This document shows, piece after piece, positions 1 to 64,000 of a stretch of DNA of 64,000 bases. Under the pieces are notes generated by a model. The model saw only the letters and a list, made by a program, of their open reading frames with translations, made no database searches and was not told the origin of the DNA. This DNA is from Pseudoxanthomonas spadix (GTDB lineage: Bacteria > Pseudomonadota > Gammaproteobacteria > Xanthomonadales > Xanthomonadaceae): contig NZ_RDQN01000002.1 of the NCBI RefSeq assembly GCF_003703395.1, positions 186,001 to 250,000 of the forward strand. Reading direction: 5' to 3'. The stretch's first letter is position 1. Each line of letters begins with the position of its first letter. A program made the position numbers and the translations under genes.

Positions 1-202
1 CCATCAGCCAGACCGCGCGCGGGGCGGACAGTTCGGACACCAGCGCGGCCAGCGAGCCGGCCGGGGTGACTCCGTGGTCGGCGGCACGCTGGCGCGCCTG
101 CGCCGAAGGATCGAATCCGGTGACCGCGTGGCCGCCCTGCGCCAGGCGCTGGGCCATGTTCGCGCCCATCCGCCCCAGCCCCACCATGCCCAGTTCCATC
201 AT
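1..202 (-). CDS. gnd: 6-phosphogluconate dehydrogenase, N-terminal part (runs off the window)
   Basis: Only the first 67 residues or so are in the window; the gene continues past base 1. The protein begins MMELGMVGLGRMGANMAQRL, an N-terminal Rossmann dinucleotide-binding motif (GLGRMG) followed by the beta2 strand ending in GFDPS. This is typical of the short, NAD-type 6-phosphogluconate dehydrogenases that oxidise and decarboxylate 6-phosphogluconate to ribulose 5-phosphate. The ATG at 202 follows a GAGGAG ribosome-binding site; the second ATG at 199 is equally possible. A related 3-hydroxyisobutyrate dehydrogenase family member cannot be fully excluded because the catalytic half is missing. 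Confidence 0.75.
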   Translation of the reverse strand, partial: MMELGMVGLGRMGANMAQRLAQGGHAVTGFDPSAQARQRAADHGVTPAGSLAALVSELSAPRAVWLM

Positions 203-321
203 CCGGCTCCTCTGACGCGCGCCAATTGCGCACCGGCAAGCTTCACGCAAGCGGCGTGAGCGGGCAGTGGTGGGCCTGACCCGATCGGTGTCGCATTACG
301 CGACGACCCATGCCGGTGCCG

Positions 322-525
322 TCAGTCGCGCACCAGGGTGACATAGGCGCCACTGCTGACGATCTGAAAGGTGTCGTTGTCCACCCGGCGTACCGGGGTG
401 CCGTCATCCAGCGCATACAGATGTGCGGGGTGGCCAGCCGCGCCGGCATCGTGGTCAGAGGGCAGGATCCGCACCCGGCGACGCTCGCCAGTGCTGTCCT
501 GGGCAACGAAGTAGCGGGTTTCCAT
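322..525 (-). CDS. small conserved hypothetical protein (67 aa)
   Basis: A 67-residue soluble protein starting METRYFVAQD and ending in VTLVRD, with no signal peptide or membrane segment. The composition (alternating charged and beta-branched residues, a DGTPVRRVDNDTF stretch) suggests a small beta-rich domain. A GAGGGA ribosome-binding site lies upstream of the ATG. I do not recognise a named family and give no function. It is a single gene between the gnd start and a repeat element; I consider it real because of its start signal and non-biased composition. Confidence 0.55.
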   Translation of the reverse strand: METRYFVAQDSTGERRRVRILPSDHDAGAAGHPAHLYALDDGTPVRRVDNDTFQIVSSGAYVTLVRD

Positions 526-683
526 CGTGATGTCCCTCGCGAGGCTGCGAATGTGGCGCCAAGCCTAGGTGCAGAGACATTAAAACCACCTGCACGCGCC
601 ACTGCCCGGCCGTTCCATTGCGAGCTGGACGATGTCTGCCTGCCAATGGGCAAGGCCGGCGCGGACGAGGGCAGCGCCTCGCC

Positions 684-851
684 CTAGGAGCCTGTCGGAC
701 TTTGGCCGGCCGGGCTGCAAATCCGGCTGTGCGGTCCATATTTCCGTCGCTTCTTGCCCCATAGAACCACTATGGGGCGGCGAATCGCCGAAAATCTGTC
801 CTCGCGCAGACGAATTTTCGCCTCGACCGCCAAAGCCCGACAGACTCCTAG
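684..851. repeat. 168-bp MITE-like element with terminal inverted repeats (copy 1)
   Basis: The element begins CTAGGAGCCTGTCGGACTTT and ends with the near-exact reverse complement, AAAGCCCGACAGACTCCTAG. It carries an inner palindrome, CCCCATAG-5nt-CTATGGGG, at 757-777. A second, longer copy in the opposite orientation lies at 40073-40266. It holds no coding sequence. The architecture is that of a non-autonomous miniature element whose mobiliser is not in this window. Confidence 0.75.
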
Positions 852-973
852 CCGGTGGGAGCGCTGACGCCACCTCACCGGTCGCGCTGGGCGTGGTGCC
901 CGGCCAGGGCCGGAAGCGACCGCCGCCGCGGCCGTCGAGGCGCAGAAAACCGGTCTCGGGGCAAGGCCCCACG

Positions 974-1010
974 AAACCGAACCAGAAGGCCGGCCCTGCC
1001 GGTCCGGTTT
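974..1010 (-). terminator. possible terminator hairpin after the DUF2242 gene
   Basis: An inverted repeat (AAACCG ... CGGTTT outer arms, CCGG inner arms) lies about 30 bp downstream of the DUF2242 stop codon on the minus strand. There is no clear U-tract, so it may only be a structured intergenic stem. Confidence 0.25.
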
Positions 1011-1036
1011 CTTGCATGCCTTTGGAACGCGTGGAG

Positions 1037-1816
1037 TCAGGGCGTGTCGGTGCTGCCGGCATCGTCCCTGGGCGCGGCCGGGTCCGGTGCCGGTGTGGGT
1101 GCCGGTGCCGGTGCCGGTGCCGCGTCCGGTGCGGGTGCGGGTGCGGGTGCGGGCACGAGGGTACCGGCGGCCGGGCTTTCCACCGGCATCGGCACGGCTT
1201 CGCCTGCCGGGTGCGGCTGCAGCGGTGCAGGCGCCGGCGGCGCCATGGCTTCCTCGGCCCGCTTGGGTGCCAGCACGGGCTTCTTGACCTGCGGTGGCAG
1301 ATAGCGGTCGACCAGGCGGAAGAACGAGCGGTAGAAGTCGGGGTCCTGCACGGTCAGGCTGGCCACCCGCACCAGCGAGTCATCGCTGCTGCCGAAGGGC
1401 AGCGACAGCGATCCCAGCGCGGTGCCGACGCTGGCCGAGGTATTGGACTTGCGCAGGTTGTAACGGTCCTGGGTGGCGCTGGCGAACACCCAGGCCTCGC
1501 CCGAAGCCAGACCCACGCAGGACACCCGAATGGCGACCTGCTCGTGGACTTCCGGCTCGGGCTGGAAATTCTTGTTGGCTTCCACCATCGCCGCATCCGA
1601 ACGGCTGACCACATAGCCCTGGCTCAGCAGTGCGCGGCGCGAGCCCTCGCACACCTGGTCCGGAGCGCGGTCGAAGGTGCGCGAGTAGGTGCCATCGGAG
1701 TCAAAGGTCTCCGCTGCCAGCATTTCGCCCTTCTTGGAAAAGGGCGAGTGACTGCAGCCGGACAAAAGGACCGCGGCCGCGGCCAGGGGAGCACAGCGCA
1801 ACAGGGAGATTCGCAT
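1037..1816 (-). CDS. DUF2242 family lipoprotein with Pro/Ala-rich tail
   Basis: This 259-residue protein has an N-terminal lipoprotein signal with lipobox LSGC (Cys21), so it is probably anchored to an envelope membrane. Residues about 30-165 match the DUF2242 pattern as I know it, with conserved CEGSRRALLSQGY and NFQPEPEVHEQVAIRVSCV stretches. DUF2242 has no established biochemical role. The last 70 residues or so are a low-complexity Pro/Ala tract (repeated PAPAPA units, 1080-1160 in DNA), which may span the periplasm or cell wall. The tract is encoded by near-perfect GGTGCC/GGTGCG repeats, so its length is likely to vary between strains. It is transcribed alone. Confidence 0.75.
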   Translation of the reverse strand: MRISLLRCAPLAAAAVLLSGCSHSPFSKKGEMLAAETFDSDGTYSRTFDRAPDQVCEGSRRALLSQGYVVSRSDAAMVEANKNFQPEPEVHEQVAIRVSCVGLASGEAWVFASATQDRYNLRKSNTSASVGTALGSLSLPFGSSDDSLVRVASLTVQDPDFYRSFFRLVDRYLPPQVKKPVLAPKRAEEAMAPPAPAPLQPHPAGEAVPMPVESPAAGTLVPAPAPAPAPDAAPAPAPAPTPAPDPAAPRDDAGSTDTP

Positions 1817-2012
1817 GGAGGATGGCAGTCACGGAGCGGGAGCCGCGAAAGCATAACCCGTGCCACGAAAACGGTTTCACCGACCTCCGCAGGCTGCTCA
1901 GTTTTTGTTCTGGCTGAACTGGCAATTCGATGAACGCAGCGCACGCTTCGGCCCACGGCGCCATCACGGACCGGCGCCTAGGCTACCCTTTCCTCCGCGG
2001 CAAGAGCCTCCC

Positions 2013-2909
2013 ATGCAGGTACTGATCACCGGCGGCAGCGGCTTCATCGGCCAGGCCCTGTGCCCGGCGCTGCTGGCCGCTGGCTGGCAGGTTTCGGTGG
2101 TCTCGCGCGACACCCGGGCCGCCGCGCGCAAGCTGCCCGCGGCGGTCCGGGTGCTGGCCGACATCGACGGCGCCGGCGGCGCCGATGCGGTGATCAACCT
2201 GGCCGGCGCACCGCTGGCCGGGCGCCGCTGGAACGAGGCCTACAAGCAGACCCTGCGTGAGTCCCGATTGCGCACCACCGAAGCGCTGCTGGCCTGGATG
2301 GAAAGCCTGACCGTGCGTCCGGCGGTGCTGGTTTCCGGCTCGGCGATCGGCTACTACGGGCCCAGCGACGACACCCCGCTGGCCGAGACCGCGCCAGCGG
2401 GCGATGACTTCGGCGCGCGCCTGGCCGCGGACTGGGAAGCGGCCGCCCTGCCCGCCCGCGCGCTGGGCGTGCGCACCCTCTTGCTGCGCACCGGCGTGGT
2501 GCTGGGTGCCGGCGGTGGCGCCCAGCAGCAGCTGCTTACGCCCTACCGCATGGGCCTGGGCGGGCCGATCGGCGATGGCCAACAGTGGTTCAGCTGGATC
2601 CATCGGGACGACCTCGTCCGGTTGGTGATCTGGTTGCTGGACCAGAGCACGCTGGACGGCCCGGTCAACGGCACCGCGCCCGAACCGGTACGACAGAAGG
2701 ACTTTGCCGCCGCGCTGGGCCGCGCCCTGCACCGTCCGGCGCTCATGCCCACGCCCGGGCTCGCGTTGAAGGCCGCATTCGGCGAAATGGCCCAGATGCT
2801 GATCGAGGGCCAGCGGGTGATCCCGGCGCGCGCGCAGGGCCAGGGCTTCCAGTTCCTGTATCCGGACATCGACGGCGCGCTGGCGCAGATCCTCCAGTCC
2901 CAGGCCTGA
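2013..2909 (+). CDS. TIGR01777-family NAD-dependent epimerase/dehydratase (YfcH/SulA-like)
   Basis: A 298-residue extended short-chain dehydrogenase. The N-terminus MQVLITGGSGFIGQAL holds the nucleotide-binding GGSGFIG motif. SGSAIGYYGP corresponds to the family's active-site region, and WFSWIHRDDLVRL with a C-terminal DUF1731-like segment complete the TIGR01777 architecture. Bacterial members (YfcH) lack a proven substrate. The reading frame opens further upstream, at 1860, but the Rossmann motif begins directly at the ATG at 2013, so I use that start. The gene converges on the glg/tre operon. Confidence 0.85.
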   Translation: MQVLITGGSGFIGQALCPALLAAGWQVSVVSRDTRAAARKLPAAVRVLADIDGAGGADAVINLAGAPLAGRRWNEAYKQTLRESRLRTTEALLAWMESLTVRPAVLVSGSAIGYYGPSDDTPLAETAPAGDDFGARLAADWEAAALPARALGVRTLLLRTGVVLGAGGGAQQQLLTPYRMGLGGPIGDGQQWFSWIHRDDLVRLVIWLLDQSTLDGPVNGTAPEPVRQKDFAAALGRALHRPALMPTPGLALKAAFGEMAQMLIEGQRVIPARAQGQGFQFLYPDIDGALAQILQSQA

Positions 2910-3126
2910 GGGCCGCTGGGCCCGTCGCTGCGGCCGCGGGCAAAGGGCGAAGGCGGATCCTCGGGCCAGCTATTGCACGCGCTGGACGTTGCCGATGGAG
3001 CGGCCGAGCCCCACGTCGCAACGGCGGTGGCAAGCGCTGCCAGCCCGACGCACCCTGCATCCGTTGGCCGCCCAGTGGCGCGTCACCCGGAGGAGGCGCG
3101 CCACGGCGGCAACGTTTCGGGGTCGC

Positions 3127-5304
3127 TCAGGTTGACATGCGGTCCTGCTCGACCGCCATCAACGCCAGAGAGCGGCCCACGGCCGTCCATTGAGCGCCAG
3201 CAGGTACCGCGCGTTCGGCGTGGCGCTCGGCAGTGTCGATCTGCACGTGCCAGTGCTCGCCTTCGACCGCTGGCAGCTGGAACACCACTTCGTCGGCACT
3301 GGCATTGAGCAGCATCAGCAGGGTCACGCTGGCGCCGGCCTGGCGCAGGCCGCTGGCCGGGGCACGGCCATCGAGGCGCATCATCAGCGCGCGCGCATGC
3401 GGGTTGTGCCAGTCCTCTTCGGTCATCTCCTCGCCGGTCGGCGAGAGCCAGGTGACGTCCTTGATGCCCAGCTCCTCATCAAACTTGCCGTCGAAGAAGC
3501 GCGCGCGCTGCAGCAGCGGATAGCGCTGACGCAGCGCGGTCAGACGCTGGACGAAGCGGGTCAGCTCGCTGCCTTCGGGCAGGGCGGCCGCCTCCCAGTC
3601 CAGCCAGCTCAGCGCATTGTCCTGGCAGTAGGCGTTGTTGTTGCCGTGCTGAGTGCGGCCGAATTCGTCGCCGGCCTGCAGCATGGGCGTGCCCTGCGAC
3701 AGCAACAGGGTGGCCAGCAGGTTGCGCTGCTGGCGCGCGCGCAGTGCATTGATGCCCGGGTCATCGGTCGCGCCTTCGACACCATGGTTGTAGGAGATGT
3801 TGTTGTCGGTGCCGTCGCGGTTGTCCTCGCCGTTGGCCTCGTTGTGCTTGTGGTTGTAGCTGACCAGGTCGCGCAGGGTGAAGCCATCGTGGGCGGTGAC
3901 GAAGTTGACCGAGGCGCTGGGCCGGCGGCCGCGGCGATTGAACAGATCCGCGCTGCCGGTCAGGCGGGTGGCCAGTTCCGGGAGCTTGCCTTCGTCGCCG
4001 CGCCAGAATGCGCGCACGGTGTCGCGGAACTTGTCGTTCCACTCCAGCCAGCCCGGCGGGAAATTGCCGACCTGATAGCCGCCCGGGCCGACGTCCCATG
4101 GCTCGGCAATCAGCTTGACCTGGCTCAGCAGCGGGTCCTGCCGACACGCGTCCAGGAAGCCGCCCGAGGGATCGAAACCATGGCCTTCGCGCCCCAGGAT
4201 GGTGGCCAGGTCGAAACGGAACCCGTCCACGTGCATCTCGGCCACCCAGTAGCGCAGCGAGTCCATCACCATGCGCAGCGCGCCGGCATTGGTCAGGTCG
4301 AAGGTGTTGCCGGTGCCGGTGTCGTTGATGTAGAAACGGCGATCGTCGGCCAGGCGGTAGTAGCTGGCGTTGTCGATGCCCCTGAACGAGAACGTCGGAC
4401 CGAGCTCGTTGCCTTCGGCGGTGTGGTTGTAGACCACGTCCAGGATCACTTCCAGCCCGCTGTGGTGCAGGCGCGCGACCAGCTGCTTGAACTCGGACAC
4501 CGAACCGGTGGCCATGTAGCGCGAATGCGGCGCGAAGAACGCCAGGGTGTTGTAGCCCCAGTAGTTGGACAGGTCCTGCTCCAACAGGTGCTGGTCATCG
4601 GCGTAGGCGTGGATGGGCAGCAGCTCGACCGCGGTCACGCCCAGGCCGCGGATGTGCTCGACCAGCTCATCGCTCTTCAGGCCCGAGAAGGTGCCGCGCA
4701 GGTTCTCGGGCACGCCGGGGTGGGTCATGCTCAGGCCGCGCACGTGCGCCTCGTAGATCACCGTGCGCTGCAACGGGGTCAGCAGGCGCTTGTCGTTGCC
4801 CCAGGTGAAGGCCGGATCGATCACCGCGCACTTGGGCATGTAGCCGGCGCTGTCGCGCTTGTCGAAGGACAGATCCTTGTCCTTGTGGCCGACGGTGTAG
4901 CCAAACAGGTGCGGCGCCCATTTGGGTTCGCCCACGATCCGCTTGGCGTACGGATCCAGCAGCAGCTTGTTGGGGTTGAAACGGTGCCCGGCGTCAGGCG
5001 CGTACGGGCCATGCACGCGGTAGCCATAGAGCTGGCCGGGGCGCGCATCGGGCAGGTAGCCGTGAAAGACCTCGTCGGTGTATTCGGGCAGGGCGATCCG
5101 CTCGGTCTCGCGGCCGCGCTCGTCGAACAGGCACAGCTCCACCTGGGTGGCATTGGCCGAGTACAGGGCGAAGTTCACCCCCAGGCCATCCCAGGTGGCG
5201 CCCAGCGGAAATGGCCGGCCCTCGCGGATGCGCGAGCGGCGGACAAGTCGGCGCGAAGGGGGTGGCGTGCGCGGCGGGCGTGGCTTGGGCGGGGGGGACG
5301 TCAC
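3127..5304 (-). CDS. glgX: glycogen debranching enzyme GlgX (GH13 isoamylase type)
   Basis: A 725-residue GH13 enzyme that hydrolyses alpha-1,6 branch points of glycogen limit dextrins. After a short Pro/Arg-rich leader come the CBM48-type N-terminal domain (PLGATWDGLGVNFALYS) and the catalytic barrel. The nucleophile lies in DGFRFDLA (Asp365), the acid/base in LIAEPWD (Glu401), and the AHDGFTLRDL motif is typical of GlgX. It is the last gene of the glg/tre operon. Its GTG start at 5304 overlaps the TGA of the DUF2934 gene by four bases, which fixes the start and implies translational coupling. Family length (about 660-720) fits an intact protein. Confidence 0.95.
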   Translation of the reverse strand: MTSPPPKPRPPRTPPPSRRLVRRSRIREGRPFPLGATWDGLGVNFALYSANATQVELCLFDERGRETERIALPEYTDEVFHGYLPDARPGQLYGYRVHGPYAPDAGHRFNPNKLLLDPYAKRIVGEPKWAPHLFGYTVGHKDKDLSFDKRDSAGYMPKCAVIDPAFTWGNDKRLLTPLQRTVIYEAHVRGLSMTHPGVPENLRGTFSGLKSDELVEHIRGLGVTAVELLPIHAYADDQHLLEQDLSNYWGYNTLAFFAPHSRYMATGSVSEFKQLVARLHHSGLEVILDVVYNHTAEGNELGPTFSFRGIDNASYYRLADDRRFYINDTGTGNTFDLTNAGALRMVMDSLRYWVAEMHVDGFRFDLATILGREGHGFDPSGGFLDACRQDPLLSQVKLIAEPWDVGPGGYQVGNFPPGWLEWNDKFRDTVRAFWRGDEGKLPELATRLTGSADLFNRRGRRPSASVNFVTAHDGFTLRDLVSYNHKHNEANGEDNRDGTDNNISYNHGVEGATDDPGINALRARQQRNLLATLLLSQGTPMLQAGDEFGRTQHGNNNAYCQDNALSWLDWEAAALPEGSELTRFVQRLTALRQRYPLLQRARFFDGKFDEELGIKDVTWLSPTGEEMTEEDWHNPHARALMMRLDGRAPASGLRQAGASVTLLMLLNASADEVVFQLPAVEGEHWHVQIDTAERHAERAVPAGAQWTAVGRSLALMAVEQDRMST

Positions 5305-5498
5305 GACGGATCCTGCTCCTGATGGGGGAATGGGGGGGTGCCGCTGCCCTCGGATTGTGCGGCTGCGCGCAGTTCGGCATCGACCAGGCGCTCGGCCATG
5401 GCCCAGTGCCGGGCGGACTGGCCATCGGGCCGGCCCTCGGCTTCCCAGATTTCATGGGCCAGCTGTTCGATGCGTCGGGTGCGCGCGGTCGGGTCCAT
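5301..5498 (-). CDS. DUF2934 domain protein in the glg/tre operon
   Basis: A 65-residue acidic-basic protein, MDPTARTRRIEQLAHEIWEA..., with the RIEQLAHEIWEAEGRPDG helix typical of DUF2934, a short domain of unknown function found in many proteobacteria. It sits 8 bp after the treY stop and overlaps the glgX GTG start by four bases, so it is part of the operon. That position suggests an accessory role in glycogen or trehalose metabolism, but this is inference only. It is easily missed because a longer antisense-type reading frame (to 7727) runs through the same frame. Confidence 0.75.
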   Translation of the reverse strand: MDPTARTRRIEQLAHEIWEAEGRPDGQSARHWAMAERLVDAELRAAAQSEGSGTPPFPHQEQDPS

Positions 5499-5506
5499 GG
5501 CGAAAT

Positions 5507-8119
5507 TCACTGCAAGGTGGCCAGCACGGCCACTGGGGAATGGAGGAACAGCTCGGCCAGCGCCATGTGTCTGCCCTGGACCTCCAGCACGCGCCCATCG
5601 GGCAGGTGGCGATAACGGCCATCGGGCAGGACCAGCGCACCGTCCTGCCAATAGTCTGCCGGCAGCGATGGCACGGCGATGTCGACGCCACCCAGCAGGC
5701 GTGGCACGGCCACCACCAGCGCGGTGTCGCCGTGCTGGCGACGAAAGGCCAGCACCTGGGCGCAGGCGTGGCCCTCGGCGCGCAGCGGCTTGTAGTCGCC
5801 GCGCGCGAACAGCTCGGGCACGCTTGCCCGCAGCTGCAGCAGCTGGGCCACCAGCCGCGCCTTGCACTGGCCGCTGCGCCATTGTTGCAACAGCGCCGGC
5901 CAGGGCGCCGGATCGTCCAGCCACTGCTGGCGCAGGGCGAAATCCACAGGGCGGCGGTTGTCCGGATCGACCAGCGACAGGTCCCAGCCTTCGGTGCCCT
6001 GGTACAGGTCGGGCACCCCTGGCGTAGTCAGGCGCAACGTGGCCTGGGCCAGGCCGTTGATCGCACCCAGCGGCCCCAGCGCCTGCGCGGCGGCGTGCAC
6101 GGCATGGCGCAAGGTCTTGCCGGCGTCCTGGACGAGCGCGGCGTCCAGCAGCGCGCGCGCGGCCGCTTCGTAGCGCTCGTCCGGCTCGGTCCAGGTGCTG
6201 CGCAGTTTCGCCTCGCGCAGGGCCTTGGCCTGCCAGCCGGCCATGCGCTCGGCGAACGCGGCAAGGCCGTGCGCGTCGTCCGGTTCCAGGGCCAGTGGCC
6301 ACGCGCCAACCAGCATCTGCCACAGCATCAGTGCATCGCCGGCATCGGGACCGCCAGCACCAGGCGCCAGTCCCAGCTGCCTGGCCAGCGTGGTGAAGGC
6401 CTCCACCTGCTGCACCCACCACGCCGGCTGCGCGCTGAGCACGGCCAGGCGCATGCGCAGGTCCTCGCCACGCTTGTGGTCGTGGGTGGCGGTGGCCAGC
6501 ATCGCCCGCTGGTGGCCGGCGGCGCGCGCCTGGCAGGCCCGATGGAAGGCATGGGTATCCAGGGCCAGGTGGAGCGGATGCGAGCCGACTTCGTTGCGCG
6601 AGAGCAGCACGCCATGGCGATAGAAGCTGGTGTCCTCCACCGACTTGGCGTTGAGCGGCGCCGAGAGCTGCTCCATGCGCCGGCGCAGCACCCGGCGCAG
6701 GCTGCGCTGGACGGTGGGCGTCTGGGGGGCGTCGCGCATCCAGCGCCGCAGCGCGTCGATGGCGGCCTGCACGCCCGGGTGGGCGCCTTCGCGCGCGGCC
6801 TGGGCGGCAGTGTCGAACAAGTCCGCGTCCCGCGCATCCAGGCCATCGTTGCCGGCATAGGTGCGGTAGACAGGGAAGCGCCGCATCACCGCGGCCAGCG
6901 CCGCAGCCAGCATCTGCGGGCTGAACTCGCGGCAGGCCAGGTCCAGGCGCGCGGTGGCGGTGGCAGCCTGCAGGGCGCGGTTGAACTCGGCCTGCAGCGA
7001 GCCTTCCAGCAGCTCGCCGCGGGCCTGGAATTCTTCCTGCGAAAAATCGCCACTGCGACCGCTGTGCGCCACCCACAGCCGGGTCAGCGGGGCCTGTCCG
7101 TGCGGGTCGTGCAGCACCCCGGAGACCTGGTCCATGAAGTCGTAGCCGGTCGTGCCCTGCACCGGCCAGTCGCGTGGCAGGCGCTCGCCGGGAGCCAGGA
7201 TCTTTTCGACCAGCAGCACCACCGTGCCCGGCCGCAGACCGCGCCTGCGTCCGGCCCGGTCCACCTGCGCACGCAGCCGGCGCAGGTAGCCGCGCGGATC
7301 GGCCAGGCCGTCCACGTGGTCCAGGCGCAGCCCATCGAGCACGCCCTCGCCGATCAGCCGCAGCGGCAGGGCGTGCACGGCGTTGAATACGTCTGGCCGC
7401 TCGACGCGGATGGCCGCCAGCGAGGTGATGTCGAAGAAGCGGCGGTAGTTGACCATGTCGTTGCCGACCCGCCACCACGCCAACCGGTAGGCCTGGCGCT
7501 CCAGCAGTCGATGCAGGGTGTCTTCGCCGCGCACCGCGCCCTGGCTGATCTGGCGCGCCCAGTCGCGACGCAGCTCGAGGTCCTGCGGCAGCGAGGCCCC
7601 ATCCACGCGCACCGGGAAACAGGCCTGGTGGTGTTCCAGCTGCAGTTCGCCGGCCTCGCTCAGGCCCAGCTTCAGCGCGCCTTCGGCCAGCGCCTGCGCG
7701 TAGGGACGGTCCAGCACCGGCAGCCACAGTTTTCCGTCATGGCCCGGACTGCGCCAGTCGATGTCGAACCAGTCCGCGTGCCTGCTGCGGCGGCCGTGCC
7801 TGAGCACGTCCCACCACCACGGGTTGTGCGCGTGGGCGGCCATGTGATTGGGCACGATGTCCAGGATCAGGCCCATGCCGCGCGCCTGCGCCGCCGCGTG
7901 CAAGTCCATCAGCGCCGCCTCGCCGCCGAGTTCGGGATTGACCTGGCCCGGATCGGTGACGTCGTAGCCGTGGGTCGAGCCCGGCACTGCAGTGCCGATC
8001 GGCGAGAGATACAGATGGCTCACCCCGAGCCGGGCGAAGTACGGCACCTGCGCGGCGGCATCGCCCAGGGTGAAGCCGGCATGCAGCTGCAGGCGGGCGG
8101 TGGCGCGCAGTTCGGTCAT
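5507..8119 (-). CDS. treY: maltooligosyl trehalose synthase TreY
   Basis: An 870-residue GH13 enzyme that isomerises the reducing-end alpha-1,4 linkage of maltooligosaccharides to alpha,alpha-1,1, producing maltooligosyl trehalose. The N-terminal GFTLGDAAAQVPYFARLGVSHLYLSPI barrel start, DIVPNHMA, and DGLRLDHVDGLADP (nucleophile Asp267) are TreY hallmarks. The long inserted helical region and the length of about 870 residues agree with the family. Its ATG overlaps the malQ stop by four bases (ATGA). With TreZ it forms the two-step route from glycogen chains to free trehalose. Confidence 0.95.
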   Translation of the reverse strand: MTELRATARLQLHAGFTLGDAAAQVPYFARLGVSHLYLSPIGTAVPGSTHGYDVTDPGQVNPELGGEAALMDLHAAAQARGMGLILDIVPNHMAAHAHNPWWWDVLRHGRRSRHADWFDIDWRSPGHDGKLWLPVLDRPYAQALAEGALKLGLSEAGELQLEHHQACFPVRVDGASLPQDLELRRDWARQISQGAVRGEDTLHRLLERQAYRLAWWRVGNDMVNYRRFFDITSLAAIRVERPDVFNAVHALPLRLIGEGVLDGLRLDHVDGLADPRGYLRRLRAQVDRAGRRRGLRPGTVVLLVEKILAPGERLPRDWPVQGTTGYDFMDQVSGVLHDPHGQAPLTRLWVAHSGRSGDFSQEEFQARGELLEGSLQAEFNRALQAATATARLDLACREFSPQMLAAALAAVMRRFPVYRTYAGNDGLDARDADLFDTAAQAAREGAHPGVQAAIDALRRWMRDAPQTPTVQRSLRRVLRRRMEQLSAPLNAKSVEDTSFYRHGVLLSRNEVGSHPLHLALDTHAFHRACQARAAGHQRAMLATATHDHKRGEDLRMRLAVLSAQPAWWVQQVEAFTTLARQLGLAPGAGGPDAGDALMLWQMLVGAWPLALEPDDAHGLAAFAERMAGWQAKALREAKLRSTWTEPDERYEAAARALLDAALVQDAGKTLRHAVHAAAQALGPLGAINGLAQATLRLTTPGVPDLYQGTEGWDLSLVDPDNRRPVDFALRQQWLDDPAPWPALLQQWRSGQCKARLVAQLLQLRASVPELFARGDYKPLRAEGHACAQVLAFRRQHGDTALVVAVPRLLGGVDIAVPSLPADYWQDGALVLPDGRYRHLPDGRVLEVQGRHMALAELFLHSPVAVLATLQ

Positions 8120-10038
8120 GCCGGGGTGCGCCGTTGACGGGCCTGGGCGAACCCGGCCAGGGTGGACTCCAAGCCGGGCGCGGCCGCAGGCAGGCGCCGA
8201 CGCCAGTTGGGATGGCCCTCCACCACGCCCGGCAGGTTGGGTTGTTCCTCCAGCCCCAGTGCGTCCTCGGCCGGCAGCAGGGCCAGCGGCGCAGGACTGT
8301 GCGCGACGAAGGCCAGCCAGTCCTGCAGCTGCGCGCCATCGCCGCCGTCTGCCTGTACCTGCGCGGCCAGGCGCGCAACATCCTCGGCACGTCGTGCATC
8401 TTCAGCCTGGCGATCGATCTGCCCGCCCGTGCCCAGGCGCTGGCGCCAGTCCAGGTCGCGGCCGCATTTCCACCCGGCCAGCGTCGGCAGGTCGTGGGTG
8501 GTGGTGGTGGCCACGGCCGAGGTGCGCCAGCGCGCCGGTGGCAGGAACGCCCCATCGGCATCGCGGGTGAACATCAGCACATCGATGCCCAGCACCCCGC
8601 GCGCGGCGAGCCGTTCGCGCAGGCCGTCGGGCACCACGCCCAAGTCCTCCCCGATCACGATGCAGCGGTTGCGCCAGGACTCCAGCGCCAGCAGCCGCAG
8701 CAGATCATCGAAGGGATAACGCAGGTACACCCCGTCACTGGCGCTGCCGCCAGCGGGCAGCACCCACAGCCGCAGCAGGCCCAGGATATGGTCGATGCGC
8801 ACCCCGCCGCGGCCGTGCATCACCGCGCGCAGCAACCCGATGAACGGCGCAAACCCGGTCGCCTTCAAGGCGGTCGGAGAATAGCTGCTGATGCCCCAGG
8901 CCTGGCCGTCGGCATTGAAGGCATCCGGGGGTGCGCCCAGCACCAGTCCGGGCAGCACCGCATCGGGCCAAGCGGCCGCTTCGGCGCCGTGTGGATCGAA
9001 GCCCACCGCCAGGTCGCTGATCAGGCCGATCCGCATGCCACCGTCACGCGCACACTGCTGCACGTTCGACCAGCTGCGCGCGGCCAGCCACTGGGCGAAC
9101 AGCTGGAATGCCACATCGTCATCGCCTGCATCGCGCGCGGCAAAGGCTGCATAGGCCGCCAGCGCGTCGCCGCCTTCGCGCACGAAGGCGTCCAGGTCGC
9201 TCCGATGCGCATCGTCGCGCAGGTCCTGATGCAGTCTGCGCAGCCAGGCCCACTTTGCCTGCGCGCCGCCGGGCCAGTCGACCAGCGCCGCGGCATGCAG
9301 CTGGGCGAAGCGCTGCGCCAGTCCGGCCGCCTGCAATGCGGCATCGGCCGCGGCCTGGCCCAGCACCTGCACCGGCGCAGCATGCAGCGGGTCGAAATAA
9401 CGCCGGTCGCTGGGCGAATACGGGCTGTAATGGCGCCCCACCGGCCGCGCCGCGTGCACCGGGCTCAGCGCCAGCGCATCACCACCGGCGGCGGCCACCC
9501 GCCGCACCCAGTCCAGCACGCCGTCGGCATCGCCGATGGATGCATCGTGCCGGCTCGGCGCCGAATACACCTGCAGGCCCACGCCCCAGGCACGCGCGGC
9601 CGGATCGTCGCACGCATCGCCCACCGACCAGCAGCGCGCAGGCGCGACCGCCACCTGCAGCACCTGCTCGCCCGCGCCAGCCTGCAGCAACTGGTAATAA
9701 CCCGGCGCCGACACACCTGCGGCGCGGCCCTGGGCATCGAACGTGCCCTCACACGCGCGGCCGGTTTCATCCAGCAGCTGGTACCGCAGGCCTGGCGTGG
9801 CGTTGACCGCCAGCGGCTCGCCGATCGTGGCGGTGATCATCGCCGGCGCCCGATGCAGCCAGGCGAGCCGGTCCTGGCTCTGGCGACACTGGGCATCGCT
9901 GGCGCAGGGCAACCCCATCGCCTCGAGCACCGCGCCCAGCGTGGCAGGCGCCACGGTCTGCGGGCGGCCGGACATGTCGACCCAGTCCACCAGCAGGCCC
10001 GCCGCATCGGCCAGCGCATTGAGCGCAGGCGAACTCAT
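8116..10038 (-). CDS. malQ: 4-alpha-glucanotransferase (amylomaltase) MalQ
   Basis: A 640-residue GH77 disproportionating enzyme that transfers maltosyl segments between alpha-1,4-glucans. It recycles the short oligosaccharides left by debranching. IGLISDLAVGFDPHGAEAAAWP, GVRIDHILGLLRLW and CIVIGEDLGVVPDGLRERL are GH77 motifs that include the catalytic Asp and Glu. The start MSSPALNALADAAGLLVDW overlaps the treZ stop by four bases; an upstream extension of the open frame is out-of-family and was discarded. Third in the operon among the hydrolase and transferase genes. Confidence 0.93.
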   Translation of the reverse strand: MSSPALNALADAAGLLVDWVDMSGRPQTVAPATLGAVLEAMGLPCASDAQCRQSQDRLAWLHRAPAMITATIGEPLAVNATPGLRYQLLDETGRACEGTFDAQGRAAGVSAPGYYQLLQAGAGEQVLQVAVAPARCWSVGDACDDPAARAWGVGLQVYSAPSRHDASIGDADGVLDWVRRVAAAGGDALALSPVHAARPVGRHYSPYSPSDRRYFDPLHAAPVQVLGQAAADAALQAAGLAQRFAQLHAAALVDWPGGAQAKWAWLRRLHQDLRDDAHRSDLDAFVREGGDALAAYAAFAARDAGDDDVAFQLFAQWLAARSWSNVQQCARDGGMRIGLISDLAVGFDPHGAEAAAWPDAVLPGLVLGAPPDAFNADGQAWGISSYSPTALKATGFAPFIGLLRAVMHGRGGVRIDHILGLLRLWVLPAGGSASDGVYLRYPFDDLLRLLALESWRNRCIVIGEDLGVVPDGLRERLAARGVLGIDVLMFTRDADGAFLPPARWRTSAVATTTTHDLPTLAGWKCGRDLDWRQRLGTGGQIDRQAEDARRAEDVARLAAQVQADGGDGAQLQDWLAFVAHSPAPLALLPAEDALGLEEQPNLPGVVEGHPNWRRRLPAAAPGLESTLAGFAQARQRRTPA

Positions 10039-11801
10039 GCGGCTGCATCCCGCAGCCATACGCGCAATGCGTTCGATGCCAGTGTCTCCTGGTCGGCCTG
10101 CGCATTTTCCGCATGCAGCAGCACGCCCGACGCCGCTGGCGCACGGACCGCAGCGCGGCCGAAGTTGAATTCCACATGCAGCACCCGCGGTCCGAGCGAC
10201 CAGCGCGCGGCGATCGCGGCAGGTGCCAGCACCTGCGCGCCAAGCGCACGCGCCTGGTCCAGGTGCGGCGCCAGGTGTGCCTGGCGCACCGCCAGCAGCG
10301 CGGCAAACCACTGCGCAAACACCGCGCCTTCACCGTGGGTGGAATCGGCAATGTCGACCTTGGATGCCTCGAAGGTGCCCGGCTGGTTGGGATCGGGAAT
10401 GCTGGCGCGCGCGGCCTCGTCGGCGAATGCAGCAAAGTGCGCAAATTCCCTGCGCCGGCCCTCGCGCACCGCCTCGTCCAGCGGTGGCGCGTAGTCGGTG
10501 AAGAACAGGAACGGCTGGCGCGCGCCCCACGGTTCGCCCATGAAGAACAGCGGAATCATCGGCGTCAGCGCGGTCAATGCCAGCGCCGCGCGCAATGCTT
10601 CTGGCGAGACCAGCGCGGCGAGCCGATCGCCCTTGGCGCGGTTGCCGATCTGGTCATGGTTCTGCGCGAACACCACGAACCTGGTCGGCGGCAGGTGTGC
10701 GGACGGCTCGCCGCGGCGATGGCCGCGATGGTCGGCCTGGCCCTGGTAGGCAAAGCCCTCGGCCAGCACGCGCGCCAGATGCGCGGTCGGGTCGTCGGCG
10801 AAACCGGCGTAATAGCCTTCGTCCTCGCCGGTCAGCAGCACGTGCAGTGCGTTGTGGAAGTCGTCGTCCCACTGCCCGGTGTAGCCGTCGGCCAGGCGCG
10901 AGGCCTGGTTGGCCTCGTTCTCCAGCACCAGGTGCACGTGGCGCTCGTCGGGCAGGCTGTCGACGATCGCCGTTCGCAAGGTCTCCAGGAAATCATTGGG
11001 CACGATCGCGTGCACCGCATCCAGACGCAGGCCATCGAAGCGGTACTCATGCAGCCACATCAGCGCGTTGTCGATGAAATAGCGCTGTACCGGCGGCTGG
11101 CGGAAATCGATGGCCGGGCCCCACGGGGTGGGCGCATCGGCGTTGAAGAAGCTTTCCGCGTACTGGTGCAGGTAATTGCCTTCCGGGCCGAAGTGGTTGT
11201 ACACCACGTCCAGCAGCACCATCAGGCCGTGGCCGTGGGCGGCGTCGATCAGCGCCTTGAGCTGTTCGGGGGTGCCGTAGGCCGATTCCGGAGCATAGGG
11301 CAGCACCCCGTCGTAGCCCCAGTTGCGGCGTCCGGGAAATTCGCCCAGCGGCATCAGCTCGATGGCGGTGATGCCCAGTTCCACCAGCCGTGGCAGCTGC
11401 GCGATGGTGCCCGGATAGCCGCCGCAGAGGCCCACGTGCAGTTCGTAGATCACCGCCTCGCGCCAGGGCCGGCCGTGCCAGGCGGTATGCTGCCAGGCGT
11501 AGGCGTGGGGATCGACCACCACGCTGTCGCCGTGCACGCCATCGGGCTGCCAGCGCGAGGCAGGATCGGGCACCGGGTCGCGGCCGTCGATGCGGTAGCG
11601 GTAGCGCGCGCCCGGCGCCACCGGGAGGATCAGGTCAAAGCTGCCATCGTCGTGCCGGTGCATGCGATGGGCCCCGCCCTGGGCCAGTTCCAGCAGGACT
11701 TCCTGCGCGTCCGGTGCCCAGATGCGGAAGCGCGTGCGCTCCTGCGCGTCCGGCATCGCGCCCAACCATGGGCGACCGGCCAACTCCCCAAGGGCGGCCA
11801 T
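10035..11801 (-). CDS. treZ: malto-oligosyltrehalose trehalohydrolase TreZ
   Basis: A 588-residue GH13 enzyme that releases trehalose from maltooligosyl trehalose. An N-terminal CBM48-like domain (RTRFRIWAPDAQEVLLEL) precedes the barrel, which has the motifs LLDVVYNHFGPEGNYLHQYA, FDGLRLDAVHAI (Asp261) and LVLENEANQASRL (Glu294). The ATG shares one base with the glgB stop (TGATG), so translation is probably coupled. Together with treY this gives the OtsAB-independent trehalose route. Confidence 0.95.
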   Translation of the reverse strand: MAALGELAGRPWLGAMPDAQERTRFRIWAPDAQEVLLELAQGGAHRMHRHDDGSFDLILPVAPGARYRYRIDGRDPVPDPASRWQPDGVHGDSVVVDPHAYAWQHTAWHGRPWREAVIYELHVGLCGGYPGTIAQLPRLVELGITAIELMPLGEFPGRRNWGYDGVLPYAPESAYGTPEQLKALIDAAHGHGLMVLLDVVYNHFGPEGNYLHQYAESFFNADAPTPWGPAIDFRQPPVQRYFIDNALMWLHEYRFDGLRLDAVHAIVPNDFLETLRTAIVDSLPDERHVHLVLENEANQASRLADGYTGQWDDDFHNALHVLLTGEDEGYYAGFADDPTAHLARVLAEGFAYQGQADHRGHRRGEPSAHLPPTRFVVFAQNHDQIGNRAKGDRLAALVSPEALRAALALTALTPMIPLFFMGEPWGARQPFLFFTDYAPPLDEAVREGRRREFAHFAAFADEAARASIPDPNQPGTFEASKVDIADSTHGEGAVFAQWFAALLAVRQAHLAPHLDQARALGAQVLAPAAIAARWSLGPRVLHVEFNFGRAAVRAPAASGVLLHAENAQADQETLASNALRVWLRDAAA

Positions 11802-14053
11802 CAGTCCGGTTTCAGCCAGATCGTCGCCAGCGGCGGCAAGGTCAGGGCCACCGATTGCGCATGGCCGTGCATCGGCACCGGCTGGGTGCTGACCACACCG
11901 GCATTGCCCACGTTGGAGCCGCCGTAGTGGCTGCTGTCGGTATTGAGGATCTCATGCCACTGGCCGGCGCGCGGCACGCCGACGCGATATTCGTAGCGCG
12001 GCATCGGGGTGAAGTTGCTCACCGTCAGCACCGGCGCGGCGCCAGTGTCGCGGTCATGGCGGACGAAGGCGAACACGCTGTTGGCGGAGTCATCGCCCAC
12101 CGACCATTCGAAGCCCTCGCTGGTATGGTCGTTGCGATACAGCGCCGGCTCTTGCTTCAGGCGTGCGTTGAGGTCGCCCACCAGCTGCGCCAGGCCGTGG
12201 TGCTCGTGTTGCTGCATCAGCGGCCATTCCAGCGTCGCGTCGTGGTTCCACTCACCCAGCTGTCCGAACTCGCCACCCATGAACAGCAGTTTGCGTCCCG
12301 GGTGCGCCCACATGAAGCCGAAGTACGCACGCAGGTTGGCCAGTTTCTGCCAGGCATCGCCTGGCATCTTGGCCAGCAGCGAGCCCTTGCCGTGCACCAC
12401 TTCATCATGCGAGAGCGGCAGCACGAAGCGCTCGGAGAACGCGTACAACATGCCGAAGGTCATTTCGCTGTGGTGGTACCTGCGATGCACGGGGTCACGC
12501 TTCATGTACTCCAGCGTGTCGTGCATCCAGCCCATGTTCCACTTGTGGGTGAAACCCAGGCCGCCATGTTCCGGCGGCAGCGTCACCCCGCCCCAGGCGG
12601 TGGACTCCTCGGCGATCATCATCACCCCGGGGAAGCGGTGACCGACTTCGCTGTTGAGCCGCTTGAGGAAGGCCACCGCCTCCAGGTTCTCGCGTCCGCC
12701 GTGCTGGTTGGGCACCCACTCGCCTTCGCTGCGGCTGTAGTCGCGGTAGAGCATCGAGGCCACCGCGTCCACCCGCAGCCCATCGATGTGGTAACGCTCG
12801 ATCCACTCCAGCGCGCTGCCCACCAGGTAGGCCGACACTTCATGCCGGCCATAGTTGTAGATGAGCGTGTTCCAGTCGCGGTGGAAACCTTCCTTCGGGT
12901 CGGCGTGCTCGTACAGCGCGGTGCCGTCGAAGCGCTGCAGGCCATGTTCGTCATTGGGAAAGTGCGCGCTGACCCAGTCCAGAATCACGCCGATGCCGGC
13001 CTCGTGGCAGGCATCGACGAAGCGGGCAAAGCCTTCCGGCGTGCCGTGCCGCGCGGTCGGCGCATACATGCCCAGTGGCTGGTAGCCCCACGAACCGCCA
13101 AACGGATATTCGGTGATCGGCATCAGTTCGATGTGAGTGAACCCCAGCCAGCGCACGTAGGGAATCAGCTCGGCCGCCAGCTGGTGCCAGTCCATCAGTC
13201 CGCCGCTGGCGGTGCGACGCCAGGAACCGGCGTGCAACTCATAGATGGAGATCGGCTCGGGTGTGCTCGCACGTGCGCTGCGCCGGGCCATCCACTGCGC
13301 GTCGGTCCAGGCGAATTGCTCGGCCTGCGGCACCACCGAGGCGGTGGCCGGCGGCAGCTCGCACTGGCGGGCCATCGGATCGGCCTTGTGCGGCAGGCGC
13401 TGGCCATCGAAGGCGGTGATCTCGAACTTGTAGCGCATGCCGGCGCCGATGCCGGGGACAAACAATTCCCATACCCCACCGTTGTGGCGCAGGCGCATCG
13501 GATTGCGACGCCCGTCCCAGCTGTTGAAATCGCCCACCAGCGACACGCGGCGCGCATTGGGCGCCCACACGGCAAAACGCACACCATCGACGCCTTCGTG
13601 GGTCATCCGATGCGCGCCCAGGGCCAGCCGCGCCGCTTCGCCGTCGCCGGACAGGATGCCCTGCAGCCAGGCGTCCTCCAGGACCGGGCCGAACGCGTAC
13701 GGATCCTGCATTTCCTGTATGGCGCCCGGCCAGGCGATGCGCAGGCGGTAGGGCATGGCCGCACCGAGTTCGGCCTCGAACAACCCGGCCGGATCCAGGC
13801 AGCGCATCAGTGCTACCACCCTGCCCTCGGCATTGAGCAGGGCCATGGCTTCGGCACCCTGCGCCATCGCGCGCACTCGCACGGTCCCCTGCTCGGTGGC
13901 ATGTGGGCCCAGCAATGCGAAGGGATCACCGCCGTGTCCATGGACCAGCGCCTCCAGCATCGGATCCGCTGGCACCGTCTCGTACTGGTCGTTCGTTTCC
14001 TGTGCTCCCGTGGCCTGACTCATCGCCTGCGTCGTTGACGTCGTTTCATTCAT
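11801..14053 (-). CDS. glgB: 1,4-alpha-glucan branching enzyme GlgB
   Basis: A 750-residue GH13 branching enzyme. It cuts alpha-1,4 chains and re-attaches them as alpha-1,6 branches during glycogen synthesis. It has tandem N-terminal beta domains ([16 protein letters not shown] and later [20 protein letters not shown]). The catalytic barrel shows [18 protein letters not shown] (Asp429), [10 protein letters not shown] (Glu482) and [14 protein letters not shown]. The length fits the two-domain N-terminus class. The start overlaps the glgA stop by four bases. Confidence 0.95.
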
Positions 14054-15630
14054 GCCAGCGCCGTGGTCCGGTCGTACAGCGCCAGGTATTTACTTCCAGC
14101 CACATCCCAGCCGCTGGGCTTGAGCATGGCTGCACGCCGCATCGCATGCATCAGGCCGGGCAACTGGAAGGTGCGGAACGCCCGCTGCAGGCAACGGCGC
14201 AGCGCATCGGCCGATGGATCCTGGAACAGAAAGCCGGTCACGCCATCGTCCACGGTATCGATCAGTCCGCCGGTGGCGTGCGCGATCGGCAGGCTGCCGA
14301 AGCGCTGCGCATACATCTGACTCAGGCCGCAGGGTTCGAAGCGCGAAGGCATCAACAGGAAATCCGAGCCGGCGAACATGCGCCGCGCCAGCTGTTCCTC
14401 GAACCCGATATAGGCGCCGACATGACCCGGATAGCGGTGGGTCAGGCGCGCCACGGCCTGTTCGATCTGCGGCTCGCCGCCACCGATGATCACGATCTGG
14501 CCGCCGGCGGCCACGATCTGCGGGGCGACCTCGCAGATCAGGTCCAGGCCCTTCTGGTGGACCAGGCGCGAGACCACCGCGAACAGCGGGCCCTCGCGCT
14601 CGGGCAGGCCAAACTCACGGCGCACCTGGTGTGCATTGGCATTGCGGCCGGCCCAGTCGTTGACGCTGAAATGCGCCTGCAGGTGACGGTCGGTGCGCGG
14701 GTCCCAGCTGGCGTCGATGCCATTGAGGATGCCGGTCAGGTCGCCGGCCGCGGCGCGGCGCGCCAGCAGGCGGTCCAGGCCGCAGCCCAGCGCCGGCAGG
14801 GTGATCTGCGCCGCGTAGCTGACGCTGACGGTATTCACGTGCGCGGCGTGGATGATGCCGCCGCGCAGGAAGGACATCTGACCGTAGAACTCCAGGTCTT
14901 CGCGGCCGGCTTCGGGGATGCCCAGCAGCGGAGCCACCGCATGCGGGAACAGCCCCTGGTAGGCCAGGTTGTGGATGGTCAGCAGGCACGGCGTGGTGCC
15001 ACCGGACCACTTGACGTAGGCCGAAGCCAGCGCGCACGGCCAGTCGTTGAGATGCAGCAGGTCCGGCGTCCAGGCCAGGCCGGCACGGCCGCCGGCGATT
15101 TCCGCCGCGGCATGGGACAGCGTGGCGAAGCGGATCGCGTTGTCTTCCCATTCGGCGCCCACGCTGGAGACGTAGGGCGAACCCTCGCGTTCGAACAGCT
15201 CCGGGCACACCAGCACGTAGACCGGCAGGCCATCGGCCAGGGTGGTATAGCCCAGTTGGCACGCCGGCAGGCCGGCACGGGCGGGAATGTGGCCGACGAT
15301 CTCAAGCACGCCGGTGCGTGCCAGCACCGCGCGATAGCCGGGGATCAGTACGCGCGCGTCGTAGCGGCTGCGCAGGGCACGCGGCAGGGCCGCGGCGACA
15401 TCGCCCAGGCCGCCGGCCTTGATGAAGTCGGCCATCTCCGAGGTGACGAACAACGAAGTCCGGCGTGGCGTGGTGCCGACGCGCAGGGTGTCCGGATCGT
15501 TCGCCGCCGCTGGCGCAAAAGGACCACGTGCATCGCGCGCCCTGGCCGTCGGCAGGGGAAGGGGCGATGCCATCGATGCACCCTGTGCAGGCGTCGGGAC
15601 AACGACATCGGGACTCGCGGGCGCGATCAT
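14050..15630 (-). CDS. glgA: glycogen synthase GlgA (first gene of the glg/tre operon)
   Basis: A GT5 ADP-glucose:glycogen glucosyltransferase, 526 residues from the chosen ATG. The ADP-glucose-binding [16 protein letters not shown] motif is at residues 71-86, preceded by about 60 residues of low-conservation leader. [18 protein letters not shown] is the C-terminal catalytic loop. The start is uncertain because no good ribosome-binding site precedes 15630; an internal start nearer [16 protein letters not shown] is possible. It heads the seven-gene minus-strand operon that ends with glgX. No glgC or glgP lies nearby, so ADP-glucose must be made elsewhere. Confidence 0.9.
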
Positions 15631-16344
15631 GGCAGGGTTTATCCGTCAGCGGCGGGAAGGACGGAACAGCAAAAAAAGCGGAACGACGCGGAGCACAAAC
15701 CACCGCCTGGCGCGAAGGCAGGCAGCGTGACGCTGGTAGAGGGGTAGTGCGCGTGGACTGGAGCGTTCCGGCGGCGCCTCTCAAGTCGAATCTACGAACG
15801 CCTCAATAAAAAACATGTGAAACGCCTACAACATTCCCGTGACGCCTCGCAAGCCATGCCGCTTTGGTGCAATTGGCAGGACGCAACTGAACAGGCCAAA
15901 AAGCAGACCAATGAGGCACCACCGGCATCTGGAGGAAGCGCAGCGGACATGGCCGCGACACCGTGTGGGGCCAGGACAAGCAGCGCGCCCTGCGGCGCCG
16001 GTCGGTTTGACCCTGACCCGCTTGGCGGGCGCCAGATACCGCACCTGTCCGTGCTTCACCTCGAAGGCCGCAGACCAGACACCCAGGCTGCGCACGGTCA
16101 GCGCGCGATAGCGGCCGGGGCCGGCCACGTCAGCAGGTTCTCGCCCACGGTCAGCTTGCCGGTGTCGGCCGGATCGTCGAATGGCTTGTACGGGCCGAAC
16201 CGGACCACCGGCGCTGGCGGCATCCCAGGCTTCTTGAAGTCCTCCGGCGTCCACCACAGTTGTGCAGACGCGCGGAGGCGTCGAACAGCATCTGCCCAGG
16301 CGTGCGCCCTCCGACGGAGGCGCCAGCCTCCCGCTACAACGACT
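15631..16344. other. 714-bp gap with a possible degenerate gene remnant
   Basis: No intact gene is convincing here. On the minus strand around 16105-16265 one frame reads LWWTPEDFKKPGMPPAP and continues for about 50 residues to a stop; the adjacent frame then continues VRSLGVWSAAFEVKHG. This pattern resembles a frameshifted remnant of a coding region, but I cannot name the family. The rest contains the upstream region of glgA and no recognised RNA gene. Confidence 0.3.
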
Positions 16345-17259
16345 TCAATGGGCAGCCGGCGTGCTGCGCAACTTGTTCACCAGGGTCACCACGCCCAGCA
16401 CCAGCGCGCCGGCGGCCATGCCCACCACCGCATTGAACAGTCCACCGGCGATGGTGCCGACCATGCCCTGCGGCAGGACGCCTTCGATGAAGTGGTGCAG
16501 TGGCCCGATGTTGTGGACCAGGATCCCGCCACCGACCAGGAACATCGCGATGGTGCCGGCGATGGACAGGAACCTCATCAGCAGCGGCGCGGCCTGCAGC
16601 AACCCGCGGCCGATCAGGGCCAGACTGGCACCCTTCCTGGTCAGTACCAGGCCCAGATCATCCAGCTTCACGATCGCCCCGACCAGCCCGTAGACGCCGA
16701 CGGTCATCGCCAGCGCGATGGCCACCATGACCATTACTTTCTGGGTGAGAGGGGTATCCGGGCCGAACACGCCCAGCGACAGCACGATGATCTCGGCCGA
16801 CAGGATGAAGTCGGTGCGAATGGCGCCCTTGATCTTGTCCTTCTCGAAGGCGACCACGTCCACGCGCTCGTCCGACAGCGCCCGCACCTGCGCCGCATGG
16901 CGCGCGGCGTCCTCTTCACTGGAATGCAGGAACTTGTGCGCCAGCTTCTCCACCCCCTCGAAGCACAGGTAGGCCCCGCCGATCATCATCAGGTAAGGGA
17001 TGGCGACCGGCAGCCACACACTGATCACCAGCGCGGCCGGCACCAGGATCGCCTTGTTGACCAGCGAGCCCTTGGCCACGCCCCACACCACCGGCAGCTC
17101 GCGGTCGGCCTTGACGCCGGTGACCTGCTGGGCATTGAGGGCCAGGTCATCGCCCAGCACACCGGCGGTCTTCGTGGCGGCAACCTTGGTCATCGCCGCC
17201 ACGTCGTCGAGCAGGCTGGCAATATCGTCAAGCAGGGTGAACAGGCTGGCTCCGGCCAT
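16345..17259 (-). CDS. DUF808 family inner-membrane protein (YedI-like)
   Basis: A 304-residue polytopic membrane protein beginning MAGASLFTLLDDIASLLDDV. It has the DUF808 signatures VWGVAKGSLVNKAILVP, FEGVEKLAHKF and DERVDVVAFEKDKIKGAIRTDFILSAEII, with 6-8 predicted hydrophobic segments. The function of DUF808 (E. coli YedI) is not established. The frame stays open upstream to 17430, but the family starts at the methionine used here. It is a single gene, followed downstream by the weakly structured gap before the glg operon. Confidence 0.85.
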   Translation of the reverse strand: MAGASLFTLLDDIASLLDDVAAMTKVAATKTAGVLGDDLALNAQQVTGVKADRELPVVWGVAKGSLVNKAILVPAALVISVWLPVAIPYLMMIGGAYLCFEGVEKLAHKFLHSSEEDAARHAAQVRALSDERVDVVAFEKDKIKGAIRTDFILSAEIIVLSLGVFGPDTPLTQKVMVMVAIALAMTVGVYGLVGAIVKLDDLGLVLTRKGASLALIGRGLLQAAPLLMRFLSIAGTIAMFLVGGGILVHNIGPLHHFIEGVLPQGMVGTIAGGLFNAVVGMAAGALVLGVVTLVNKLRSTPAAH

Positions 17260-17503
17260 GCGGTGATAGGTCCTGATGAATGGAAGGCCCCATTGTGCAC
17301 GGCCGATGTCGCCACGAGATGGCGACACCGCGCCCGTATGCGCCATCAGCGGCGTATCAGCCCGGTCTGTGCATGACAGACCTGACAGCAACGCCGCGGC
17401 ACGCCGCTGCACGCCGCTGCGCCGCACCACATCTTCATCCGGCGTGCCGGACCATCGGCGCAGCTGACCTCGCGGGCGCCAGGCCCCGGCCCTGCAATAC
17501 TGG

Positions 17504-17530
17504 AAAAGCCAGGCACAGGCCTGGCTTTTT
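17504..17530 (-). terminator. rho-independent terminator after the glycine-zipper gene
   Basis: A perfect 11-bp inverted repeat, AAAAGCCAGGC-ACAG-GCCTGGCTTTT, lies 28 bp downstream of the stop at 17558. Both strands end in T runs, so it can act bidirectionally and also insulate the DUF808 gene from read-through. Confidence 0.65.
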
Positions 17531-17557
17531 CACGTGGCTGCGCAATACGTTGAAGCT

Positions 17558-17920
17558 TCAGCGACGCACGCACCGCTTCTCCACCACCCGGTCGCCGTTG
17601 TCGACCTGGTGGTTGCCCTGGATCGCCCGACCTGCAGCGCCGCCCGCCACCGCACCGCCCACTGTGGCCAGCTTCTTGCCTGTGCCGCCACCGATCTGGT
17701 TGCCCAGCAGGCCGCCGACCACCGCGCCCGTCGCGGTGCCGGCGATGCGATTGGGATCCTTGCTGTTCCTCTGGACCTCGACGTTCTCGCAGACCACGCG
17801 GGTCCCGTCGTCGAAACGGCGGCCCTCATCCTCCGGCCCGTAACCATGCTGGGCAGAAGCGGCAGACGCGATCGTCAGCAGGCCGGCGCACAGCACCCAT
17901 TTGCTTGCCTTGATGTTCAT
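17558..17920 (-). CDS. exported glycine-zipper 2TM domain protein
   Basis: A 120-residue protein with a Sec signal peptide (predicted cut after residue 23, SAASA/QHGYG). It has a central glycine-zipper segment, TATGAVVGGLLGNQIGGG followed by KKLATVGGAVAGGAAG, and a Cys near each end of the mature domain (VCENVEV and KRCVRR). Glycine zippers of this type (Rick_17kDa_Anti/SlyB-like) insert in or bind the outer membrane. No lipobox is present, so this one is periplasmic or peripheral. A terminator follows it, and it is divergent from the Rieske oxygenase genes. Confidence 0.8.
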   Translation of the reverse strand: MNIKASKWVLCAGLLTIASAASAQHGYGPEDEGRRFDDGTRVVCENVEVQRNSKDPNRIAGTATGAVVGGLLGNQIGGGTGKKLATVGGAVAGGAAGRAIQGNHQVDNGDRVVEKRCVRR

Positions 17921-18034
17921 GGCGCACCTCGCTTGTAAGAGGTCGTCATGAGGCCACGCGTCGCCCGAACTCCCGGTGAAGAGGCATCACCCTTTGCCTG
18001 CCGCGCCGCCGCCGTTCAGACTCCGCAGATCCGT

Positions 18035-18062
18035 TTGACCTGAATGATCGCCCGGCTGTAAG
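18035..18062 (+). promoter_or_regulatory. candidate sigma-70 promoter for the first Rieske pair
   Basis: TTGACC (18035-18040) is separated by 16 bp from TGTAAG (18057-18062), 37 bp before the ATG at 18099. A GGGAGGG ribosome-binding site lies between. The -10 box is a poor consensus match. Confidence 0.35.
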
Positions 18063-18098
18063 GTCGAAACAGCGAGGCGAATCCCCGGGAGGGACGAC

Positions 18099-19295
18099 AT
18101 GAACGCGAAAAGTGGCGGAACGATCTCCAAAGAGTTGATGTGGCCAAATCACATAAACAAGATTCCCAAGGAAATCTTCGGGGATCCGGCAATTTTCGAA
18201 ATGGAGCTCGAGCGGATCTTCTACGGTCCGGAGTGGCATCTGGTAGGGCATGTGGCGGAGTTGCCGAACAAGGGCGATTTCAAGACATTCGACCTGGGTC
18301 GGCGTCCGATTCTGATCGCGCGAGGCGAGGACGACCGGGTACGAATTTTTTACAACGCGTGCACGCATCGTGGCACCCAGGTCGAAACTTCGACCTGCGG
18401 CAATCGGAAGAGTTTCGAGTGCCCCTACCATCAATGGAGTTTCAACACCGAGGGCGCGCTCGTTGGCTGTCCGGGAGAAAAGGAATTCACTCCAGGCTTC
18501 GACAAGGCGAACTACGGCCTGCGGGAGTTGCGCATGGAGCAATTTCTTGGATTGATCTTTGTGACTTCTTCCAGCGAAGCGCCGCCATTGGAAGAGTGGC
18601 TGGGGGAGATCGCAGCGCCGCTGACGGACATCCTGGGCGGGGAAGGGAAACTCAGGCTGCTGGGCTACCACAAGGTGATTTACGCCTCGAACTGGAAGGC
18701 GTACAACGACAACGATGGCTATCACGCGCCTTTGCTGCACAGCGCCTTCCGCATGCTGAACTGGCAGGGAGGAAAGGGCCGCCAGATTGCGACGCAGAGC
18801 GGACATAACGCGATCGAGGCAGAACTTTCGCTGCCGAAGGGCAACCGCTTCTTGAATGATCCTTCGCTGATCGAGTTCAAGGGCGCCGACCCCAGGCAGG
18901 GCTCACGGGTGGTGCAGCTTTTCCCCTTGACCGTGGCCACCAAGCACCTGGACACGATCAACCTGCGGTTTGCGATCCCGCGTAGCGTGGACGCGACAGA
19001 GGTGCATTACGCCTACTTCGGCCTGGAGTCGGATTCGGAGGAGATGCTTCGCCATCGCGTGCGGCAGAGTTCGAATCTGCTGGGCCCGTGCGGCATGATC
19101 TCGATGGAGGATGCTTCCATCTTCCAGCGCGTTCATCTGGGGACCTTTACGCCGGGCAACGTGGAGTTCCAGAAGGGTGTCAAGCGCACTGACGAGTTCT
19201 GGTCCGATTTCAAGCAGAATGACGAGGCCAGTTTTCTGCTGAAATGGGAGCACTACCGAAAGGTCATGGACTTCGAAAGGAGGCCGCAAGCATGA
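18099..19295 (+). CDS. aromatic-ring-hydroxylating dioxygenase, alpha subunit (first pair)
   Basis: A 398-residue Rieske non-heme iron oxygenase large subunit. The [2Fe-2S] ligands are in CTHRG (Cys88, His90) and CPYHQW (Cys108, His111). The mononuclear iron site is NDNDGYHAPLLH, with bridging Asp206 and His209/His214, plus an acidic ligand in the later ISMEDASIF segment. It catalyses NADH-dependent dihydroxylation of an aromatic ring with an external reductase, which is absent from this window. The beta gene overlaps by four bases. Base composition is lower in GC than the flanking core genes. The substrate is unknown; it is shorter than, and clearly different from, the other two alpha subunits here. 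Confidence 0.88.
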   Translation: MNAKSGGTISKELMWPNHINKIPKEIFGDPAIFEMELERIFYGPEWHLVGHVAELPNKGDFKTFDLGRRPILIARGEDDRVRIFYNACTHRGTQVETSTCGNRKSFECPYHQWSFNTEGALVGCPGEKEFTPGFDKANYGLRELRMEQFLGLIFVTSSSEAPPLEEWLGEIAAPLTDILGGEGKLRLLGYHKVIYASNWKAYNDNDGYHAPLLHSAFRMLNWQGGKGRQIATQSGHNAIEAELSLPKGNRFLNDPSLIEFKGADPRQGSRVVQLFPLTVATKHLDTINLRFAIPRSVDATEVHYAYFGLESDSEEMLRHRVRQSSNLLGPCGMISMEDASIFQRVHLGTFTPGNVEFQKGVKRTDEFWSDFKQNDEASFLLKWEHYRKVMDFERRPQA

Positions 19296-19786
19296 GCGCT
19301 GCATTGGAGCGTTTTGAGGTGCTGGAGCAGATTGATTCGTTGCAGCAGGCCTACGTGCAGGCGCTGGACTCGGCGAACATGGAGGACTGGCTCAATTGCT
19401 TCTCGCAGCAACAGGCCTCGTATGTCTGCATCTCCGACGAAAACGAGAAGCGAGGCCTGCCGATCGCGTTGATGCTGGACGACTGCCGCGAGCGGATCAA
19501 GGACCGGGTCTCGTTCGTGACCAAGATCTGGGCGGGGACCTTCGAGCCGTACCACACGACCCATTTCGTGCAGCGCCTGGGCGTGGAGAAGATCGCCGCG
19601 GACACGTATCGTCAGGTTGGCAACTTCTCCATCATGATTTCCCCGGAGATGGGTTCGAGCTCTGTGCTGGCGACCGGGCGTTACCACGACCTTGTGGCCC
19701 TGGAGGATGGCAAGGCGGTGTTTCGGGAAAAACGCGCCATCTACGACACCCGGATTCTGCCGCGGTACGTCGTCTACCCCTTCTGA
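19292..19786 (+). CDS. aromatic-ring-hydroxylating dioxygenase, beta subunit (first pair)
   Basis: A 164-residue small subunit of the NTF2-like fold. It begins MSAALERFEVLEQIDSLQQAY and ends with RAIYDTRILPRYVVYPF, a C-terminal pattern typical of ring-hydroxylating oxygenase beta subunits. These subunits stabilise the alpha3beta3 hexamer. The ATG overlaps the alpha stop (ATGA). The last 40 bases are part of the 290-bp direct repeat that recurs at 26514, so a stray copy of this gene's tail lies 6.8 kb downstream. Confidence 0.87.
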   Translation: MSAALERFEVLEQIDSLQQAYVQALDSANMEDWLNCFSQQQASYVCISDENEKRGLPIALMLDDCRERIKDRVSFVTKIWAGTFEPYHTTHFVQRLGVEKIAADTYRQVGNFSIMISPEMGSSSVLATGRYHDLVALEDGKAVFREKRAIYDTRILPRYVVYPF

Positions 19787-20036
19787 TACCGGGCCTGCGC
19801 CTTTGCGCTGAACCCCGGTGGCCGCGCGTTTGCCTGCTCGATCGGCAGGCACCCAACGGGTGCGGGTTGCTTGGGTCGGGCCACAACCAGGGCAAAACAG
19901 CCGGGCCCACAGCGGGCCCGGCATTGCAGGCATGACCGCCGTCAGCCGAGGGCCATCAATCCTGCGGCATCTTCAGATCGTACTGGGCCGGCGGCGTCCC
20001 ACCTGCCAGGTGGCGCACGAAATAGTCCCAGCGACG
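19747..20036. repeat. 290-bp direct repeat, copy A (left border of the 6.5-kb segment)
   Basis: This stretch is nearly identical to 26514-26802, with two substitutions and one 1-base indel seen by eye. It contains the last 12 codons of the beta subunit, the spacer, and the last 81 bases or so of the peptidase gene in antisense (stop at 19956-19958). Homology stops after GCGACG at 20036. The intact peptidase follows copy B, so copy A holds only a peptidase tail. Confidence 0.95.
19956..20036 (-). pseudogene. 3'-end fragment of the dipeptidyl peptidase gene
   Basis: The last 26 codons or so and the stop of the S9 peptidase encoded at 26722-29040, duplicated as part of repeat copy A. It is cut at 20036, where unrelated sequence begins. 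It has no start and is not expected to be expressed. Confidence 0.85.
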
Positions 20037-20081
20037 ACGCAGGCACGGCCGAGGAGTCGACAAGGTGACCTCGCCGGACGC

Positions 20082-20297
20082 TTACGGTCTGCCCGAGGCA
20101 AAGACGGCACCGATGACCGCCCCCATGCTGGTGCCGGCCACCAGGTCGACCGTGATGTTGGCCTCTTTCAGGGCGCGCAGCACGCCGATGTGCGCCAGAC
20201 CGCGCGCCGAGCCGCTGCCCAGCGCCAGGCCGATCCGGGGTCGCCTGGGCGGCGTCAGATCCGCCGCCGGGGCCTGCTTGGTTGGTGGCGCGTTCAT
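20082..20297 (-). pseudogene. patatin-like phospholipase, 3'-truncated (N-terminal 71 residues)
   Basis: The N-terminus reads [20 protein letters not shown], the patatin oxyanion-hole glycine loop, followed by [17 protein letters not shown] with the GxSxG nucleophile Ser57. Intact bacterial patatins are about 300 residues and need a downstream DG/A catalytic Asp, which is absent here. The frame ends shortly after FASGRP, close to the left border of the inserted segment. The start codon overlaps the stop of the upstream glycosyltransferase gene by four bases, so it was the next gene of that operon before truncation. Loss of function is expected. Confidence 0.85.
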
Positions 20298-22933
20298 TGG
20301 CTTTTGTCCTGGTCTGGCCCCTGCCCCGCAGGCCGGTGGCGCCCACCGGCGCGCCGGCGCAGACGCCGGATACCGTCGCGCAGTGACCGCCGCAGCGTCG
20401 TGGCCCGCGCGGGTCGCGCGCCCTGGCGGACCGGGAATTCACGCCCCACGGCGGCCTCGAAGACCTGAAAGCGCTTGAGATAGGCCTCGATCTCCTGGCG
20501 CCGCAGGCGCCAGGCGTCGATCCGGCCGTACTCGTTCACGAGTTCGGTGAACAGCACCCGCATGCGCCGCGCCCCCCGGTCTTGCAGCACCTCGTCGGCC
20601 CGCTCAGTGGCGATGCGCGCCAGCGCCAGGCTGCGCTCCAGCAGGCGCCGGATGTCCTGTGCGCCGTCAAGCTCACCAAGGCGCCCGATCTCCCGCAGAG
20701 GCCGTCTGGCCTGGGCCGCCAGCAAGCGCTGCAGGTCGGTCGCCAGGGCGCTGGCCAGGCTGCGCTGCACGCGGCTGAAATGCGCCGCATCGTCGGCCAG
20801 GGCGCCAGCCCCGTGGCCACGCAGGTCCTCAAAATAAAGCTGGTGGTCGCCGAAATAGCCGGTCAGCTGTTTGGTCGCGGCCGCTTCGAGAGGCTCCCGC
20901 GGCGCCTCGCGCAGCGCCCGCGCCACTGAGCGCAGCGGTTGCCCGAGCGACAGCGGAAAACGCGAAAAGCGATAGACCGCGTGGGCGCCCGGCACCTGCC
21001 GGTAGGCCACCAGTTCCATGCGCAGGGAAGCGTCTTCCTCGCAAACCTGCCGGGCTTCTTCAAAAATATCGAGCGGCATGGCCGGCAGCCACTGCCGCGC
21101 CAGCGGTGGCGAGCGGTCATAGCCGCCCGCGCGCAGGATGCGCACCACCACATCGGCGCAATTGAACTCGCTGCGGTCCCACAGCAGGCGGCCTTGCCGA
21201 AACGCCGCCTCGATCCGGTGCGCCTCGGCCACCATGGCCGCCTTGCGCCCTGCCGCCACGCCCGCCACCCGCAAGCCAAGCGTTTCGCGGCCATAGGCCA
21301 TGCCGTAGGTGTTGGTATGCACCTGCGACGGCGACGGCGGCTGCACGCCGTACAGGTAGTCGGCCAGCGTCACATGCTGCAACAGGTTGGGGTCCTGTCC
21401 CGGCACGGCCACATGGTTGGCGCTGTAGACGGTGTCGTCCACGCGAATGGCAATGTGCCCGAACGGGTTTTCCAGCACCACGCGCTGCGGTGTTTTGGCG
21501 GTCGAGTAGGACAGCAGCAGTTCGATGTCGCAGGGCACCTCGGCCTGGAGCCGCGCCAGCGCCGCGTCGATGTCGGCGACGGCGCTGCCGTGCTCGGCGC
21601 CGAAGTCCACCGGCAGACCCGGCGCAGGCAGGGCCGGGTCGAGCGCGAAGCGGGCGATGCGCCCGAGGCCGGCACGGTCGTGAAAGGCGAGCTGGGCGCG
21701 GCGCATTGCCGCCTGCCGCTGCGGGCTGGCCAGCACCGCGGCCGCCAGCTCGCCCGCCTGCGCCAGGGTGTCAGCCAGATCGGCCACCCCCAGCCGCACG
21801 AACAAGGCGGCATTTTCCCGTTCATGGCCGCTCACCACATCGAGCAAGAGGGTCGGAATGCCGATGGCAAAGGCCTCGGCCGGCGTCATCCCTCCGGCCT
21901 TGGTGATCAGCAGGTCCGCCGCGCCCATCCAGGCCAGCAGGTCGGCGTGCGGCACCAGGCCGCAGACCTTCAGCGCCACCGCCTCGGGCAGGCGCTTTTG
22001 CAGTGCTGTCAGCTGCGCCTGCTGCCGGGCGTTGGCGCCGCAGACGGCAATGATCTGCAGCGGGCCGGCGTGGTGGCGCGCGAGGCTCTCCACCACGAGC
22101 GCGTAGTCGCCGATGCCCTCCTTGCCGGAGGTGATGAGCACGGTGGGCGCATCCGCGGCCAGACCCAGCGCCATGAGCGCCGTCTCCCGGGTTGCGCCGT
22201 CGGCGGCCGGGGCGCGCACCGGCATGCCGCTGGTGGTGACCTTGTCGGGCGGAACACCCGCCGCCAGCCAGCGCGATTCCAGCTCGGGGTGGGCGAGAAA
22301 AGTGCGGTCGATGCGTTTCGAGATGCGCGGAAAATAGCCCTCGAAGAAGTCCGTGTGCAGCCAGCCGATGTTCACCTGCACCAGCAGCCCGCGCTCGCGC
22401 AGGGTCCCGAGCACCTGCGCCGATCCGTAATGCGTGGCGAGCACCGTGTCGGGGGCCTGTGCCTCCAGGAAGCTGCGCACCTTGTCTTCCGGGTAGTCGT
22501 TGGACAGCCATGCCAGCGAAGGCACCCGCTTGCCGCGCGCCTGCAGGGCATGGAACAGCGCGTCGAAGCTTTCCGGGAGATTGCCGGCGATGAACCAGTA
22601 GAGCCGCTCGTCCACCCAGCGCCAGAGCGGGTGCATGAACTCGCGGATGTCCTGCAGCACCACGCGCGCGCCCGGCGCCAGCCGGCCGATCTCCTGCTCG
22701 ATGGCCTGCGCGGCGCTGATGTGGCCATGGCCGATGGACGAATAAAAAATGACGATCTTTCGGCTCTGGGCGGCCCCGGCATCGCCCGCCGCCGGCGGGT
22801 GCGCAGCCAGTTGCCGCACCCGGTTGCGTCGCCGCACCAGCGCCCGCCATGCCAGGGCCGCCAGCAGGGTGAATGCGAACACCAGCGCCAGCGCGATGAG
22901 CGGGTCCATGCCCCAGGTCTGCGGTCCGCTCAT
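20294..22933 (-). CDS. MGDG-synthase-like glycosyltransferase fused to a permuted papain-like domain
   Basis: A 879-residue two-part protein. Residues 11-35 form an N-terminal membrane anchor. Residues about 58-430 are a GT-B glycosyltransferase of the MGDG synthase/MurG group: [20 protein letters not shown] (His69, His71) at the start of the fold and [18 protein letters not shown] near residue 345 for donor binding. Residues about 470-610 show His493 in [10 protein letters not shown] and, about 100 residues later, Cys592 in [11 protein letters not shown]. This His-before-Cys order is that of circularly permuted NlpC/P60 (LRAT-like) hydrolases or acyltransferases. The remaining C-terminus is helical and Arg-rich. 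It lies between an AarF-like tail and a patatin fragment with four-base overlaps, suggesting membrane-lipid synthesis or remodelling (inference). The fusion is unfamiliar to me. Confidence 0.7.
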
Positions 22934-23295
22934 TCCTTGCCCCCGCTGCGCCAGATCGACAGCAGCAGCCAGAGACTGCCGATGACGGCACCGACGAAGC
23001 CGAGCAGGCCAAAGAAGGGCAGCCCCGGCAAGGTGGGGCCGCCGGGCACGGTCATGACGATGGACGAGCCGACGATGAGGGCGGCGACGACGATGCCGAT
23101 CACCCGCCGGTCGGCGGCACTGTCGAGCTGGTTGCCGACGCGCTTCAGGTGCGTGACATCGATGTGGATTTCCAGCCGCCCACGCCGCGCGGCACGCAGC
23201 AGCCGGAAGTCGGGGTCGAGCTCGCAGCCCATGGCGTTGCGCACGATTGCCGTCACCGCGCCCAGCGACCATGGTGACTGTCTTACGGCAACCAA
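22930..23295 (-). pseudogene. AarF/UbiB (ABC1 kinase-like) protein, C-terminal remnant
   Basis: The 121-residue frame ends with VGNQLDSAADRRVIGIVVAA, then two transmembrane segments and a SIWRSGGKE tail. This is the characteristic C-terminus of AarF/UbiB-family atypical kinases involved in quinone or lipid homeostasis. The roughly 400-residue kinase domain is missing. The frame opens without a good start (TTG at 23295) just after the end of the ferritin-like gene, so it is a 5'-truncated remnant at an internal junction. Its stop overlaps the glycosyltransferase start (ATGA), which shows the original operon order. The two-helix tail could still be made as a small membrane protein. Confidence 0.7.
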
Positions 23296-23326
23296 GGCCG
23301 CAATTTCCTGGCCGCAAACTGGCTCG

Positions 23327-24163
23327 TCAACGCAGCAAGACCCGTCGTGCCAGCGAAGCGATTGGGCGCTCTGCCCAGCGCTGCAGCCGTGCGTTTAATT
23401 GCAAAGGTTTGAGCGCCATGCGCACAACCATATCCATGGGGTACTGCTTAAACATCAGTTCGCACACCTGCTTGTGGATGACCGCGTACGCAGGTGCTTC
23501 ACCGCCCCTCCCCCGAAAGCGCCAGGCCACGGCATGTCGCAGCGCGATGTCGGCGTCGCTCTTGCGCAGTTCAGCCATGCGACGCCAAAGTGTGGCGATT
23601 ACATGCCACCTGCGTAGATTTTCCTGCTGCCGATACCGGAGAAAGTATTTGTAGAAATGCTTGTAATGCAGCACCTCGTCGGTGCGGATGCGCCAGGTGA
23701 TATCCCGCAGCACAGGCTCATCGAACATGGCATTGATCGCCTGATAATAGGTGGTCGTGCCCATTTCGACGATGCAGCGCGCCACCAACTCCTGACCCCG
23801 CGTGGGTTCCAGTTCGTCGCAGGTGCATAGCTTGACATATTCCGCGAAAAAGTCGCCATAAGCGCTGTCCCAGTCGAACTCAGGCCAGACATGCTGCACA
23901 TAGGTCTTCAGCGCGCGGCCGTGCTGCAGTTCCTCGACTTTCCAGTGCTCGTTCAGCCATTCTCCGACCTCCGTATCGCCCGTGAAATAGTCCGCCAGGT
24001 TATGAGCGTAGGTTTCTGCGCCACTTTCGACGAACGAGGCGCTGCACACCAGAAGAAAGATGTCGTCGCGCATGCGCATGCGCGCGGTGTCGATGGAGGA
24101 GAAATCGATATCTTCCAGATGCCAGCGCAAATCTGTTGCACGTTGATCGCTGTGCATTGCCAT
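23327..24163 (-). CDS. ferritin-like diiron protein (acyl-ACP desaturase/oxygenase-like)
   Basis: A 278-residue protein with a complete four-helix diiron motif set: Glu50 (SGAET), EELQH (Glu78, His81), Glu133 (VEMGTTTYY) and DEVLHYKHF (Glu163, His166). The order E...ExxH...E...ExxH is that of acyl-ACP desaturases, AurF-like N-oxygenases and related ferritin-like oxidoreductases; I cannot choose between these. The start at 24163 is preceded by GAGGGGAAA; the longer open frame upstream (to 24466) lacks a ribosome-binding site. It lies inside the inserted segment, after the coiled-coil genes and before the AarF remnant. Confidence 0.75.
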   Translation of the reverse strand: MAMHSDQRATDLRWHLEDIDFSSIDTARMRMRDDIFLLVCSASFVESGAETYAHNLADYFTGDTEVGEWLNEHWKVEELQHGRALKTYVQHVWPEFDWDSAYGDFFAEYVKLCTCDELEPTRGQELVARCIVEMGTTTYYQAINAMFDEPVLRDITWRIRTDEVLHYKHFYKYFLRYRQQENLRRWHVIATLWRRMAELRKSDADIALRHAVAWRFRGRGGEAPAYAVIHKQVCELMFKQYPMDMVVRMALKPLQLNARLQRWAERPIASLARRVLLR

Positions 24164-24523
24164 TTTCCCCTCATGGAAGAGATTCGTAGCCTTTTGATCA
24201 TGAATCAGGCGGTTTTGTTGCAAATATAGCCACAGTTGCCGCGCAATCAGGCGCATCATTGCCACCATCCGTGTACGCACGAACAGCAAGGCCTGGAAAG
24301 CGCCTTCAGGGCACATGGCATCCGCACGACCCGCCGCCAATGCGACCGCGGGCCATGCTTGCCTCAGGTGATGCTCAACAAGTTCTGGCGATGGGCTGTG
24401 CTCCGCATCGGCGATAGGGTGCAAGGCACAAACCGCGCCACAGCCCAAGCCATGGCACGGATGCAACGCCGCAGACCCGCCGTTGCGGGATGCAGCACAC
24501 GCTGGGGGCTTGTTCAGCGTGGC

Positions 24524-24961
24524 CTAAAACGACTTGCTGATGGCGTCTTTGGCCTTCCGGGCCATTTCCGTTATTGCATCCAGAGCCTTGTTGGCAGCAT
24601 CCCTGGCGACTTCTGCTGCACGCTGGGCCGCTTCCTTACCGGATTCGGCCGCGTTTTTGACCGATTCCTCGGCCTTCTGCGCCGCATCGCTGGCGGCATC
24701 CGCTGCTTGATCGGCCGCGTCCGAGATTTTTTGCAGCGCGTCCCGGGTGGCTTGCGCGGTTTTGTCGACCAGCGTTGTTTCAGCCTCGGCCAGCCGGCTC
24801 CGGGCCGTCTTCAGGTTATCCTGAAGACGGGTGCGCAAGCCGGCGATCTTCTCGCTGGTTTGGTCGGCAGTGGCCTGCAAAAGCGCATCGGCATCGGCAA
24901 CAATCTGCTTCATGTCGGCGATCAGTTTTTCTTTGTTCATAGAACCGTTGGATTCAGACAT
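24524..24961 (-). CDS. cytoplasmic Ala-rich coiled-coil protein with DUF883/YqjD-like N-terminus
   Basis: A 145-residue protein. Residues about 8-65 (LIADMKQIVADADALLQATA...) resemble the helical N-terminus of ElaB/YqjD (DUF883) ribosome-associated proteins. The C-terminal membrane helix of that family is absent; instead residues 75-145 are an Ala/Lys/Glu 11-residue-type repeat helix reminiscent of LEA-like or phasin-like proteins. No signal peptide. The segment AAESGKEAAQRAAEVARDAA is nearly the same as one in the neighbouring exported protein, so the two share an origin. The role is unknown; stress protection or granule/membrane binding are possibilities only. Confidence 0.65.
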   Translation of the reverse strand: MSESNGSMNKEKLIADMKQIVADADALLQATADQTSEKIAGLRTRLQDNLKTARSRLAEAETTLVDKTAQATRDALQKISDAADQAADAASDAAQKAEESVKNAAESGKEAAQRAAEVARDAANKALDAITEMARKAKDAISKSF

Positions 24962-25069
24962 GGAAAACCTCCATCAGTGATTAAGAAAAAAATATCGGTG
25001 TAACAATTCTCAGGTCGGTAAGCACGCTCACGGCGGCCTAACCCGTTCGAAGCAGCCGCCTTCCAAGGG

Positions 25070-25660
25070 TTACTTCGTCACGGCATCTTTGACGTCTTTG
25101 ACCGTTTCCTTGGTTACCTCAAGCGCTTTGTCGGCTGCCTCTTGGGTGGCTTGCGTGGCTTTCTGTGCGGCGTCTCTGGCGGCTTCGGCCGCTTTCTGCG
25201 CAGCCTCTTTGCCAGATCTGGCCGCCTTTTCCGCCGCTTCCCCGGCCTTCTGAGCGGCTTCCTTGGTCGCTGCGGCGGCCTTTTTGGCGGCTTCCTCGGC
25301 CTTCTGTGCAGCCTGCTTGGTCGCTGGGGTCGCTTTCCGGGTGGCTTGCGCAGTCTTGCGGACTGCCAATTTGGCAGCTTGATCAGCATCTTGCGCGGCC
25401 TGATGGGCTGCTTCGGCGGTTTCCTGCGAGGCTTCACTGACGGCTTGTTCAGCCTTCTCTGCAGCCCGCTTGGCGGCCTCTGCGGCCTTGTGCGTCGCTT
25501 CCCTGGCTTCCTCGGCCGCTTTCTTCGCGCCTTCCTCCGCTTTCTGAAGCATGGGCGCCTTGGCCGTCTCGCCCGTCTTTGCCGCGGGTTCTTGCGCAGC
25601 CCGTGCACTTGTGCCCACGACCAGCGCCGACAGGATCAACCATGTTTTCCATTTCATCAT
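25070..25660 (-). CDS. exported Ala/Lys-rich coiled-coil (LEA-like) protein
   Basis: A 196-residue protein with a clear Sec signal peptide (MMKWKTWLILSALVVGTSARA, cut near residue 21). The mature part is about 170 residues of almost pure Ala/Lys/Glu/Thr repeats such as AAKRAAEKAEQAVSEA, with no aromatic residues. It should form a long amphipathic helix in the periplasm. Because the DNA is low-complexity, several long frames on both strands are artefacts of this gene. It lies downstream of the TetR gene and upstream of its cytoplasmic relative, and all three are probably co-regulated. No enzymatic function is suggested. Confidence 0.7.
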   Translation of the reverse strand: MMKWKTWLILSALVVGTSARAAQEPAAKTGETAKAPMLQKAEEGAKKAAEEAREATHKAAEAAKRAAEKAEQAVSEASQETAEAAHQAAQDADQAAKLAVRKTAQATRKATPATKQAAQKAEEAAKKAAAATKEAAQKAGEAAEKAARSGKEAAQKAAEAARDAAQKATQATQEAADKALEVTKETVKDVKDAVTK

Positions 25661-25675
25661 TGCTTCTCCTTGCAG

Positions 25676-26353
25676 TCATGGAGCAGAGACGTCTGCTCCG
25701 CACGTTTGCCCTGGGCCGGGGGTTTGTTGTGATTTTCCCTCGCTGTTTGTGCCAAGACCGTTACGCATCAAGCCCACGACATGCCGCGCGATGGCCTCGG
25801 GGTCTTCATGCTGTCGCTGGTAGCCCGGCAGGAAACGTCGCACCGACCGGGTTTCAAAGGGATAGATCACCAGACCGATCAGTGAAATGACGAAAGACTG
25901 GGGGTCATGGCCCGGAGCGACCTCACCGGCGAGATGACGCAGTGCGCTGAATAGGTCTCGAAAGACTTGATCGGCCAGGCTTTGCAGGCGCTGCTCATCG
26001 CTGTCCAGCAGTACCCACTGGATCAGGCGTCTAAAGTTCTCTTCCTTGGCGAGCAGGCGCGCGAACTGGAAAACGAAGGATTCGAGCCGGTCCCAAGGAT
26101 TTCCTGCGCCGTCAAAAAGGGCCTTCAAGGGCTCCATTTTTTCTTCAAAGGCACAGCCGACCGCATCCAGATAGAGCTGATCCTTGTCGGAGAAGTAGTA
26201 GTAAAGCGCCGCTTGGGTGAGGCCGGCGACGGCAGCGACATCGCGCATCGAAACGCCGTCATAGCCGTATTGGGCAAATAGAGGCGCCGATAGCTCGAGA
26301 ATCTCTTCCCGCGTTTTCCTTTTGGGGATGCCTTTAATCATCTGACTGCCCAT
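25676..26353 (-). CDS. TetR/AcrR family transcriptional regulator
   Basis: A 225-residue regulator. The N-terminal helix-turn-helix region reads TREEILELSAPLFAQYGYDG, then VSMRDVAAVAGLTQAALYYYFSDKDQLY, a textbook TetR DNA-binding domain. The C-terminal half (FARLLAKEENFRRLIQWVLLDS...) is the ligand and dimer domain, with a C-terminus like that of regulators of fatty acid or drug-efflux genes. It is first in the minus-strand gene series of the inserted segment and has an 18-bp palindrome 22 bp before its ATG, so it likely represses itself and the genes downstream. The ligand is unknown. Confidence 0.88.
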   Translation of the reverse strand: MGSQMIKGIPKRKTREEILELSAPLFAQYGYDGVSMRDVAAVAGLTQAALYYYFSDKDQLYLDAVGCAFEEKMEPLKALFDGAGNPWDRLESFVFQFARLLAKEENFRRLIQWVLLDSDEQRLQSLADQVFRDLFSALRHLAGEVAPGHDPQSFVISLIGLVIYPFETRSVRRFLPGYQRQHEDPEAIARHVVGLMRNGLGTNSEGKSQQTPGPGQTCGADVSAP

Positions 26354-26374
26354 GGACAGGCTCCAACAATGAAC

Positions 26375-26392
26375 TTAACGAACGTTCAGTAA
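26375..26392. promoter_or_regulatory. TetR-type operator palindrome
   Basis: The 18-bp site reads TTA-AC-GAACGTTC-AG-TAA, a perfect palindrome apart from the two dinucleotide spacers. It lies 22 bp upstream of the TetR start codon, where an autoregulatory operator is expected. Confidence 0.55.
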
Positions 26393-26513
26393 CTATACGC
26401 CGTTGTGCTATTGATTGGCAAGCTGCCGACGGAAAGCCTTGTTTCGGTGTCCGCGCCGCCAGATTTTGGAATGTCCGGTGGGGAACTGGCAGACTCAACT
26501 TCCAAGTGCAGTT

Positions 26514-26802
26514 CACCCGGATTCTGCCGCGGTACGTCGTCTACCCCTTCTGATACCGGGCCTGCGCCTTTGCGCTGAACCCCGGTGGCCGCGCGCTTGC
26601 CTGCTCGATCGGCAGGCACCCAACGGGTGCGGGTTGCTTGGGTCGGGCCACAAGCAGGGCAAACAGCCGGGCCCACAGCGGGCCCGGCATTGCAGGCATG
26701 ACCGCCGTCAGCCGAGGGCCATCAATCCTGCGGCATCTTCAGATCGTACTGGGCCGGCGGCGTCCCACCTGCCAGGTGGCGCACGAAATAGTCCCAGCGA
26801 CG
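26514..26802. repeat. 290-bp direct repeat, copy B (right border of the 6.5-kb segment)
   Basis: The second copy of 19747-20036, offset by 6767 bp. It begins with the last 40 bases of the oxygenase beta gene (a stray 12-codon tail and stop) and runs into the true 3' end of the peptidase gene. The differences from copy A are a T/C, a C/G and one missing A in an A-run. High identity implies a recent event or ongoing gene conversion. Confidence 0.95.
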
Positions 26803-29040
26803 GCGCGCCACGTAGGCAGTCAGCGAGCCATAGCCGTGGCGCGCATTGGGGATCATCAGCATGTCGAAGTCCTTGTTGGCCTTGATCAGCGCCTCGGCCA
26901 CCAGCAGCGACAGGTACGGCGGCACGTTATCGTCCAGGGTGCCGTGGACCAGCATCAGGTGGCCCTTGAGGTTGCCGGCCAGGGACTGGTTGGCCTGGCT
27001 GTCGTAGTTGCTCTTGCCGTCCTTTTCGATCAGTTCGCCCTGGTAGCGCTCGGCCCAGTCATCCTCGTAGCCGCGGTTGTCGTGGTTGCCGCTTTCCGAC
27101 CAGGCCACCTTGAAGAACTCCGGATAGCGCAGGATGGCCGCGGTGGAGGCATTGCCGCCGCCGGAGTGGCCCCAGATGCCGGCGCGTGAGAGGTCGATCC
27201 ACGGATGGCGCGCGGCCAGTTCCTTCATACCCGCCACCTGGTCGGGCAGCGTGTTGTCGGCCATGTCGCCATACCAGGCATCGTGGAAGGACTTGGAGCG
27301 CCACGGCGTACCCATGCCGTCAATGGCCACCACGATGAAGCCCAGTTCGGCCAGCGACTGATTGTCGACATGGGTGGCCAAAAAGCTGCGGCCGCGCACC
27401 GAGCCGGTCTGCGGGCCGGGGTAGATGTAGTTGACGATCGGGTACTTTTTGGACGGATCGAAGTTGGAGGGCTTGAACATCACCCCGTACAGCTCGGTCC
27501 TGCCGTCGCGCGCCTTGACCGTGAACGGCACCGGCGGCACCCAGCCGGCAGCCTTGAGGCGGGTGATGTCGGCGCGGGCGACTTCGGAGACCCCGGTCCC
27601 GTCGGCCGCGCTGCGCAGCAGCGTCACCGGCGGCACGGTGGTGGTCGAATAGGCATCGACGAACAGCTTGCCGTCCGGGGACAGCGACACGGTGTGGTCA
27701 CTGGGTTCAGGCGTGAGCAGGATCGGCGCGCCACCGTCCAGGCTGGCTTTCCAGAACTGCTGGTAGTACGGGTTGATGCCGGGGGTATGGCCGACGCCGC
27801 GGAACCACACGGTGCGCGAAACCGGATCGACCTTGAGCAACTCGGTGACGTTGCCTTCGCCGGTGGTGATGGCGTGCTTGAGCTGGCCGGTGGTCAGGTC
27901 GTACAGGTAGAGCTGGCCCCAGTCGGAGCGTTCGGAAAACCAGACCGCCTCGTTGGTCTGCGGCAGGTAGGCCCAGCTGGCCGTGCCGTTGCCGCTTTCG
28001 TACTGGGTCTTGACGTGCTCGGAGAACACCGTGCGCACCTGGCCGGTGGCCGCATCGGCGATCCGGAACCAGGCATCCTTGTGGAAGCGCGAGGTGGAGA
28101 CGAAGGCCAGCGTCTTGCTGTCCGGTGCCCACTTCACATCGTCCCAGCCGCCATCCGGGCCGCAACTGATGTCATCGCACAGCGTGGAACGATGCTGGTC
28201 CGGGGCCATCTTCAGCCGGATGACCTTTCTGGTGGGCACCTCGATCACCACCCGCTCGATCATGGTCACCTCCTTGTCGCCGGGCAACGGATATTTCCAT
28301 GACTCCAGCTTCGGGTGGCCCACCTGGGTGTTGACCAGATACATCTGCCCGGTCTTGCGCTGGTCCTGCTGGAAGGTGGCGATCCTGTTCGAATCCGGCG
28401 ACCACTCCACGATCGCCTTATCGGTGTGCTTCCAGCCGGCGTTGTCGGTGGCGTAGCCGTAATCCTGGACCCCGTCGGTGGTCAGCTGGGTCTCGGCGCC
28501 GGTGGCCAGCTCGCGCACCCACAGGTTCCAGTCGCGAACGAACGCCTCGGACCGCTTGTCCGGGGACAGCGCGCCGGGCTCCGGATTGGCCTTGGCGTAG
28601 ACCTTGGCGCAGCGGGCATTGGCATCGCAGACCACCTGGGTGTCACGCACGGTGAAGCGGTAACGGCGATCGGCGGTCAGCGCGATCTTGCCCAGGCCCA
28701 GCTTCTCGGCCTTGATCGGCTTGTCGCCTGTGGCCAGCAGGGTGTTCAGCGCAGCCGCCAGCGCCTGCGCGTCGAACAACGGCGCGGTCCTGCCGGTGGC
28801 CACGTCGGTCTGCAGCAGGCGGTCGCCGCTGGCGTCGTGGTCGGTGTAGACAAAGTGGCTTGCATCCAGCCAGGTCACCCGGGTCACGGCGTGGTCGACC
28901 AGCGGCTGGGCGAACAGCAGCCTGTCGGCCCGGGCATAGTCGGCCTGGCTCACGGTCGGCGTCTGCGCGTAGACGCCGAGCGACAGCGCGGCCAGCAACA
29001 GGGCGCACAACAGGCGCGGCGTGCGGGTATTCAGGAGCAT
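26722..29040 (-). CDS. S9B dipeptidyl peptidase IV-type serine protease, exported
   Basis: A 772-residue exported enzyme with a signal peptide (cut after VYA, residue 25), an N-terminal beta-propeller (DPPIV_N) and a C-terminal alpha/beta-hydrolase peptidase domain. The catalytic residues are Ser626 in WGHSGGG, Asp703 in GTLDDNVPP and His735 in NARHGYGS. The family removes X-Pro or X-Ala dipeptides from peptide N-termini in the periplasm. The start is the methionine at MLLNTRTPRLL; the open frame extends upstream without a signal. Its last 81 bases are duplicated at 19956-20036. Composition is like the core genome, so the accessory genes have inserted around it. Confidence 0.92.
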   Translation of the reverse strand: MLLNTRTPRLLCALLLAALSLGVYAQTPTVSQADYARADRLLFAQPLVDHAVTRVTWLDASHFVYTDHDASGDRLLQTDVATGRTAPLFDAQALAAALNTLLATGDKPIKAEKLGLGKIALTADRRYRFTVRDTQVVCDANARCAKVYAKANPEPGALSPDKRSEAFVRDWNLWVRELATGAETQLTTDGVQDYGYATDNAGWKHTDKAIVEWSPDSNRIATFQQDQRKTGQMYLVNTQVGHPKLESWKYPLPGDKEVTMIERVVIEVPTRKVIRLKMAPDQHRSTLCDDISCGPDGGWDDVKWAPDSKTLAFVSTSRFHKDAWFRIADAATGQVRTVFSEHVKTQYESGNGTASWAYLPQTNEAVWFSERSDWGQLYLYDLTTGQLKHAITTGEGNVTELLKVDPVSRTVWFRGVGHTPGINPYYQQFWKASLDGGAPILLTPEPSDHTVSLSPDGKLFVDAYSTTTVPPVTLLRSAADGTGVSEVARADITRLKAAGWVPPVPFTVKARDGRTELYGVMFKPSNFDPSKKYPIVNYIYPGPQTGSVRGRSFLATHVDNQSLAELGFIVVAIDGMGTPWRSKSFHDAWYGDMADNTLPDQVAGMKELAARHPWIDLSRAGIWGHSGGGNASTAAILRYPEFFKVAWSESGNHDNRGYEDDWAERYQGELIEKDGKSNYDSQANQSLAGNLKGHLMLVHGTLDDNVPPYLSLLVAEALIKANKDFDMLMIPNARHGYGSLTAYVARRRWDYFVRHLAGGTPPAQYDLKMPQD

Positions 29041-29466
29041 GGAGATTCCCCAGGCGAAGATGGGACACGCCGGCGTGGACCAGCGCGTTTGCGAACGGCC
29101 GATCGTACCGCCGCCGCGTCCCGGCTTCCCCTGCCAGAGGTCCCGCTCGGGGTTGCGCAACGCCTGGGCGCACGGGTCTGGCTCCAGACGACAGCCGGCA
29201 GCGTCGCCACTGGTGATCAGCATGGCGTCCTGCGTCGTCGGGTGACGCCGGCGCGTTTGCTTACTGCTGCATGCCTGCCCTGGAACCGCTGGATCCCGCC
29301 ACGGTCACCGAGCTCTACCGCTTCGCAATGCTGCTGGCGCCGGGCCGCTGTTCTCAAGCATGGCGCTGTCAGAGCGCGTGCCCAGCCGGCCACCGTTGGA
29401 TCGGTGGCCACCTTTCATTCTCGAAACCCACTGGTACGGGGCTGAAAGCCCGACGGCCGCTCAGGA
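29041..29466. other. 426-bp gap at the border of catabolic cluster A
   Basis: Upstream region of the peptidase gene on the minus strand. On the plus strand a frame opens at 29271 with MPALEPLDPATVTELYRFAM and then loses coherent composition after about residue 26. It could be the 5' stub of a gene cut by insertion of cluster A (see the separate entry). Nothing else is recognised. Confidence 0.4.
29271..29345 (+). pseudogene. possible 5' stub of a truncated gene (sigma-factor-like start)
   Basis: The first 25 residues, ending in LYRFAMLLAPG, resemble the start of ECF-type sigma factors (…LYRFALxL…), after which the frame becomes Arg/Ser/Pro-rich and unlike protein. The likely breakpoint is close to 29345, just before cluster A starts at 29467. 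The family call rests on a very short stretch and is weak. Confidence 0.22.
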
Positions 29467-30270
29467 TCAGGGCGCCAATTTGCCACCCGCATTCGCCAGG
29501 GAACCGCCATCCACTGGCAGCGAATAACCTGTGATGTAAGAAGAATAATCTGAAGCGAGAAAGAGAAAGCCCTCGGCCACATCCTCAGGCTTGCCCAAGC
29601 CCATGGGCATTCCAGGGCCAAGCATGCCCTCGATCATGGCCATATCCTTGACCCCATGTTCCTCCAGGGTATTGAGCGAGCCCTGGGTGACAGTAAATCC
29701 TGGCGCCACCGCGTTGACGCGAATGCCCTGGGGGGAGTGAAGGGTTGCGGTTGACCGAACCAGCAGCTCCACCGCAGCCTTCGCCGAACCATAGGCAGGC
29801 ATCATTGCCGGATGCGTCATTGATCCATAATCTCCAAAATGCGAGGACGAGGTGGCAATCAGGCTTCCAGCTCCTTGCTTCTGCATGTAGGGAATGACCG
29901 CCTGAAACGCAAACAGCGTGCCGGTCGCCATCACGGCATACTGCCGCTCCCAATCGGACTGGGTCATCTCCATGACCGTCATTCCGGTACTCACGAAGGG
30001 CGTGACCACCAGGACATCGATACCTCCAAGTTTTCCTGCGACTTCATCAACGGCTCCGCTCACGGACGCCTTCTTGGTCACATCAACGCCAACAAAGCAA
30101 CTGCCCCCACCCAACGCCGAAATCTGGGCTGCCGTTGCCTCGGCGCCACTGGTGTCGATGTCAGCAACGGCGACCTTGGCTCCCTCGCGGGCAAAGAGCT
30201 TGGCGGTTTCCCGGCCGATTCCCGAAGCGGCGCCAATGACCAATGCGCGTTTTCCATCCAATAAACCCAT
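29467..30270 (-). CDS. short-chain dehydrogenase/reductase (cluster A)
   Basis: A 267-residue classical SDR. The cofactor motif is GAASGIG near the N-terminus; the catalytic Ser and YGSAK (Tyr/Lys) lie in the middle; VNAVAPGF and ITGYSLPVDGG finish the fold. SDRs of this type act as NAD(P)-dependent alcohol or cis-dihydrodiol dehydrogenases. The start MGLLDGKRAL is fixed by GAGGGGG just upstream. It is the last gene of cluster A and is separated by 13 bp from another SDR gene that lacks the catalytic tyrosine, so the pair may form a heteromer (inference). Confidence 0.85.
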   Translation of the reverse strand: MGLLDGKRALVIGAASGIGRETAKLFAREGAKVAVADIDTSGAEATAAQISALGGGSCFVGVDVTKKASVSGAVDEVAGKLGGIDVLVVTPFVSTGMTVMEMTQSDWERQYAVMATGTLFAFQAVIPYMQKQGAGSLIATSSSHFGDYGSMTHPAMMPAYGSAKAAVELLVRSTATLHSPQGIRVNAVAPGFTVTQGSLNTLEEHGVKDMAMIEGMLGPGMPMGLGKPEDVAEGFLFLASDYSSYITGYSLPVDGGSLANAGGKLAP

Positions 30271-30283
30271 GGTGTCCCCCTCA

Positions 30284-31006
30284 TTAAGTCCACAAAAGGC
30301 CGCCATCGACCAGAACAGTGGCGCCGGTTATCGTACGGGCGTGATCAGAGGCCAGGAACGCGACCACCTTGCCTACTTCATCGGGGCTCCCACCACGTCG
30401 CAGGGCCACCCGTCCGACCGCGCGATCGAACGCGGCCGAGGGATCATCGGTACCCACCACCGTGGCCCGCCTTGCCGCAATGTCACGCATATGGGGCGTA
30501 TCGATCAGCCCCACACACGCCAAGTTTGCGCGAAACCCCCGCTTGGCCCCACTCAGTGCCAGTGCCTTGGTGAGCGGCCCCAAGATCGCCTTGGACGCAC
30601 CGGTCAAGCCCACCTCGGGGCTGGTTGCCATCGCCCACAGACACCCCAGGCTACAGAGACTCCCTTTTCCTGCGATTCGCCGCGCACTCTCCTGGGCGAT
30701 CACCACCGCCGCAGTCGAATTAACAGCGGTCAACTCATCCCACACCGCCTTGTCAGCGTCCTCAGGCTTACCCACCCACCAGTAAGTGACCGCATTGATC
30801 ACATCGTCAATGCCGCCAAGGTACTCGGCCGCCTGATCAAAAATTCCGGCCACTTCTGCGGGTTTGTAGTGGTACGCAGTGTTCCCACCAGGACCGGCAA
30901 CGAACACACGGGCACCCTCCTTCGTCAGACGTCCTACCACCGCCTGTCCCAGGCCGTCGTCCCCTATGAATGCGAGGACGCGATGACCATCCAGTAAACC
31001 GGGCAT
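30284..31006 (-). CDS. SDR-fold protein lacking the catalytic tyrosine (cluster A)
   Basis: A 240-residue SDR homologue starting MPGLLDGHRVLAFIGDDGLG. The TGxxxGxG cofactor motif is altered to IGDDGLGQ. At the YxxxK site the sequence is TGASK, with Thr135 instead of Tyr and Lys139 kept. The end ITGATVLVDGGLLW is typical of the fold. A functional SDR reductase normally needs the Tyr, so this is either a non-catalytic partner of the adjacent SDR or an enzyme with changed chemistry. GGAGAGAGAAGA precedes the start. It lies 38 bp downstream of the outer-membrane transporter gene. Confidence 0.78.
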   Translation of the reverse strand: MPGLLDGHRVLAFIGDDGLGQAVVGRLTKEGARVFVAGPGGNTAYHYKPAEVAGIFDQAAEYLGGIDDVINAVTYWWVGKPEDADKAVWDELTAVNSTAAVVIAQESARRIAGKGSLCSLGCLWAMATSPEVGLTGASKAILGPLTKALALSGAKRGFRANLACVGLIDTPHMRDIAARRATVVGTDDPSAAFDRAVGRVALRRGGSPDEVGKVVAFLASDHARTITGATVLVDGGLLWT

Positions 31007-31044
31007 TCTTCTCTCTCCATTGTTATTAAGGTTCGCCGGCATCC

Positions 31045-31962
31045 TTAGAAAATATACCCAATCTGAAACCACAGCGGATCGGACTCGCTTCTGTTCCGCG
31101 CGCTCACCTCGTTGTTGTATTTAAGAACGGCAGAAACCTTCTCGCTGAAGTCATAGCGAACCGAGGCCCCCAGACCGGTAGCGCGGGTTTGACCACCTCC
31201 TTCGATCCTCACACCGGGAAGCTTGTCGTCGCTCAGCTGCTTTATGTAGTATGGCGAAAATCCGAAATGCAGCTTCGGATTGGAGGTGGGAGTATACTCC
31301 ACGCTCGGGTGAATGAAGAATACATCGCCACTCTTATATAACGTCTCGTCATTTCGCTCCAGAGGGAATTCAATGCCGGTCGTGGCCGAGGTTGACCAAT
31401 TCCTGTTTATGAACCACGTATAGCTGTAAAGCGGCGTTATGGCGTTGTAGTTCTGATGAACATTAGCCAGCCGGCGAGAATCATAGCCGCCACTCTTGAT
31501 GAAAATATCGACAAAGAACGAGGAGAAGAACGTATTTGATGGATTCACGTAGTTGACGTGGATCGGCTCCAGATCTATCGCACCGATACCTGTATCGGTG
31601 TCCGACATGCCCATGATCGAGGTCTTCGACCTGACGATCGGCACATTGAAGGCCGAGGAAATTGTCCATCCCCCATTGCTATAATTCCAAGTATGGATAG
31701 TTCGAAATGCCCCGACGAACGTCGTGTTCTCGAAGTCCGGAATTCCGCTGTCGCCCTTATCATTGATGTACTTGGTTGACTTGTCATAGAAATAATAATT
31801 GAGCAACACGGTACCGCCTGGCCTGGGCAATATGCCATCCAGAATGCCGTTGACACCAATCGGGTAGTTCGTCAATCCCAGCTCGGTGGCGCATGCCGCG
31901 TGCGAAAAGCTGGCGGCCAAGGCAAAGTAAATAGAACGAGCAAGTTTCCTGCTGCTTTTCAT
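31045..31962 (-). CDS. outer-membrane transporter of the MetA-pathway phenol degradation family
   Basis: A 305-residue exported beta-barrel protein with a signal peptide cut near residue 25 (SHAACA/TELG). It has many alternating aromatic strands (VLLNYYFYDKSTKY, HFGFSPYYIKQL) and ends in WFQIGYIF, with the terminal Phe needed for BAM-dependent outer-membrane insertion. This pattern matches the Phenol_MetA_deg family found in aromatic catabolic clusters, thought to bring hydrophobic aromatics across the outer membrane. GC content is clearly lower than in the surrounding genome, which suggests transfer. Placed between an SDR and a C-C hydrolase gene, it probably supplies the substrate of cluster A. 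Confidence 0.72.
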   Translation of the reverse strand: MKSSRKLARSIYFALAASFSHAACATELGLTNYPIGVNGILDGILPRPGGTVLLNYYFYDKSTKYINDKGDSGIPDFENTTFVGAFRTIHTWNYSNGGWTISSAFNVPIVRSKTSIMGMSDTDTGIGAIDLEPIHVNYVNPSNTFFSSFFVDIFIKSGGYDSRRLANVHQNYNAITPLYSYTWFINRNWSTSATTGIEFPLERNDETLYKSGDVFFIHPSVEYTPTSNPKLHFGFSPYYIKQLSDDKLPGVRIEGGGQTRATGLGASVRYDFSEKVSAVLKYNNEVSARNRSESDPLWFQIGYIF

Positions 31963-32095
31963 CGCTATCTCCCCGTATTGTATTTGATGTGGCTTTCATC
32001 GTTTCGCTATCTAATCAATTCTTCCAGAAAGTAAGAATTGGCACCCTCCCGAGTGGCTAACGAAGCTCGACCGCCGGTCCTCGCGCAACGAAACG

Positions 32096-32974
32096 TCAGC
32101 GGAGGAAGTCGATAACCATGTTGTTGACCAGCTCCGGCTGGTCGGTCTGGCACTGGTGTCCGGCACCAGCGATATATTCAAAAGGAATGTTGGGAAGAAG
32201 CTTTTCCAGTTCATGCCCCATCTGCACTGGAGCAAAGCTGTCATCAACGCCCCAGATGAACTTCGAAGGCACTTTGAGCTTTGGCAGTGAATCGATCAGA
32301 CTGAAGCGATCCCACAACTTGGGATCATTTCGCATGCGCTCCTGGTAGGCGTGAAACGCCTGGAGGGACTCCCGAATGCCAGGCCGATTGGCAGCTTCGT
32401 GACGTGACCTCACCAAGTTATCGCTGACCTTGGACGGATCACTGATGATTGCAACCAAGAACCGGCGCATCGCCTCTTCAGTGAAGTCGTAGCTCACCAG
32501 GGCCTGAAACGCCGCGTTATTGCCACCGTCCGGCCGGGGTAACCCCATGGACATGGCGATCGTGGCACTTCCAATGAAAAAGCATTTACGCACCTTTTCA
32601 GGATGGTCTATCGCATATTTTGCGGCGACATAGGCTCCCTGGGAGTTACCAACCATATGCACATCGTCGAGACACAAGGCGTCGATAAAGTCCCGAACAT
32701 GGTCGACCAGGCTCTGATGGCCCAGCACCGGCCACGCGTGCGGCCTGGCATCAGTCAAACCCATGGATATCTGATCTGGCGCAAAAACACGAAATCCGGC
32801 TTTCGCCAGCGCTGGCAGCATGAATCGCCATCCTGCTTCACCTGACGAACCAGGGCCGCCGCCATGACAGAGGATAACTACCGGCCCCTCGGTCCCGGCC
32901 CACGAATAATGCGTCCTTACTCCATTAGCCAAAACCCAACCATCATAATATCCTTCACCCAGTCTCATCGCCAT
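32096..32974 (-). CDS. meta-cleavage product (C-C bond) hydrolase, alpha/beta-hydrolase fold
   Basis: A 292-residue alpha/beta hydrolase with HGGGPGSSG oxyanion-hole loop, GNSQG nucleophile elbow (Ser111), Asp244 or Asp245 in WGVDDSFAP and His273 in GAGHQC. The HGGGPG motif is a mark of MhpC/BphD/TodF-type hydrolases, which cleave the C-C bond of ring-fission products to a 2-hydroxydienoate and an acid. The neighbouring LigB-type extradiol enzyme gene would make such a product. The gene is separated from its neighbours by 133 and 268 bp gaps. Confidence 0.85.
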   Translation of the reverse strand: MAMRLGEGYYDGWVLANGVRTHYSWAGTEGPVVILCHGGGPGSSGEAGWRFMLPALAKAGFRVFAPDQISMGLTDARPHAWPVLGHQSLVDHVRDFIDALCLDDVHMVGNSQGAYVAAKYAIDHPEKVRKCFFIGSATIAMSMGLPRPDGGNNAAFQALVSYDFTEEAMRRFLVAIISDPSKVSDNLVRSRHEAANRPGIRESLQAFHAYQERMRNDPKLWDRFSLIDSLPKLKVPSKFIWGVDDSFAPVQMGHELEKLLPNIPFEYIAGAGHQCQTDQPELVNNMVIDFLR

Positions 32975-33242
32975 CTCCTGTCATTTGAGCCATAAATAGT
33001 TAAAATTTCTCAGCGCTAAGCTGCACACGCCGGATTCCTCGCCGTCGGCAAGCGCACCTGCGTTTCCTGTTTTAGGGAGCCGGCCCCTCGTGCGCATCTG
33101 CACGTGCAGGCCCACTTCCACGCGCGGTGACGAGGAGAGCCAAGCGCCAATATAATTACCTGAGGACAATCTCCGCCGGCGTAACGTGCAATCGCCCCTG
33201 CATCATCAGCGCCGCGCATGGGCGGAACACTAATTCAAGGCT

Positions 33243-34205
33243 TCATGCAGAAACGATGTCCTGCTCGTTCCACCTGGCGACACACATTGCCATTATTGCC
33301 CGGTAGAAAGGCTCATAAGCCAGCACGTCGGCTTTCGCCCCTTGAACAGCGCCAAGCAGAATTATCCAAGTGCGCAATTCGAGATCGCCGTTGTCAAGTA
33401 AATCATCATTGGTGAATTCGGAGAGCTTCTTTCCCTCGCCTGCCGACAGATACTCAAGCATCTTGCGGTCGAATTCCTCACTGATGTGCCCATAGCCAAA
33501 CGGCCCTTCATATGCGGCATAAGGGTACCCTGCAGAGAAATGCGACAGCCCACCAGATGCATATATCGCGACCCGCTTTCCCTGCATTCGTTCGCTGATG
33601 ATATTGGATAGCGCCTGACCAAACGCATAGCAGCGCGCCGGGCTCGGCGCAGGCCAGTGAATGCCATTGACGAACAGCGGGATGATCGGAATGTCGGCAT
33701 CCGGCACCAGCACGCGATTAAGCGGCTCAGCATGCGCGTGAGAGCGCAACTGATCGTTGGCAAAGCGCTCGGAAAAGGATACGTCGAAGTCTTTCTCCAG
33801 AAGTCCTTCCAACAGTATTTGAGCAGCCGCCTGATCACATTTGTAGAGCTTCTCTTCTTTCCTTCCCCGGTCGAAGACCTTTACCTCTTTGCCCGTATAG
33901 ATGGCGAACTGCGGGATGTTTTCAACCGTGTAGTTTTCGTTCTGATCATCGCCAATGACAAGGAGCACATCGGGACGCGAATCCACCAGCGCCCGTCGCA
34001 TCGCGCTCAACCCATCCCTAATTCGCCCATACCTGACCTCATTGCTGACTGGGTCTTCGTTGTCCATCCTTGGGTTTACCGGGGGCTTTTCACCATACAG
34101 CTGGGCGTAATACTCTCGATTTTTTTCCCGAAACTCATCCCATTTATCCGGCTCCACCAGCGTGAACGCATGCGATGATGCCAGTGCCGTAACTATTTTG
34201 CCCAT
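33243..34205 (-). CDS. class III extradiol ring-cleavage dioxygenase, LigB superfamily
   Basis: A 320-residue LigB-fold protein starting MGKIVTALASSHAF, where His12 corresponds to the first iron ligand of the family. At the position where LigB and MhpB have an NDH motif, this protein reads IGDDQNENY, so the second expected His ligand is not obvious. Further conserved histidines are in SHAHAEP (156, 158), GIHWP (183) and GLSHF (222). The family opens catecholic rings next to the two hydroxyls. Genomic context (oxygenase alpha/beta, hydrolase) supports that role. The start at 34205 follows a GGGAGG site; the longer frame upstream was rejected. Confidence 0.75.
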   Translation of the reverse strand: MGKIVTALASSHAFTLVEPDKWDEFREKNREYYAQLYGEKPPVNPRMDNEDPVSNEVRYGRIRDGLSAMRRALVDSRPDVLLVIGDDQNENYTVENIPQFAIYTGKEVKVFDRGRKEEKLYKCDQAAAQILLEGLLEKDFDVSFSERFANDQLRSHAHAEPLNRVLVPDADIPIIPLFVNGIHWPAPSPARCYAFGQALSNIISERMQGKRVAIYASGGLSHFSAGYPYAAYEGPFGYGHISEEFDRKMLEYLSAGEGKKLSEFTNDDLLDNGDLELRTWIILLGAVQGAKADVLAYEPFYRAIMAMCVARWNEQDIVSA

Positions 34206-34267
34206 GTGACCTCCCGTACTGTTACATGACTGGGCGGGAAAGAAGGTGCACTGCACCTTCTTCCTCG

Positions 34268-34780
34268 TTAGAGAAATATCCCCAATGTGCGCGGGAGCAC
34301 CGAGCTGAGCAAAATGACGTTGCGCTCAGCCAACAGCCATTGATCATCTACCCGACGCATCCTGTCTTCACGCCTGGCGCGCCACACGGTCTCCATATCA
34401 CCATGGCGTATCTGCGTGGTTTGTATATGGGAATATGCCAGCAACTCATTCTCGGCAGGCGCCGGCTCGACAAGCACATTGGTAACGATGCGTTGGGTCA
34501 CCGATACGGGCGTCTCGCTGTGCTGGATGCCCGACTCGAACTGGGTGAGCCTCATCTCGATAAACATGCGGTCATGGTCAACGTAAACCGCAGAAGGCGT
34601 GTCATCCCTGTACTGCTCGACTCGCCCGTACACCCTTTCTATGACCGGGATACGGTAACGGATGTCCTCGGTGAGAAGAGCAAACCAATCGCGGACCCTA
34701 TAAGTGTCGAGCAAGCGGGCTTCTCGATACAAGAACTGTTCGATCTGCCATTGTGTCTCAATCGTTGACGCGTCAATCAT
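34268..34780 (-). CDS. aromatic-ring-hydroxylating dioxygenase, beta subunit (cluster A)
   Basis: A 170-residue small subunit of the NTF2-like fold: WQIEQFLYREARLLDTYRVRDWFALL at the start, IRYRIPVIERVYGRVE, and a final NVILLSSVLPRTLGIFL strand. It pairs with the alpha subunit encoded 25 bp upstream. It differs from the other two beta subunits in the window at most positions, so the three pairs were acquired or diverged independently. Confidence 0.86.
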   Translation of the reverse strand: MIDASTIETQWQIEQFLYREARLLDTYRVRDWFALLTEDIRYRIPVIERVYGRVEQYRDDTPSAVYVDHDRMFIEMRLTQFESGIQHSETPVSVTQRIVTNVLVEPAPAENELLAYSHIQTTQIRHGDMETVWRARREDRMRRVDDQWLLAERNVILLSSVLPRTLGIFL

Positions 34781-34805
34781 ACATTTACTCTCCTGGGCGC
34801 TGGTT

Positions 34806-36188
34806 TCAGCGGCTTTCGGTCATGAGCTGCCGGTAGTATCCGTAATAGGCTCGCGCCATCTCTTCTGTGAACAAGGGCTCAAGGGAGCCGGGCACGCCTT
34901 GCAGATCAATTCCCGCTTGCTTGAATTTTTCCAAGAACCGTTGCTTGTCCATGCCTGGCATGGAATAGTCAAAAGGACGATCTTCAGCCGTACTTGAACC
35001 GAAGTTCCTGGCCATCCGGTCAAAATTTTCTGTGTCGTCGATCGTGATCATTCCGGCCGGCGCCTGATCGGATGCCAGCAGGCCGGCTGCGAATCGCTTC
35101 ACTACATCAGGTGCATTCTTTTCCACTGCGGTCCATTGCCAACCCTCCAGCATTTTGGGGCCGCGCGGGTGCCACTGGATAATTCCGTTCGCCCGCATTG
35201 CGCTGGGCGACATGATGAAGCTCAGATTTGGGAAAATGGTCCAGTTCGCGCTGCCCAGCACCATGGACTTGTCCTCCTTGGCGAAGCTCTGCAGCCGCTT
35301 GGTCCGATCATCCAGCCAATCCACTGCTTCCTGACCGAGGCGCTCAGCCATCCTCCGATCAAAGATTGGCTGCACCTGCGCCGATGAATCGGGCCTGGTA
35401 TCGCCAAGGAATTCGAAGAATCCACAAGCATGCGGAACACCGGTTGGAGAAGTGGTCAGCACATTCAGTGCTGAATCGAACAAATTGCCTCCAAACCACC
35501 CTATCCCCTGGGTTTTCATCATCTCCTGCACGGCCTGAAAGAATGATGTATGGGTAATCGGCACGTGTGTTCCATCGTGCATGAAATTATCCGCCATCAT
35601 CTTCCAGTTTGTCGGCATCAAGTATTTTCCGCGGCCCGGCAATACCTCGATGCCGCCGAGAAAGTCCTTGATGAGCAAACGATCGAGATACCAGCGTATA
35701 TCTCCGAGATAGTCATCCAGGGATGAGATTTCGTCGTCCCAGCTCGCAAAAATCAGTCCGCCGTAACTGCTGACACGCGGAACCTCCTTGAGCCCGAGCT
35801 TTTCGGGGTGCAGGGTGTCTGCATATGCCTCGCTGTCCGCGACGCCCCTCAGACGCCCTTCCGTGTCAAAGCTCCAGCCGTGGAAAGAACAGGTAAATCC
35901 GTTCTGCGTCCCTCGGTCGAACAGGCACAACTTGTTTCCTCGATGTGGACACCGGTTCAGGAAGACCCGCAGCCGGCTGTTGCGGTCTCGAATGACGATG
36001 ACTTCATCCTCACCCATGTAGTTGAGAATGTAGCTGCCTGGCTTCGGAATCGAGGATTCGTGACCCACATAGAGCCACGTCTTTCTAAAAATCTTGTTCA
36101 GTTCCTGTCGGTACAGATCTTCATCGAGAAAGATGTTTGGGTCGATATATCCTTCCCGGTCCTTGACCGCTTCATTGACGTTAAACAT
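34806..36188 (-). CDS. aromatic-ring-hydroxylating dioxygenase, alpha subunit (cluster A)
   Basis: A 460-residue Rieske oxygenase large subunit with ligands in CPHRG (Cys80, His82) and CSFHGW (Cys100, His103). The mononuclear iron site is DNFMHDGTHVPITH, with Asp205 and His208/His213. It would add both atoms of O2 to an aromatic ring to make a cis-dihydrodiol, using electrons from a ferredoxin and reductase not present in cluster A. The start MFNVNEAVKDREGY is the family start; the frame is open further upstream without a ribosome-binding site. The SDR upstream is the likely dihydrodiol dehydrogenase. Confidence 0.9.
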   Translation of the reverse strand: MFNVNEAVKDREGYIDPNIFLDEDLYRQELNKIFRKTWLYVGHESSIPKPGSYILNYMGEDEVIVIRDRNSRLRVFLNRCPHRGNKLCLFDRGTQNGFTCSFHGWSFDTEGRLRGVADSEAYADTLHPEKLGLKEVPRVSSYGGLIFASWDDEISSLDDYLGDIRWYLDRLLIKDFLGGIEVLPGRGKYLMPTNWKMMADNFMHDGTHVPITHTSFFQAVQEMMKTQGIGWFGGNLFDSALNVLTTSPTGVPHACGFFEFLGDTRPDSSAQVQPIFDRRMAERLGQEAVDWLDDRTKRLQSFAKEDKSMVLGSANWTIFPNLSFIMSPSAMRANGIIQWHPRGPKMLEGWQWTAVEKNAPDVVKRFAAGLLASDQAPAGMITIDDTENFDRMARNFGSSTAEDRPFDYSMPGMDKQRFLEKFKQAGIDLQGVPGSLEPLFTEEMARAYYGYYRQLMTESR

Positions 36189-36226
36189 TTTATTCTCCTG
36201 GGTCTTTGAAATTACGCCAGCCGCTG

Positions 36227-37267
36227 TTATTTCTCGCCTTTTCCAGCAAGTTTTTCCATGCCAGCCGTCCACAGTGCCGCCCACGCATCAAACGGCAGGT
36301 GAGACACGCCGGATCGCTCATACTTGGGGAGCGCCGCTTCCAATTTGCTGTACATCTCTTCCATTTCGGGCGGCAGGGAAAAGTCATCCCAGACCTTGGT
36401 ATCTCCAAAGCCATGGTCATAGTTCCATTCAGGCACATAGATAAGTCGCCCGGTCACGCCATGTCCGTCCTGCCCAGACAGGAACAGGGTCGCCGGCACG
36501 ACGTGCTCTGCCACAGAAGGACGCATGAAATAGACCATGCCCTGGTCACGCCAGGTCTTTTCGGTGGCGTCGAACCATGATGCGCGTGTATGGAACGGCA
36601 TCATTCCGTTGACGGCCACACCTGTTTCGCGGACCTCTTCAGCGAGATAGAACGTCATTGCCATCGTGGCTGCTTTGGATGCCTGATAAGGCATTTCCAC
36701 AGTCCAGGGCCGCATCGAAAAGAGCGAGCCGCCCTGATGCATCGGCAATATTCCGCTGCTCACCATGTTGATGATGCTGCCACTACCCTTTTGGAGCATC
36801 GGCCGGATGAACCGTCGAATCGTCTTCAGCACGCCGAAGGTATTGACACTGAACATCTTTTCCCAGTCACTGTCCTTGGTGTCCAGCGTCTTGACCTGTC
36901 CTCTGGGGAAGAAAAGTGTTTCTGATACAAGCGCGGCGTTGTTTATCAGCACATCCACCGTGCCAAACTTTTCCATGACCGATTCATAGGCAGCATCCAG
37001 CGACGCGTCGTCCGCGATGTCCATCTGTACGGACATCGCTTCCTCAGTGCCTTCCAGATGTTTCTTGAAATCCTGGGAGCTATTCCAGTTTATGTCTGCC
37101 GCGACGACTTTCGCGCCGCTTTTCAAAAGATTTTCGACGAGTGTCTTTCCGATACCCCGCGCACCGCCAGTCACAACCACCACTTTGTTCTCGACCTGAC
37201 TCTTCCATTGGTCGATTGCGTTCCCGACCAAGATTTTTTGCCGCTCCTGTATATCTTTTCTTTGCAT
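36227..37267 (-). CDS. SDR dehydrogenase, likely cis-dihydrodiol dehydrogenase (first gene of cluster A)
   Basis: A 346-residue SDR, longer than the classical 250. The cofactor motif TGGARGIG and catalytic YQASK are intact. About 40 extra residues precede the Rossmann fold (MQRKDIQERQKILVGNAIDQ), and a C-terminal extension of about 70 residues contains FDAWAALWTAGMEKLAG. By position it is the best candidate for oxidising the dihydrodiol made by the adjacent oxygenase, but substrate and extension function are unknown. AGGAG precedes the ATG at 37267, and a 25-bp inverted repeat lies 59 bp further upstream. Confidence 0.8.
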   Translation of the reverse strand: MQRKDIQERQKILVGNAIDQWKSQVENKVVVVTGGARGIGKTLVENLLKSGAKVVAADINWNSSQDFKKHLEGTEEAMSVQMDIADDASLDAAYESVMEKFGTVDVLINNAALVSETLFFPRGQVKTLDTKDSDWEKMFSVNTFGVLKTIRRFIRPMLQKGSGSIINMVSSGILPMHQGGSLFSMRPWTVEMPYQASKAATMAMTFYLAEEVRETGVAVNGMMPFHTRASWFDATEKTWRDQGMVYFMRPSVAEHVVPATLFLSGQDGHGVTGRLIYVPEWNYDHGFGDTKVWDDFSLPPEMEEMYSKLEAALPKYERSGVSHLPFDAWAALWTAGMEKLAGKGEK

Positions 37268-37325
37268 ATCGCTGCTCCTGCTTGTTGCTGTTAACCACAA
37301 TTTCGTGCACCGAGGCGTCTCTCGT

Positions 37326-37350
37326 TTGATCTGACGTGCGGCAAGATCAA
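37326..37350. promoter_or_regulatory. inverted-repeat operator candidate upstream of cluster A
   Basis: Perfect 7-bp arms TTGATCT and AGATCAA are separated by 11 bp, 59 bp upstream of the first cluster A start codon. Spacing of this kind fits a dimeric regulator. No regulator gene is adjacent, so the binding protein is unknown. Confidence 0.4.
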
Positions 37351-38201
37351 GGTGGTGGCCGAGATTTCTCCACTGACGAATTGTGCGAGGGTGAAAGGGT
37401 GGCCTGGGCCTCATGCCATCCTGCAAGCTCCAGCCAGGTCCGGTTTGGGTAGTTCGGCTCAATCGACAAAAAAGCAATGCGTTGCAAGGCACAACCTGCT
37501 CGGACTGGTCCATAAACAGCGCGGCCCGCGAGGCTGCTCTTGTTCACCGAACACTCCGGCGTCGGGGGGCTCAGATTGGTATCTTCTGGAGGCTTTCGGT
37601 GCCTTTGTTGGTGGTGGCGCCGGGGGGTCGAGCGCGCGTTGTTCAGAGGTTCCTTAGATGCCTAAGTTTGGTTGCGAATATAGAGCTCCTCAGCCGAGGG
37701 TCAAGTTGCATCGCAGCAAAACTTCACCTCCTCCAAAACAGGCCGGGTGAAGGCTCAGGCGGATGTCTCGCGGGCCGAATCCGGGTCGGCGGTGGCGAGA
37801 GCTCAGCCTGGTCAGGGGCTGCCAGCTGGGAAAAAAATGATGGAGCGCTGCAATCGATGGCGTCCGCAGCTGGCAATCGGTCCTGACGTATCGGTGGCGT
37901 CGGCCCATCGCGACTTGAGGCCGGCAAGGCGGTTTTTAGTCGCTGGGCGTCTGCGCCTGTGCCTTTGGCCGGGGGTGTCGGTGGACCGGCCGTTTTAGCT
38001 CAGCCTTAGTGGCTTTGGATCAGCAGGTTTCCAGCCAAGCCTTTAGCTTGGCCAGCACAGTGAACGCGCATTGCGGGCGACAGGTGTTGCACTTGGGTCC
38101 TCATCAACCGCGCGCAGCCTTCCCGCTGCAGTGCAGCACGCCGGTGCGCACCGGCGCTTGGTGGCGCGGTCAGCCTTGAAGCACGCGCTCGGATGACGCC
38201 T
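37351..38201. other. 850-bp non-coding stretch between clusters A and B
   Basis: No reading frame has convincing codon use or a recognisable family on either strand. A small hairpin (GCCAAGC-cttta-GCTTGGC, 38034-38052) lies downstream of the NUDIX gene without a clear U-tract. The composition changes gradually from the lower-GC cluster A to high GC, so this may be a junction of two acquisitions. Confidence 0.5.
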
Positions 38202-38777
38202 CTAGCCTTCGGCCAGCAGAAGCAACCGCAACGCATCCATGATGCGCGCTGTCAGTCCCCATATCTGTTCGCCCCCATAGTCCAGCACCAGGCTCTGCTT
38301 GTCCTGTCCTTCATAGCAGCGGCGTTCCAATTTGTAATGTTGTGGCTGGAGAAAATGCGCCAGGGGCACCTCGAGCAGCCCGGCGACCTCTTCGGCCTGC
38401 AGCCGCCAGCGCCGCGGTCGATTCACCACCCCCAGGACGGGATGAATCAGGTCCCCCCGGCTGTTCTGACATGGCGGCAGTGCCCAGCACGACGACACAT
38501 TCGCCGGTGGCAGACCGATCTCCTCGTAGGACTCACGCAATGCTGCGCGTATGACCGAGCCCTGGTCCGCCGGCTCGAGCCGGCCACCAGGCAGGCAGAT
38601 CTCCCCGGCATGCCGACGCATACTGGCTGCCCGTCGGGTGAACAGCACCGGATGCCCCGGTTCACTCGCCAGCAGCGGGATCAGTACTGCCGCCACTCGC
38701 TCGGCGCCGGCGTCCAGGCGCGGCGCCTGTCCCGCCGGCCCCAGGCGAGTGAGCAATTCCAAAAGGTTTGATTCCAT
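38202..38777 (-). CDS. NUDIX hydrolase, CoA pyrophosphatase type (NudL/YeaB-like)
   Basis: A 191-residue NUDIX protein. The Nudix box runs from GRLEPADQGSVIRAALRESY into EEIGL, with the REXXEE metal ligands intact. The upstream LFTRRAASMRRHAGEICLPGG segment is typical of the CoA/acyl-CoA diphosphatase subgroup. It splits nucleoside-diphosphate-linked compounds. The start at 38777 has a strong GGAGGA site; the long upstream frame is discarded. It is the last minus-strand gene of cluster B, though it may be an older resident unrelated to the catabolic genes. Confidence 0.85.
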   Translation of the reverse strand: MESNLLELLTRLGPAGQAPRLDAGAERVAAVLIPLLASEPGHPVLFTRRAASMRRHAGEICLPGGRLEPADQGSVIRAALRESYEEIGLPPANVSSCWALPPCQNSRGDLIHPVLGVVNRPRRWRLQAEEVAGLLEVPLAHFLQPQHYKLERRCYEGQDKQSLVLDYGGEQIWGLTARIMDALRLLLLAEG

Positions 38778-39067
38778 CGTTGAATGTCCTCCGCGTCTTG
38801 TTCTGCGCCATTGGGAGAATCCGGCAGAACGCACCTGTTCGGTGGGCAGGTCCTGCTCGAACAGCAGCATCCCGGCGCTTGCTTTTCCCGCGGTGGCGGT
38901 CAGCCCATTCGCACTGGTGCTGCGCGCAATGCAGCCGCGCCCTTGGCCAGTCATGCGTGGATGAAGCCGACCGCCCAAGTCAGTCATCACCCTCCCTGCG
39001 TTCAATGATCTGCCCCGCGGGCGTTTGCTTTTTTTGGAATGATCGATCTGGCGCCACGCGCGACGCG

Positions 39068-40051
39068 CTACAGGCCCAGAAAACGTCGGCAGTTGCCGGC
39101 CACCAAGGCCTCACGTTCAACCGCATCGAGCGCCAGCTCCTGCAGGCGCCGGCCGGGGTGGGTTTCGCGAATGACGAACGGGTAGTCGGTGCCAATCATC
39201 AGCTGGCTGGTGCCATAGACCTGCATCAGGTAAGTCAGCGCCGGCACGCTGTAGACCAGGGTGTCGTACCAGAACTGCCGTGCGACCTCCTGCGGCGAAC
39301 GTGGAATCGCCTCGCGCAGGGGCGGGCTGGTTTCCCAACCGTGCTGCAACCGCGGCAGGATCATCGGGAAGGAACCACCGCCATGACTGAAGGCGATGCG
39401 CAGGCGTGGAAAGCGATCGAGCACGCCGTTGGCGATGAAAGCGGCGATCCCCAGGCCGTTCTCGTTGGGAAAGGCGACCATTGCCTCCATCAGCGGCGGC
39501 CCGTAGAGGCGCTCGCGGGTCGGGTGCAATGCATGCACGAACAGGCACATGCCCTCTTCCTGCAGGGCGGCGAAGACGGGGTCGAAACGCCGGTCCCCCA
39601 TGGCGATGCCGTTGATGTTCGACCCCACCTCGATCCCAAGCAGGCCATATTCATGCTTGAGCGCGCGGACCTCGCGCGCGGCCCGCTCTGGATCCTGCAA
39701 CGGCACCATGCCCAGGCCATGGAAGTGCTGCGGCGCCTGGGCGACCATCTCGGCGATACAGCCGTTGATGTAGCCGCCGAAGGCCAGGGCATCATCGAGA
39801 TCAAACCAGTAGGACAGCAGCTCCGGCATCGGCGACAGAACCTGCCGATCCACACCTTCGGCGGCCATATCCTCCAGCCGCCGGCCGACGTCCCAGGACT
39901 GATCGGTCACCTCACGAAACGGCTTCCCGCCGATCATCACCGTGCGGTGGTGCCCCTGCCCGCAGCGCATGCATGGCCAACCGTGGTTCTTTTCCCGGCC
40001 CGGATAGGCAGGAAAATCTGCCGGCACCACATGGGTATGCATGTCGATCAT
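39068..40051 (-). CDS. amidohydrolase-2 family protein, ACMSD-like decarboxylase
   Basis: A 327-residue TIM-barrel metalloprotein: HxH in MIDMHTHVVP (His5, His7), His173 (FVHAL), His223 (FSHGGGSFP) and Asp289 (GTDYPF) are the conserved metal and catalytic residues of 2-amino-3-carboxymuconate-6-semialdehyde decarboxylase and relatives. Family members decarboxylate aromatic acids or carboxylated ring-fission products without a redox cofactor. In this cluster it could decarboxylate the product of the VOC extradiol enzyme, which would complement the benD-like dehydrogenase (inference). A MITE copy separates it from the ferredoxin gene. Confidence 0.82.
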   Translation of the reverse strand: MIDMHTHVVPADFPAYPGREKNHGWPCMRCGQGHHRTVMIGGKPFREVTDQSWDVGRRLEDMAAEGVDRQVLSPMPELLSYWFDLDDALAFGGYINGCIAEMVAQAPQHFHGLGMVPLQDPERAAREVRALKHEYGLLGIEVGSNINGIAMGDRRFDPVFAALQEEGMCLFVHALHPTRERLYGPPLMEAMVAFPNENGLGIAAFIANGVLDRFPRLRIAFSHGGGSFPMILPRLQHGWETSPPLREAIPRSPQEVARQFWYDTLVYSVPALTYLMQVYGTSQLMIGTDYPFVIRETHPGRRLQELALDAVEREALVAGNCRRFLGL

Positions 40052-40072
40052 GTCTTGCTTCCTGCGCTCTGG

Positions 40073-40266
40073 CTAGGAGTCTGTCGGGCTTTGGCGGTCG
40101 AGGCGAAGAGCTTCACAACAGCGAAGCTGGTCAAATTCGGCTGCGCGAGGACAGACTTTCGCCGATTCGCCGCCCCATAGTGGTTCTATGGGGCAAGAAG
40201 CGACGGAAATATGGACCGCACAGCCGGATTTGCAGCCCGGCCGGCCAAAGTCCGACAGGCTCCTAG
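40073..40266. repeat. 194-bp MITE-like element (copy 2, inverted relative to copy 1)
   Basis: Same terminal inverted repeats and inner palindrome (CCCCATAG-5nt-CTATGGGG, 40173-40193) as the element at 684-851, in opposite orientation, with an extra internal stretch of about 30 bp near 40107-40143. Its right end, CTCCTAG, supplies the TAG stop codon of the Rieske ferredoxin gene. Confidence 0.75.
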
Positions 40267-40601
40267 GGCTTGATTGTGCCAGCGTCCAGGTCGAGATAGA
40301 CCTTGTTGCTTTCGACTGCGACCGGATACGCCCTGATGGGCAGCACGCACGGAAACGACAGCGCCTGGCCAGTACGCACATCGAAGGTGCCGCCATGCCA
40401 AGGGCATTCCACGACGCAGTCCTCGTCGACTTCGCCCTCGGAAAGCAGCGCCTGACCGTGGCTGCAGGTGTCATCGGTGGCGTAGAAGGCATCGGCAACC
40501 CGGTACACCGCCACCGGGCCGGCACCGGGCGGGGTTACCTGGCGAATCTCGCCGTTGACCATCGCATCGGTGTCGCAAACGTAGAAGTGGGACGTGCCCA
40601 T
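40263..40601 (-). CDS. Rieske-type [2Fe-2S] ferredoxin
   Basis: A 112-residue soluble electron carrier of the oxygenase ferredoxin type (BphF/BedB-like). The cluster ligands are in CSHGQ (Cys46, His48) and CPWHGG (Cys66, His69). It passes electrons from a reductase to the oxygenase alpha subunits, and it is the only ferredoxin in the window, so it may serve several of them. The start MGTSHFYVC is chosen because GGAGGA lies seven bases upstream, inside the longer open frame that begins at 40616. The stop codon TAG lies in the end of MITE copy 2, directly after TIKP. Confidence 0.88.
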   Translation of the reverse strand: MGTSHFYVCDTDAMVNGEIRQVTPPGAGPVAVYRVADAFYATDDTCSHGQALLSEGEVDEDCVVECPWHGGTFDVRTGQALSFPCVLPIRAYPVAVESNKVYLDLDAGTIKP

Positions 40602-40638
40602 TACAAGATCCTCCATATCGGCTTCTTTGTAGGAATTT

Positions 40639-41541
40639 TCATGCCAGCCCGTAGGCCGTCACCAGGATCACCCCTGTGACGGTGGCGACTGTTCCGGCGA
40701 TGACCAAGGGCGTGAAGATTTCATCCGCGCGGATGAACAGGTAAGAGACCAGCAGGACGAACAGCGGCGTGGTCGCGCCCAGCGGCGCGATGACCACCAG
40801 GCTTTCACGCTGCAGAGCCGCGTACAGCAGTACCGGCCCGAGACCCGAGAAGATCCCGGCGAGGACGAAGAAGCCCAACTCGCGTCGACTGCAGCGGATC
40901 TGCCTTGCCGACCCGGTCGCCACCACATGCAGCGTGGCAAACAGCCAGGACGAGGTGCAGGTCACCGCTGCGGCGGTCACCGCGTCCGAACCGAGATCGA
41001 TCCCGATTTTGCGAAAGACGATGGAGATGCCGTAGCACACCGAAGCAAGCAACGGCAGCATAAGGTAAACGCGCGAAACGCTGCGCAGGCTACGCGTTGC
41101 ACTCTGCCCGCCCTGCATGCCGACCAGGACGCTGCCCGCCACCACCAGCAGGCCGCCGACAAGGCCTCGCCTGGAGACGTGCTCGTCGAGAAACAGGATC
41201 GCCAGCAGCACCGTGATCACCGGATGCGTCAGGGTCAGCGGAGTAGTGATGTTCGCGCCCAGTTTGGCCATTCCCTGAAACTGGAAGAGCCGGCCAAGCA
41301 AGGGCGCGAACACCCCGGAGAGGAAGAAGTAGCGCCACTGCCACCAATGTTCGAACTGCCAGCCATGGGCAAGCAGGCTCCAGCCCCAGAGGAAGACCAC
41401 GTTGATGAACAACGTGACCCACAATGCGGTGGCCGTCGACGCGGTCTTGACTCCTACGCGCACGAACACAAAGGTGAGTGCGAACATCAACGACGACAGC
41501 AGGGCCATGCCAATGGGCATCATTCCAGACATCTCGGACAT
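40639..41541 (-). CDS. EamA/DMT-family membrane transporter
   Basis: A 300-residue polytopic protein with about ten hydrophobic segments arranged as two EamA halves (the first ending near VLVGMQGGQS, the second starting SRVYLMLPLLASVCYGISIV). Such drug/metabolite transporters move small organic compounds or amino acids across the inner membrane. In this cluster it may take up or excrete the aromatic acid or an intermediate. It lies 37 bp upstream of the ferredoxin gene and 141 bp downstream of the benD-like gene. Substrate unknown. Confidence 0.82.
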   Translation of the reverse strand: MSEMSGMMPIGMALLSSLMFALTFVFVRVGVKTASTATALWVTLFINVVFLWGWSLLAHGWQFEHWWQWRYFFLSGVFAPLLGRLFQFQGMAKLGANITTPLTLTHPVITVLLAILFLDEHVSRRGLVGGLLVVAGSVLVGMQGGQSATRSLRSVSRVYLMLPLLASVCYGISIVFRKIGIDLGSDAVTAAAVTCTSSWLFATLHVVATGSARQIRCSRRELGFFVLAGIFSGLGPVLLYAALQRESLVVIAPLGATTPLFVLLVSYLFIRADEIFTPLVIAGTVATVTGVILVTAYGLA

Positions 41542-41682
41542 ACCCCTTCTGCGCTTGAAACGCGCTGCGTGTGACGCGAGCGAACGGCCCTGCCTCCTGC
41601 TGCAGGGACAGACCGCCCAAGCCCGGCGCGATCAATCCCGGAGCGCGGCGACAGAAGCAGCGCAGCTGTGTTCGAACGGCAG

Positions 41683-42495
41683 CTATCCGTGGCTCACAGA
41701 CGAGATGCGCATCCCCCGCTTGCCGGTGTCCAGCACCTCACCGGTGATATAGGAGGCATCGTCGGAAGCCAGAAAGGCGATCGCCGCAGCCTGCTCCTCG
41801 ACCGACGCAGGTCGATCGAACAGGCCTTCCTTGGTCACGTAGTCGTAGAACTGCTGGTTCCACTGTTTCTCCTGCTCGGTCAACTCGCGCCCCAGGCGCG
41901 GCGTCGGTCGCTCCTTGACTGCGGTGTTGCCGGGCGCGACGCAATTGACGCGGATGTTGAAATCGGCCAGCTCGACCGCCAGCGCCGTGGTCAGGCCGAC
42001 CACCCCGCCCTTCGATGCGGAATAGGGGATGCGGAAGATCCCCATGGTCGCGTTGGAACCAACGTTGACGATGGCGCCGCCGCGCGCCTGCATGTAGGGC
42101 ACCACGGCACGGCAACACCACAAAGGCGGCCAGAAGGAGCGCTCGACTTCGGCTTTGATCTCCTCTTCGCTGTAATGCCAGAACGGCTTCTTCCAGATGG
42201 TCCCACCGACATTGTTGACCAGCACGTCGATGCCGCCGAAGGCGGATTTGGCTTCGCCCATTGCGCCTTGCGCACCGGCGTAGGTGGCCAGGTCGGCGAT
42301 CGCCACTGCCACCTCAAGACCCTGTGCACGCATGGCGTCGGCGGCCTCATGGGTCGGCGCGGCAGATTTGTCCGCGAGCACCACCCGGGCACCCTCGCGC
42401 GCCAGCCGCCAGGCGGTGGCCAGGCCGATGCCCTGCCCTGCACCGGTGACCAGGGCCACCTTGCCGTTGAATCGTCTGCAGTTGTGTTGGTTCAC
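41683..42495 (-). CDS. BenD-like SDR, cis-diol carboxylate dehydrogenase
   Basis: A 270-residue SDR very similar in pattern to BenD/XylL. The cofactor motif is TGAGQGIG; the BenD-type NNVGGTIWKKPFWHYSEEEI segment and catalytic YSASKGG follow, with CRAVVPYMQARGGAIVNVGS before it. BenD oxidises 1,6-dihydroxycyclohexa-2,4-diene-1-carboxylates with loss of CO2 to give catechols. That points to an aromatic carboxylic acid as substrate of the cluster B oxygenase, though a hydroxylated product without decarboxylation (p-cumate type) is also possible. No benABC genes of the usual arrangement are present. Confidence 0.83.
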   Translation of the reverse strand: MNQHNCRRFNGKVALVTGAGQGIGLATAWRLAREGARVVLADKSAAPTHEAADAMRAQGLEVAVAIADLATYAGAQGAMGEAKSAFGGIDVLVNNVGGTIWKKPFWHYSEEEIKAEVERSFWPPLWCCRAVVPYMQARGGAIVNVGSNATMGIFRIPYSASKGGVVGLTTALAVELADFNIRVNCVAPGNTAVKERPTPRLGRELTEQEKQWNQQFYDYVTKEGLFDRPASVEEQAAAIAFLASDDASYITGEVLDTGKRGMRISSVSHG

Positions 42496-42555
42496 GGTTC
42501 TGTCCTGGTTCCTGCGCGTGCTCTCACCCTGCGCGCATGCGCGTGGCGGGCGCGC

Positions 42556-43413
42556 TCACTTGCCGAATTCATCGACGTTGGGCTTGGCGCCCCACATGCA
42601 GAATGAGGAGGGTTTCATCTCGAACTGGCGCGGTGTGTAGGACGCCTCGTCGGTGATCCGCTTGACCCCGGAGGAATATTCGTAGACACGCCCGTCGGGT
42701 CCGAGGAAGTAAATGAACATCGCGGTCGAGGTTGGGTGCCGGCCGGGCCCGAACACGATCGGGACGCCCCGGTCCTGCAGGAAATACCAGGATCGCATCA
42801 CGTCATCGATGCTCGCCACCTGGAAATTGACGTGTTGGATGCCGGTCTTTTCGGAGGGGAACAGTGCGATCTTGTGATGCACCTCGTCGATGCGCAACAG
42901 CGCGCTATCGCCGATGCGGTCACTGACCCGGGCGCTGAGGACCGAGGTCCAGAAGCGCAGGTCTCGCTCGATATCACGGCTGTGCAGACCAAAGTGACCA
43001 AACTCGGTAATCCCGGCGTCTCGCGCGGGGAAGTAGCGCACACCGGTCTGGTGGGGCCGGTAGACCAGCTCGATGTGATTTTCGTTGGGGTCGGTGAGCG
43101 CCACGAAGGCTTCAACCCGACGCTCCTCGCACTCGGCCGAGTTGCCCCGGTGGGTCGCGATCCCCAGCTGCGCCAGCTCCTGCTCGAGGGCCTCCAGGTC
43201 GGCCAGGTGGCGTACCTCGAACGCCGACACGTCATAGGACGCATCACCCTGGATGTAACAGAGGTTGAAGGCGCTGCTGTCGCCACGCAGGTAGGCGTGG
43301 GTGGGCGTTCTTGCGCGCAGTTCCAGCCCCAGGATGTCGGTGGCAAAGCGCACCATTTCCTCCAGGTCGCTGCAGCCCAGGCGCAGGTAGCAGATATCGT
43401 GCAGATGGATCAT
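42556..43413 (-). CDS. VOC-family (type I) extradiol dioxygenase
   Basis: A 285-residue two-domain vicinal oxygen chelate enzyme. Probable Fe(II) ligands are His140 (FGHFGLHSRD), His194 (GIQHVNF) and Glu245 (VYEYSSG), at the positions expected from BphC-type enzymes. The N-terminal domain (DICYLRLGCSDLEEMVRF) has the duplicated non-metal fold. It would open a catechol or 2,3-dihydroxy aromatic acid at the bond next to the diol. It is thus the second, unrelated extradiol cleaver in the window, the other being the LigB-type enzyme of cluster A. It lies 344 bp downstream of the beta subunit gene. Confidence 0.82.
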   Translation of the reverse strand: MIHLHDICYLRLGCSDLEEMVRFATDILGLELRARTPTHAYLRGDSSAFNLCYIQGDASYDVSAFEVRHLADLEALEQELAQLGIATHRGNSAECEERRVEAFVALTDPNENHIELVYRPHQTGVRYFPARDAGITEFGHFGLHSRDIERDLRFWTSVLSARVSDRIGDSALLRIDEVHHKIALFPSEKTGIQHVNFQVASIDDVMRSWYFLQDRGVPIVFGPGRHPTSTAMFIYFLGPDGRVYEYSSGVKRITDEASYTPRQFEMKPSSFCMWGAKPNVDEFGK

Positions 43414-43757
43414 TGCTTAATCCCCACTGATGGTTCCATGAGCGCCGTGGCCAGCTGGCCACGATCTATGCCAGGCCCTGGTGCAGGCGAGAAAGAAGCG
43501 TGGTGACCGGGCGTTTCCGACCAGGCGGCCGAAACACCCGGCATGTCCCGCATCGAGCCGGCCGCAGCCGAGCCATGCTGATGGCGACCCGGATCCAGCG
43601 GCACAGCCCGCCGTGCGACCGGCGTTGCGCCGCCGGTGCAGACGCTACGATCGGCGCGCACAGGTTGCGCCGGGACGCTCACCGCGCCGCGCTCCCGCCG
43701 CCGATTGCGTCAACAAAAAGCTTGGACACGGCCATTTCCACCGATCATGAATTCCGA
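43414..43757. other. 344-bp gap within cluster B
   Basis: No gene found. The frames that cross it lack ribosome-binding sites and protein-like composition. It may hold a second promoter for the VOC dioxygenase and downstream genes, but I see no clear site. Confidence 0.5.
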
Positions 43758-44288
43758 TCAGACCAAGAAGGTCAGGTTCGGCATCGCCTCGTCATTGTTC
43801 AGCAGCATCACTTTCTTGCTGCGAATGCGGAACCGTTCAGGGTCATCCTGCAGCCGGTAGAGGCATTTTCCAAACCAGATGTTCTGCAGGCCGGCTCGCA
43901 TCTCGCCGAGTACGAAACTGGAAGCAACCACTAACTCGTCATCCTCACGGCTGAGCGGAACCACCCCGGAGATGGTGCGGACCAGCTTGGGCTGCGGCCG
44001 ATAGGCGTGGGCGTTCTTGTCCTTCAGGCGCATCATCCGCTCGTCCAGGCTCGCACGATCATCGTAGATGATCGCGATGCCGGTCATGGGATCCTGATCA
44101 TCGTCGTTGCAAGGCACCCAGTAGCGAATGTCGCCATCGGCCCACAGGGCATGCCACTGCTGGTACCGATGGTCGTCCATCAGGGCGGCCTCATAGGCCA
44201 GGAAGCGTTCCAGGCGCAGCTGTGTCTGGAGGTCCACGATACTGCCGGCCAAGGCCGCTGGCGTCGCTTCCACAAGGTGTTTGGCCAC
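43758..44288 (-). CDS. aromatic-ring-hydroxylating dioxygenase, beta subunit (cluster B)
   Basis: A 176-residue NTF2-fold small subunit. LQTQLRLERFLAYEAALMDD and HALWADGDIRYWVPCNDDDQ start the fold, and FRIRSKKVMLLNNDEAMPN ends it, as in anthranilate, benzoate and salicylate-type oxygenase beta subunits. It is 31 bp downstream of the alpha gene. It is the third beta subunit in the window. Confidence 0.87.
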   Translation of the reverse strand: MAKHLVEATPAALAGSIVDLQTQLRLERFLAYEAALMDDHRYQQWHALWADGDIRYWVPCNDDDQDPMTGIAIIYDDRASLDERMMRLKDKNAHAYRPQPKLVRTISGVVPLSREDDELVVASSFVLGEMRAGLQNIWFGKCLYRLQDDPERFRIRSKKVMLLNNDEAMPNLTFLV

Positions 44289-44319
44289 TGGTTTGTCTCC
44301 GTTTGTTTGCGATCGCAGC

Positions 44320-45621
44320 TCAGGGGGCTGTCATCAGCCGTTTCCATTCCTGCATCTGTGCGCGCTGGGTGATTTCATCGCTGATGCAGCCGGTCACGCT
44401 GCCATCGGCATCGACCTGCTCACGGGCCATCCCCCGCGACAGCAGCACCCAGGGCTCGCGATCGGCGAGCAGACCACGTTGCGTGCGCTCGAATATCTCG
44501 GCGTCGTCCGGTGATCCGGCCGCTGCCGGTCCATAAAAAGCCTCGTGGGCACGCAGGCGCTTCTCGTTAATGCTCGGCCCGACGCCCTTCAGAAAAACCG
44601 GGTACATCAGCACCTCGGTCTCGCCCGGGCTGATCGGCACCACCACCCGCACGTGGTCATGGATCAGTTGCAGGTTTGGAAACAGTCCAAGATGCGGGTC
44701 ACCATGCCAGGCAATCAGCTCTTCGGCACGTTCCCGCCCATAGGCGGCGATCATGTCCTCCACATACAGGCGGCCTTCTTCCTTGCGCTGGAGGTCTTCG
44801 ATGGCCGCCGCCGCCTGCGGGCGGCGCTGTGCGCGGAAGTCGAGGCAGGCGTGGCCATTGGGAAAACCCCGCGTCCGGCTCTGCGACGCATCGGAAAACG
44901 GATCTTCCAGATGTAACGCACCAACTGCAGATCCGGTGGTGTTTTCGCGCTCGCCAAAGATCTTGAATACCGAAACATGCACGTAATGGGGGTGATAGCC
45001 ATCCATGCCGATCTGTTTCCAGTTGCCTCGGTACATGGTCTTGTTGACCACACCCGGTTTGACCTCGATTTGGCCAACGGGCGAGGAATCAACCATGATG
45101 TCGATCAGCTCCCTGGTCGAGCCCAGGTACTGGTCGAGGCTCATGCCATCCTCGGCCAGACTGGCAAAAACAAATCCGCGATAACTGTCCACGCGCGGAA
45201 CCTTGCCCAGAGCGTGCTGCTCAGCCTTGAAGTTCCTATCGTAGCCTTCCGGGCCGGTAACCCCGACCAGGTCGCCACCGGAGTCATAGGTCCACCCATG
45301 ATACCAGCACTGGAAGCGCTTGGCATTGCCGCGCTGTGCCTCGCACACCTGGGCGCCCCGGTGACGACAACGGTTGATCAATAACTGGATCTCACCCTTT
45401 TCGTCGCGGGTGGCGATGATCGGGAAACGCCCCAGCTGGATGCGCTTGAAATCACCGGGCTCAGGTATTTCACTTTCATGCAGGGCGAACAACCAAGTGC
45501 GGTGGAAGATGCGTTCCATCTCGTCCTGAAAGATCTGCTCGTCGGTAAAGATCGAGCTATGGACGCGGTCCTCTTCCACAAGCGCACCGTAGTCGCGACC
45601 GGATGCGATCAACGTTGTCAT
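44320..45621 (-). CDS. aromatic-ring-hydroxylating dioxygenase, alpha subunit (cluster B)
   Basis: A 433-residue Rieske oxygenase large subunit with ligands in CRHRG (Cys85, His87) and CWYHGW (Cys105, His108), and a mononuclear iron site in GMDGYHPHYVH (Asp207, His210, His215). The form of the site and the partner BenD-like dehydrogenase suggest an aromatic acid substrate (inference). The start MTTLIASGRDYGAL is the family start; an upstream continuation of the frame has no ribosome-binding site. It is the first gene of cluster B and is preceded by a 1.3-kb gap and a MarR regulator on the same strand. Confidence 0.9.
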   Translation of the reverse strand: MTTLIASGRDYGALVEEDRVHSSIFTDEQIFQDEMERIFHRTWLFALHESEIPEPGDFKRIQLGRFPIIATRDEKGEIQLLINRCRHRGAQVCEAQRGNAKRFQCWYHGWTYDSGGDLVGVTGPEGYDRNFKAEQHALGKVPRVDSYRGFVFASLAEDGMSLDQYLGSTRELIDIMVDSSPVGQIEVKPGVVNKTMYRGNWKQIGMDGYHPHYVHVSVFKIFGERENTTGSAVGALHLEDPFSDASQSRTRGFPNGHACLDFRAQRRPQAAAAIEDLQRKEEGRLYVEDMIAAYGRERAEELIAWHGDPHLGLFPNLQLIHDHVRVVVPISPGETEVLMYPVFLKGVGPSINEKRLRAHEAFYGPAAAGSPDDAEIFERTQRGLLADREPWVLLSRGMAREQVDADGSVTGCISDEITQRAQMQEWKRLMTAP

Positions 45622-46916
45622 TGGTATGGCCTCATCATCTACTGTCCTGGCCGCGTCGCTGCGGTGTTGGCTCCCGCGATTGTGCAGCCTGGAACGATTG
45701 GTCGATAAAAAACCCGCCACGGGCCTTTTGGACCGTGCCATGTGTGTCCGATTTGCGCCCAATGCACGCGGCAACCGAGGGCACGTAACTGCGCCTGCTC
45801 GATCGGCTCGCACAGGCTCTTAAAAGTGGCCGGCGAAACGATGCGATCTTCACGGCGATGGTGGTCCGCAGTCGGCCGGGCGGCCCCGGCTTCGACGTAC
45901 GCGACCTCGTCGTTTTCCACCACAACTCGAAGTGCCCTCCCTAGATCAATGCTGGATCGGCCAGCACATACTTCAGCGCCTAATTTAGTGATCTAAGATA
46001 CTACCCGCCGAGGGCCTGTCAAGTGCTGGACGCCGCGGCCACTGCGCGCCCAGCAGCTCGGCCCCTCGATGTGTCCGATCAGAGCCAGGCAGCGGCAGGC
46101 GAGTGGCCTAGAGGATCAGCGCCCGTCAGAAGACAGTCCTCGCCCATGAGCTTGGCTGGAGGAAATTCCGATGTCATCAAGGAAAACGGAGCATCGGCCA
46201 GACCTGCACGGCATCAGCGGCGCTACCTGCTGCGCCCAGGGGCCGGGCACGGGAACCCTGGTGCGGCCCGGTTACGCACCTGGAGGAAATCCAGGCCGGC
46301 CACCACGACTCAAACGTAGATGCGTGGATCTGGCCCACGGAGGACCGGGCGCGGAAGAACGTGCTGCCACGAGAAGGCTGGCAGACCCGTGCCTGGAGCT
46401 GAGTGTGGCGTGCACACCGGTGATAGCGTCAGTGCCCGCGGTAGGCGAGCGGGCGTTGCGGCCAGCGTGCTTGGCGCGACATTGCCAACTGTGGCCCACA
46501 ATGACGGGCCACTGATCTCTGCAATCGAGGAACCGCTGCAGACCAAGCCAGGACTTGGCTTCTGACGGCTGTTCGACGCGCTCGTGCGCCCCAATGGCTG
46601 GCGCAGCAAGCCCTGTCGGGTTGTCTGCCCTTGTGGGGCAGGCCTCTTCAAACGCCAAGGCAGGCAGCGGCTGCCGGAGCCGATACGAACTCTGCCGCAG
46701 ATCCCGCCGCATGCGCCAGACATCACCATGAACCGCCCCGGCAATGCTGCGGAGACCTTCATCGTTGGTCCGCTGCGAGCACCCAGCGCCTGCAGTCCTC
46801 ATCTTAGGATTGCGCTTGAATATCAGTACGCGCAATTTTCAGGGGCAAGACTTTCCGAGCTGCTTTGAGCGCGAGCGCGAGAAGTGACTTTCTGCTCGGT
46901 GTCGTGCAGGCAGGGG
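45622..46916. other. 1.3-kb gap between cluster B and the MarR regulator
   Basis: No supported gene. Frames at 45639-45923 and 46272-46835 on the minus strand are open but lack a recognised family, a ribosome-binding site or normal residue use; they may be relics. A TTAGTGATCTAA palindrome at 45985-45996 is the only regulatory-looking site seen. The sequence on either side is AT-richer than the rest. Confidence 0.5.
45985..45996. promoter_or_regulatory. possible MarR operator half-palindromes
   Basis: TTAG-TGAT-CTAA, about 365 bp upstream of the cluster B alpha gene and within reach of the MarR regulator encoded at 46917-47405. It is short and could occur by chance. Confidence 0.25.
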
Positions 46917-47405
46917 CTATACCGCGCGTGCTTCGACAAGATTCTCGATGATGCCCAGCAGGCCCCGATGCAATGTCCTGACGTCATCTTCGGGTATCCC
47001 GCGCACCGCGACCTCGTTGAGCTCCTCGGCGATGGGGATCAGCACGTCCTTCAGGGCCAGGCCTTTGGGCGTGAGATAGATGTAGATCTTCTTCCGGTTG
47101 CCGTTCTGGAAACGGCGCTCGATCAGCCCCTTGGCTTCCATGGCTTTCAGCGCCGTAAATGTGGTCGGTTCCATCAGTCCGACCTGGTCGCTCAATTCCC
47201 GCTGGGTGAGGCCTTCGGTGACCCATAGCACGCGCAGAAAGGCCCAGTGTCCGAAGCTGACGTCGTGTTCGGCCAGCCGCAGTTGCAGGCTTCGCGTCAA
47301 AAGCCGGGCAGCATCCCGAACCAGGTGGGCTAACCGATCATCGGGCACCTCCTCGCGCCAGTGACGGAGTACCTGCTGCGCAGTGTGATCGTCTTTCCGT
47401 TTCAT
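46917..47405 (-). CDS. MarR family transcriptional regulator
   Basis: A 162-residue winged helix-turn-helix regulator starting MKRKDDHTAQQVLRHW. HDVSFGHWAFLRVLWVTEGLTQRELSDQVGLMEPTTFTALKAME is the DNA-recognition part, and the wing reads FQNGNRKKIYIYLTPKG. MarR proteins often repress aromatic catabolic genes until a phenolic or CoA-linked ligand binds. It lies immediately beside cluster B and is the only aromatic-type regulator in the window, so it is the likely controller (inference). GGAGAGG precedes the ATG; a long upstream frame was discarded. Confidence 0.9.
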   Translation of the reverse strand: MKRKDDHTAQQVLRHWREEVPDDRLAHLVRDAARLLTRSLQLRLAEHDVSFGHWAFLRVLWVTEGLTQRELSDQVGLMEPTTFTALKAMEAKGLIERRFQNGNRKKIYIYLTPKGLALKDVLIPIAEELNEVAVRGIPEDDVRTLHRGLLGIIENLVEARAV

Positions 47406-47931
47406 CGCCTCTCCATATCCTGTCTCGAAAGTGTTATGCACGGCGCGCTGCATGCGTGTTGTGGCCCATGCGTGAACATTGGTAACCGTCCGCTCAGCCG
47501 ATCTGCTAGCCGGCCCGAAGGGCATGCGTGTCGCGGGCGGAGAGAACACAGGTATAAGTGCCCGGCGATGCGACTTGTCTGCCCGCCACCCGAGAAGCGC
47601 ACAGGCCTGCCCTTGATAGCAGGAGAGCGGGATGCGGGGCAAGGGTGAGGTGGCATGGGCGTGGGCCGATTGACCCAGCGCTGGCCCGAGCCGGAAGCAA
47701 CCATGGCTGGCGATCAACGGGCACCGGATGCCCGCGTTGCCGATTCCAATCCACCGGGGCCGGCAGGTTTCCTGGCGCCGGCGCCCGCGGCCACGCGCCT
47801 GCCCTGGCGCTCGGCGCCCACGGCAGCGGCAGTCAACTGCCATTTCACAGCCGAGTTCATCACAATGTGATCGCCTGGCCTTCGCCGGGCCCATGGCGGA
47901 AGGTCCGTCGCGGCCGCGCAGGGGTGCCACG
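47406..47931. other. 526-bp gap between the MarR and histidine kinase genes
   Basis: The divergent upstream regions of the MarR and kinase genes. No coding sequence or clear promoter is recognised. Composition rises to core-genome GC by 47700, which may mark the right border of the catabolic region. Confidence 0.45.
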
Positions 47932-50511
47932 TTGAAGCATTCATTCCTGATGGATGGCGGCCAGCTGGGACGGCTGATCGCGCAACACGACTGGGCATCG
48001 ACCAGCCTGGGTCCGATCGACGACTGGCCGGACGCGTTGCGCACCGCCGTCGCCCTTATGCTGCAATCGCCGGTGCCGATCGTGACCCTGTGGGGCCGCG
48101 AAGGGGTGATGATCTACAACGATGCCTATTCCAGGTTCGCCGGCGAGCGGCACCCGTCGCTGCTGGGCTCCAACGTCCGCGAAGGCTGGGGCGAGATCGC
48201 CAGCTTCAACGACAACGTGGTGAGCCACGTGCTGCTGGGCAACCAGCCGCTGTCCTACAAGGACATGGAGCTGGCCCTGAACCGCGACGGCCAGTTGAGG
48301 ACCCTGTGGGTGGATCTGGACTACTCGCCGGTGCTGGACCAGACCGGCACCCCCATCGGCGTGTTCGCCATCGTGGTGGAAACCACCGAGCGGGTCCTGG
48401 CCCAGCGCACCATCGCCGCCGAGCGCGAGCGCCTGGCGCAGCTGTTCGAACAGGCGCCCTCGTTCATGGCGGTGGTGCGCGGGCCCGAGCATCGCTTCGA
48501 GCTGGCCAACCCGGCCTTTCGCCGGCTGGTGGGCGATCGCGCGGTGATCGGCAGCACCCTGCCCCAGGTGCTGCCCGACGCCGTGGACCAGGGCTACCTG
48601 GCCCTGCTGGACCGGGTTTTCGCCGACGGCCAGGTGTACGCGGCACAGGGCGCGCCCTATGCGATGCAGGTCCATCCGCAAGCAGCGCCGGTGCGACGGG
48701 TGGTGGATTTCGTGTTCCAGCCGATCAAGGACGAACAGGGCCAGCCCATCGGCATCTTCATCGAGGGCGTGGATGTCACCGACCGCGCGCGCGCCGAATC
48801 GGCCCGCGAGGCCCTGGTTGCCCTGACCGACGCGATCCGCGATGCCCGCGAGCCGGCGCAGCTGGGCCTGCTGGCCAGCGCCATCCTGGGCCGTGCGCTG
48901 GCCGCCGGCCGGGTCGGCTATGCGCATGCCATCGAGAGCAGCCAGGTCCTGCAGGTGACCTGTGAATGGCGCGCCGCCGGCATCGAACCCCTGGACCCGA
49001 TGCTGGACCTGCGCTACGGCGCGCTGGGCAGCGCGCTGGAGACCGGCGAGCTGGTGGCCGTCGAAGACGTCTGCGACCACCCCCTGACCCAGTCCATGGC
49101 CGCGCCGCTGGAAAGCAGGCAGGTGCGCGCCCTGATCAACGTGCCGGTCATCGAACAGGGCCGGCTGGTGGCCATCCTCTACGTCCATGAAAGCCAGGTG
49201 CGCCACTGGGACGAGCAGGAAATCGCGCTGGTGCGCGAGTTCGCCGAGCGCCTGCGCACCGCCGAACAGCGGTTGCACGGCGAGGCAGCCCTGCGCCATG
49301 CCAACGAGACGCTGGAGCAGCGCGTGGAGCAGCGCACCCGCGAGCTGATGGACACCGAGGCGGCCCTGCACCAGGCGCAGAAAATGGAAGCGGTGGGCCA
49401 GCTCACCGGTGGTCTGGCGCACGACTTCAACAATCTGCTGACCGCCATCACCGGTGGCCTGGAACTGCTGAAGATGCGCCTGGCCCAGGGCCGCACCACC
49501 GACCTGGACCGCTACATCAACATCGCCGCCAGCGCCGCCGGGCGCGCAGCCAGCCTGACCCATCGCCTGCTGGCCTTCTCACGCCGGCAGACGCTCTCGC
49601 CCAAGCCGACCGACGTCAAGCAGCTGGTCAACGGGATCGAGGAATTGATCCAGCGCACCGTGGGCCCATCGATCACGGTGGAGACCGTCAACGCGGCCGG
49701 GCTGTGGCCCTCGCTGATCGATCCGAGCCAGCTGGAAAACGCGGTGCTCAACCTGTGCATCAATGCCCGCGATGCGATGCCCGATGGCGGCAGGATCACC
49801 ATCGAGACCGGCAACCGCTGGATGGACCGGCGCACCGCCAGCGAGCGCGGCATCGCTCCCGGCCAATACATCTCGCTGAGCGTGTCCGATACCGGCACCG
49901 GCATGCCGCCGGAGGTGATTGCCAAGGCCTTCGACCCGTTCTTCACCACCAAGCCACTTGGCCTGGGCACCGGGCTGGGGCTGTCGATGATCTACGGCTT
50001 TGCCCGCCAGTCCGGCGGCGCGGTCAGCATCTACTCCGAGCCGGACAAGGGCTCGACGGTGTCCATCTACCTGCCGCGCTACCTGGGCGAGGCCGACCAG
50101 CCCGGCGAGGCACAGGCCTCCGGCGATGCCCCGCGCAGCCTGCAGGGCGAGACCGTGCTGGTGGTCGACGACGAAGCCGCGGTGCGGGTGCTGGTGACCG
50201 AAGTGCTGGGTGACCTGGGGTATGCGCCGCTGGAGGCCGAGGACGGCGCCAGCGGGCTGCGCATCCTCAATTCCGACGCGCGCGTGGACCTGCTGGTCAC
50301 CGACGTGGGCCTGCCCGGCGGCATGAACGGCCGGCAGATGGCCGACGCGGCGCGGGTGCAGCGTCCGGGCCTCAAGGTGCTCTTCATCACCGGCTATGCC
50401 GAAAACGCGGTCCTCAGCCACGGCCACCTGGAACCGGGCATGCACGTGCTGACCAAACCGTTCTCGCTGGACGAGCTGGCCGGGCGCATCCGCGAACTCA
50501 TCGCCAGCTGA
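47932..50511 (+). CDS. hybrid sensor histidine kinase (PAS-PAS-GAF-HisKA-HATPase-REC)
   Basis: A 859-residue soluble kinase. Order: two PAS-like domains (about 20-260, with IEGVDVTDRARAE linking), a GAF domain (about 275-435), a coiled-coil linker, HisKA with GGLAHDFNNLLTAI (phospho-acceptor His497), HATPase (NLCINARDAMPDGG, VSDTGTGMP, GLGTGLGLSM) and a C-terminal receiver with Asp791 in LLVTDVGLPGG. No membrane segment is seen, so it senses a cytoplasmic signal. The start is uncertain: TTG at 47932 has an AGGGG site seven bases upstream; ATG at 47950 or 47893 are alternatives. No response regulator lies beside it. Confidence 0.88.
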   Translation: MKHSFLMDGGQLGRLIAQHDWASTSLGPIDDWPDALRTAVALMLQSPVPIVTLWGREGVMIYNDAYSRFAGERHPSLLGSNVREGWGEIASFNDNVVSHVLLGNQPLSYKDMELALNRDGQLRTLWVDLDYSPVLDQTGTPIGVFAIVVETTERVLAQRTIAAERERLAQLFEQAPSFMAVVRGPEHRFELANPAFRRLVGDRAVIGSTLPQVLPDAVDQGYLALLDRVFADGQVYAAQGAPYAMQVHPQAAPVRRVVDFVFQPIKDEQGQPIGIFIEGVDVTDRARAESAREALVALTDAIRDAREPAQLGLLASAILGRALAAGRVGYAHAIESSQVLQVTCEWRAAGIEPLDPMLDLRYGALGSALETGELVAVEDVCDHPLTQSMAAPLESRQVRALINVPVIEQGRLVAILYVHESQVRHWDEQEIALVREFAERLRTAEQRLHGEAALRHANETLEQRVEQRTRELMDTEAALHQAQKMEAVGQLTGGLAHDFNNLLTAITGGLELLKMRLAQGRTTDLDRYINIAASAAGRAASLTHRLLAFSRRQTLSPKPTDVKQLVNGIEELIQRTVGPSITVETVNAAGLWPSLIDPSQLENAVLNLCINARDAMPDGGRITIETGNRWMDRRTASERGIAPGQYISLSVSDTGTGMPPEVIAKAFDPFFTTKPLGLGTGLGLSMIYGFARQSGGAVSIYSEPDKGSTVSIYLPRYLGEADQPGEAQASGDAPRSLQGETVLVVDDEAAVRVLVTEVLGDLGYAPLEAEDGASGLRILNSDARVDLLVTDVGLPGGMNGRQMADAARVQRPGLKVLFITGYAENAVLSHGHLEPGMHVLTKPFSLDELAGRIRELIAS

Positions 50512-50546
50512 GGCCGGCGCGGGTCCGGGCACTCAGGCCGCGCGCC

Positions 50547-51203
50547 TCACCCCGGCAGCGGCCGCAGGCACAGCCAGATCGCAGCCCAGTGCGCCGCCGC
50601 ACCGCCCAGCACGTGGGCGTGCCACAGCGCACGGTTGTAGACCAGCGACTTGCGCACGTAGAACCCCACGCCCACGGTGTAGATCAGCCCGCCTGCGGCG
50701 ATCAGCCACAGCACCGCACTGTCCAGCCCGGCCATCAGCGGCTTGATGGCGATCACCGAGGCCCAGCCCAGCAGCAGGTAGATCGCCACCCAGAAACCCT
50801 TGCCCACCCCGGGCAGGAACAGCTTGCCGACCACGCCAAACAGCGCCACGGCCCACACCCCCAGGATCATCGCCCAGGCCCACGCCCCGGACAGGCCCAG
50901 CACCAGCAAGGGCGTGTAGGAGCCGGCGATCATCACGAAGATGCCGGCGTGGTCCAGCTTGCGCAGAAAGGGCTGGCGCGCGGCGGGGGCGAAGTTGTAG
51001 GCGGCCGAACAGGCAAACATCACCAGCAGTCCCAGCGCGTAGACGCAGGTGGCCACCAGCAGCGCCTCGTTGGCAAGCGCACGCCACACCAGCACCGCCC
51101 CGCCGAAAATCGCCAGCACCAGGCCGGCAAGGTGCACGATCAGGTCGGCGCGGCGGGCGGCGGCGGTCTTGTAATGGGGTGCAGCGGGGACGGGAGCGGA
51201 CAA
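50547..51203 (-). CDS. hemolysin III family (PAQR/TrhA-type) membrane protein
   Basis: A 218-residue protein with seven hydrophobic segments. The conserved family residues appear in LRKLDHAGIFVMIAGSYTP and in the C-terminal HAHVLGGAAAHW. The first conserved SxxYH motif is changed to SAAYNF. Bacterial members (TrhA) affect membrane fluidity and fatty acid homeostasis; the old hemolysin name is historical. It is transcribed alone, ending 36 bp after the kinase gene in convergent orientation. Confidence 0.85.
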   Translation of the reverse strand: MSAPVPAAPHYKTAAARRADLIVHLAGLVLAIFGGAVLVWRALANEALLVATCVYALGLLVMFACSAAYNFAPAARQPFLRKLDHAGIFVMIAGSYTPLLVLGLSGAWAWAMILGVWAVALFGVVGKLFLPGVGKGFWVAIYLLLGWASVIAIKPLMAGLDSAVLWLIAAGGLIYTVGVGFYVRKSLVYNRALWHAHVLGGAAAHWAAIWLCLRPLPG

Positions 51204-51284
51204 GGGCGATGCATGCGTCGGGAAGAAGGCACACAGGATACCGGCCGGGCATGGCGCGCCGGCCTTGGGACTTGTGGGAGCCGC

Positions 51285-51373
51285 GTAGGGCGGGTCTTGA
51301 CCCGCCGTGGTCGCACCGCAATCGCAATCGCAATCCAGGCCGTACCGCGGTGGCGGGTCAAGACCCGCCCTAC
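51285..51373. repeat. REP-like palindrome pair between hemolysin III and prlC genes
   Basis: GTAGGGCGGGTCTTGACCCG at 51285 starts a 22-bp palindrome, and its reverse-oriented partner ends at 51373. The same unit recurs at 63424-63565. It is a dispersed intergenic palindrome and may act as a transcription stop or a RAYT target. A short ATCGCA microrepeat lies between the arms. Confidence 0.8.
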
Positions 51374-51377
51374 GGCC

Positions 51378-53399
51378 TCAGGCTGCCATGCCGTTGTGGC
51401 GCAGCAGCGCATCGATGCTGGGCGCGCGGCCGCGGAAGGCGGTGAAATTTTCCAGCGCGCTGCGGCTGCCGCCGCGCGAGAGGATCTCGGCGCGAAAGCG
51501 CGCGCCGGTATCGGCCAGCTGGTCCGGCGCTTCCTCGAAGGCGGCATAGGCATCGGCACTGAGCACCTCGGCCCACTTGTAGCTGTAATAGCCCGCGCCG
51601 TAGCCGCCGGCGAAGATGTGGCTGAAGCTGTGCGGGAAGCGGTGCCAGCTCGGCGGGCGGTTCACCGCCACTTCGTCGCGCACCCGCTCCAGCAGGTCCA
51701 TCACCCTGTCCTGCACCGGGTCGAACTCGGTATGCAGGGCCATGTCGAACAGGGCGAACTCCAGCTGGCGCACGGTCTGCATGCCGCTGAGGAAATGCCT
51801 GGCCGCGATCATCCTGTCGAACAGCGCCCGCGGCAGCGGCTCGCCGGTCTGCACGTGCCGGGTCATGCCCTGCAGGCGCGCCCATTCCCAGCAGAAGTTC
51901 TCCATGAACTGGCTGGGCAGTTCCACTGCGTCCCATTCCACGCCGTTGATGCCCGACACGCTCAGCTCGCCGACCGCAGTCAGCAGCGCATGCAGGCCGT
52001 GGCCCATCTCGTGGAACAGGGTGATCACCTCGTTGTGGGTCAAGGTCGCCGGCTGCCCGTCCACGCCCTTGCCGAAGTTGCACACCAGGTAGACCAGCGG
52101 GGTCTGCACGCCGTCGGCGCGCTGGCGGCGGTTGCGGCAGTCGTCCATCCACGCCCCGCCGCGTTTGCCCTCGCGCGCGTACAGGTCCAGGTAGAACTGG
52201 CCCACCAGGCTGCCGTCGGCATCCTGCAGGCGGTAGAAGCGCACGTCCGGATGCCAGACCGGCGCGGTGTCGGCCACCACCTCCACGCCATAGAGCGACT
52301 TGATCAGGTCGAACAGGCCGCCCAGCACCGCCTCCTCGGTGAAGTACTGCTTCACCTCCTGCGCCGAGAAGCTGTAGCGTGCCTGCTTGAGCTTCTCGCT
52401 GACGTAGGCGATGTCCCACGGCTCCAGCGTCTCAAGGCCCAGCGCGTCGCGGGCGAAGGCTTCCAGCTCGGCCCGGTCCTGCCGGGCGTAGGGCAGCGCG
52501 CGTGCGCCCAGCTCGCGCAGGAACTCCAGCACCTGGGCCGGGCTCTGCGCCATCTTGGTGGCCAGCGAGTATTCGCCATACGAGGCAAAGCCCAGCAGCT
52601 GCGCCAGCTCGGCGCGCAGGGCCAGGACCTTCTGGATCAGCGGCGAGTTGTCCAGCTTCTCATCGCCGGCCTCCGAGGCGCGCACCGCATAGGCCTGGTA
52701 CAGCGTCTGGCGCAGGGCGCGGTCGTCGGCATAGGTCTGCACCGGCAGGTAGCACGGCATCTGCAGGGTGAACTTCCAGCCCGGCTCGCCCTCGGCCCTG
52801 GCCGCGGCGCGGCTGGCGGCGATCACCTCGTCCGGCAGGCCCGACAGGTGCTGCCTGTCCTTGATCCAGAACGCGTATTCGTCGGTGGCATCGAGCACGT
52901 TCTCGGAGAACTTGGCCGACAGGCTGGCCAGTTCCTCGCGCACGGCCGCAAAGCGTGCCTTGGCCTCGTCGGCCAGCTCGGCGCCGCCGAGGCGGAAATC
53001 GCGCAGCGCGTTGTCCAGGGTCCTGGCGCGGGCCGGATCCAGCGCGGCCGGGTCGGTCGTTTCGGCCAGCGCCCGGTACTGGGCGAACAGTGCCTGGTTC
53101 TGTGCCAGCGCGCTGGCGAAGCGGGTCACCTTGGGCAGGTTGTCGTTGTAGGCCTTGCGCAGCTCGGGCGAGTTGAGCACGCCCTGCAGATGGTTGACCT
53201 GGCCCCAGGCGCGCCAGAGTCTTTCGGTGGCATCGTCCAGCGGCACCACGAAGCTGTCCCAGGTGACCGGGCTGACGGTTTCGGCCCGTTTCACCGCCGC
53301 CTCGGCATCGGCCAGCAGCGTGTCGATGGCCGGGCCGACATGCTCGGGAGCGATGGCATCGAAACGGGGCAGGCCGGAAAAATCGAGCAGCGGGTTCAT
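51378..53399 (-). CDS. prlC: oligopeptidase A (M3 metallopeptidase)
   Basis: A 673-residue zinc peptidase with HEMGH at residues 463-467 (His463, Glu464, His467) and the third ligand in the following SGINGVEWDAVELPSQFMEN block. It hydrolyses oligopeptides in the cytoplasm, including signal-peptide remnants. The length equals that of E. coli PrlC. The start MNPLLDFSGLPRFDAI follows AGGAA; an upstream ATG at 53423 without a site is rejected. The REP palindrome lies four bases after the stop. Confidence 0.95.
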   Translation of the reverse strand: MNPLLDFSGLPRFDAIAPEHVGPAIDTLLADAEAAVKRAETVSPVTWDSFVVPLDDATERLWRAWGQVNHLQGVLNSPELRKAYNDNLPKVTRFASALAQNQALFAQYRALAETTDPAALDPARARTLDNALRDFRLGGAELADEAKARFAAVREELASLSAKFSENVLDATDEYAFWIKDRQHLSGLPDEVIAASRAAARAEGEPGWKFTLQMPCYLPVQTYADDRALRQTLYQAYAVRASEAGDEKLDNSPLIQKVLALRAELAQLLGFASYGEYSLATKMAQSPAQVLEFLRELGARALPYARQDRAELEAFARDALGLETLEPWDIAYVSEKLKQARYSFSAQEVKQYFTEEAVLGGLFDLIKSLYGVEVVADTAPVWHPDVRFYRLQDADGSLVGQFYLDLYAREGKRGGAWMDDCRNRRQRADGVQTPLVYLVCNFGKGVDGQPATLTHNEVITLFHEMGHGLHALLTAVGELSVSGINGVEWDAVELPSQFMENFCWEWARLQGMTRHVQTGEPLPRALFDRMIAARHFLSGMQTVRQLEFALFDMALHTEFDPVQDRVMDLLERVRDEVAVNRPPSWHRFPHSFSHIFAGGYGAGYYSYKWAEVLSADAYAAFEEAPDQLADTGARFRAEILSRGGSRSALENFTAFRGRAPSIDALLRHNGMAA

Positions 53400-53467
53400 C
53401 GGTGAATTCCTGGGAAAGGGCATTTCAAGATAGGGCGCGTGGCGGGCACATCCAAGCGCGCCGGGAC

Positions 53468-54595
53468 TCAGCCGTCGTGGCGGGCGGTCTGTAGTTCAGG
53501 CAGGGCCGCGCCGGCCACCGCGGCGGCCGTGGCCGCGTCACTGAGTCGGGTTTCGATCCCGCAGCGCACGTACCAGGCCGGATCGTAATAGCTGTGGGCA
53601 TAGCGCTCGCCGCTGTCGCACAGGATGGAGACGATCGAGCCGCTGCGCCCGGCGGCCTGCATCGCCTGGGCCGCGTGCAGCACGCCGACCAGGTTGGTGC
53701 CGGTCGAGCCGCCCACGCGCCGGCCCAGCGCCGTGCTGGTCCAGCGCATCGCCGCCAGGCTCAGCGCATCGGGCACCTTGAGCATCGCATCGATGCAGCT
53801 CGGCACGAAGCTGGCCTCCACCCGCGGCCGGCCGATGCCCTCGATGCGCGAGCCGCAATGGTGCAGGCACCCGGCATCGGCCTGGCCTGCCAGCGCCTGG
53901 CAGTAGTAGTGGAAGAACACCGAATGCTCCGGATCGGCGCACAGGATGCGGGTGCGATGGCGCCGGTAGCGCACGTAACGGCCCAGGGTAGCGGCGGTGC
54001 CGCCGGTGCCGGGGCTGCAGACGATCCATTCGGGGATCGGGTGCGGCTCGGCCGCCATCTGCTTGAAGATCGATTCGGCGATGTTGTTGTTGGCCCGCCA
54101 GTCGGTGGCCCGCTCGGCGTAGGTGAACTGGTCCATGAAATGGCCGCCATGCGCCCGCGCCAGGCGCTCGGACTCGGCATTGATCGCGCCGGGCTGTTCG
54201 ACCAGATGGCATTGGCCGCCGTAGAAGGTGATCGCGGCGATTTTCTCCGGCGAGGTGCTGGCCGGCATCACCGCGATGAACGGCAAGCCCAGCAGGCGCG
54301 CGAAATAGGCTTCGGACACCGCGGTCGAACCGCTGGAGGCCTCGATCACCGGCGCGTCCTGGCGCAGCCAGCCGTTGGCCAGCGCATACAGGAACAGCGA
54401 GCGCGCCAGGCGGTGCTTGAGGCTGCCGGTGGGATGGCTGGATTCGTCCTTCAGGTACACGTCGATGCCCGGATAGCCGGGCAGCGGCAGCGGGATCAGG
54501 TGGGTGTCGGCCGAGCGGTTGAAGTCGGCTTCGATCTTGTGGATGGCGGCGGCCACCCAGTCGCGCTGCGACATCGGGGTGAGCTTCGAAGACAA
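53468..54595 (-). CDS. PLP-dependent cysteine synthase-like protein (fold type II)
   Basis: A 375-residue fold-type II PLP enzyme. The Schiff-base lysine is Lys60 in [11 protein letters not shown], with the substrate loop [18 protein letters not shown] and the phosphate-binding [13 protein letters not shown]. It is longer than CysK, with an extra C-terminal region like that of Cds1-type cysteine desulfhydrases; whether it makes or degrades cysteine cannot be told. Single gene; no sulfur-metabolism neighbours. Confidence 0.85.
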
Positions 54596-54766
54596 GGTAT
54601 GCCGCCCATTCTAGGGCCGCCGCGCCGCCGGCGCCCGGCCGGGGCATCATCCCGTTGCCGCCGCAGCGGCGGGCCGGGCCAGCGACGCGGACCAGACCCG
54701 CCCTGCACAGCGGTCATATCGCGCCCTGGCTGCAGCCCCTGATCGGTGAGCCGCTGCCGCGCACCT

Positions 54767-55228
54767 TCAACGCGACAACAGCACCGCGCCCGGCGCACGC
54801 ATCGCGCGCAGCGTCGCCACCAGGCTGATGTAGCCGGCGGCCAGCTGCGCGAACAGCTCGGCCGTGGCGCTGCGGCCGCTGTCGGCCACCTCGGCATAGG
54901 CGCCGCGGCCCAGGTCGATGAAGTAGTCCTCGCTCACCCGGCGCCGCTGCGCCAGCCCGGGGAACAGTCCGGCGATCAGCAGGCAACGATCGCCCACATC
55001 GCGCAGCGCATCGGCGCGCAGCTGGCCGGTCTGCTGCTGCGCATGCAGCCATTCCAGTGCCTGGGTGCGGGCCAGCAGGTCGCGTTCGCGCTGGTAGCGC
55101 AGCAGCACGAAGACCAGGTACGCCTCCTGCGCCTGGTCCAGCGTTTGCCCCTGCTCGCCGGCTGCCTCATGCACCAGTGCCTGCCACAGTTCCATCGCCG
55201 CCCCATCCCGCCATGCCTTCATCACCAT
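54767..55228 (-). CDS. conserved hypothetical protein (153 aa)
   Basis: A helical soluble protein: MVMKAWRDGAAMELWQALVHEAAGE, a GQTLDQAQEAYLVFVLLRYQRERDL helix and CLLIAGLFPGLAQRRRVSEDYFIDLGRGAYAEVA. I recognise it only as a family seen in Xanthomonadaceae with no assigned function. GAGG lies seven bases before the ATG at 55228. No signal peptide or membrane segment. It is monocistronic between the PLP enzyme and the diguanylate cyclase genes. Confidence 0.6.
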   Translation of the reverse strand: MVMKAWRDGAAMELWQALVHEAAGEQGQTLDQAQEAYLVFVLLRYQRERDLLARTQALEWLHAQQQTGQLRADALRDVGDRCLLIAGLFPGLAQRRRVSEDYFIDLGRGAYAEVADSGRSATAELFAQLAAGYISLVATLRAMRAPGAVLLSR

Positions 55229-55378
55229 GCACCTGCCTCTTTGGTTGACCTGGCTTGACGCTACCGCGTGTGCCCAGCGCGGTGTTGGCAGGCGGCCGGC
55301 CACAGTGCTAACGCGGCCGGGCATGGATCTGGTCGGCGGACCGTCGCCAGGCCAGCCCCTGGCAGGTCCGGTGAACCT

Positions 55379-57157
55379 TCAGTCGCCGGCGCGCCTGCTG
55401 CGATGCCGGCGGCGCTTGCGATAGAGCTCCTGGTCGGCATGGGCCAGGGTCTGCTCCAGCGTTTGCCCGGCGATGCGCAGCGCAGCGCCCTTGGAGAAGC
55501 CGATCGGCGACTGGTCCGCATCGGCGCGCAGCTGGGCCATCCATTGGGCCAGGCCTTCGGCGTCGGCGTGGGCCAGCAGCACCGCGAATTCGTCGCCGCC
55601 CAGTCGCACCACCACGCCGGGCTCGGGGGTATGGCGCCGCAGGAAATCGGCAAAGCTCACCAGCACCTGGTCGCCGCGCTGGTGGCCATGGGTGTCGTTG
55701 ACCTGCTTGAAATGGTCCAGGTCGAAGGCCACGCACGCGGCCGGCATGTCGGCCCACAGCGTTTCCAGCTCCAGCAGGTAGCGGCGGTTGAAGCAGTTGG
55801 TCAGCGGATCGCGCCGGGAGAGTTCGCGCAGCCGCCGCTCCTGCCAGTACTGGCTGGTGACGTCCTGGGCGTGGGCCAGCACGTAACGCTCTCCGTCGTC
55901 CTCGTCCAGCACGTTATGGAAGTTCCAGTAGCGCAGGGTGCCGTCGCGCGCGACCAGCTCGATGGTGCCCGAGGCATTGCCTTCGCGGTAGATCTCGGCC
56001 AGATAGTCGCCGAACCAGGCACGGCGCTCGGGCTGCATGAACTCGGTCAGCTCACGCCCCAGCAGCGCCGACACGTCCATCCCCAGCGAACGCGCGGCGG
56101 CCGGGTTGATGTTCAGCAGCACGCCATGCGCATCATGGGTGCAGATCAGGCCCAGGCTGAACTCGAAGATCTTGCGGAACCGGCGCTCGCTGGCCTCCAT
56201 CGCCTGCACTGCGCGGTGGCGCATGGTCACATCCTGGAAGGCGCCCAGCAGCTTGCGCCGGCCGTCCACCACGTCCATGCGCCCCACGGTGCGCACCCAG
56301 ATCGCGCGGCCGCCGCGGGTGACCAGTGGCAGCTCCAGATCCCATCCTTCGCCGGTCTCCACGCTGCGCTGCACCGCGGCGTTGACCACCTCGCGCGCCG
56401 GCTCGGGATAGAAGGACAAGGCCTGCTCGTAGCTGGCCGGGGTGAAGCCTGGCGGTACCTCGTGGATCCGGCAGGTTTCGTCGGACCACAGGATCTGGCC
56501 GCTCTCCAGGTCGGCCTCGTAGCCGCCCACGCCCGCGGTCCTGCCGGTGCGTTCCAGGAACGCCTCGCTGGCGCGCAGTTGCCGTTCCAGCGCCGCGCCG
56601 CGTTGCACCTGGGCCGACAGTTCCAGCGCGTTGCCGGTCAGTGCTTCCTGGTTCTTCATCAGCTGCTCGCGCAGCTCGATCGCCGCCACCGTGGCCTTGG
56701 CCAGCTGCTGCAGCGCGCTGCGCTGGTGCTCGCTCAGCGCGCGCGGCACGGTATCCAACACGCACAGCGTGCCCACCCGATGGCCGCTGGACAGGGTCAA
56801 GGGCGCGCCGGCGTAAAAGCGCACGTGCGGCTCGCCCACCACCGTGTCAAGGCGCGAGAAGCGCACGTCGCGGCGCGCATCGCGCACCTCCATCAGCTCT
56901 TCGCTGCGGATCGCGTAATCACAGATGGCGGTGCTGCGCGCGGTCGATTCGACGCCGGGCAAGCCATAGTTGGACTTGAACCACTGGCGCTGCTGGTCGA
57001 TCAGGGTGACCAGGGCCACCGGCGAGCCGGTAAGCTCGGCCGCGGCGCGGGCCAACGCATCGAACAGCGGTTCTGGCGGGGTATCCAGCAGACGCAGGTC
57101 CAGCAGCCGCTGCAGGCGCTCGCGTTCGTCGTCGGTTTCCAAGCCCTTTGCATCCAT
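55379..57157 (-). CDS. GAF-PAS-PAS-GGDEF diguanylate cyclase
   Basis: A 592-residue cytoplasmic signalling protein. A GAF domain (about 15-170; FKSNYGLPGVESTARSTAIC, CDYAI) is followed by a coiled-coil, two PAS domains (about 205-330 and 335-460; WSDETCRIHEVPPGF, FEFSLGLICTHDAHG) and a C-terminal GGDEF domain with the active GGDEF motif at 520-524. It should make cyclic-di-GMP from GTP in response to a small molecule or redox signal. The inhibitory I-site RxxD is not clear. The start MDAKGLETDDE is the methionine closest to the domain; the frame is open 81 bases further upstream. Confidence 0.88.
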   Translation of the reverse strand: MDAKGLETDDERERLQRLLDLRLLDTPPEPLFDALARAAAELTGSPVALVTLIDQQRQWFKSNYGLPGVESTARSTAICDYAIRSEELMEVRDARRDVRFSRLDTVVGEPHVRFYAGAPLTLSSGHRVGTLCVLDTVPRALSEHQRSALQQLAKATVAAIELREQLMKNQEALTGNALELSAQVQRGAALERQLRASEAFLERTGRTAGVGGYEADLESGQILWSDETCRIHEVPPGFTPASYEQALSFYPEPAREVVNAAVQRSVETGEGWDLELPLVTRGGRAIWVRTVGRMDVVDGRRKLLGAFQDVTMRHRAVQAMEASERRFRKIFEFSLGLICTHDAHGVLLNINPAAARSLGMDVSALLGRELTEFMQPERRAWFGDYLAEIYREGNASGTIELVARDGTLRYWNFHNVLDEDDGERYVLAHAQDVTSQYWQERRLRELSRRDPLTNCFNRRYLLELETLWADMPAACVAFDLDHFKQVNDTHGHQRGDQVLVSFADFLRRHTPEPGVVVRLGGDEFAVLLAHADAEGLAQWMAQLRADADQSPIGFSKGAALRIAGQTLEQTLAHADQELYRKRRRHRSRRAGD

Positions 57158-57454
57158 CTCGCATTCTCTGCACGTTGGCGGCCCCGGCCGCATGCGCAAC
57201 GGGGTCACCCGCCATCTTCGCCCATCGCCAGGGACCATTCATGCCCGGCGGCGGGATCGGATGCACAGTTTGATCACCTGCAGCAGGACTGGTGATTGCG
57301 CCGAAACCGCTCGTGCTTCCGACGAATGTCTTCGGCGATCGGCGCAAATGCGCGCTGGGTTTGGCCGGGCCATCCCCGGATAATCGGTGCATCCGCGCGG
57401 CCCGGCGGGCGCTCGAGCCTGCGCCGCCCGGCTTCCACACCCCAAGGAGTCACC

Positions 57455-58987
57455 ATGTCCGCTGACCTGCTCAAGGCCCTGGGCCTCAGGCACACCAATC
57501 CAGGCACCTACCTCGGCCAGGGCCAGTGGTCCCAGACCACCGGTGCCGGCGTGCTGGAGTCGGTCAATCCGACCACCAACGCCGTCATCGCCACGGTCCA
57601 GGCCAGCAGCCAGGCCGACTACGACACGGTGATCGCGCGCGCCCAAGCGGCGTTCAAGGTATGGCGCACCACGCCCGCCCCGCGCCGCGGCGAAGCGGTG
57701 CGCCTGTGCGGCAACGCCCTGCGCGCCAACAAGGACCTGCTCGGGTCGCTGGTCGCCCTGGAGATGGGCAAGTCCAAGCCCGAAGGCGACGGCGAAGTGC
57801 AGGAGATGATCGACATCGCCGACTTCGCCCTGGGCCAGAGCCGCATGCTCTACGGCTACACCATGCATTCGGAGCGCCCCGGCCACCGCATGTACGAGCA
57901 GTACCACCCGATCGGTCTGGTCGGGATCATCAGTGCGTTCAATTTTCCGGTCGCGGTGTGGTCGTGGAATGCCTTCCTGGCCGCGATCTGTGGCGACATC
58001 TGCATCTGGAAGCCGTCCAGCAAGACTCCGCTGACCGCGATCGCCACCCAGAAGATCTGCAACGCGGCACTCGCCGATGCCGGCTTTCCGGACCTGTTCT
58101 TCCTGATCAACGATGCCGGCGCCGAGTTGGCCCGGCAGTTGGTCGATGACACCCGCATCGGGCTGATCAGCTTCACCGGCTCGACCGAAGTCGGCCGCAC
58201 GGTCGCCGAGCGCGTGGCCCGTCGCCTGGGCCGCAGCCTGCTGGAGCTGGGCGGCAACAACGCGATCATCCTTGACGAAACGGCAGACCTGAAGCTGGCC
58301 GTGCCGGGCATCGTCTTTGGCGCGGTGGGCACCGCCGGCCAGCGCTGCACCACCACCCGCCGGCTGATCGTGCATGCCTCGATCCACGACACCGTGCTGG
58401 CGGCGCTGGTCAAGGCCTACCGGCAGGTCGAAGGCAGGATCGGCGACCCGCTGGATCCGGCCAACCTGATGGGCCCGCTCAACAGCAGGTCGGCGGTCGA
58501 TGCATTCCTGGCCGCCGTGAAACAGGCCAAGGCCGCCGGCGGCATCGTGGAAACCGGCGGCAGCGCACTGGCGCGCGAGGGCAACTTCGTCCTGCCGACC
58601 ATCATCACCGGCCTGGACAACAGCGATCCCATCGTCCAGCGCGAGACCTTCGCCCCGATCCTGTACGTGATGCGCTACGAAACACTGGACCAGGCCATCG
58701 ACCTGCACAACGGCGTGCCGCAGGGCCTGTCCTCGGCGATCTTCACCAACAGCCTCAAGAGCGCCGAGAAGTTCCTGTCCGCCGCCGGCAGCGACTGCGG
58801 CATCGCCAACGTCAACATCGGCACCAGCGGTGCGGAGATCGGCGGCGCGTTCGGCGGCGAAAAGGACACCGGCGGTGGCCGCGAATCCGGCTCGGATGCG
58901 TGGAAGGCCTACATGCGCCGCCAGACCAACACGATCAACTATTCCGATTCACTGCCGCTGGCCCAGGGCATCAAGTTCGATCTGTAG
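57455..58987 (+). CDS. amaB: ALDH7-type aldehyde dehydrogenase (aminoadipate semialdehyde/P6C dehydrogenase)
   Basis: A 510-residue aldehyde dehydrogenase of the ALDH7 group. Catalytic residues: Cys298 in [12 protein letters not shown] and Glu264 in LLELGGNN; cofactor segment [22 protein letters not shown]7 enzymes oxidise alpha-aminoadipic semialdehyde (L-piperidine-6-carboxylate) in lysine catabolism. AAGGAG lies seven bases before the ATG at 57455. No other lysine-pathway gene is nearby. Symbol by family resemblance. Confidence 0.85.
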
Positions 58988-59004
58988 CCGCACCTGGCAA
59001 CGGG

Positions 59005-60837
<1,833 letters not shown>

Positions 60838-60951
60838 GGGAAATCCTTTGCAGGTCTGCAATCAGAAAGAGCGCGGCAAGTTTACAGGCGCACTCCGGCT
60901 GCCTGACTGCCGCCTGGGTTGCCGGAGCGCTCCGTCGCACGCAGAGTTGCC

Positions 60952-61087
60952 CCCTCCCTTGCGCGCAGCGCAGGGGAGGGATGGGAGGGGTTGCTCCTGG
61001 CTTCGCGTGCGGGCCACCGCGCCGCCGTGCTTTACGGCAAAAGGCGACCCCTCCCCGGCCCTCCCCTGCGCTGCGCGCAAGGGAGGG
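60952..61087. repeat. long perfect inverted repeat upstream of glmS
   Basis: Two 29-bp arms (60952-60980 and 61059-61087) are exact reverse complements; each arm is itself rich in CCCTCCC and contains the palindrome GCGCGC. It lies in the divergent gap between glmS and the efflux adaptor gene. The DNA or RNA would form a very stable stem. Similar C/T-rich stems are common in Xanthomonadaceae intergenic DNA. Confidence 0.8.
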
Positions 61088-61146
61088 AGCGAACAACGAG
61101 GCGCTTGACCGGTGTGTCCGGAACCTGGGGGGAGAGGCGCATGCCG

Positions 61147-61182
61147 CTGTCCGCACGGACAGCCCCGGTGTCCGCGCGGACA
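61147..61182. promoter_or_regulatory. tandem TGTCCG palindromes, candidate operator of the efflux operon
   Basis: CTGTCCG-CA-CGGACAG (61147-61162) and TGTCCGCGCGGACA (61169-61182) are two palindromes with centres exactly 21 bp apart, two helical turns, with a further half site TGTCC at 61184. They lie 100 bp before the adaptor gene start, where a repressor or activator dimer pair would bind. Confidence 0.55.
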
Positions 61183-61282
61183 GTGTCCAGTGGAGCCTGC
61201 CCTTTCGATTCAACGACTTGCCGTTGGCACACGCCATGCTTGGCAGGCACGGACGCCGCAGCCACCGATGCCATCCAAGCCC

Positions 61283-62572
61283 ATGCAGACCGCAAACCCT
61301 TTCCGCATCCGCGACACCGCTGGCCAGGACACCGTGGTCCTGGCCAGCAAGGGCGCGCGCTGGAAGCGTTGGGGGCTGGTCGGCGGCGGGGCGGTCGTGC
61401 TGGCCGCCTTGCTGGCCTGGGTGGTGATGGGCTGGGCCGCGGGCGGGCGCTCGTTCGACGCCAGTCGCGTGCGCATCGCCACGGTGACCCGGGGCGACCT
61501 GGTCCGCGACCTGGCTGCCGACGGCCGGGTCATCACCGCCAACAGCCCCACGCTGTATGCCATCGACGGCGGCACGGTCACCCTGCAGGTGGTGGCCGGC
61601 GATGTGGTCAAGAAGGGCGACGCGCTGGCGGTGATCGACAGCCCGGCCCTGCGCAGCAGGCTGGTCCAGGAGCAATCCACCCTGGCCGGGCTGCAGGCCG
61701 AAGCCAGCCGCGCCACCTTGGACGTGACCCGGGCCAGGGCCGAGGCCAGCAAGGCCATCGACCAGGCCAGGATCGACCGCCAGGCCGCCGAGCGCGATGT
61801 CCAGCGCTACCAGCGCGCCTTCGACGGCGGTGCGCTGCCGCAGGTGGAACTGGCCAAGTCGCAGGACACCCTGAAGAAATCCGAGATCGAACTGCAGCAC
61901 GCCCGGCAGGATGCTTCGCTCAAGCAGCAGGGTGCGCAGCTGGATGCCCGCAACAAGGCGCTGCTGGCCCAGCGCCAGAACGCGGTGGTCGAGGAACTGA
62001 GCCGCCAGGTCGACGCGCTGACCCTGCGTGCGCCGTTCGACGGCCAGGTCGGCCAGGTGCAGGTCGCCCAGGGCACCAACGTGGCGATCAACGCACCGAT
62101 CCTGAGCGTGGTGGACCTGAGCAAGTTCGAGGTCGAGATCAAGGTGCCCGAGAGCTTCGCCCGCGACCTGGCCATCGGCGTGCCGGCGCAGCTGACCTCC
62201 GGCAGCGGCGAACCCTACCCCGGCAAGATCTCGGCGGTGTCGCCGGAAGTGGTGGCCGGCGAGGTCACCGCGCGGGTGCGCTTTGACGGCAGGCAGCCAC
62301 CGGGCCTGCGCCAGAGCCAGCGCATGAGCGCACGGATCCTGCTGGATACCCGCAAGAACGTGCTCAAGGTCGAGCGCGGTCCGTTCGTCGAACAGTCCGG
62401 CGGCCGCTACGCCTACGTCATGGCCGGCTCCAGCGCCCAGCGTCAGCCGGTGCAGCTGGGCGTGTCGAGCCTTTCGGAAACCGAAGTGCTGTCCGGTTTG
62501 AACGAAGGTGACCGGGTGGTGGTCTCCGGCGCCGACCAGTTCGGCGATGCGCCACGGGTGACGATTTATTGA
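61283..62572 (+). CDS. periplasmic adaptor (HlyD/MacA-type) of an ABC efflux system
   Basis: A 429-residue membrane-fusion protein with an N-terminal membrane helix (about 29-51), a lipoyl/barrel-sandwich part (DLAADGRVITANSPTLYAIDGG and LRAPFDGQVGQVQVAQGTNV), a long coiled-coil hairpin of Ala/Gln-rich helices (about 120-230), and a C-terminal beta-barrel and membrane-proximal domain. It links the inner-membrane transporter to an outer-membrane exit duct. It is followed by an ATPase and a MacB-like permease gene. Start: ATG at 61283; ATG at 61268 is equally possible as neither has a good ribosome-binding site. Confidence 0.88.
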   Translation: MQTANPFRIRDTAGQDTVVLASKGARWKRWGLVGGGAVVLAALLAWVVMGWAAGGRSFDASRVRIATVTRGDLVRDLAADGRVITANSPTLYAIDGGTVTLQVVAGDVVKKGDALAVIDSPALRSRLVQEQSTLAGLQAEASRATLDVTRARAEASKAIDQARIDRQAAERDVQRYQRAFDGGALPQVELAKSQDTLKKSEIELQHARQDASLKQQGAQLDARNKALLAQRQNAVVEELSRQVDALTLRAPFDGQVGQVQVAQGTNVAINAPILSVVDLSKFEVEIKVPESFARDLAIGVPAQLTSGSGEPYPGKISAVSPEVVAGEVTARVRFDGRQPPGLRQSQRMSARILLDTRKNVLKVERGPFVEQSGGRYAYVMAGSSAQRQPVQLGVSSLSETEVLSGLNEGDRVVVSGADQFGDAPRVTIY

Positions 62573-62576
62573 GCCG

Positions 62577-62665
62577 TCGGGACCCGGGACCCGAAGACCG
62601 TAGATCGGGAATGCCCGGTTCCGACCTTGTGTTTTGCTTTCCGGGTCCCGGGTCCCGGGTCCCGA
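62577..62665. repeat. GGGACCC inverted repeat between adaptor and ATPase genes
   Basis: Arms of 17 bp (62577-62593 and 62649-62665) are perfect reverse complements built from CGGGACCCGGGACCC units; the right arm carries a third unit and is followed by an A-run. A family-typical intergenic stem which could lower read-through from adaptor to ATPase gene or stabilise the upstream mRNA. Confidence 0.75.
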
Positions 62666-62707
62666 CAAAAAAAATATGCCGCCCCTCCAGCCATCAAGGA
62701 ATCCGCC

Positions 62708-63427
62708 ATGCTCGACATGCACGCCGTCTCCAAGGTCTTCCGCACCGAGCAGGTGCAGACCCATGCCCTGCGCTCGCTGGACCTGCACGTCAAGGAGGGC
62801 GAGTTCGTCGCCGTCACCGGCCCCTCAGGCTCAGGCAAGACCACCTTCCTCAACATCGCAGGACTGCTGGAGACCTTCACCTCGGGCAGCTACAGGCTCG
62901 ATGGCGAGGACGTGTCGCACCTGTCGGACAACGCCCGCAGCAAGCTGCGCAACCAGAAGATCGGCTTCATCTTCCAGAGCTTCAACCTGATCCCGGACCT
63001 GAACCTGTTCGACAACGTCGATGTGCCGCTGCGCTACCGCGGCATGGCCGCGGCCGAGCGCAAGGCCCGCATCACCCAATCGCTGGAGCGCGTGGGCCTG
63101 GGCTCGCGCATGAAGCACTACCCGGCCGAACTCTCCGGCGGCCAGCAGCAGCGCGCGGCCATCGCCCGTGCCCTGGCCGGCAGCCCGCGCCTGCTGCTGG
63201 CCGACGAACCGACCGGCAACCTGGACACCCAGATGGCCCGCGGCGTGCTGGAACTGCTGGAGGAGATCAACGCCGCCGGCAGCACCATCGTCATGGTCAC
63301 CCACGACCCGGAACTGGCCGCCCGCGCCCAGCGCAACGTGCACATCGTCGACGGCCAGGCCACCGACCTGGTGCGCGAAGCGGGGCTGATGGCCTCGGCT
63401 GCACCAGACCTCTCCGCACAGGCGTAG
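62708..63427 (+). CDS. ABC transporter ATP-binding protein (MacB/LolD-type)
   Basis: A 239-residue ATPase with Walker A GPSGSGKTT (38-46), Q-loop FQSFNLIPDL, signature LSGGQQQR, Walker B LLLADEPTGNLD and H-loop VTHD. This is the pattern of the MacB/LolD group that powers FtsX-like permeases. AAGGAA precedes the ATG at 62708; the frame is open upstream across the inverted repeat but without a start signal. The stop codon TAG lies inside the first unit of a REP palindrome cluster. Confidence 0.93.
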   Translation: MLDMHAVSKVFRTEQVQTHALRSLDLHVKEGEFVAVTGPSGSGKTTFLNIAGLLETFTSGSYRLDGEDVSHLSDNARSKLRNQKIGFIFQSFNLIPDLNLFDNVDVPLRYRGMAAAERKARITQSLERVGLGSRMKHYPAELSGGQQQRAAIARALAGSPRLLLADEPTGNLDTQMARGVLELLEEINAAGSTIVMVTHDPELAARAQRNVHIVDGQATDLVREAGLMASAAPDLSAQA

Positions 63428-63565
63428 GGCGGGTCTCGACCCGCCTTTCGCCCTCAACCCGCCATCCGGGAATCTCGCCCCGCCTCGTGCACCGCGCCAC
63501 GCCAGCCCCCCGGCGGGTCGAGACCCGCCCCACACAAGCCCTTGGCGGGTCAAGACCCGCCCTAC
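63424..63565. repeat. cluster of three REP-like palindromes
   Basis: Units GGCGGGTC(T/A)(C/A)GACCCGCC at 63424-63445, 63512-63529 and 63544-63565, the same family as at 51285-51373. They fill the gap between the ATPase and permease genes and provide the ATPase stop codon. Confidence 0.8.
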
Positions 63566-63574
63566 GAGATCGCC

Positions 63575-64000
63575 ATGTTCACCTACTACTGCAACCTTGC
63601 GTTACGCAGCTTCAAACGCAACAAGGTGCTGACCGCGCTGATGGTGCTGGCCATCGCGCTGGGCATCGGCGCCTCGATGACCACGCTGACGGTGTTCCAC
63701 GTGCTGTCGGGCGATCCGATCCCGGCCAAGAGCGAGCGGCTGTTCCGCGTGCAGCTGGATCCGGAAGGGATCGACGGCTATACACCCGGCGAGGAGCCGC
63801 AGCGGGACCTTAACCGCTACGACGGCGAGACCCTGCTGCTGCAGAAGCAGGGCAAGCGCCAGGCGCTGATGAGCGGCGGCAGCGTCACGGTCGAACCGGC
63901 CGGCGGCGCACTGCGGCCTTTCATGCTGGATGCGCGCTACACCTCGGCCGATTTCTTCGCGATGTTCGAGGTGCCCTTCCTGTTCGGCCACGGTTGGTCG
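63575..64000 (+). CDS. FtsX/MacB-like ABC transporter permease, N-terminal part (runs off the window)
   Basis: The first 142 residues of a permease. MFTYYCNLALRSFKRNKVLTALMVLAIALGIGASMTTL holds the first membrane helix typical of MacB-type permeases, followed by the start of the large periplasmic MacB_PCD domain (LFRVQLDPEGIDGYTPGEEP...). With the adaptor and ATPase it forms a tripartite efflux or lipoprotein-type export system. Start at 63575 is directly after the REP cluster. The rest is outside the window. Confidence 0.9.
   Translation, partial: MFTYYCNLALRSFKRNKVLTALMVLAIALGIGASMTTLTVFHVLSGDPIPAKSERLFRVQLDPEGIDGYTPGEEPQRDLNRYDGETLLLQKQGKRQALMSGGSVTVEPAGGALRPFMLDARYTSADFFAMFEVPFLFGHGWS

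Follow-up and report, generated by a model that had tools for sequence, protein, structure and literature searches.

The repeat pair and its flanking genes

The window is a 64,000-nucleotide stretch of the Pseudoxanthomonas spadix genome (contig NZ_RDQN01000002.1); positions are counted from its first letter and the features are collected in Table 1. A direct repeat brackets an insert of 6.47 kb (about 6.5 kb) that is single-copy in the genome. Each repeat copy is made up of the last 40 nt of an oxygenase beta gene including the stop codon, an intergenic stretch of 168–169 nt and the final 81 nt of a peptidase gene; on the outer sides, the oxygenase alpha and beta genes are complete to the left of copy 1 and the peptidase gene is complete to the right of copy 2. 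A preliminary description had claimed a repeat of about 99% identity with the beta/peptidase junction inside each copy, intact genes outside and a stray tail of the other gene in each copy, and this anatomy was confirmed throughout.

Table 1. Features of the bracketed segment and its surroundings (positions in the window; strand given for genes)
Feature	Position	Strand	Remarks
Rieske-type ring-hydroxylating oxygenase, alpha subunit	18099–19295	+	PF00355, PF00848; complete; foreign to the family sample
Ring-hydroxylating oxygenase, beta subunit	19292–19786	+	PF00866; complete; last 40 nt within repeat copy 1
Repeat copy 1	19747–20036		290 bp; end of beta gene, intergenic DNA, 81-nt stray tail from peptidase gene
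DNA between repeat copy 1 and patatin fragment	20037–20089		53 bp; weak short matches only
Patatin-like phospholipase gene, 5' fragment	20090–20297	-	PF01734; about the first 70 of 323 codons kept
MGDG-synthase-like glycosyltransferase protein	20294–22957	-	PF06925, PF04101; intact
AarF/UbiB-type gene remnant, C-terminal end	22930–23209	-	residues 503–582 of 582 aligned
Stretch missing from aligned donor loci	23210–24531		contains ORF 23327–24268 (-)
DUF883 protein	24524–24961	-	PF05957; 66% to Polaromonas protein
Alanine/lysine-rich hypothetical protein, same operon	25070–25660	-	79% to Polaromonas protein
TetR-type regulator	25676–26353	-	PF00440
Palindrome of AACGAACGTT type, upstream of TetR	26373–26394		motif also in 6 of 8 donor loci compared
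DNA between palindrome and IS30-type end	26395–26490		no plasmid match
Relic of IS30-family terminal repeat	26491–26510		20 nt; element body, absent here, would lie rightward
Repeat copy 2	26514–26802		289 bp; stray 40-nt tail of beta, intergenic region, peptidase gene end
Dipeptidyl-peptidase-IV-type gene	26722–29148	-	PF00930, PF00326; complete; native to the genus

The copies were aligned by BLAST over 294 bp at 98.6% identity (E 1e-144). They differ by two substitutions (copy 1/copy 2: 19829 T/26596 C and 19887 C/26654 G) and by one indel, an additional A at 19894 in copy 1, and share perfect runs of 82, 57, 6 and 142 bp. The window holds 194 positions with a 30-mer that repeats an earlier plus-strand 30-mer, and all of them are explained by the three long perfect runs (53 + 28 + 113). 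A genome-wide search for the repeat returned two places only, copies 1 and 2. Either the structure has persisted long enough for the three differences to arise, or the copies were already unlike at birth. Tandem duplication of a larger segment was rejected, since the copies share about 290 bp only and have different neighbours on both sides.

That a segment located elsewhere, for example on a plasmid, was wrongly joined here during assembly is exceedingly unlikely. The genome is a draft in 26 contigs and near relatives of the segment are partly plasmid-borne, but the copies differ at three sites and therefore two real copies exist; moreover, the stated contamination is 0.7% and the contig is 560 kb long.

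The alpha subunit is 90% identical at the protein level to that of Paraburkholderia aromaticivorans pBN2, whose DNA match spans 18121–19805, and was found in no family genome but its own (1 of 297). The six nearest relatives, which are separate from the same-genus genomes listed in the 297-genome family searches, carry the peptidase at 79–85% identity, and a genome-wide search of these relatives for alpha/beta gave just a 35-nt DNA match. The insert was not found in the stretches fetched around their peptidase genes. A search for a relative with the uninterrupted oxygenase–peptidase junction, proposed as a check in the preliminary description, found none.

Composition and relatives of the insert

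With the unmatched middle and edges set aside, the insert is 77–96% identical to a Burkholderiales operon, including two Polaromonas plasmids. The Burkholderiales with insert-like DNA are pollutant-degrading. On plasmids NC_007950 and NC_008757 the gene order is the same, with 77–90% DNA identity over the common parts; the plasmid operon runs TetR, hypothetical protein, DUF883, DUF6781, AarF, glycosyltransferase, patatin, polyprenyl synthetase and RND efflux, whereas here the patatin gene is cut, and DUF6781 and most of AarF are replaced by an unmatched stretch. The genome scan met the glycosyltransferase gene at 26 loci, the best at 95%, and among the 297 family genomes its large protein was again found only in the own one. 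The segment had earlier been called foreign on the letters alone, and both its rarity in the family and its likeness to the Burkholderiales operon bear this out. Ancestral presence, named beforehand as a refuting case, was rejected for the family sample (alpha and the large insert protein each in 1/297, the own genome), and the relatives searched do not show the segment as ancestral.

The insert is a fragment of that operon: homology ends inside the patatin gene on the left and just beyond the TetR gene on the right. The patatin piece covers profile positions 1–49 of 191 in PF01734 (residues 1–70 of 323 aligned). DNA homology to the donors ends at 23209 in 8 of 11 loci, and the ORF in the unmatched middle had no match in Pfam, NCBIfam or PHROGs. 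The palindrome upstream of the TetR gene is likely to be an operator. The 53-bp filler at the left end was tried as a decayed continuation of the patatin gene and rejected (43 to 222 of 500 shuffles attained its score, eight donors). The patatin gene is therefore not cut at one shared site here and at locus L055; the two cuts lie about 59 nt apart, with no common cut site.

No source molecule was recovered. No plasmid record covers 80% of the segment (best 75%), the only other match in the own genome is 85 nt at 79% and does not provide a second copy as source, and a molecule joining the insert to the oxygenase/peptidase junction was not found in any record searched.

Routes of insertion

Transposase and integrase families were without a match among the five insert proteins scanned, so that the transposase gene that would define a composite transposon or insertion sequence is missing from them; no tRNA was found in the window, and the features expected of an integrase-borne island (integrase plus tRNA or similar target) were likewise not seen. 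The insert ends lie within genes or unassigned DNA, the left one is not at an element end, and terminal inverted repeats at both ends were not seen, an IS30-type end being present on the right only. In G002, an intact IS30-type element (NF033563, E 1e-80) begins with exactly this 20-nt sequence, which also matches L107 and L108; in a genus search around 26395–26490 this end was the only part, adjoining that stretch, that matched elsewhere. The earlier wording 'without a transposase' thus stands as to transposase families, but had overlooked this end.

An IS30-type element beside the operon could have driven the insertion or an adjacent rearrangement, its body being lost later and 20 nt left. 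The exact end speaks for this, as does a loose form of the motif having no second match in 144 kb of the contig. IS30-type elements, however, make target duplications of a few bp; copy 2 is joined on at the inner side of the IS30-type end, the left junction has no such end, and no other place in the genome was reported for the 20-mer. This origin is quite improbable.

The best explanation is additive insertion by homologous single crossover of a ligated circle, to which a probability of slightly under 0.6 is assigned. Both repeat copies contain the beta/intergenic joint, and the oxygenase genes therefore preceded the insert. They would have lain beside the native peptidase gene, at its 3' end; a later DNA molecule, consisting of a Burkholderiales operon fragment and about 290 bp of the oxygenase/peptidase junction, would have been circularised by ligation of trimmed ends, and a single RecA-type crossover within the junction would have brought the circle into the chromosome. 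The predicted outcome, for which no transposase is needed, is that the outer genes stay intact, that the insert is flanked by the junction at either end and that its ends are ragged. Two marks of Campbell-type integration were found: the target homology is directly repeated at both borders of the insert, and the target genes are complete on the outer sides. Excision by the reverse step, and hence instability, may be possible.

There is measured precedent in Escherichia coli (PMC3240628), where cut DNA entering cells was ligated and then integrated by single crossover; the duplication PCR product was obtained from 56 of 60 clones, and the duplications in 14 sequenced clones measured 109–950 bp. 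These integrants resemble the present locus in combining foreign chromosomal DNA with duplication of part of the homologous locus, but they were obtained with a selected plasmid and 1 kb of cloned homology, whereas here the event was natural and the homology is 290 bp. In homology-facilitated illegitimate recombination, recipient DNA is predicted to be lost at the illegitimate end (same source); judged against the repeat copies, nothing is missing between beta and peptidase. Tandem duplications made by transformation in pneumococcus (PMC3784515) are similar in that host DNA is duplicated via uptake and recombination without an active transposase, but there about 100–900 kb of host DNA is duplicated, whereas here 290 bp bracket foreign DNA.

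Against the single crossover count the lack of any observed circle, empty site or excision product, the absence of a known insert-junction molecule from the records searched, the repeat brackets found at 4 of 29 control stretches (below) and the IS30 end at the right junction, which suggests the involvement of an insertion sequence at some stage. Break repair or template switching would likewise leave an insertion bracketed by a direct duplication, no circle being required: a fork or repair intermediate would have left the chromosome inside the peptidase end and, after copying or capturing the foreign segment together with a short filler, returned to it within beta, about 290 bp upstream. The 53-bp filler at the left junction and the patchwork insert with its unrelated middle are in its favour, but copies identical at birth would be expected, and there are three differing sites here and differences of 9 to 28% at parallel loci; we consider it rather unlikely. 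This divergence could also reflect age. The preliminary description had proposed single crossover of a circle or a duplication with insertion; the scar fits and has its precedent, but the anatomy by itself does not separate a circle from template switching or end joining.

Bracketed glycosyltransferase genes elsewhere

Parallel scars were searched for at first 11 and then 28 loci (direct repeats of at least 80 bp, more than 1.5 kb apart, E up to 1e-8), the wider search giving L055, L064 and L077. A bracketing test with controls followed; L074 and L075, where contig ends cut the gene, were excluded from the 26 loci counted. The glycosyltransferase gene was bracketed by a direct repeat in three of these 26: L055 (211 bp, 91%), L064 (99 bp, 81%) and L077 (134 bp, 72%). 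With the present locus, the bracketed gene occurs in four unrelated settings, namely this chromosome, a Thiobacillus, an Acidobacteriaceae and a Polaromonas plasmid, with repeats of 99–290 bp that are not alike. Among 29 unrelated control stretches, four had brackets at E up to 1e-3, three of 29–41 bp and a fourth, L081, whose repeat (101 bp, 77%) has additional copies close by. With the cut-off tightened to E 1e-12, the count was 3/26 gene loci versus 1/29 controls. These counts suggest that bracketing recurs beside this gene, although enrichment is not proven by numbers alone.

The stray gene pieces are a stronger point than the counts. A piece of a neighbouring gene lies in each parallel bracket, a tail in two and a head in one; the L077 tail still reads as a relaxase end (72% DNA identity) and the L064 tail as an adaptor end (81%). 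Tails diverged to this degree are expected from recombination between two homologues that had diverged beforehand, and not from the doubling of one sequence; with the brackets themselves, they speak for the single crossover. It is nevertheless doubtful that this gene and its operon move again and again, with no transposase of their own, as circles docking by homology; in such a recurrent cassette, the copy divergence of 1, 9, 19 and 28% would reflect the relatedness of the docking sequences or the age of the event.

No paper combining three of patatin, AarF, Polaromonas, naphthalene and polyprenyl synthetase was found, and no natural case like this one was recognised in the literature surveyed. 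Single-crossover scars in nature that still enclose the foreign DNA would be expected to be short-lived, and each one is therefore useful. The locus supplies exact coordinates for testing excision, orders two gene gains (oxygenase, then operon) and places genes of a plasmid-type catabolic neighbourhood in another family, with no working transposon. Should the parallel scars beside this gene prove sound, they would point to a route by which operons spread that standard mobile-element searches overlook.

The repeat pair

Base-by-base realignment of the two copies of the direct repeat (window positions in the table; window, contig 12 of the assembly, 186001-250000) found two substituted positions and an indel of one base, which leave uninterrupted matches of 82, 57, 6 and 142 bp, and confirmed the near-identical pair of the preliminary description; BLAST carried the match four bases further at its right end (294 bp, 98.6%, E 1e-144). 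Each copy is made up of three pieces: the last 40 nt of the oxygenase beta subunit gene, intergenic DNA (168-169 nt) in which a terminator-like hairpin lies, and the last 81 nt of the peptidase gene; both genes are complete outside the copies, as had been described. Both copies contain the beta/intergenic joint and therefore the oxygenase genes arrived before the duplication. Their three differences would fit an old structure as well as copies that were unlike from the start. A search of the whole genome (3.37 Mb, 26 contigs) found the repeat sequence at two places only, and it is highly improbable that the structure is an assembly artefact.

Features of the locus and of parallel loci (L0xx, loci of other genomes or plasmids, in their own coordinates)
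Feature	Position	Remarks
Native block	-6014 to 17935	partly outside window
Match to plasmid pBN2	18121-19805	89% DNA identity
Copy 1	19747-20036	
Left start of insert homology	20087-20090	8/11 loci; L055 20101, L050 20224, L075 at own contig end
AarF-type gene, all but end lost	22930-23209	glycosyltransferase intact
Homology break	23209	8/11 loci; L050 22966, L055 23138, L074 at own contig end
ORF, 313 aa	23327-24268	unmatched middle
Homology resumes	24532-24597	nine loci; L055, L074 without right part
Homology stops	26267-26327	same nine loci
Copy 2	26514-26802	
Catabolic cluster	29400-47000	G+C falls to 50-55% at 31-38 kb
Repeat of ~170-200 bp	681-853; 40071-40269; ~32.4 kb left of window start	85-88% alike
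L055 repeat	4596-4806; 10927-11135	211 bp, 91%, 6.1 kb apart
L064 repeat	7824-7922; 10410-10506	99 bp, 81%
L077 repeat	6850-6983; 22068-22201	134 bp, 72%
AarF-type gene, middle lost	L055 7456-8025; L061 and L073 7426-7977	only ends aligned; glycosyltransferase intact

Native and acquired surroundings

A peptidase-type match of some kind was present in 38/38 genus genomes (six relatives at 79-85% identity, three at 60-62%). In the two relatives mapped in detail, the 3' side of the peptidase gene lies at most ~0.8 kb from DNA that here ends ~6.2 kb before the window begins; between the gene and this usual neighbour stand here the native block, the oxygenase genes and the insert. In relative G034 the native block is roughly 250 kb away from the peptidase gene, and in G032 the two are on different contigs. 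Of six relatives, four have the counterpart of the gene at 50.55 kb within 0.5-6.3 kb of the 5' side of the peptidase gene in the stretches examined; in G035 it lies just beyond the examined stretch, and G026 has a 56-nt match at another place. Here the two genes are separated by the catabolic cluster, a composite with Rieske oxygenases, a LigB-type dioxygenase, SDRs and a MarR regulator, for which a near plasmid match was looked for at 43000-48000 and not found. One copy of the ~170-200 bp repeat, which occurs at three sites of the contig, falls inside this cluster.

The oxygenase alpha subunit gene and the insert's large MGDG-synthase-like glycosyltransferase were each found in one of 297 family genomes. 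The best plasmid match of alpha was on Paraburkholderia aromaticivorans pBN2 (90%, protein).

Origin and edges of the insert

Scanning of the species-genome collection gave 26 glycosyltransferase loci, the closest (88-95%) in a Burkholderiales MAG, Rhodoferax, Herbaspirillum sp. RV1423 and Hydrogenophaga aromaticivorans, with Zoogloea oleivorans as fragments; the gene is also carried by two Polaromonas plasmids typed as conjugative. The insert region was aligned to 12 loci (9 of the 26 and three plasmid loci), 11 of which had insert homology, at a DNA identity of 87-96% in the left part (L055 80%) and 77-87% in the right. Compared with the Polaromonas proteins, the insert retains a hypothetical protein, DUF883, the full glycosyltransferase, residues 503-582 of 582 of AarF and 1-70 of 323 of patatin. 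The 313-aa ORF, which stands in place of DUF6781 and most of AarF, had no match in Pfam, NCBIfam, PHROGs or plasmids; we assume a resemblance to ferritin-like diiron proteins.

The left edge holds 53 bp without assignment, with short and weak matches across the genus; the likeness of these 53 bp to a patatin continuation failed a shuffle test. At the right edge a AACGAACGTT-type palindrome, common to 6/8 donor loci, is followed by ~95 unassigned bp and then by 20 nt that match the terminus of an intact IS30-family element of relative G002 without a mismatch (NF033563, E 1e-80). An exact 18-mer scan of IMG/VR gave four loci, in all of which the element end continues; two (L105, L107) have long transposase-like frames and in two (L106, L108) the contig ends close to the match, and L105 and L106 appear similar and may be one and the same sequence. 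The segment had been described as lacking a transposase, and none of the five insert proteins scanned matched a transposase family. Nothing of the element body remains at the right edge, and involvement of IS30 in forming the structure is unlikely.

Parallel brackets and formation of the structure

At three further loci the glycosyltransferase gene or its operon lies between the copies of a direct repeat. In L055 (Thiobacillus MAG), homology to other donors extends to 10927, in patatin, which is the start of a repeat copy; the stray start of an HlyD-type gene lies at the end of the 4596-4806 copy and the complete gene after copy 2. In the Acidobacteriaceae MAG (L064), copy 1 contains the end of the gene on one side of the glycosyltransferase gene; on the other side that end recurs, stray but in frame, and the next frame comes after it. 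We take the gene that ends in copy 1 to be an efflux adaptor and this next frame to be a permease. In L077 (Polaromonas plasmid), the end of a relaxase gene and a stray relaxase-like tail flank the whole operon.

If a circle bearing the insert and the oxygenase/peptidase junction met the chromosomal copy of that junction in a single crossover, exactly the observed order would result; the preliminary description had proposed this alongside a duplication with insertion. We give integration of such a circle a probability of roughly 0.57, because the diverged, still readable stray gene ends at the parallel loci are better accounted for by exchange between homologues than by one sequence having been doubled. 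The same stray ends count against capture by template switching, which we regard as possible but doubtful. For cut plasmid DNA entering E. coli, PMC3240628 describes degradation, or ligation followed by RecA-dependent single-crossover integration, with the duplication product in 56/60 clones (109-950 bp in the 14 sequenced).

What goes beyond the preliminary description is the origin of the insert and its truncation, the succession of events, the relic of IS30 and the scars at the parallel loci. At E up to 1e-3, bracketing repeats were found at 3/26 loci with the glycosyltransferase gene and in 4/29 control stretches (three at 29-41 bp, one in a local repeat family), and the repeated bracketing of this gene is therefore an observation and not a proven excess. 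Most likely, the event was ordinary recombination, and its subject is unusual and possibly recurrent.
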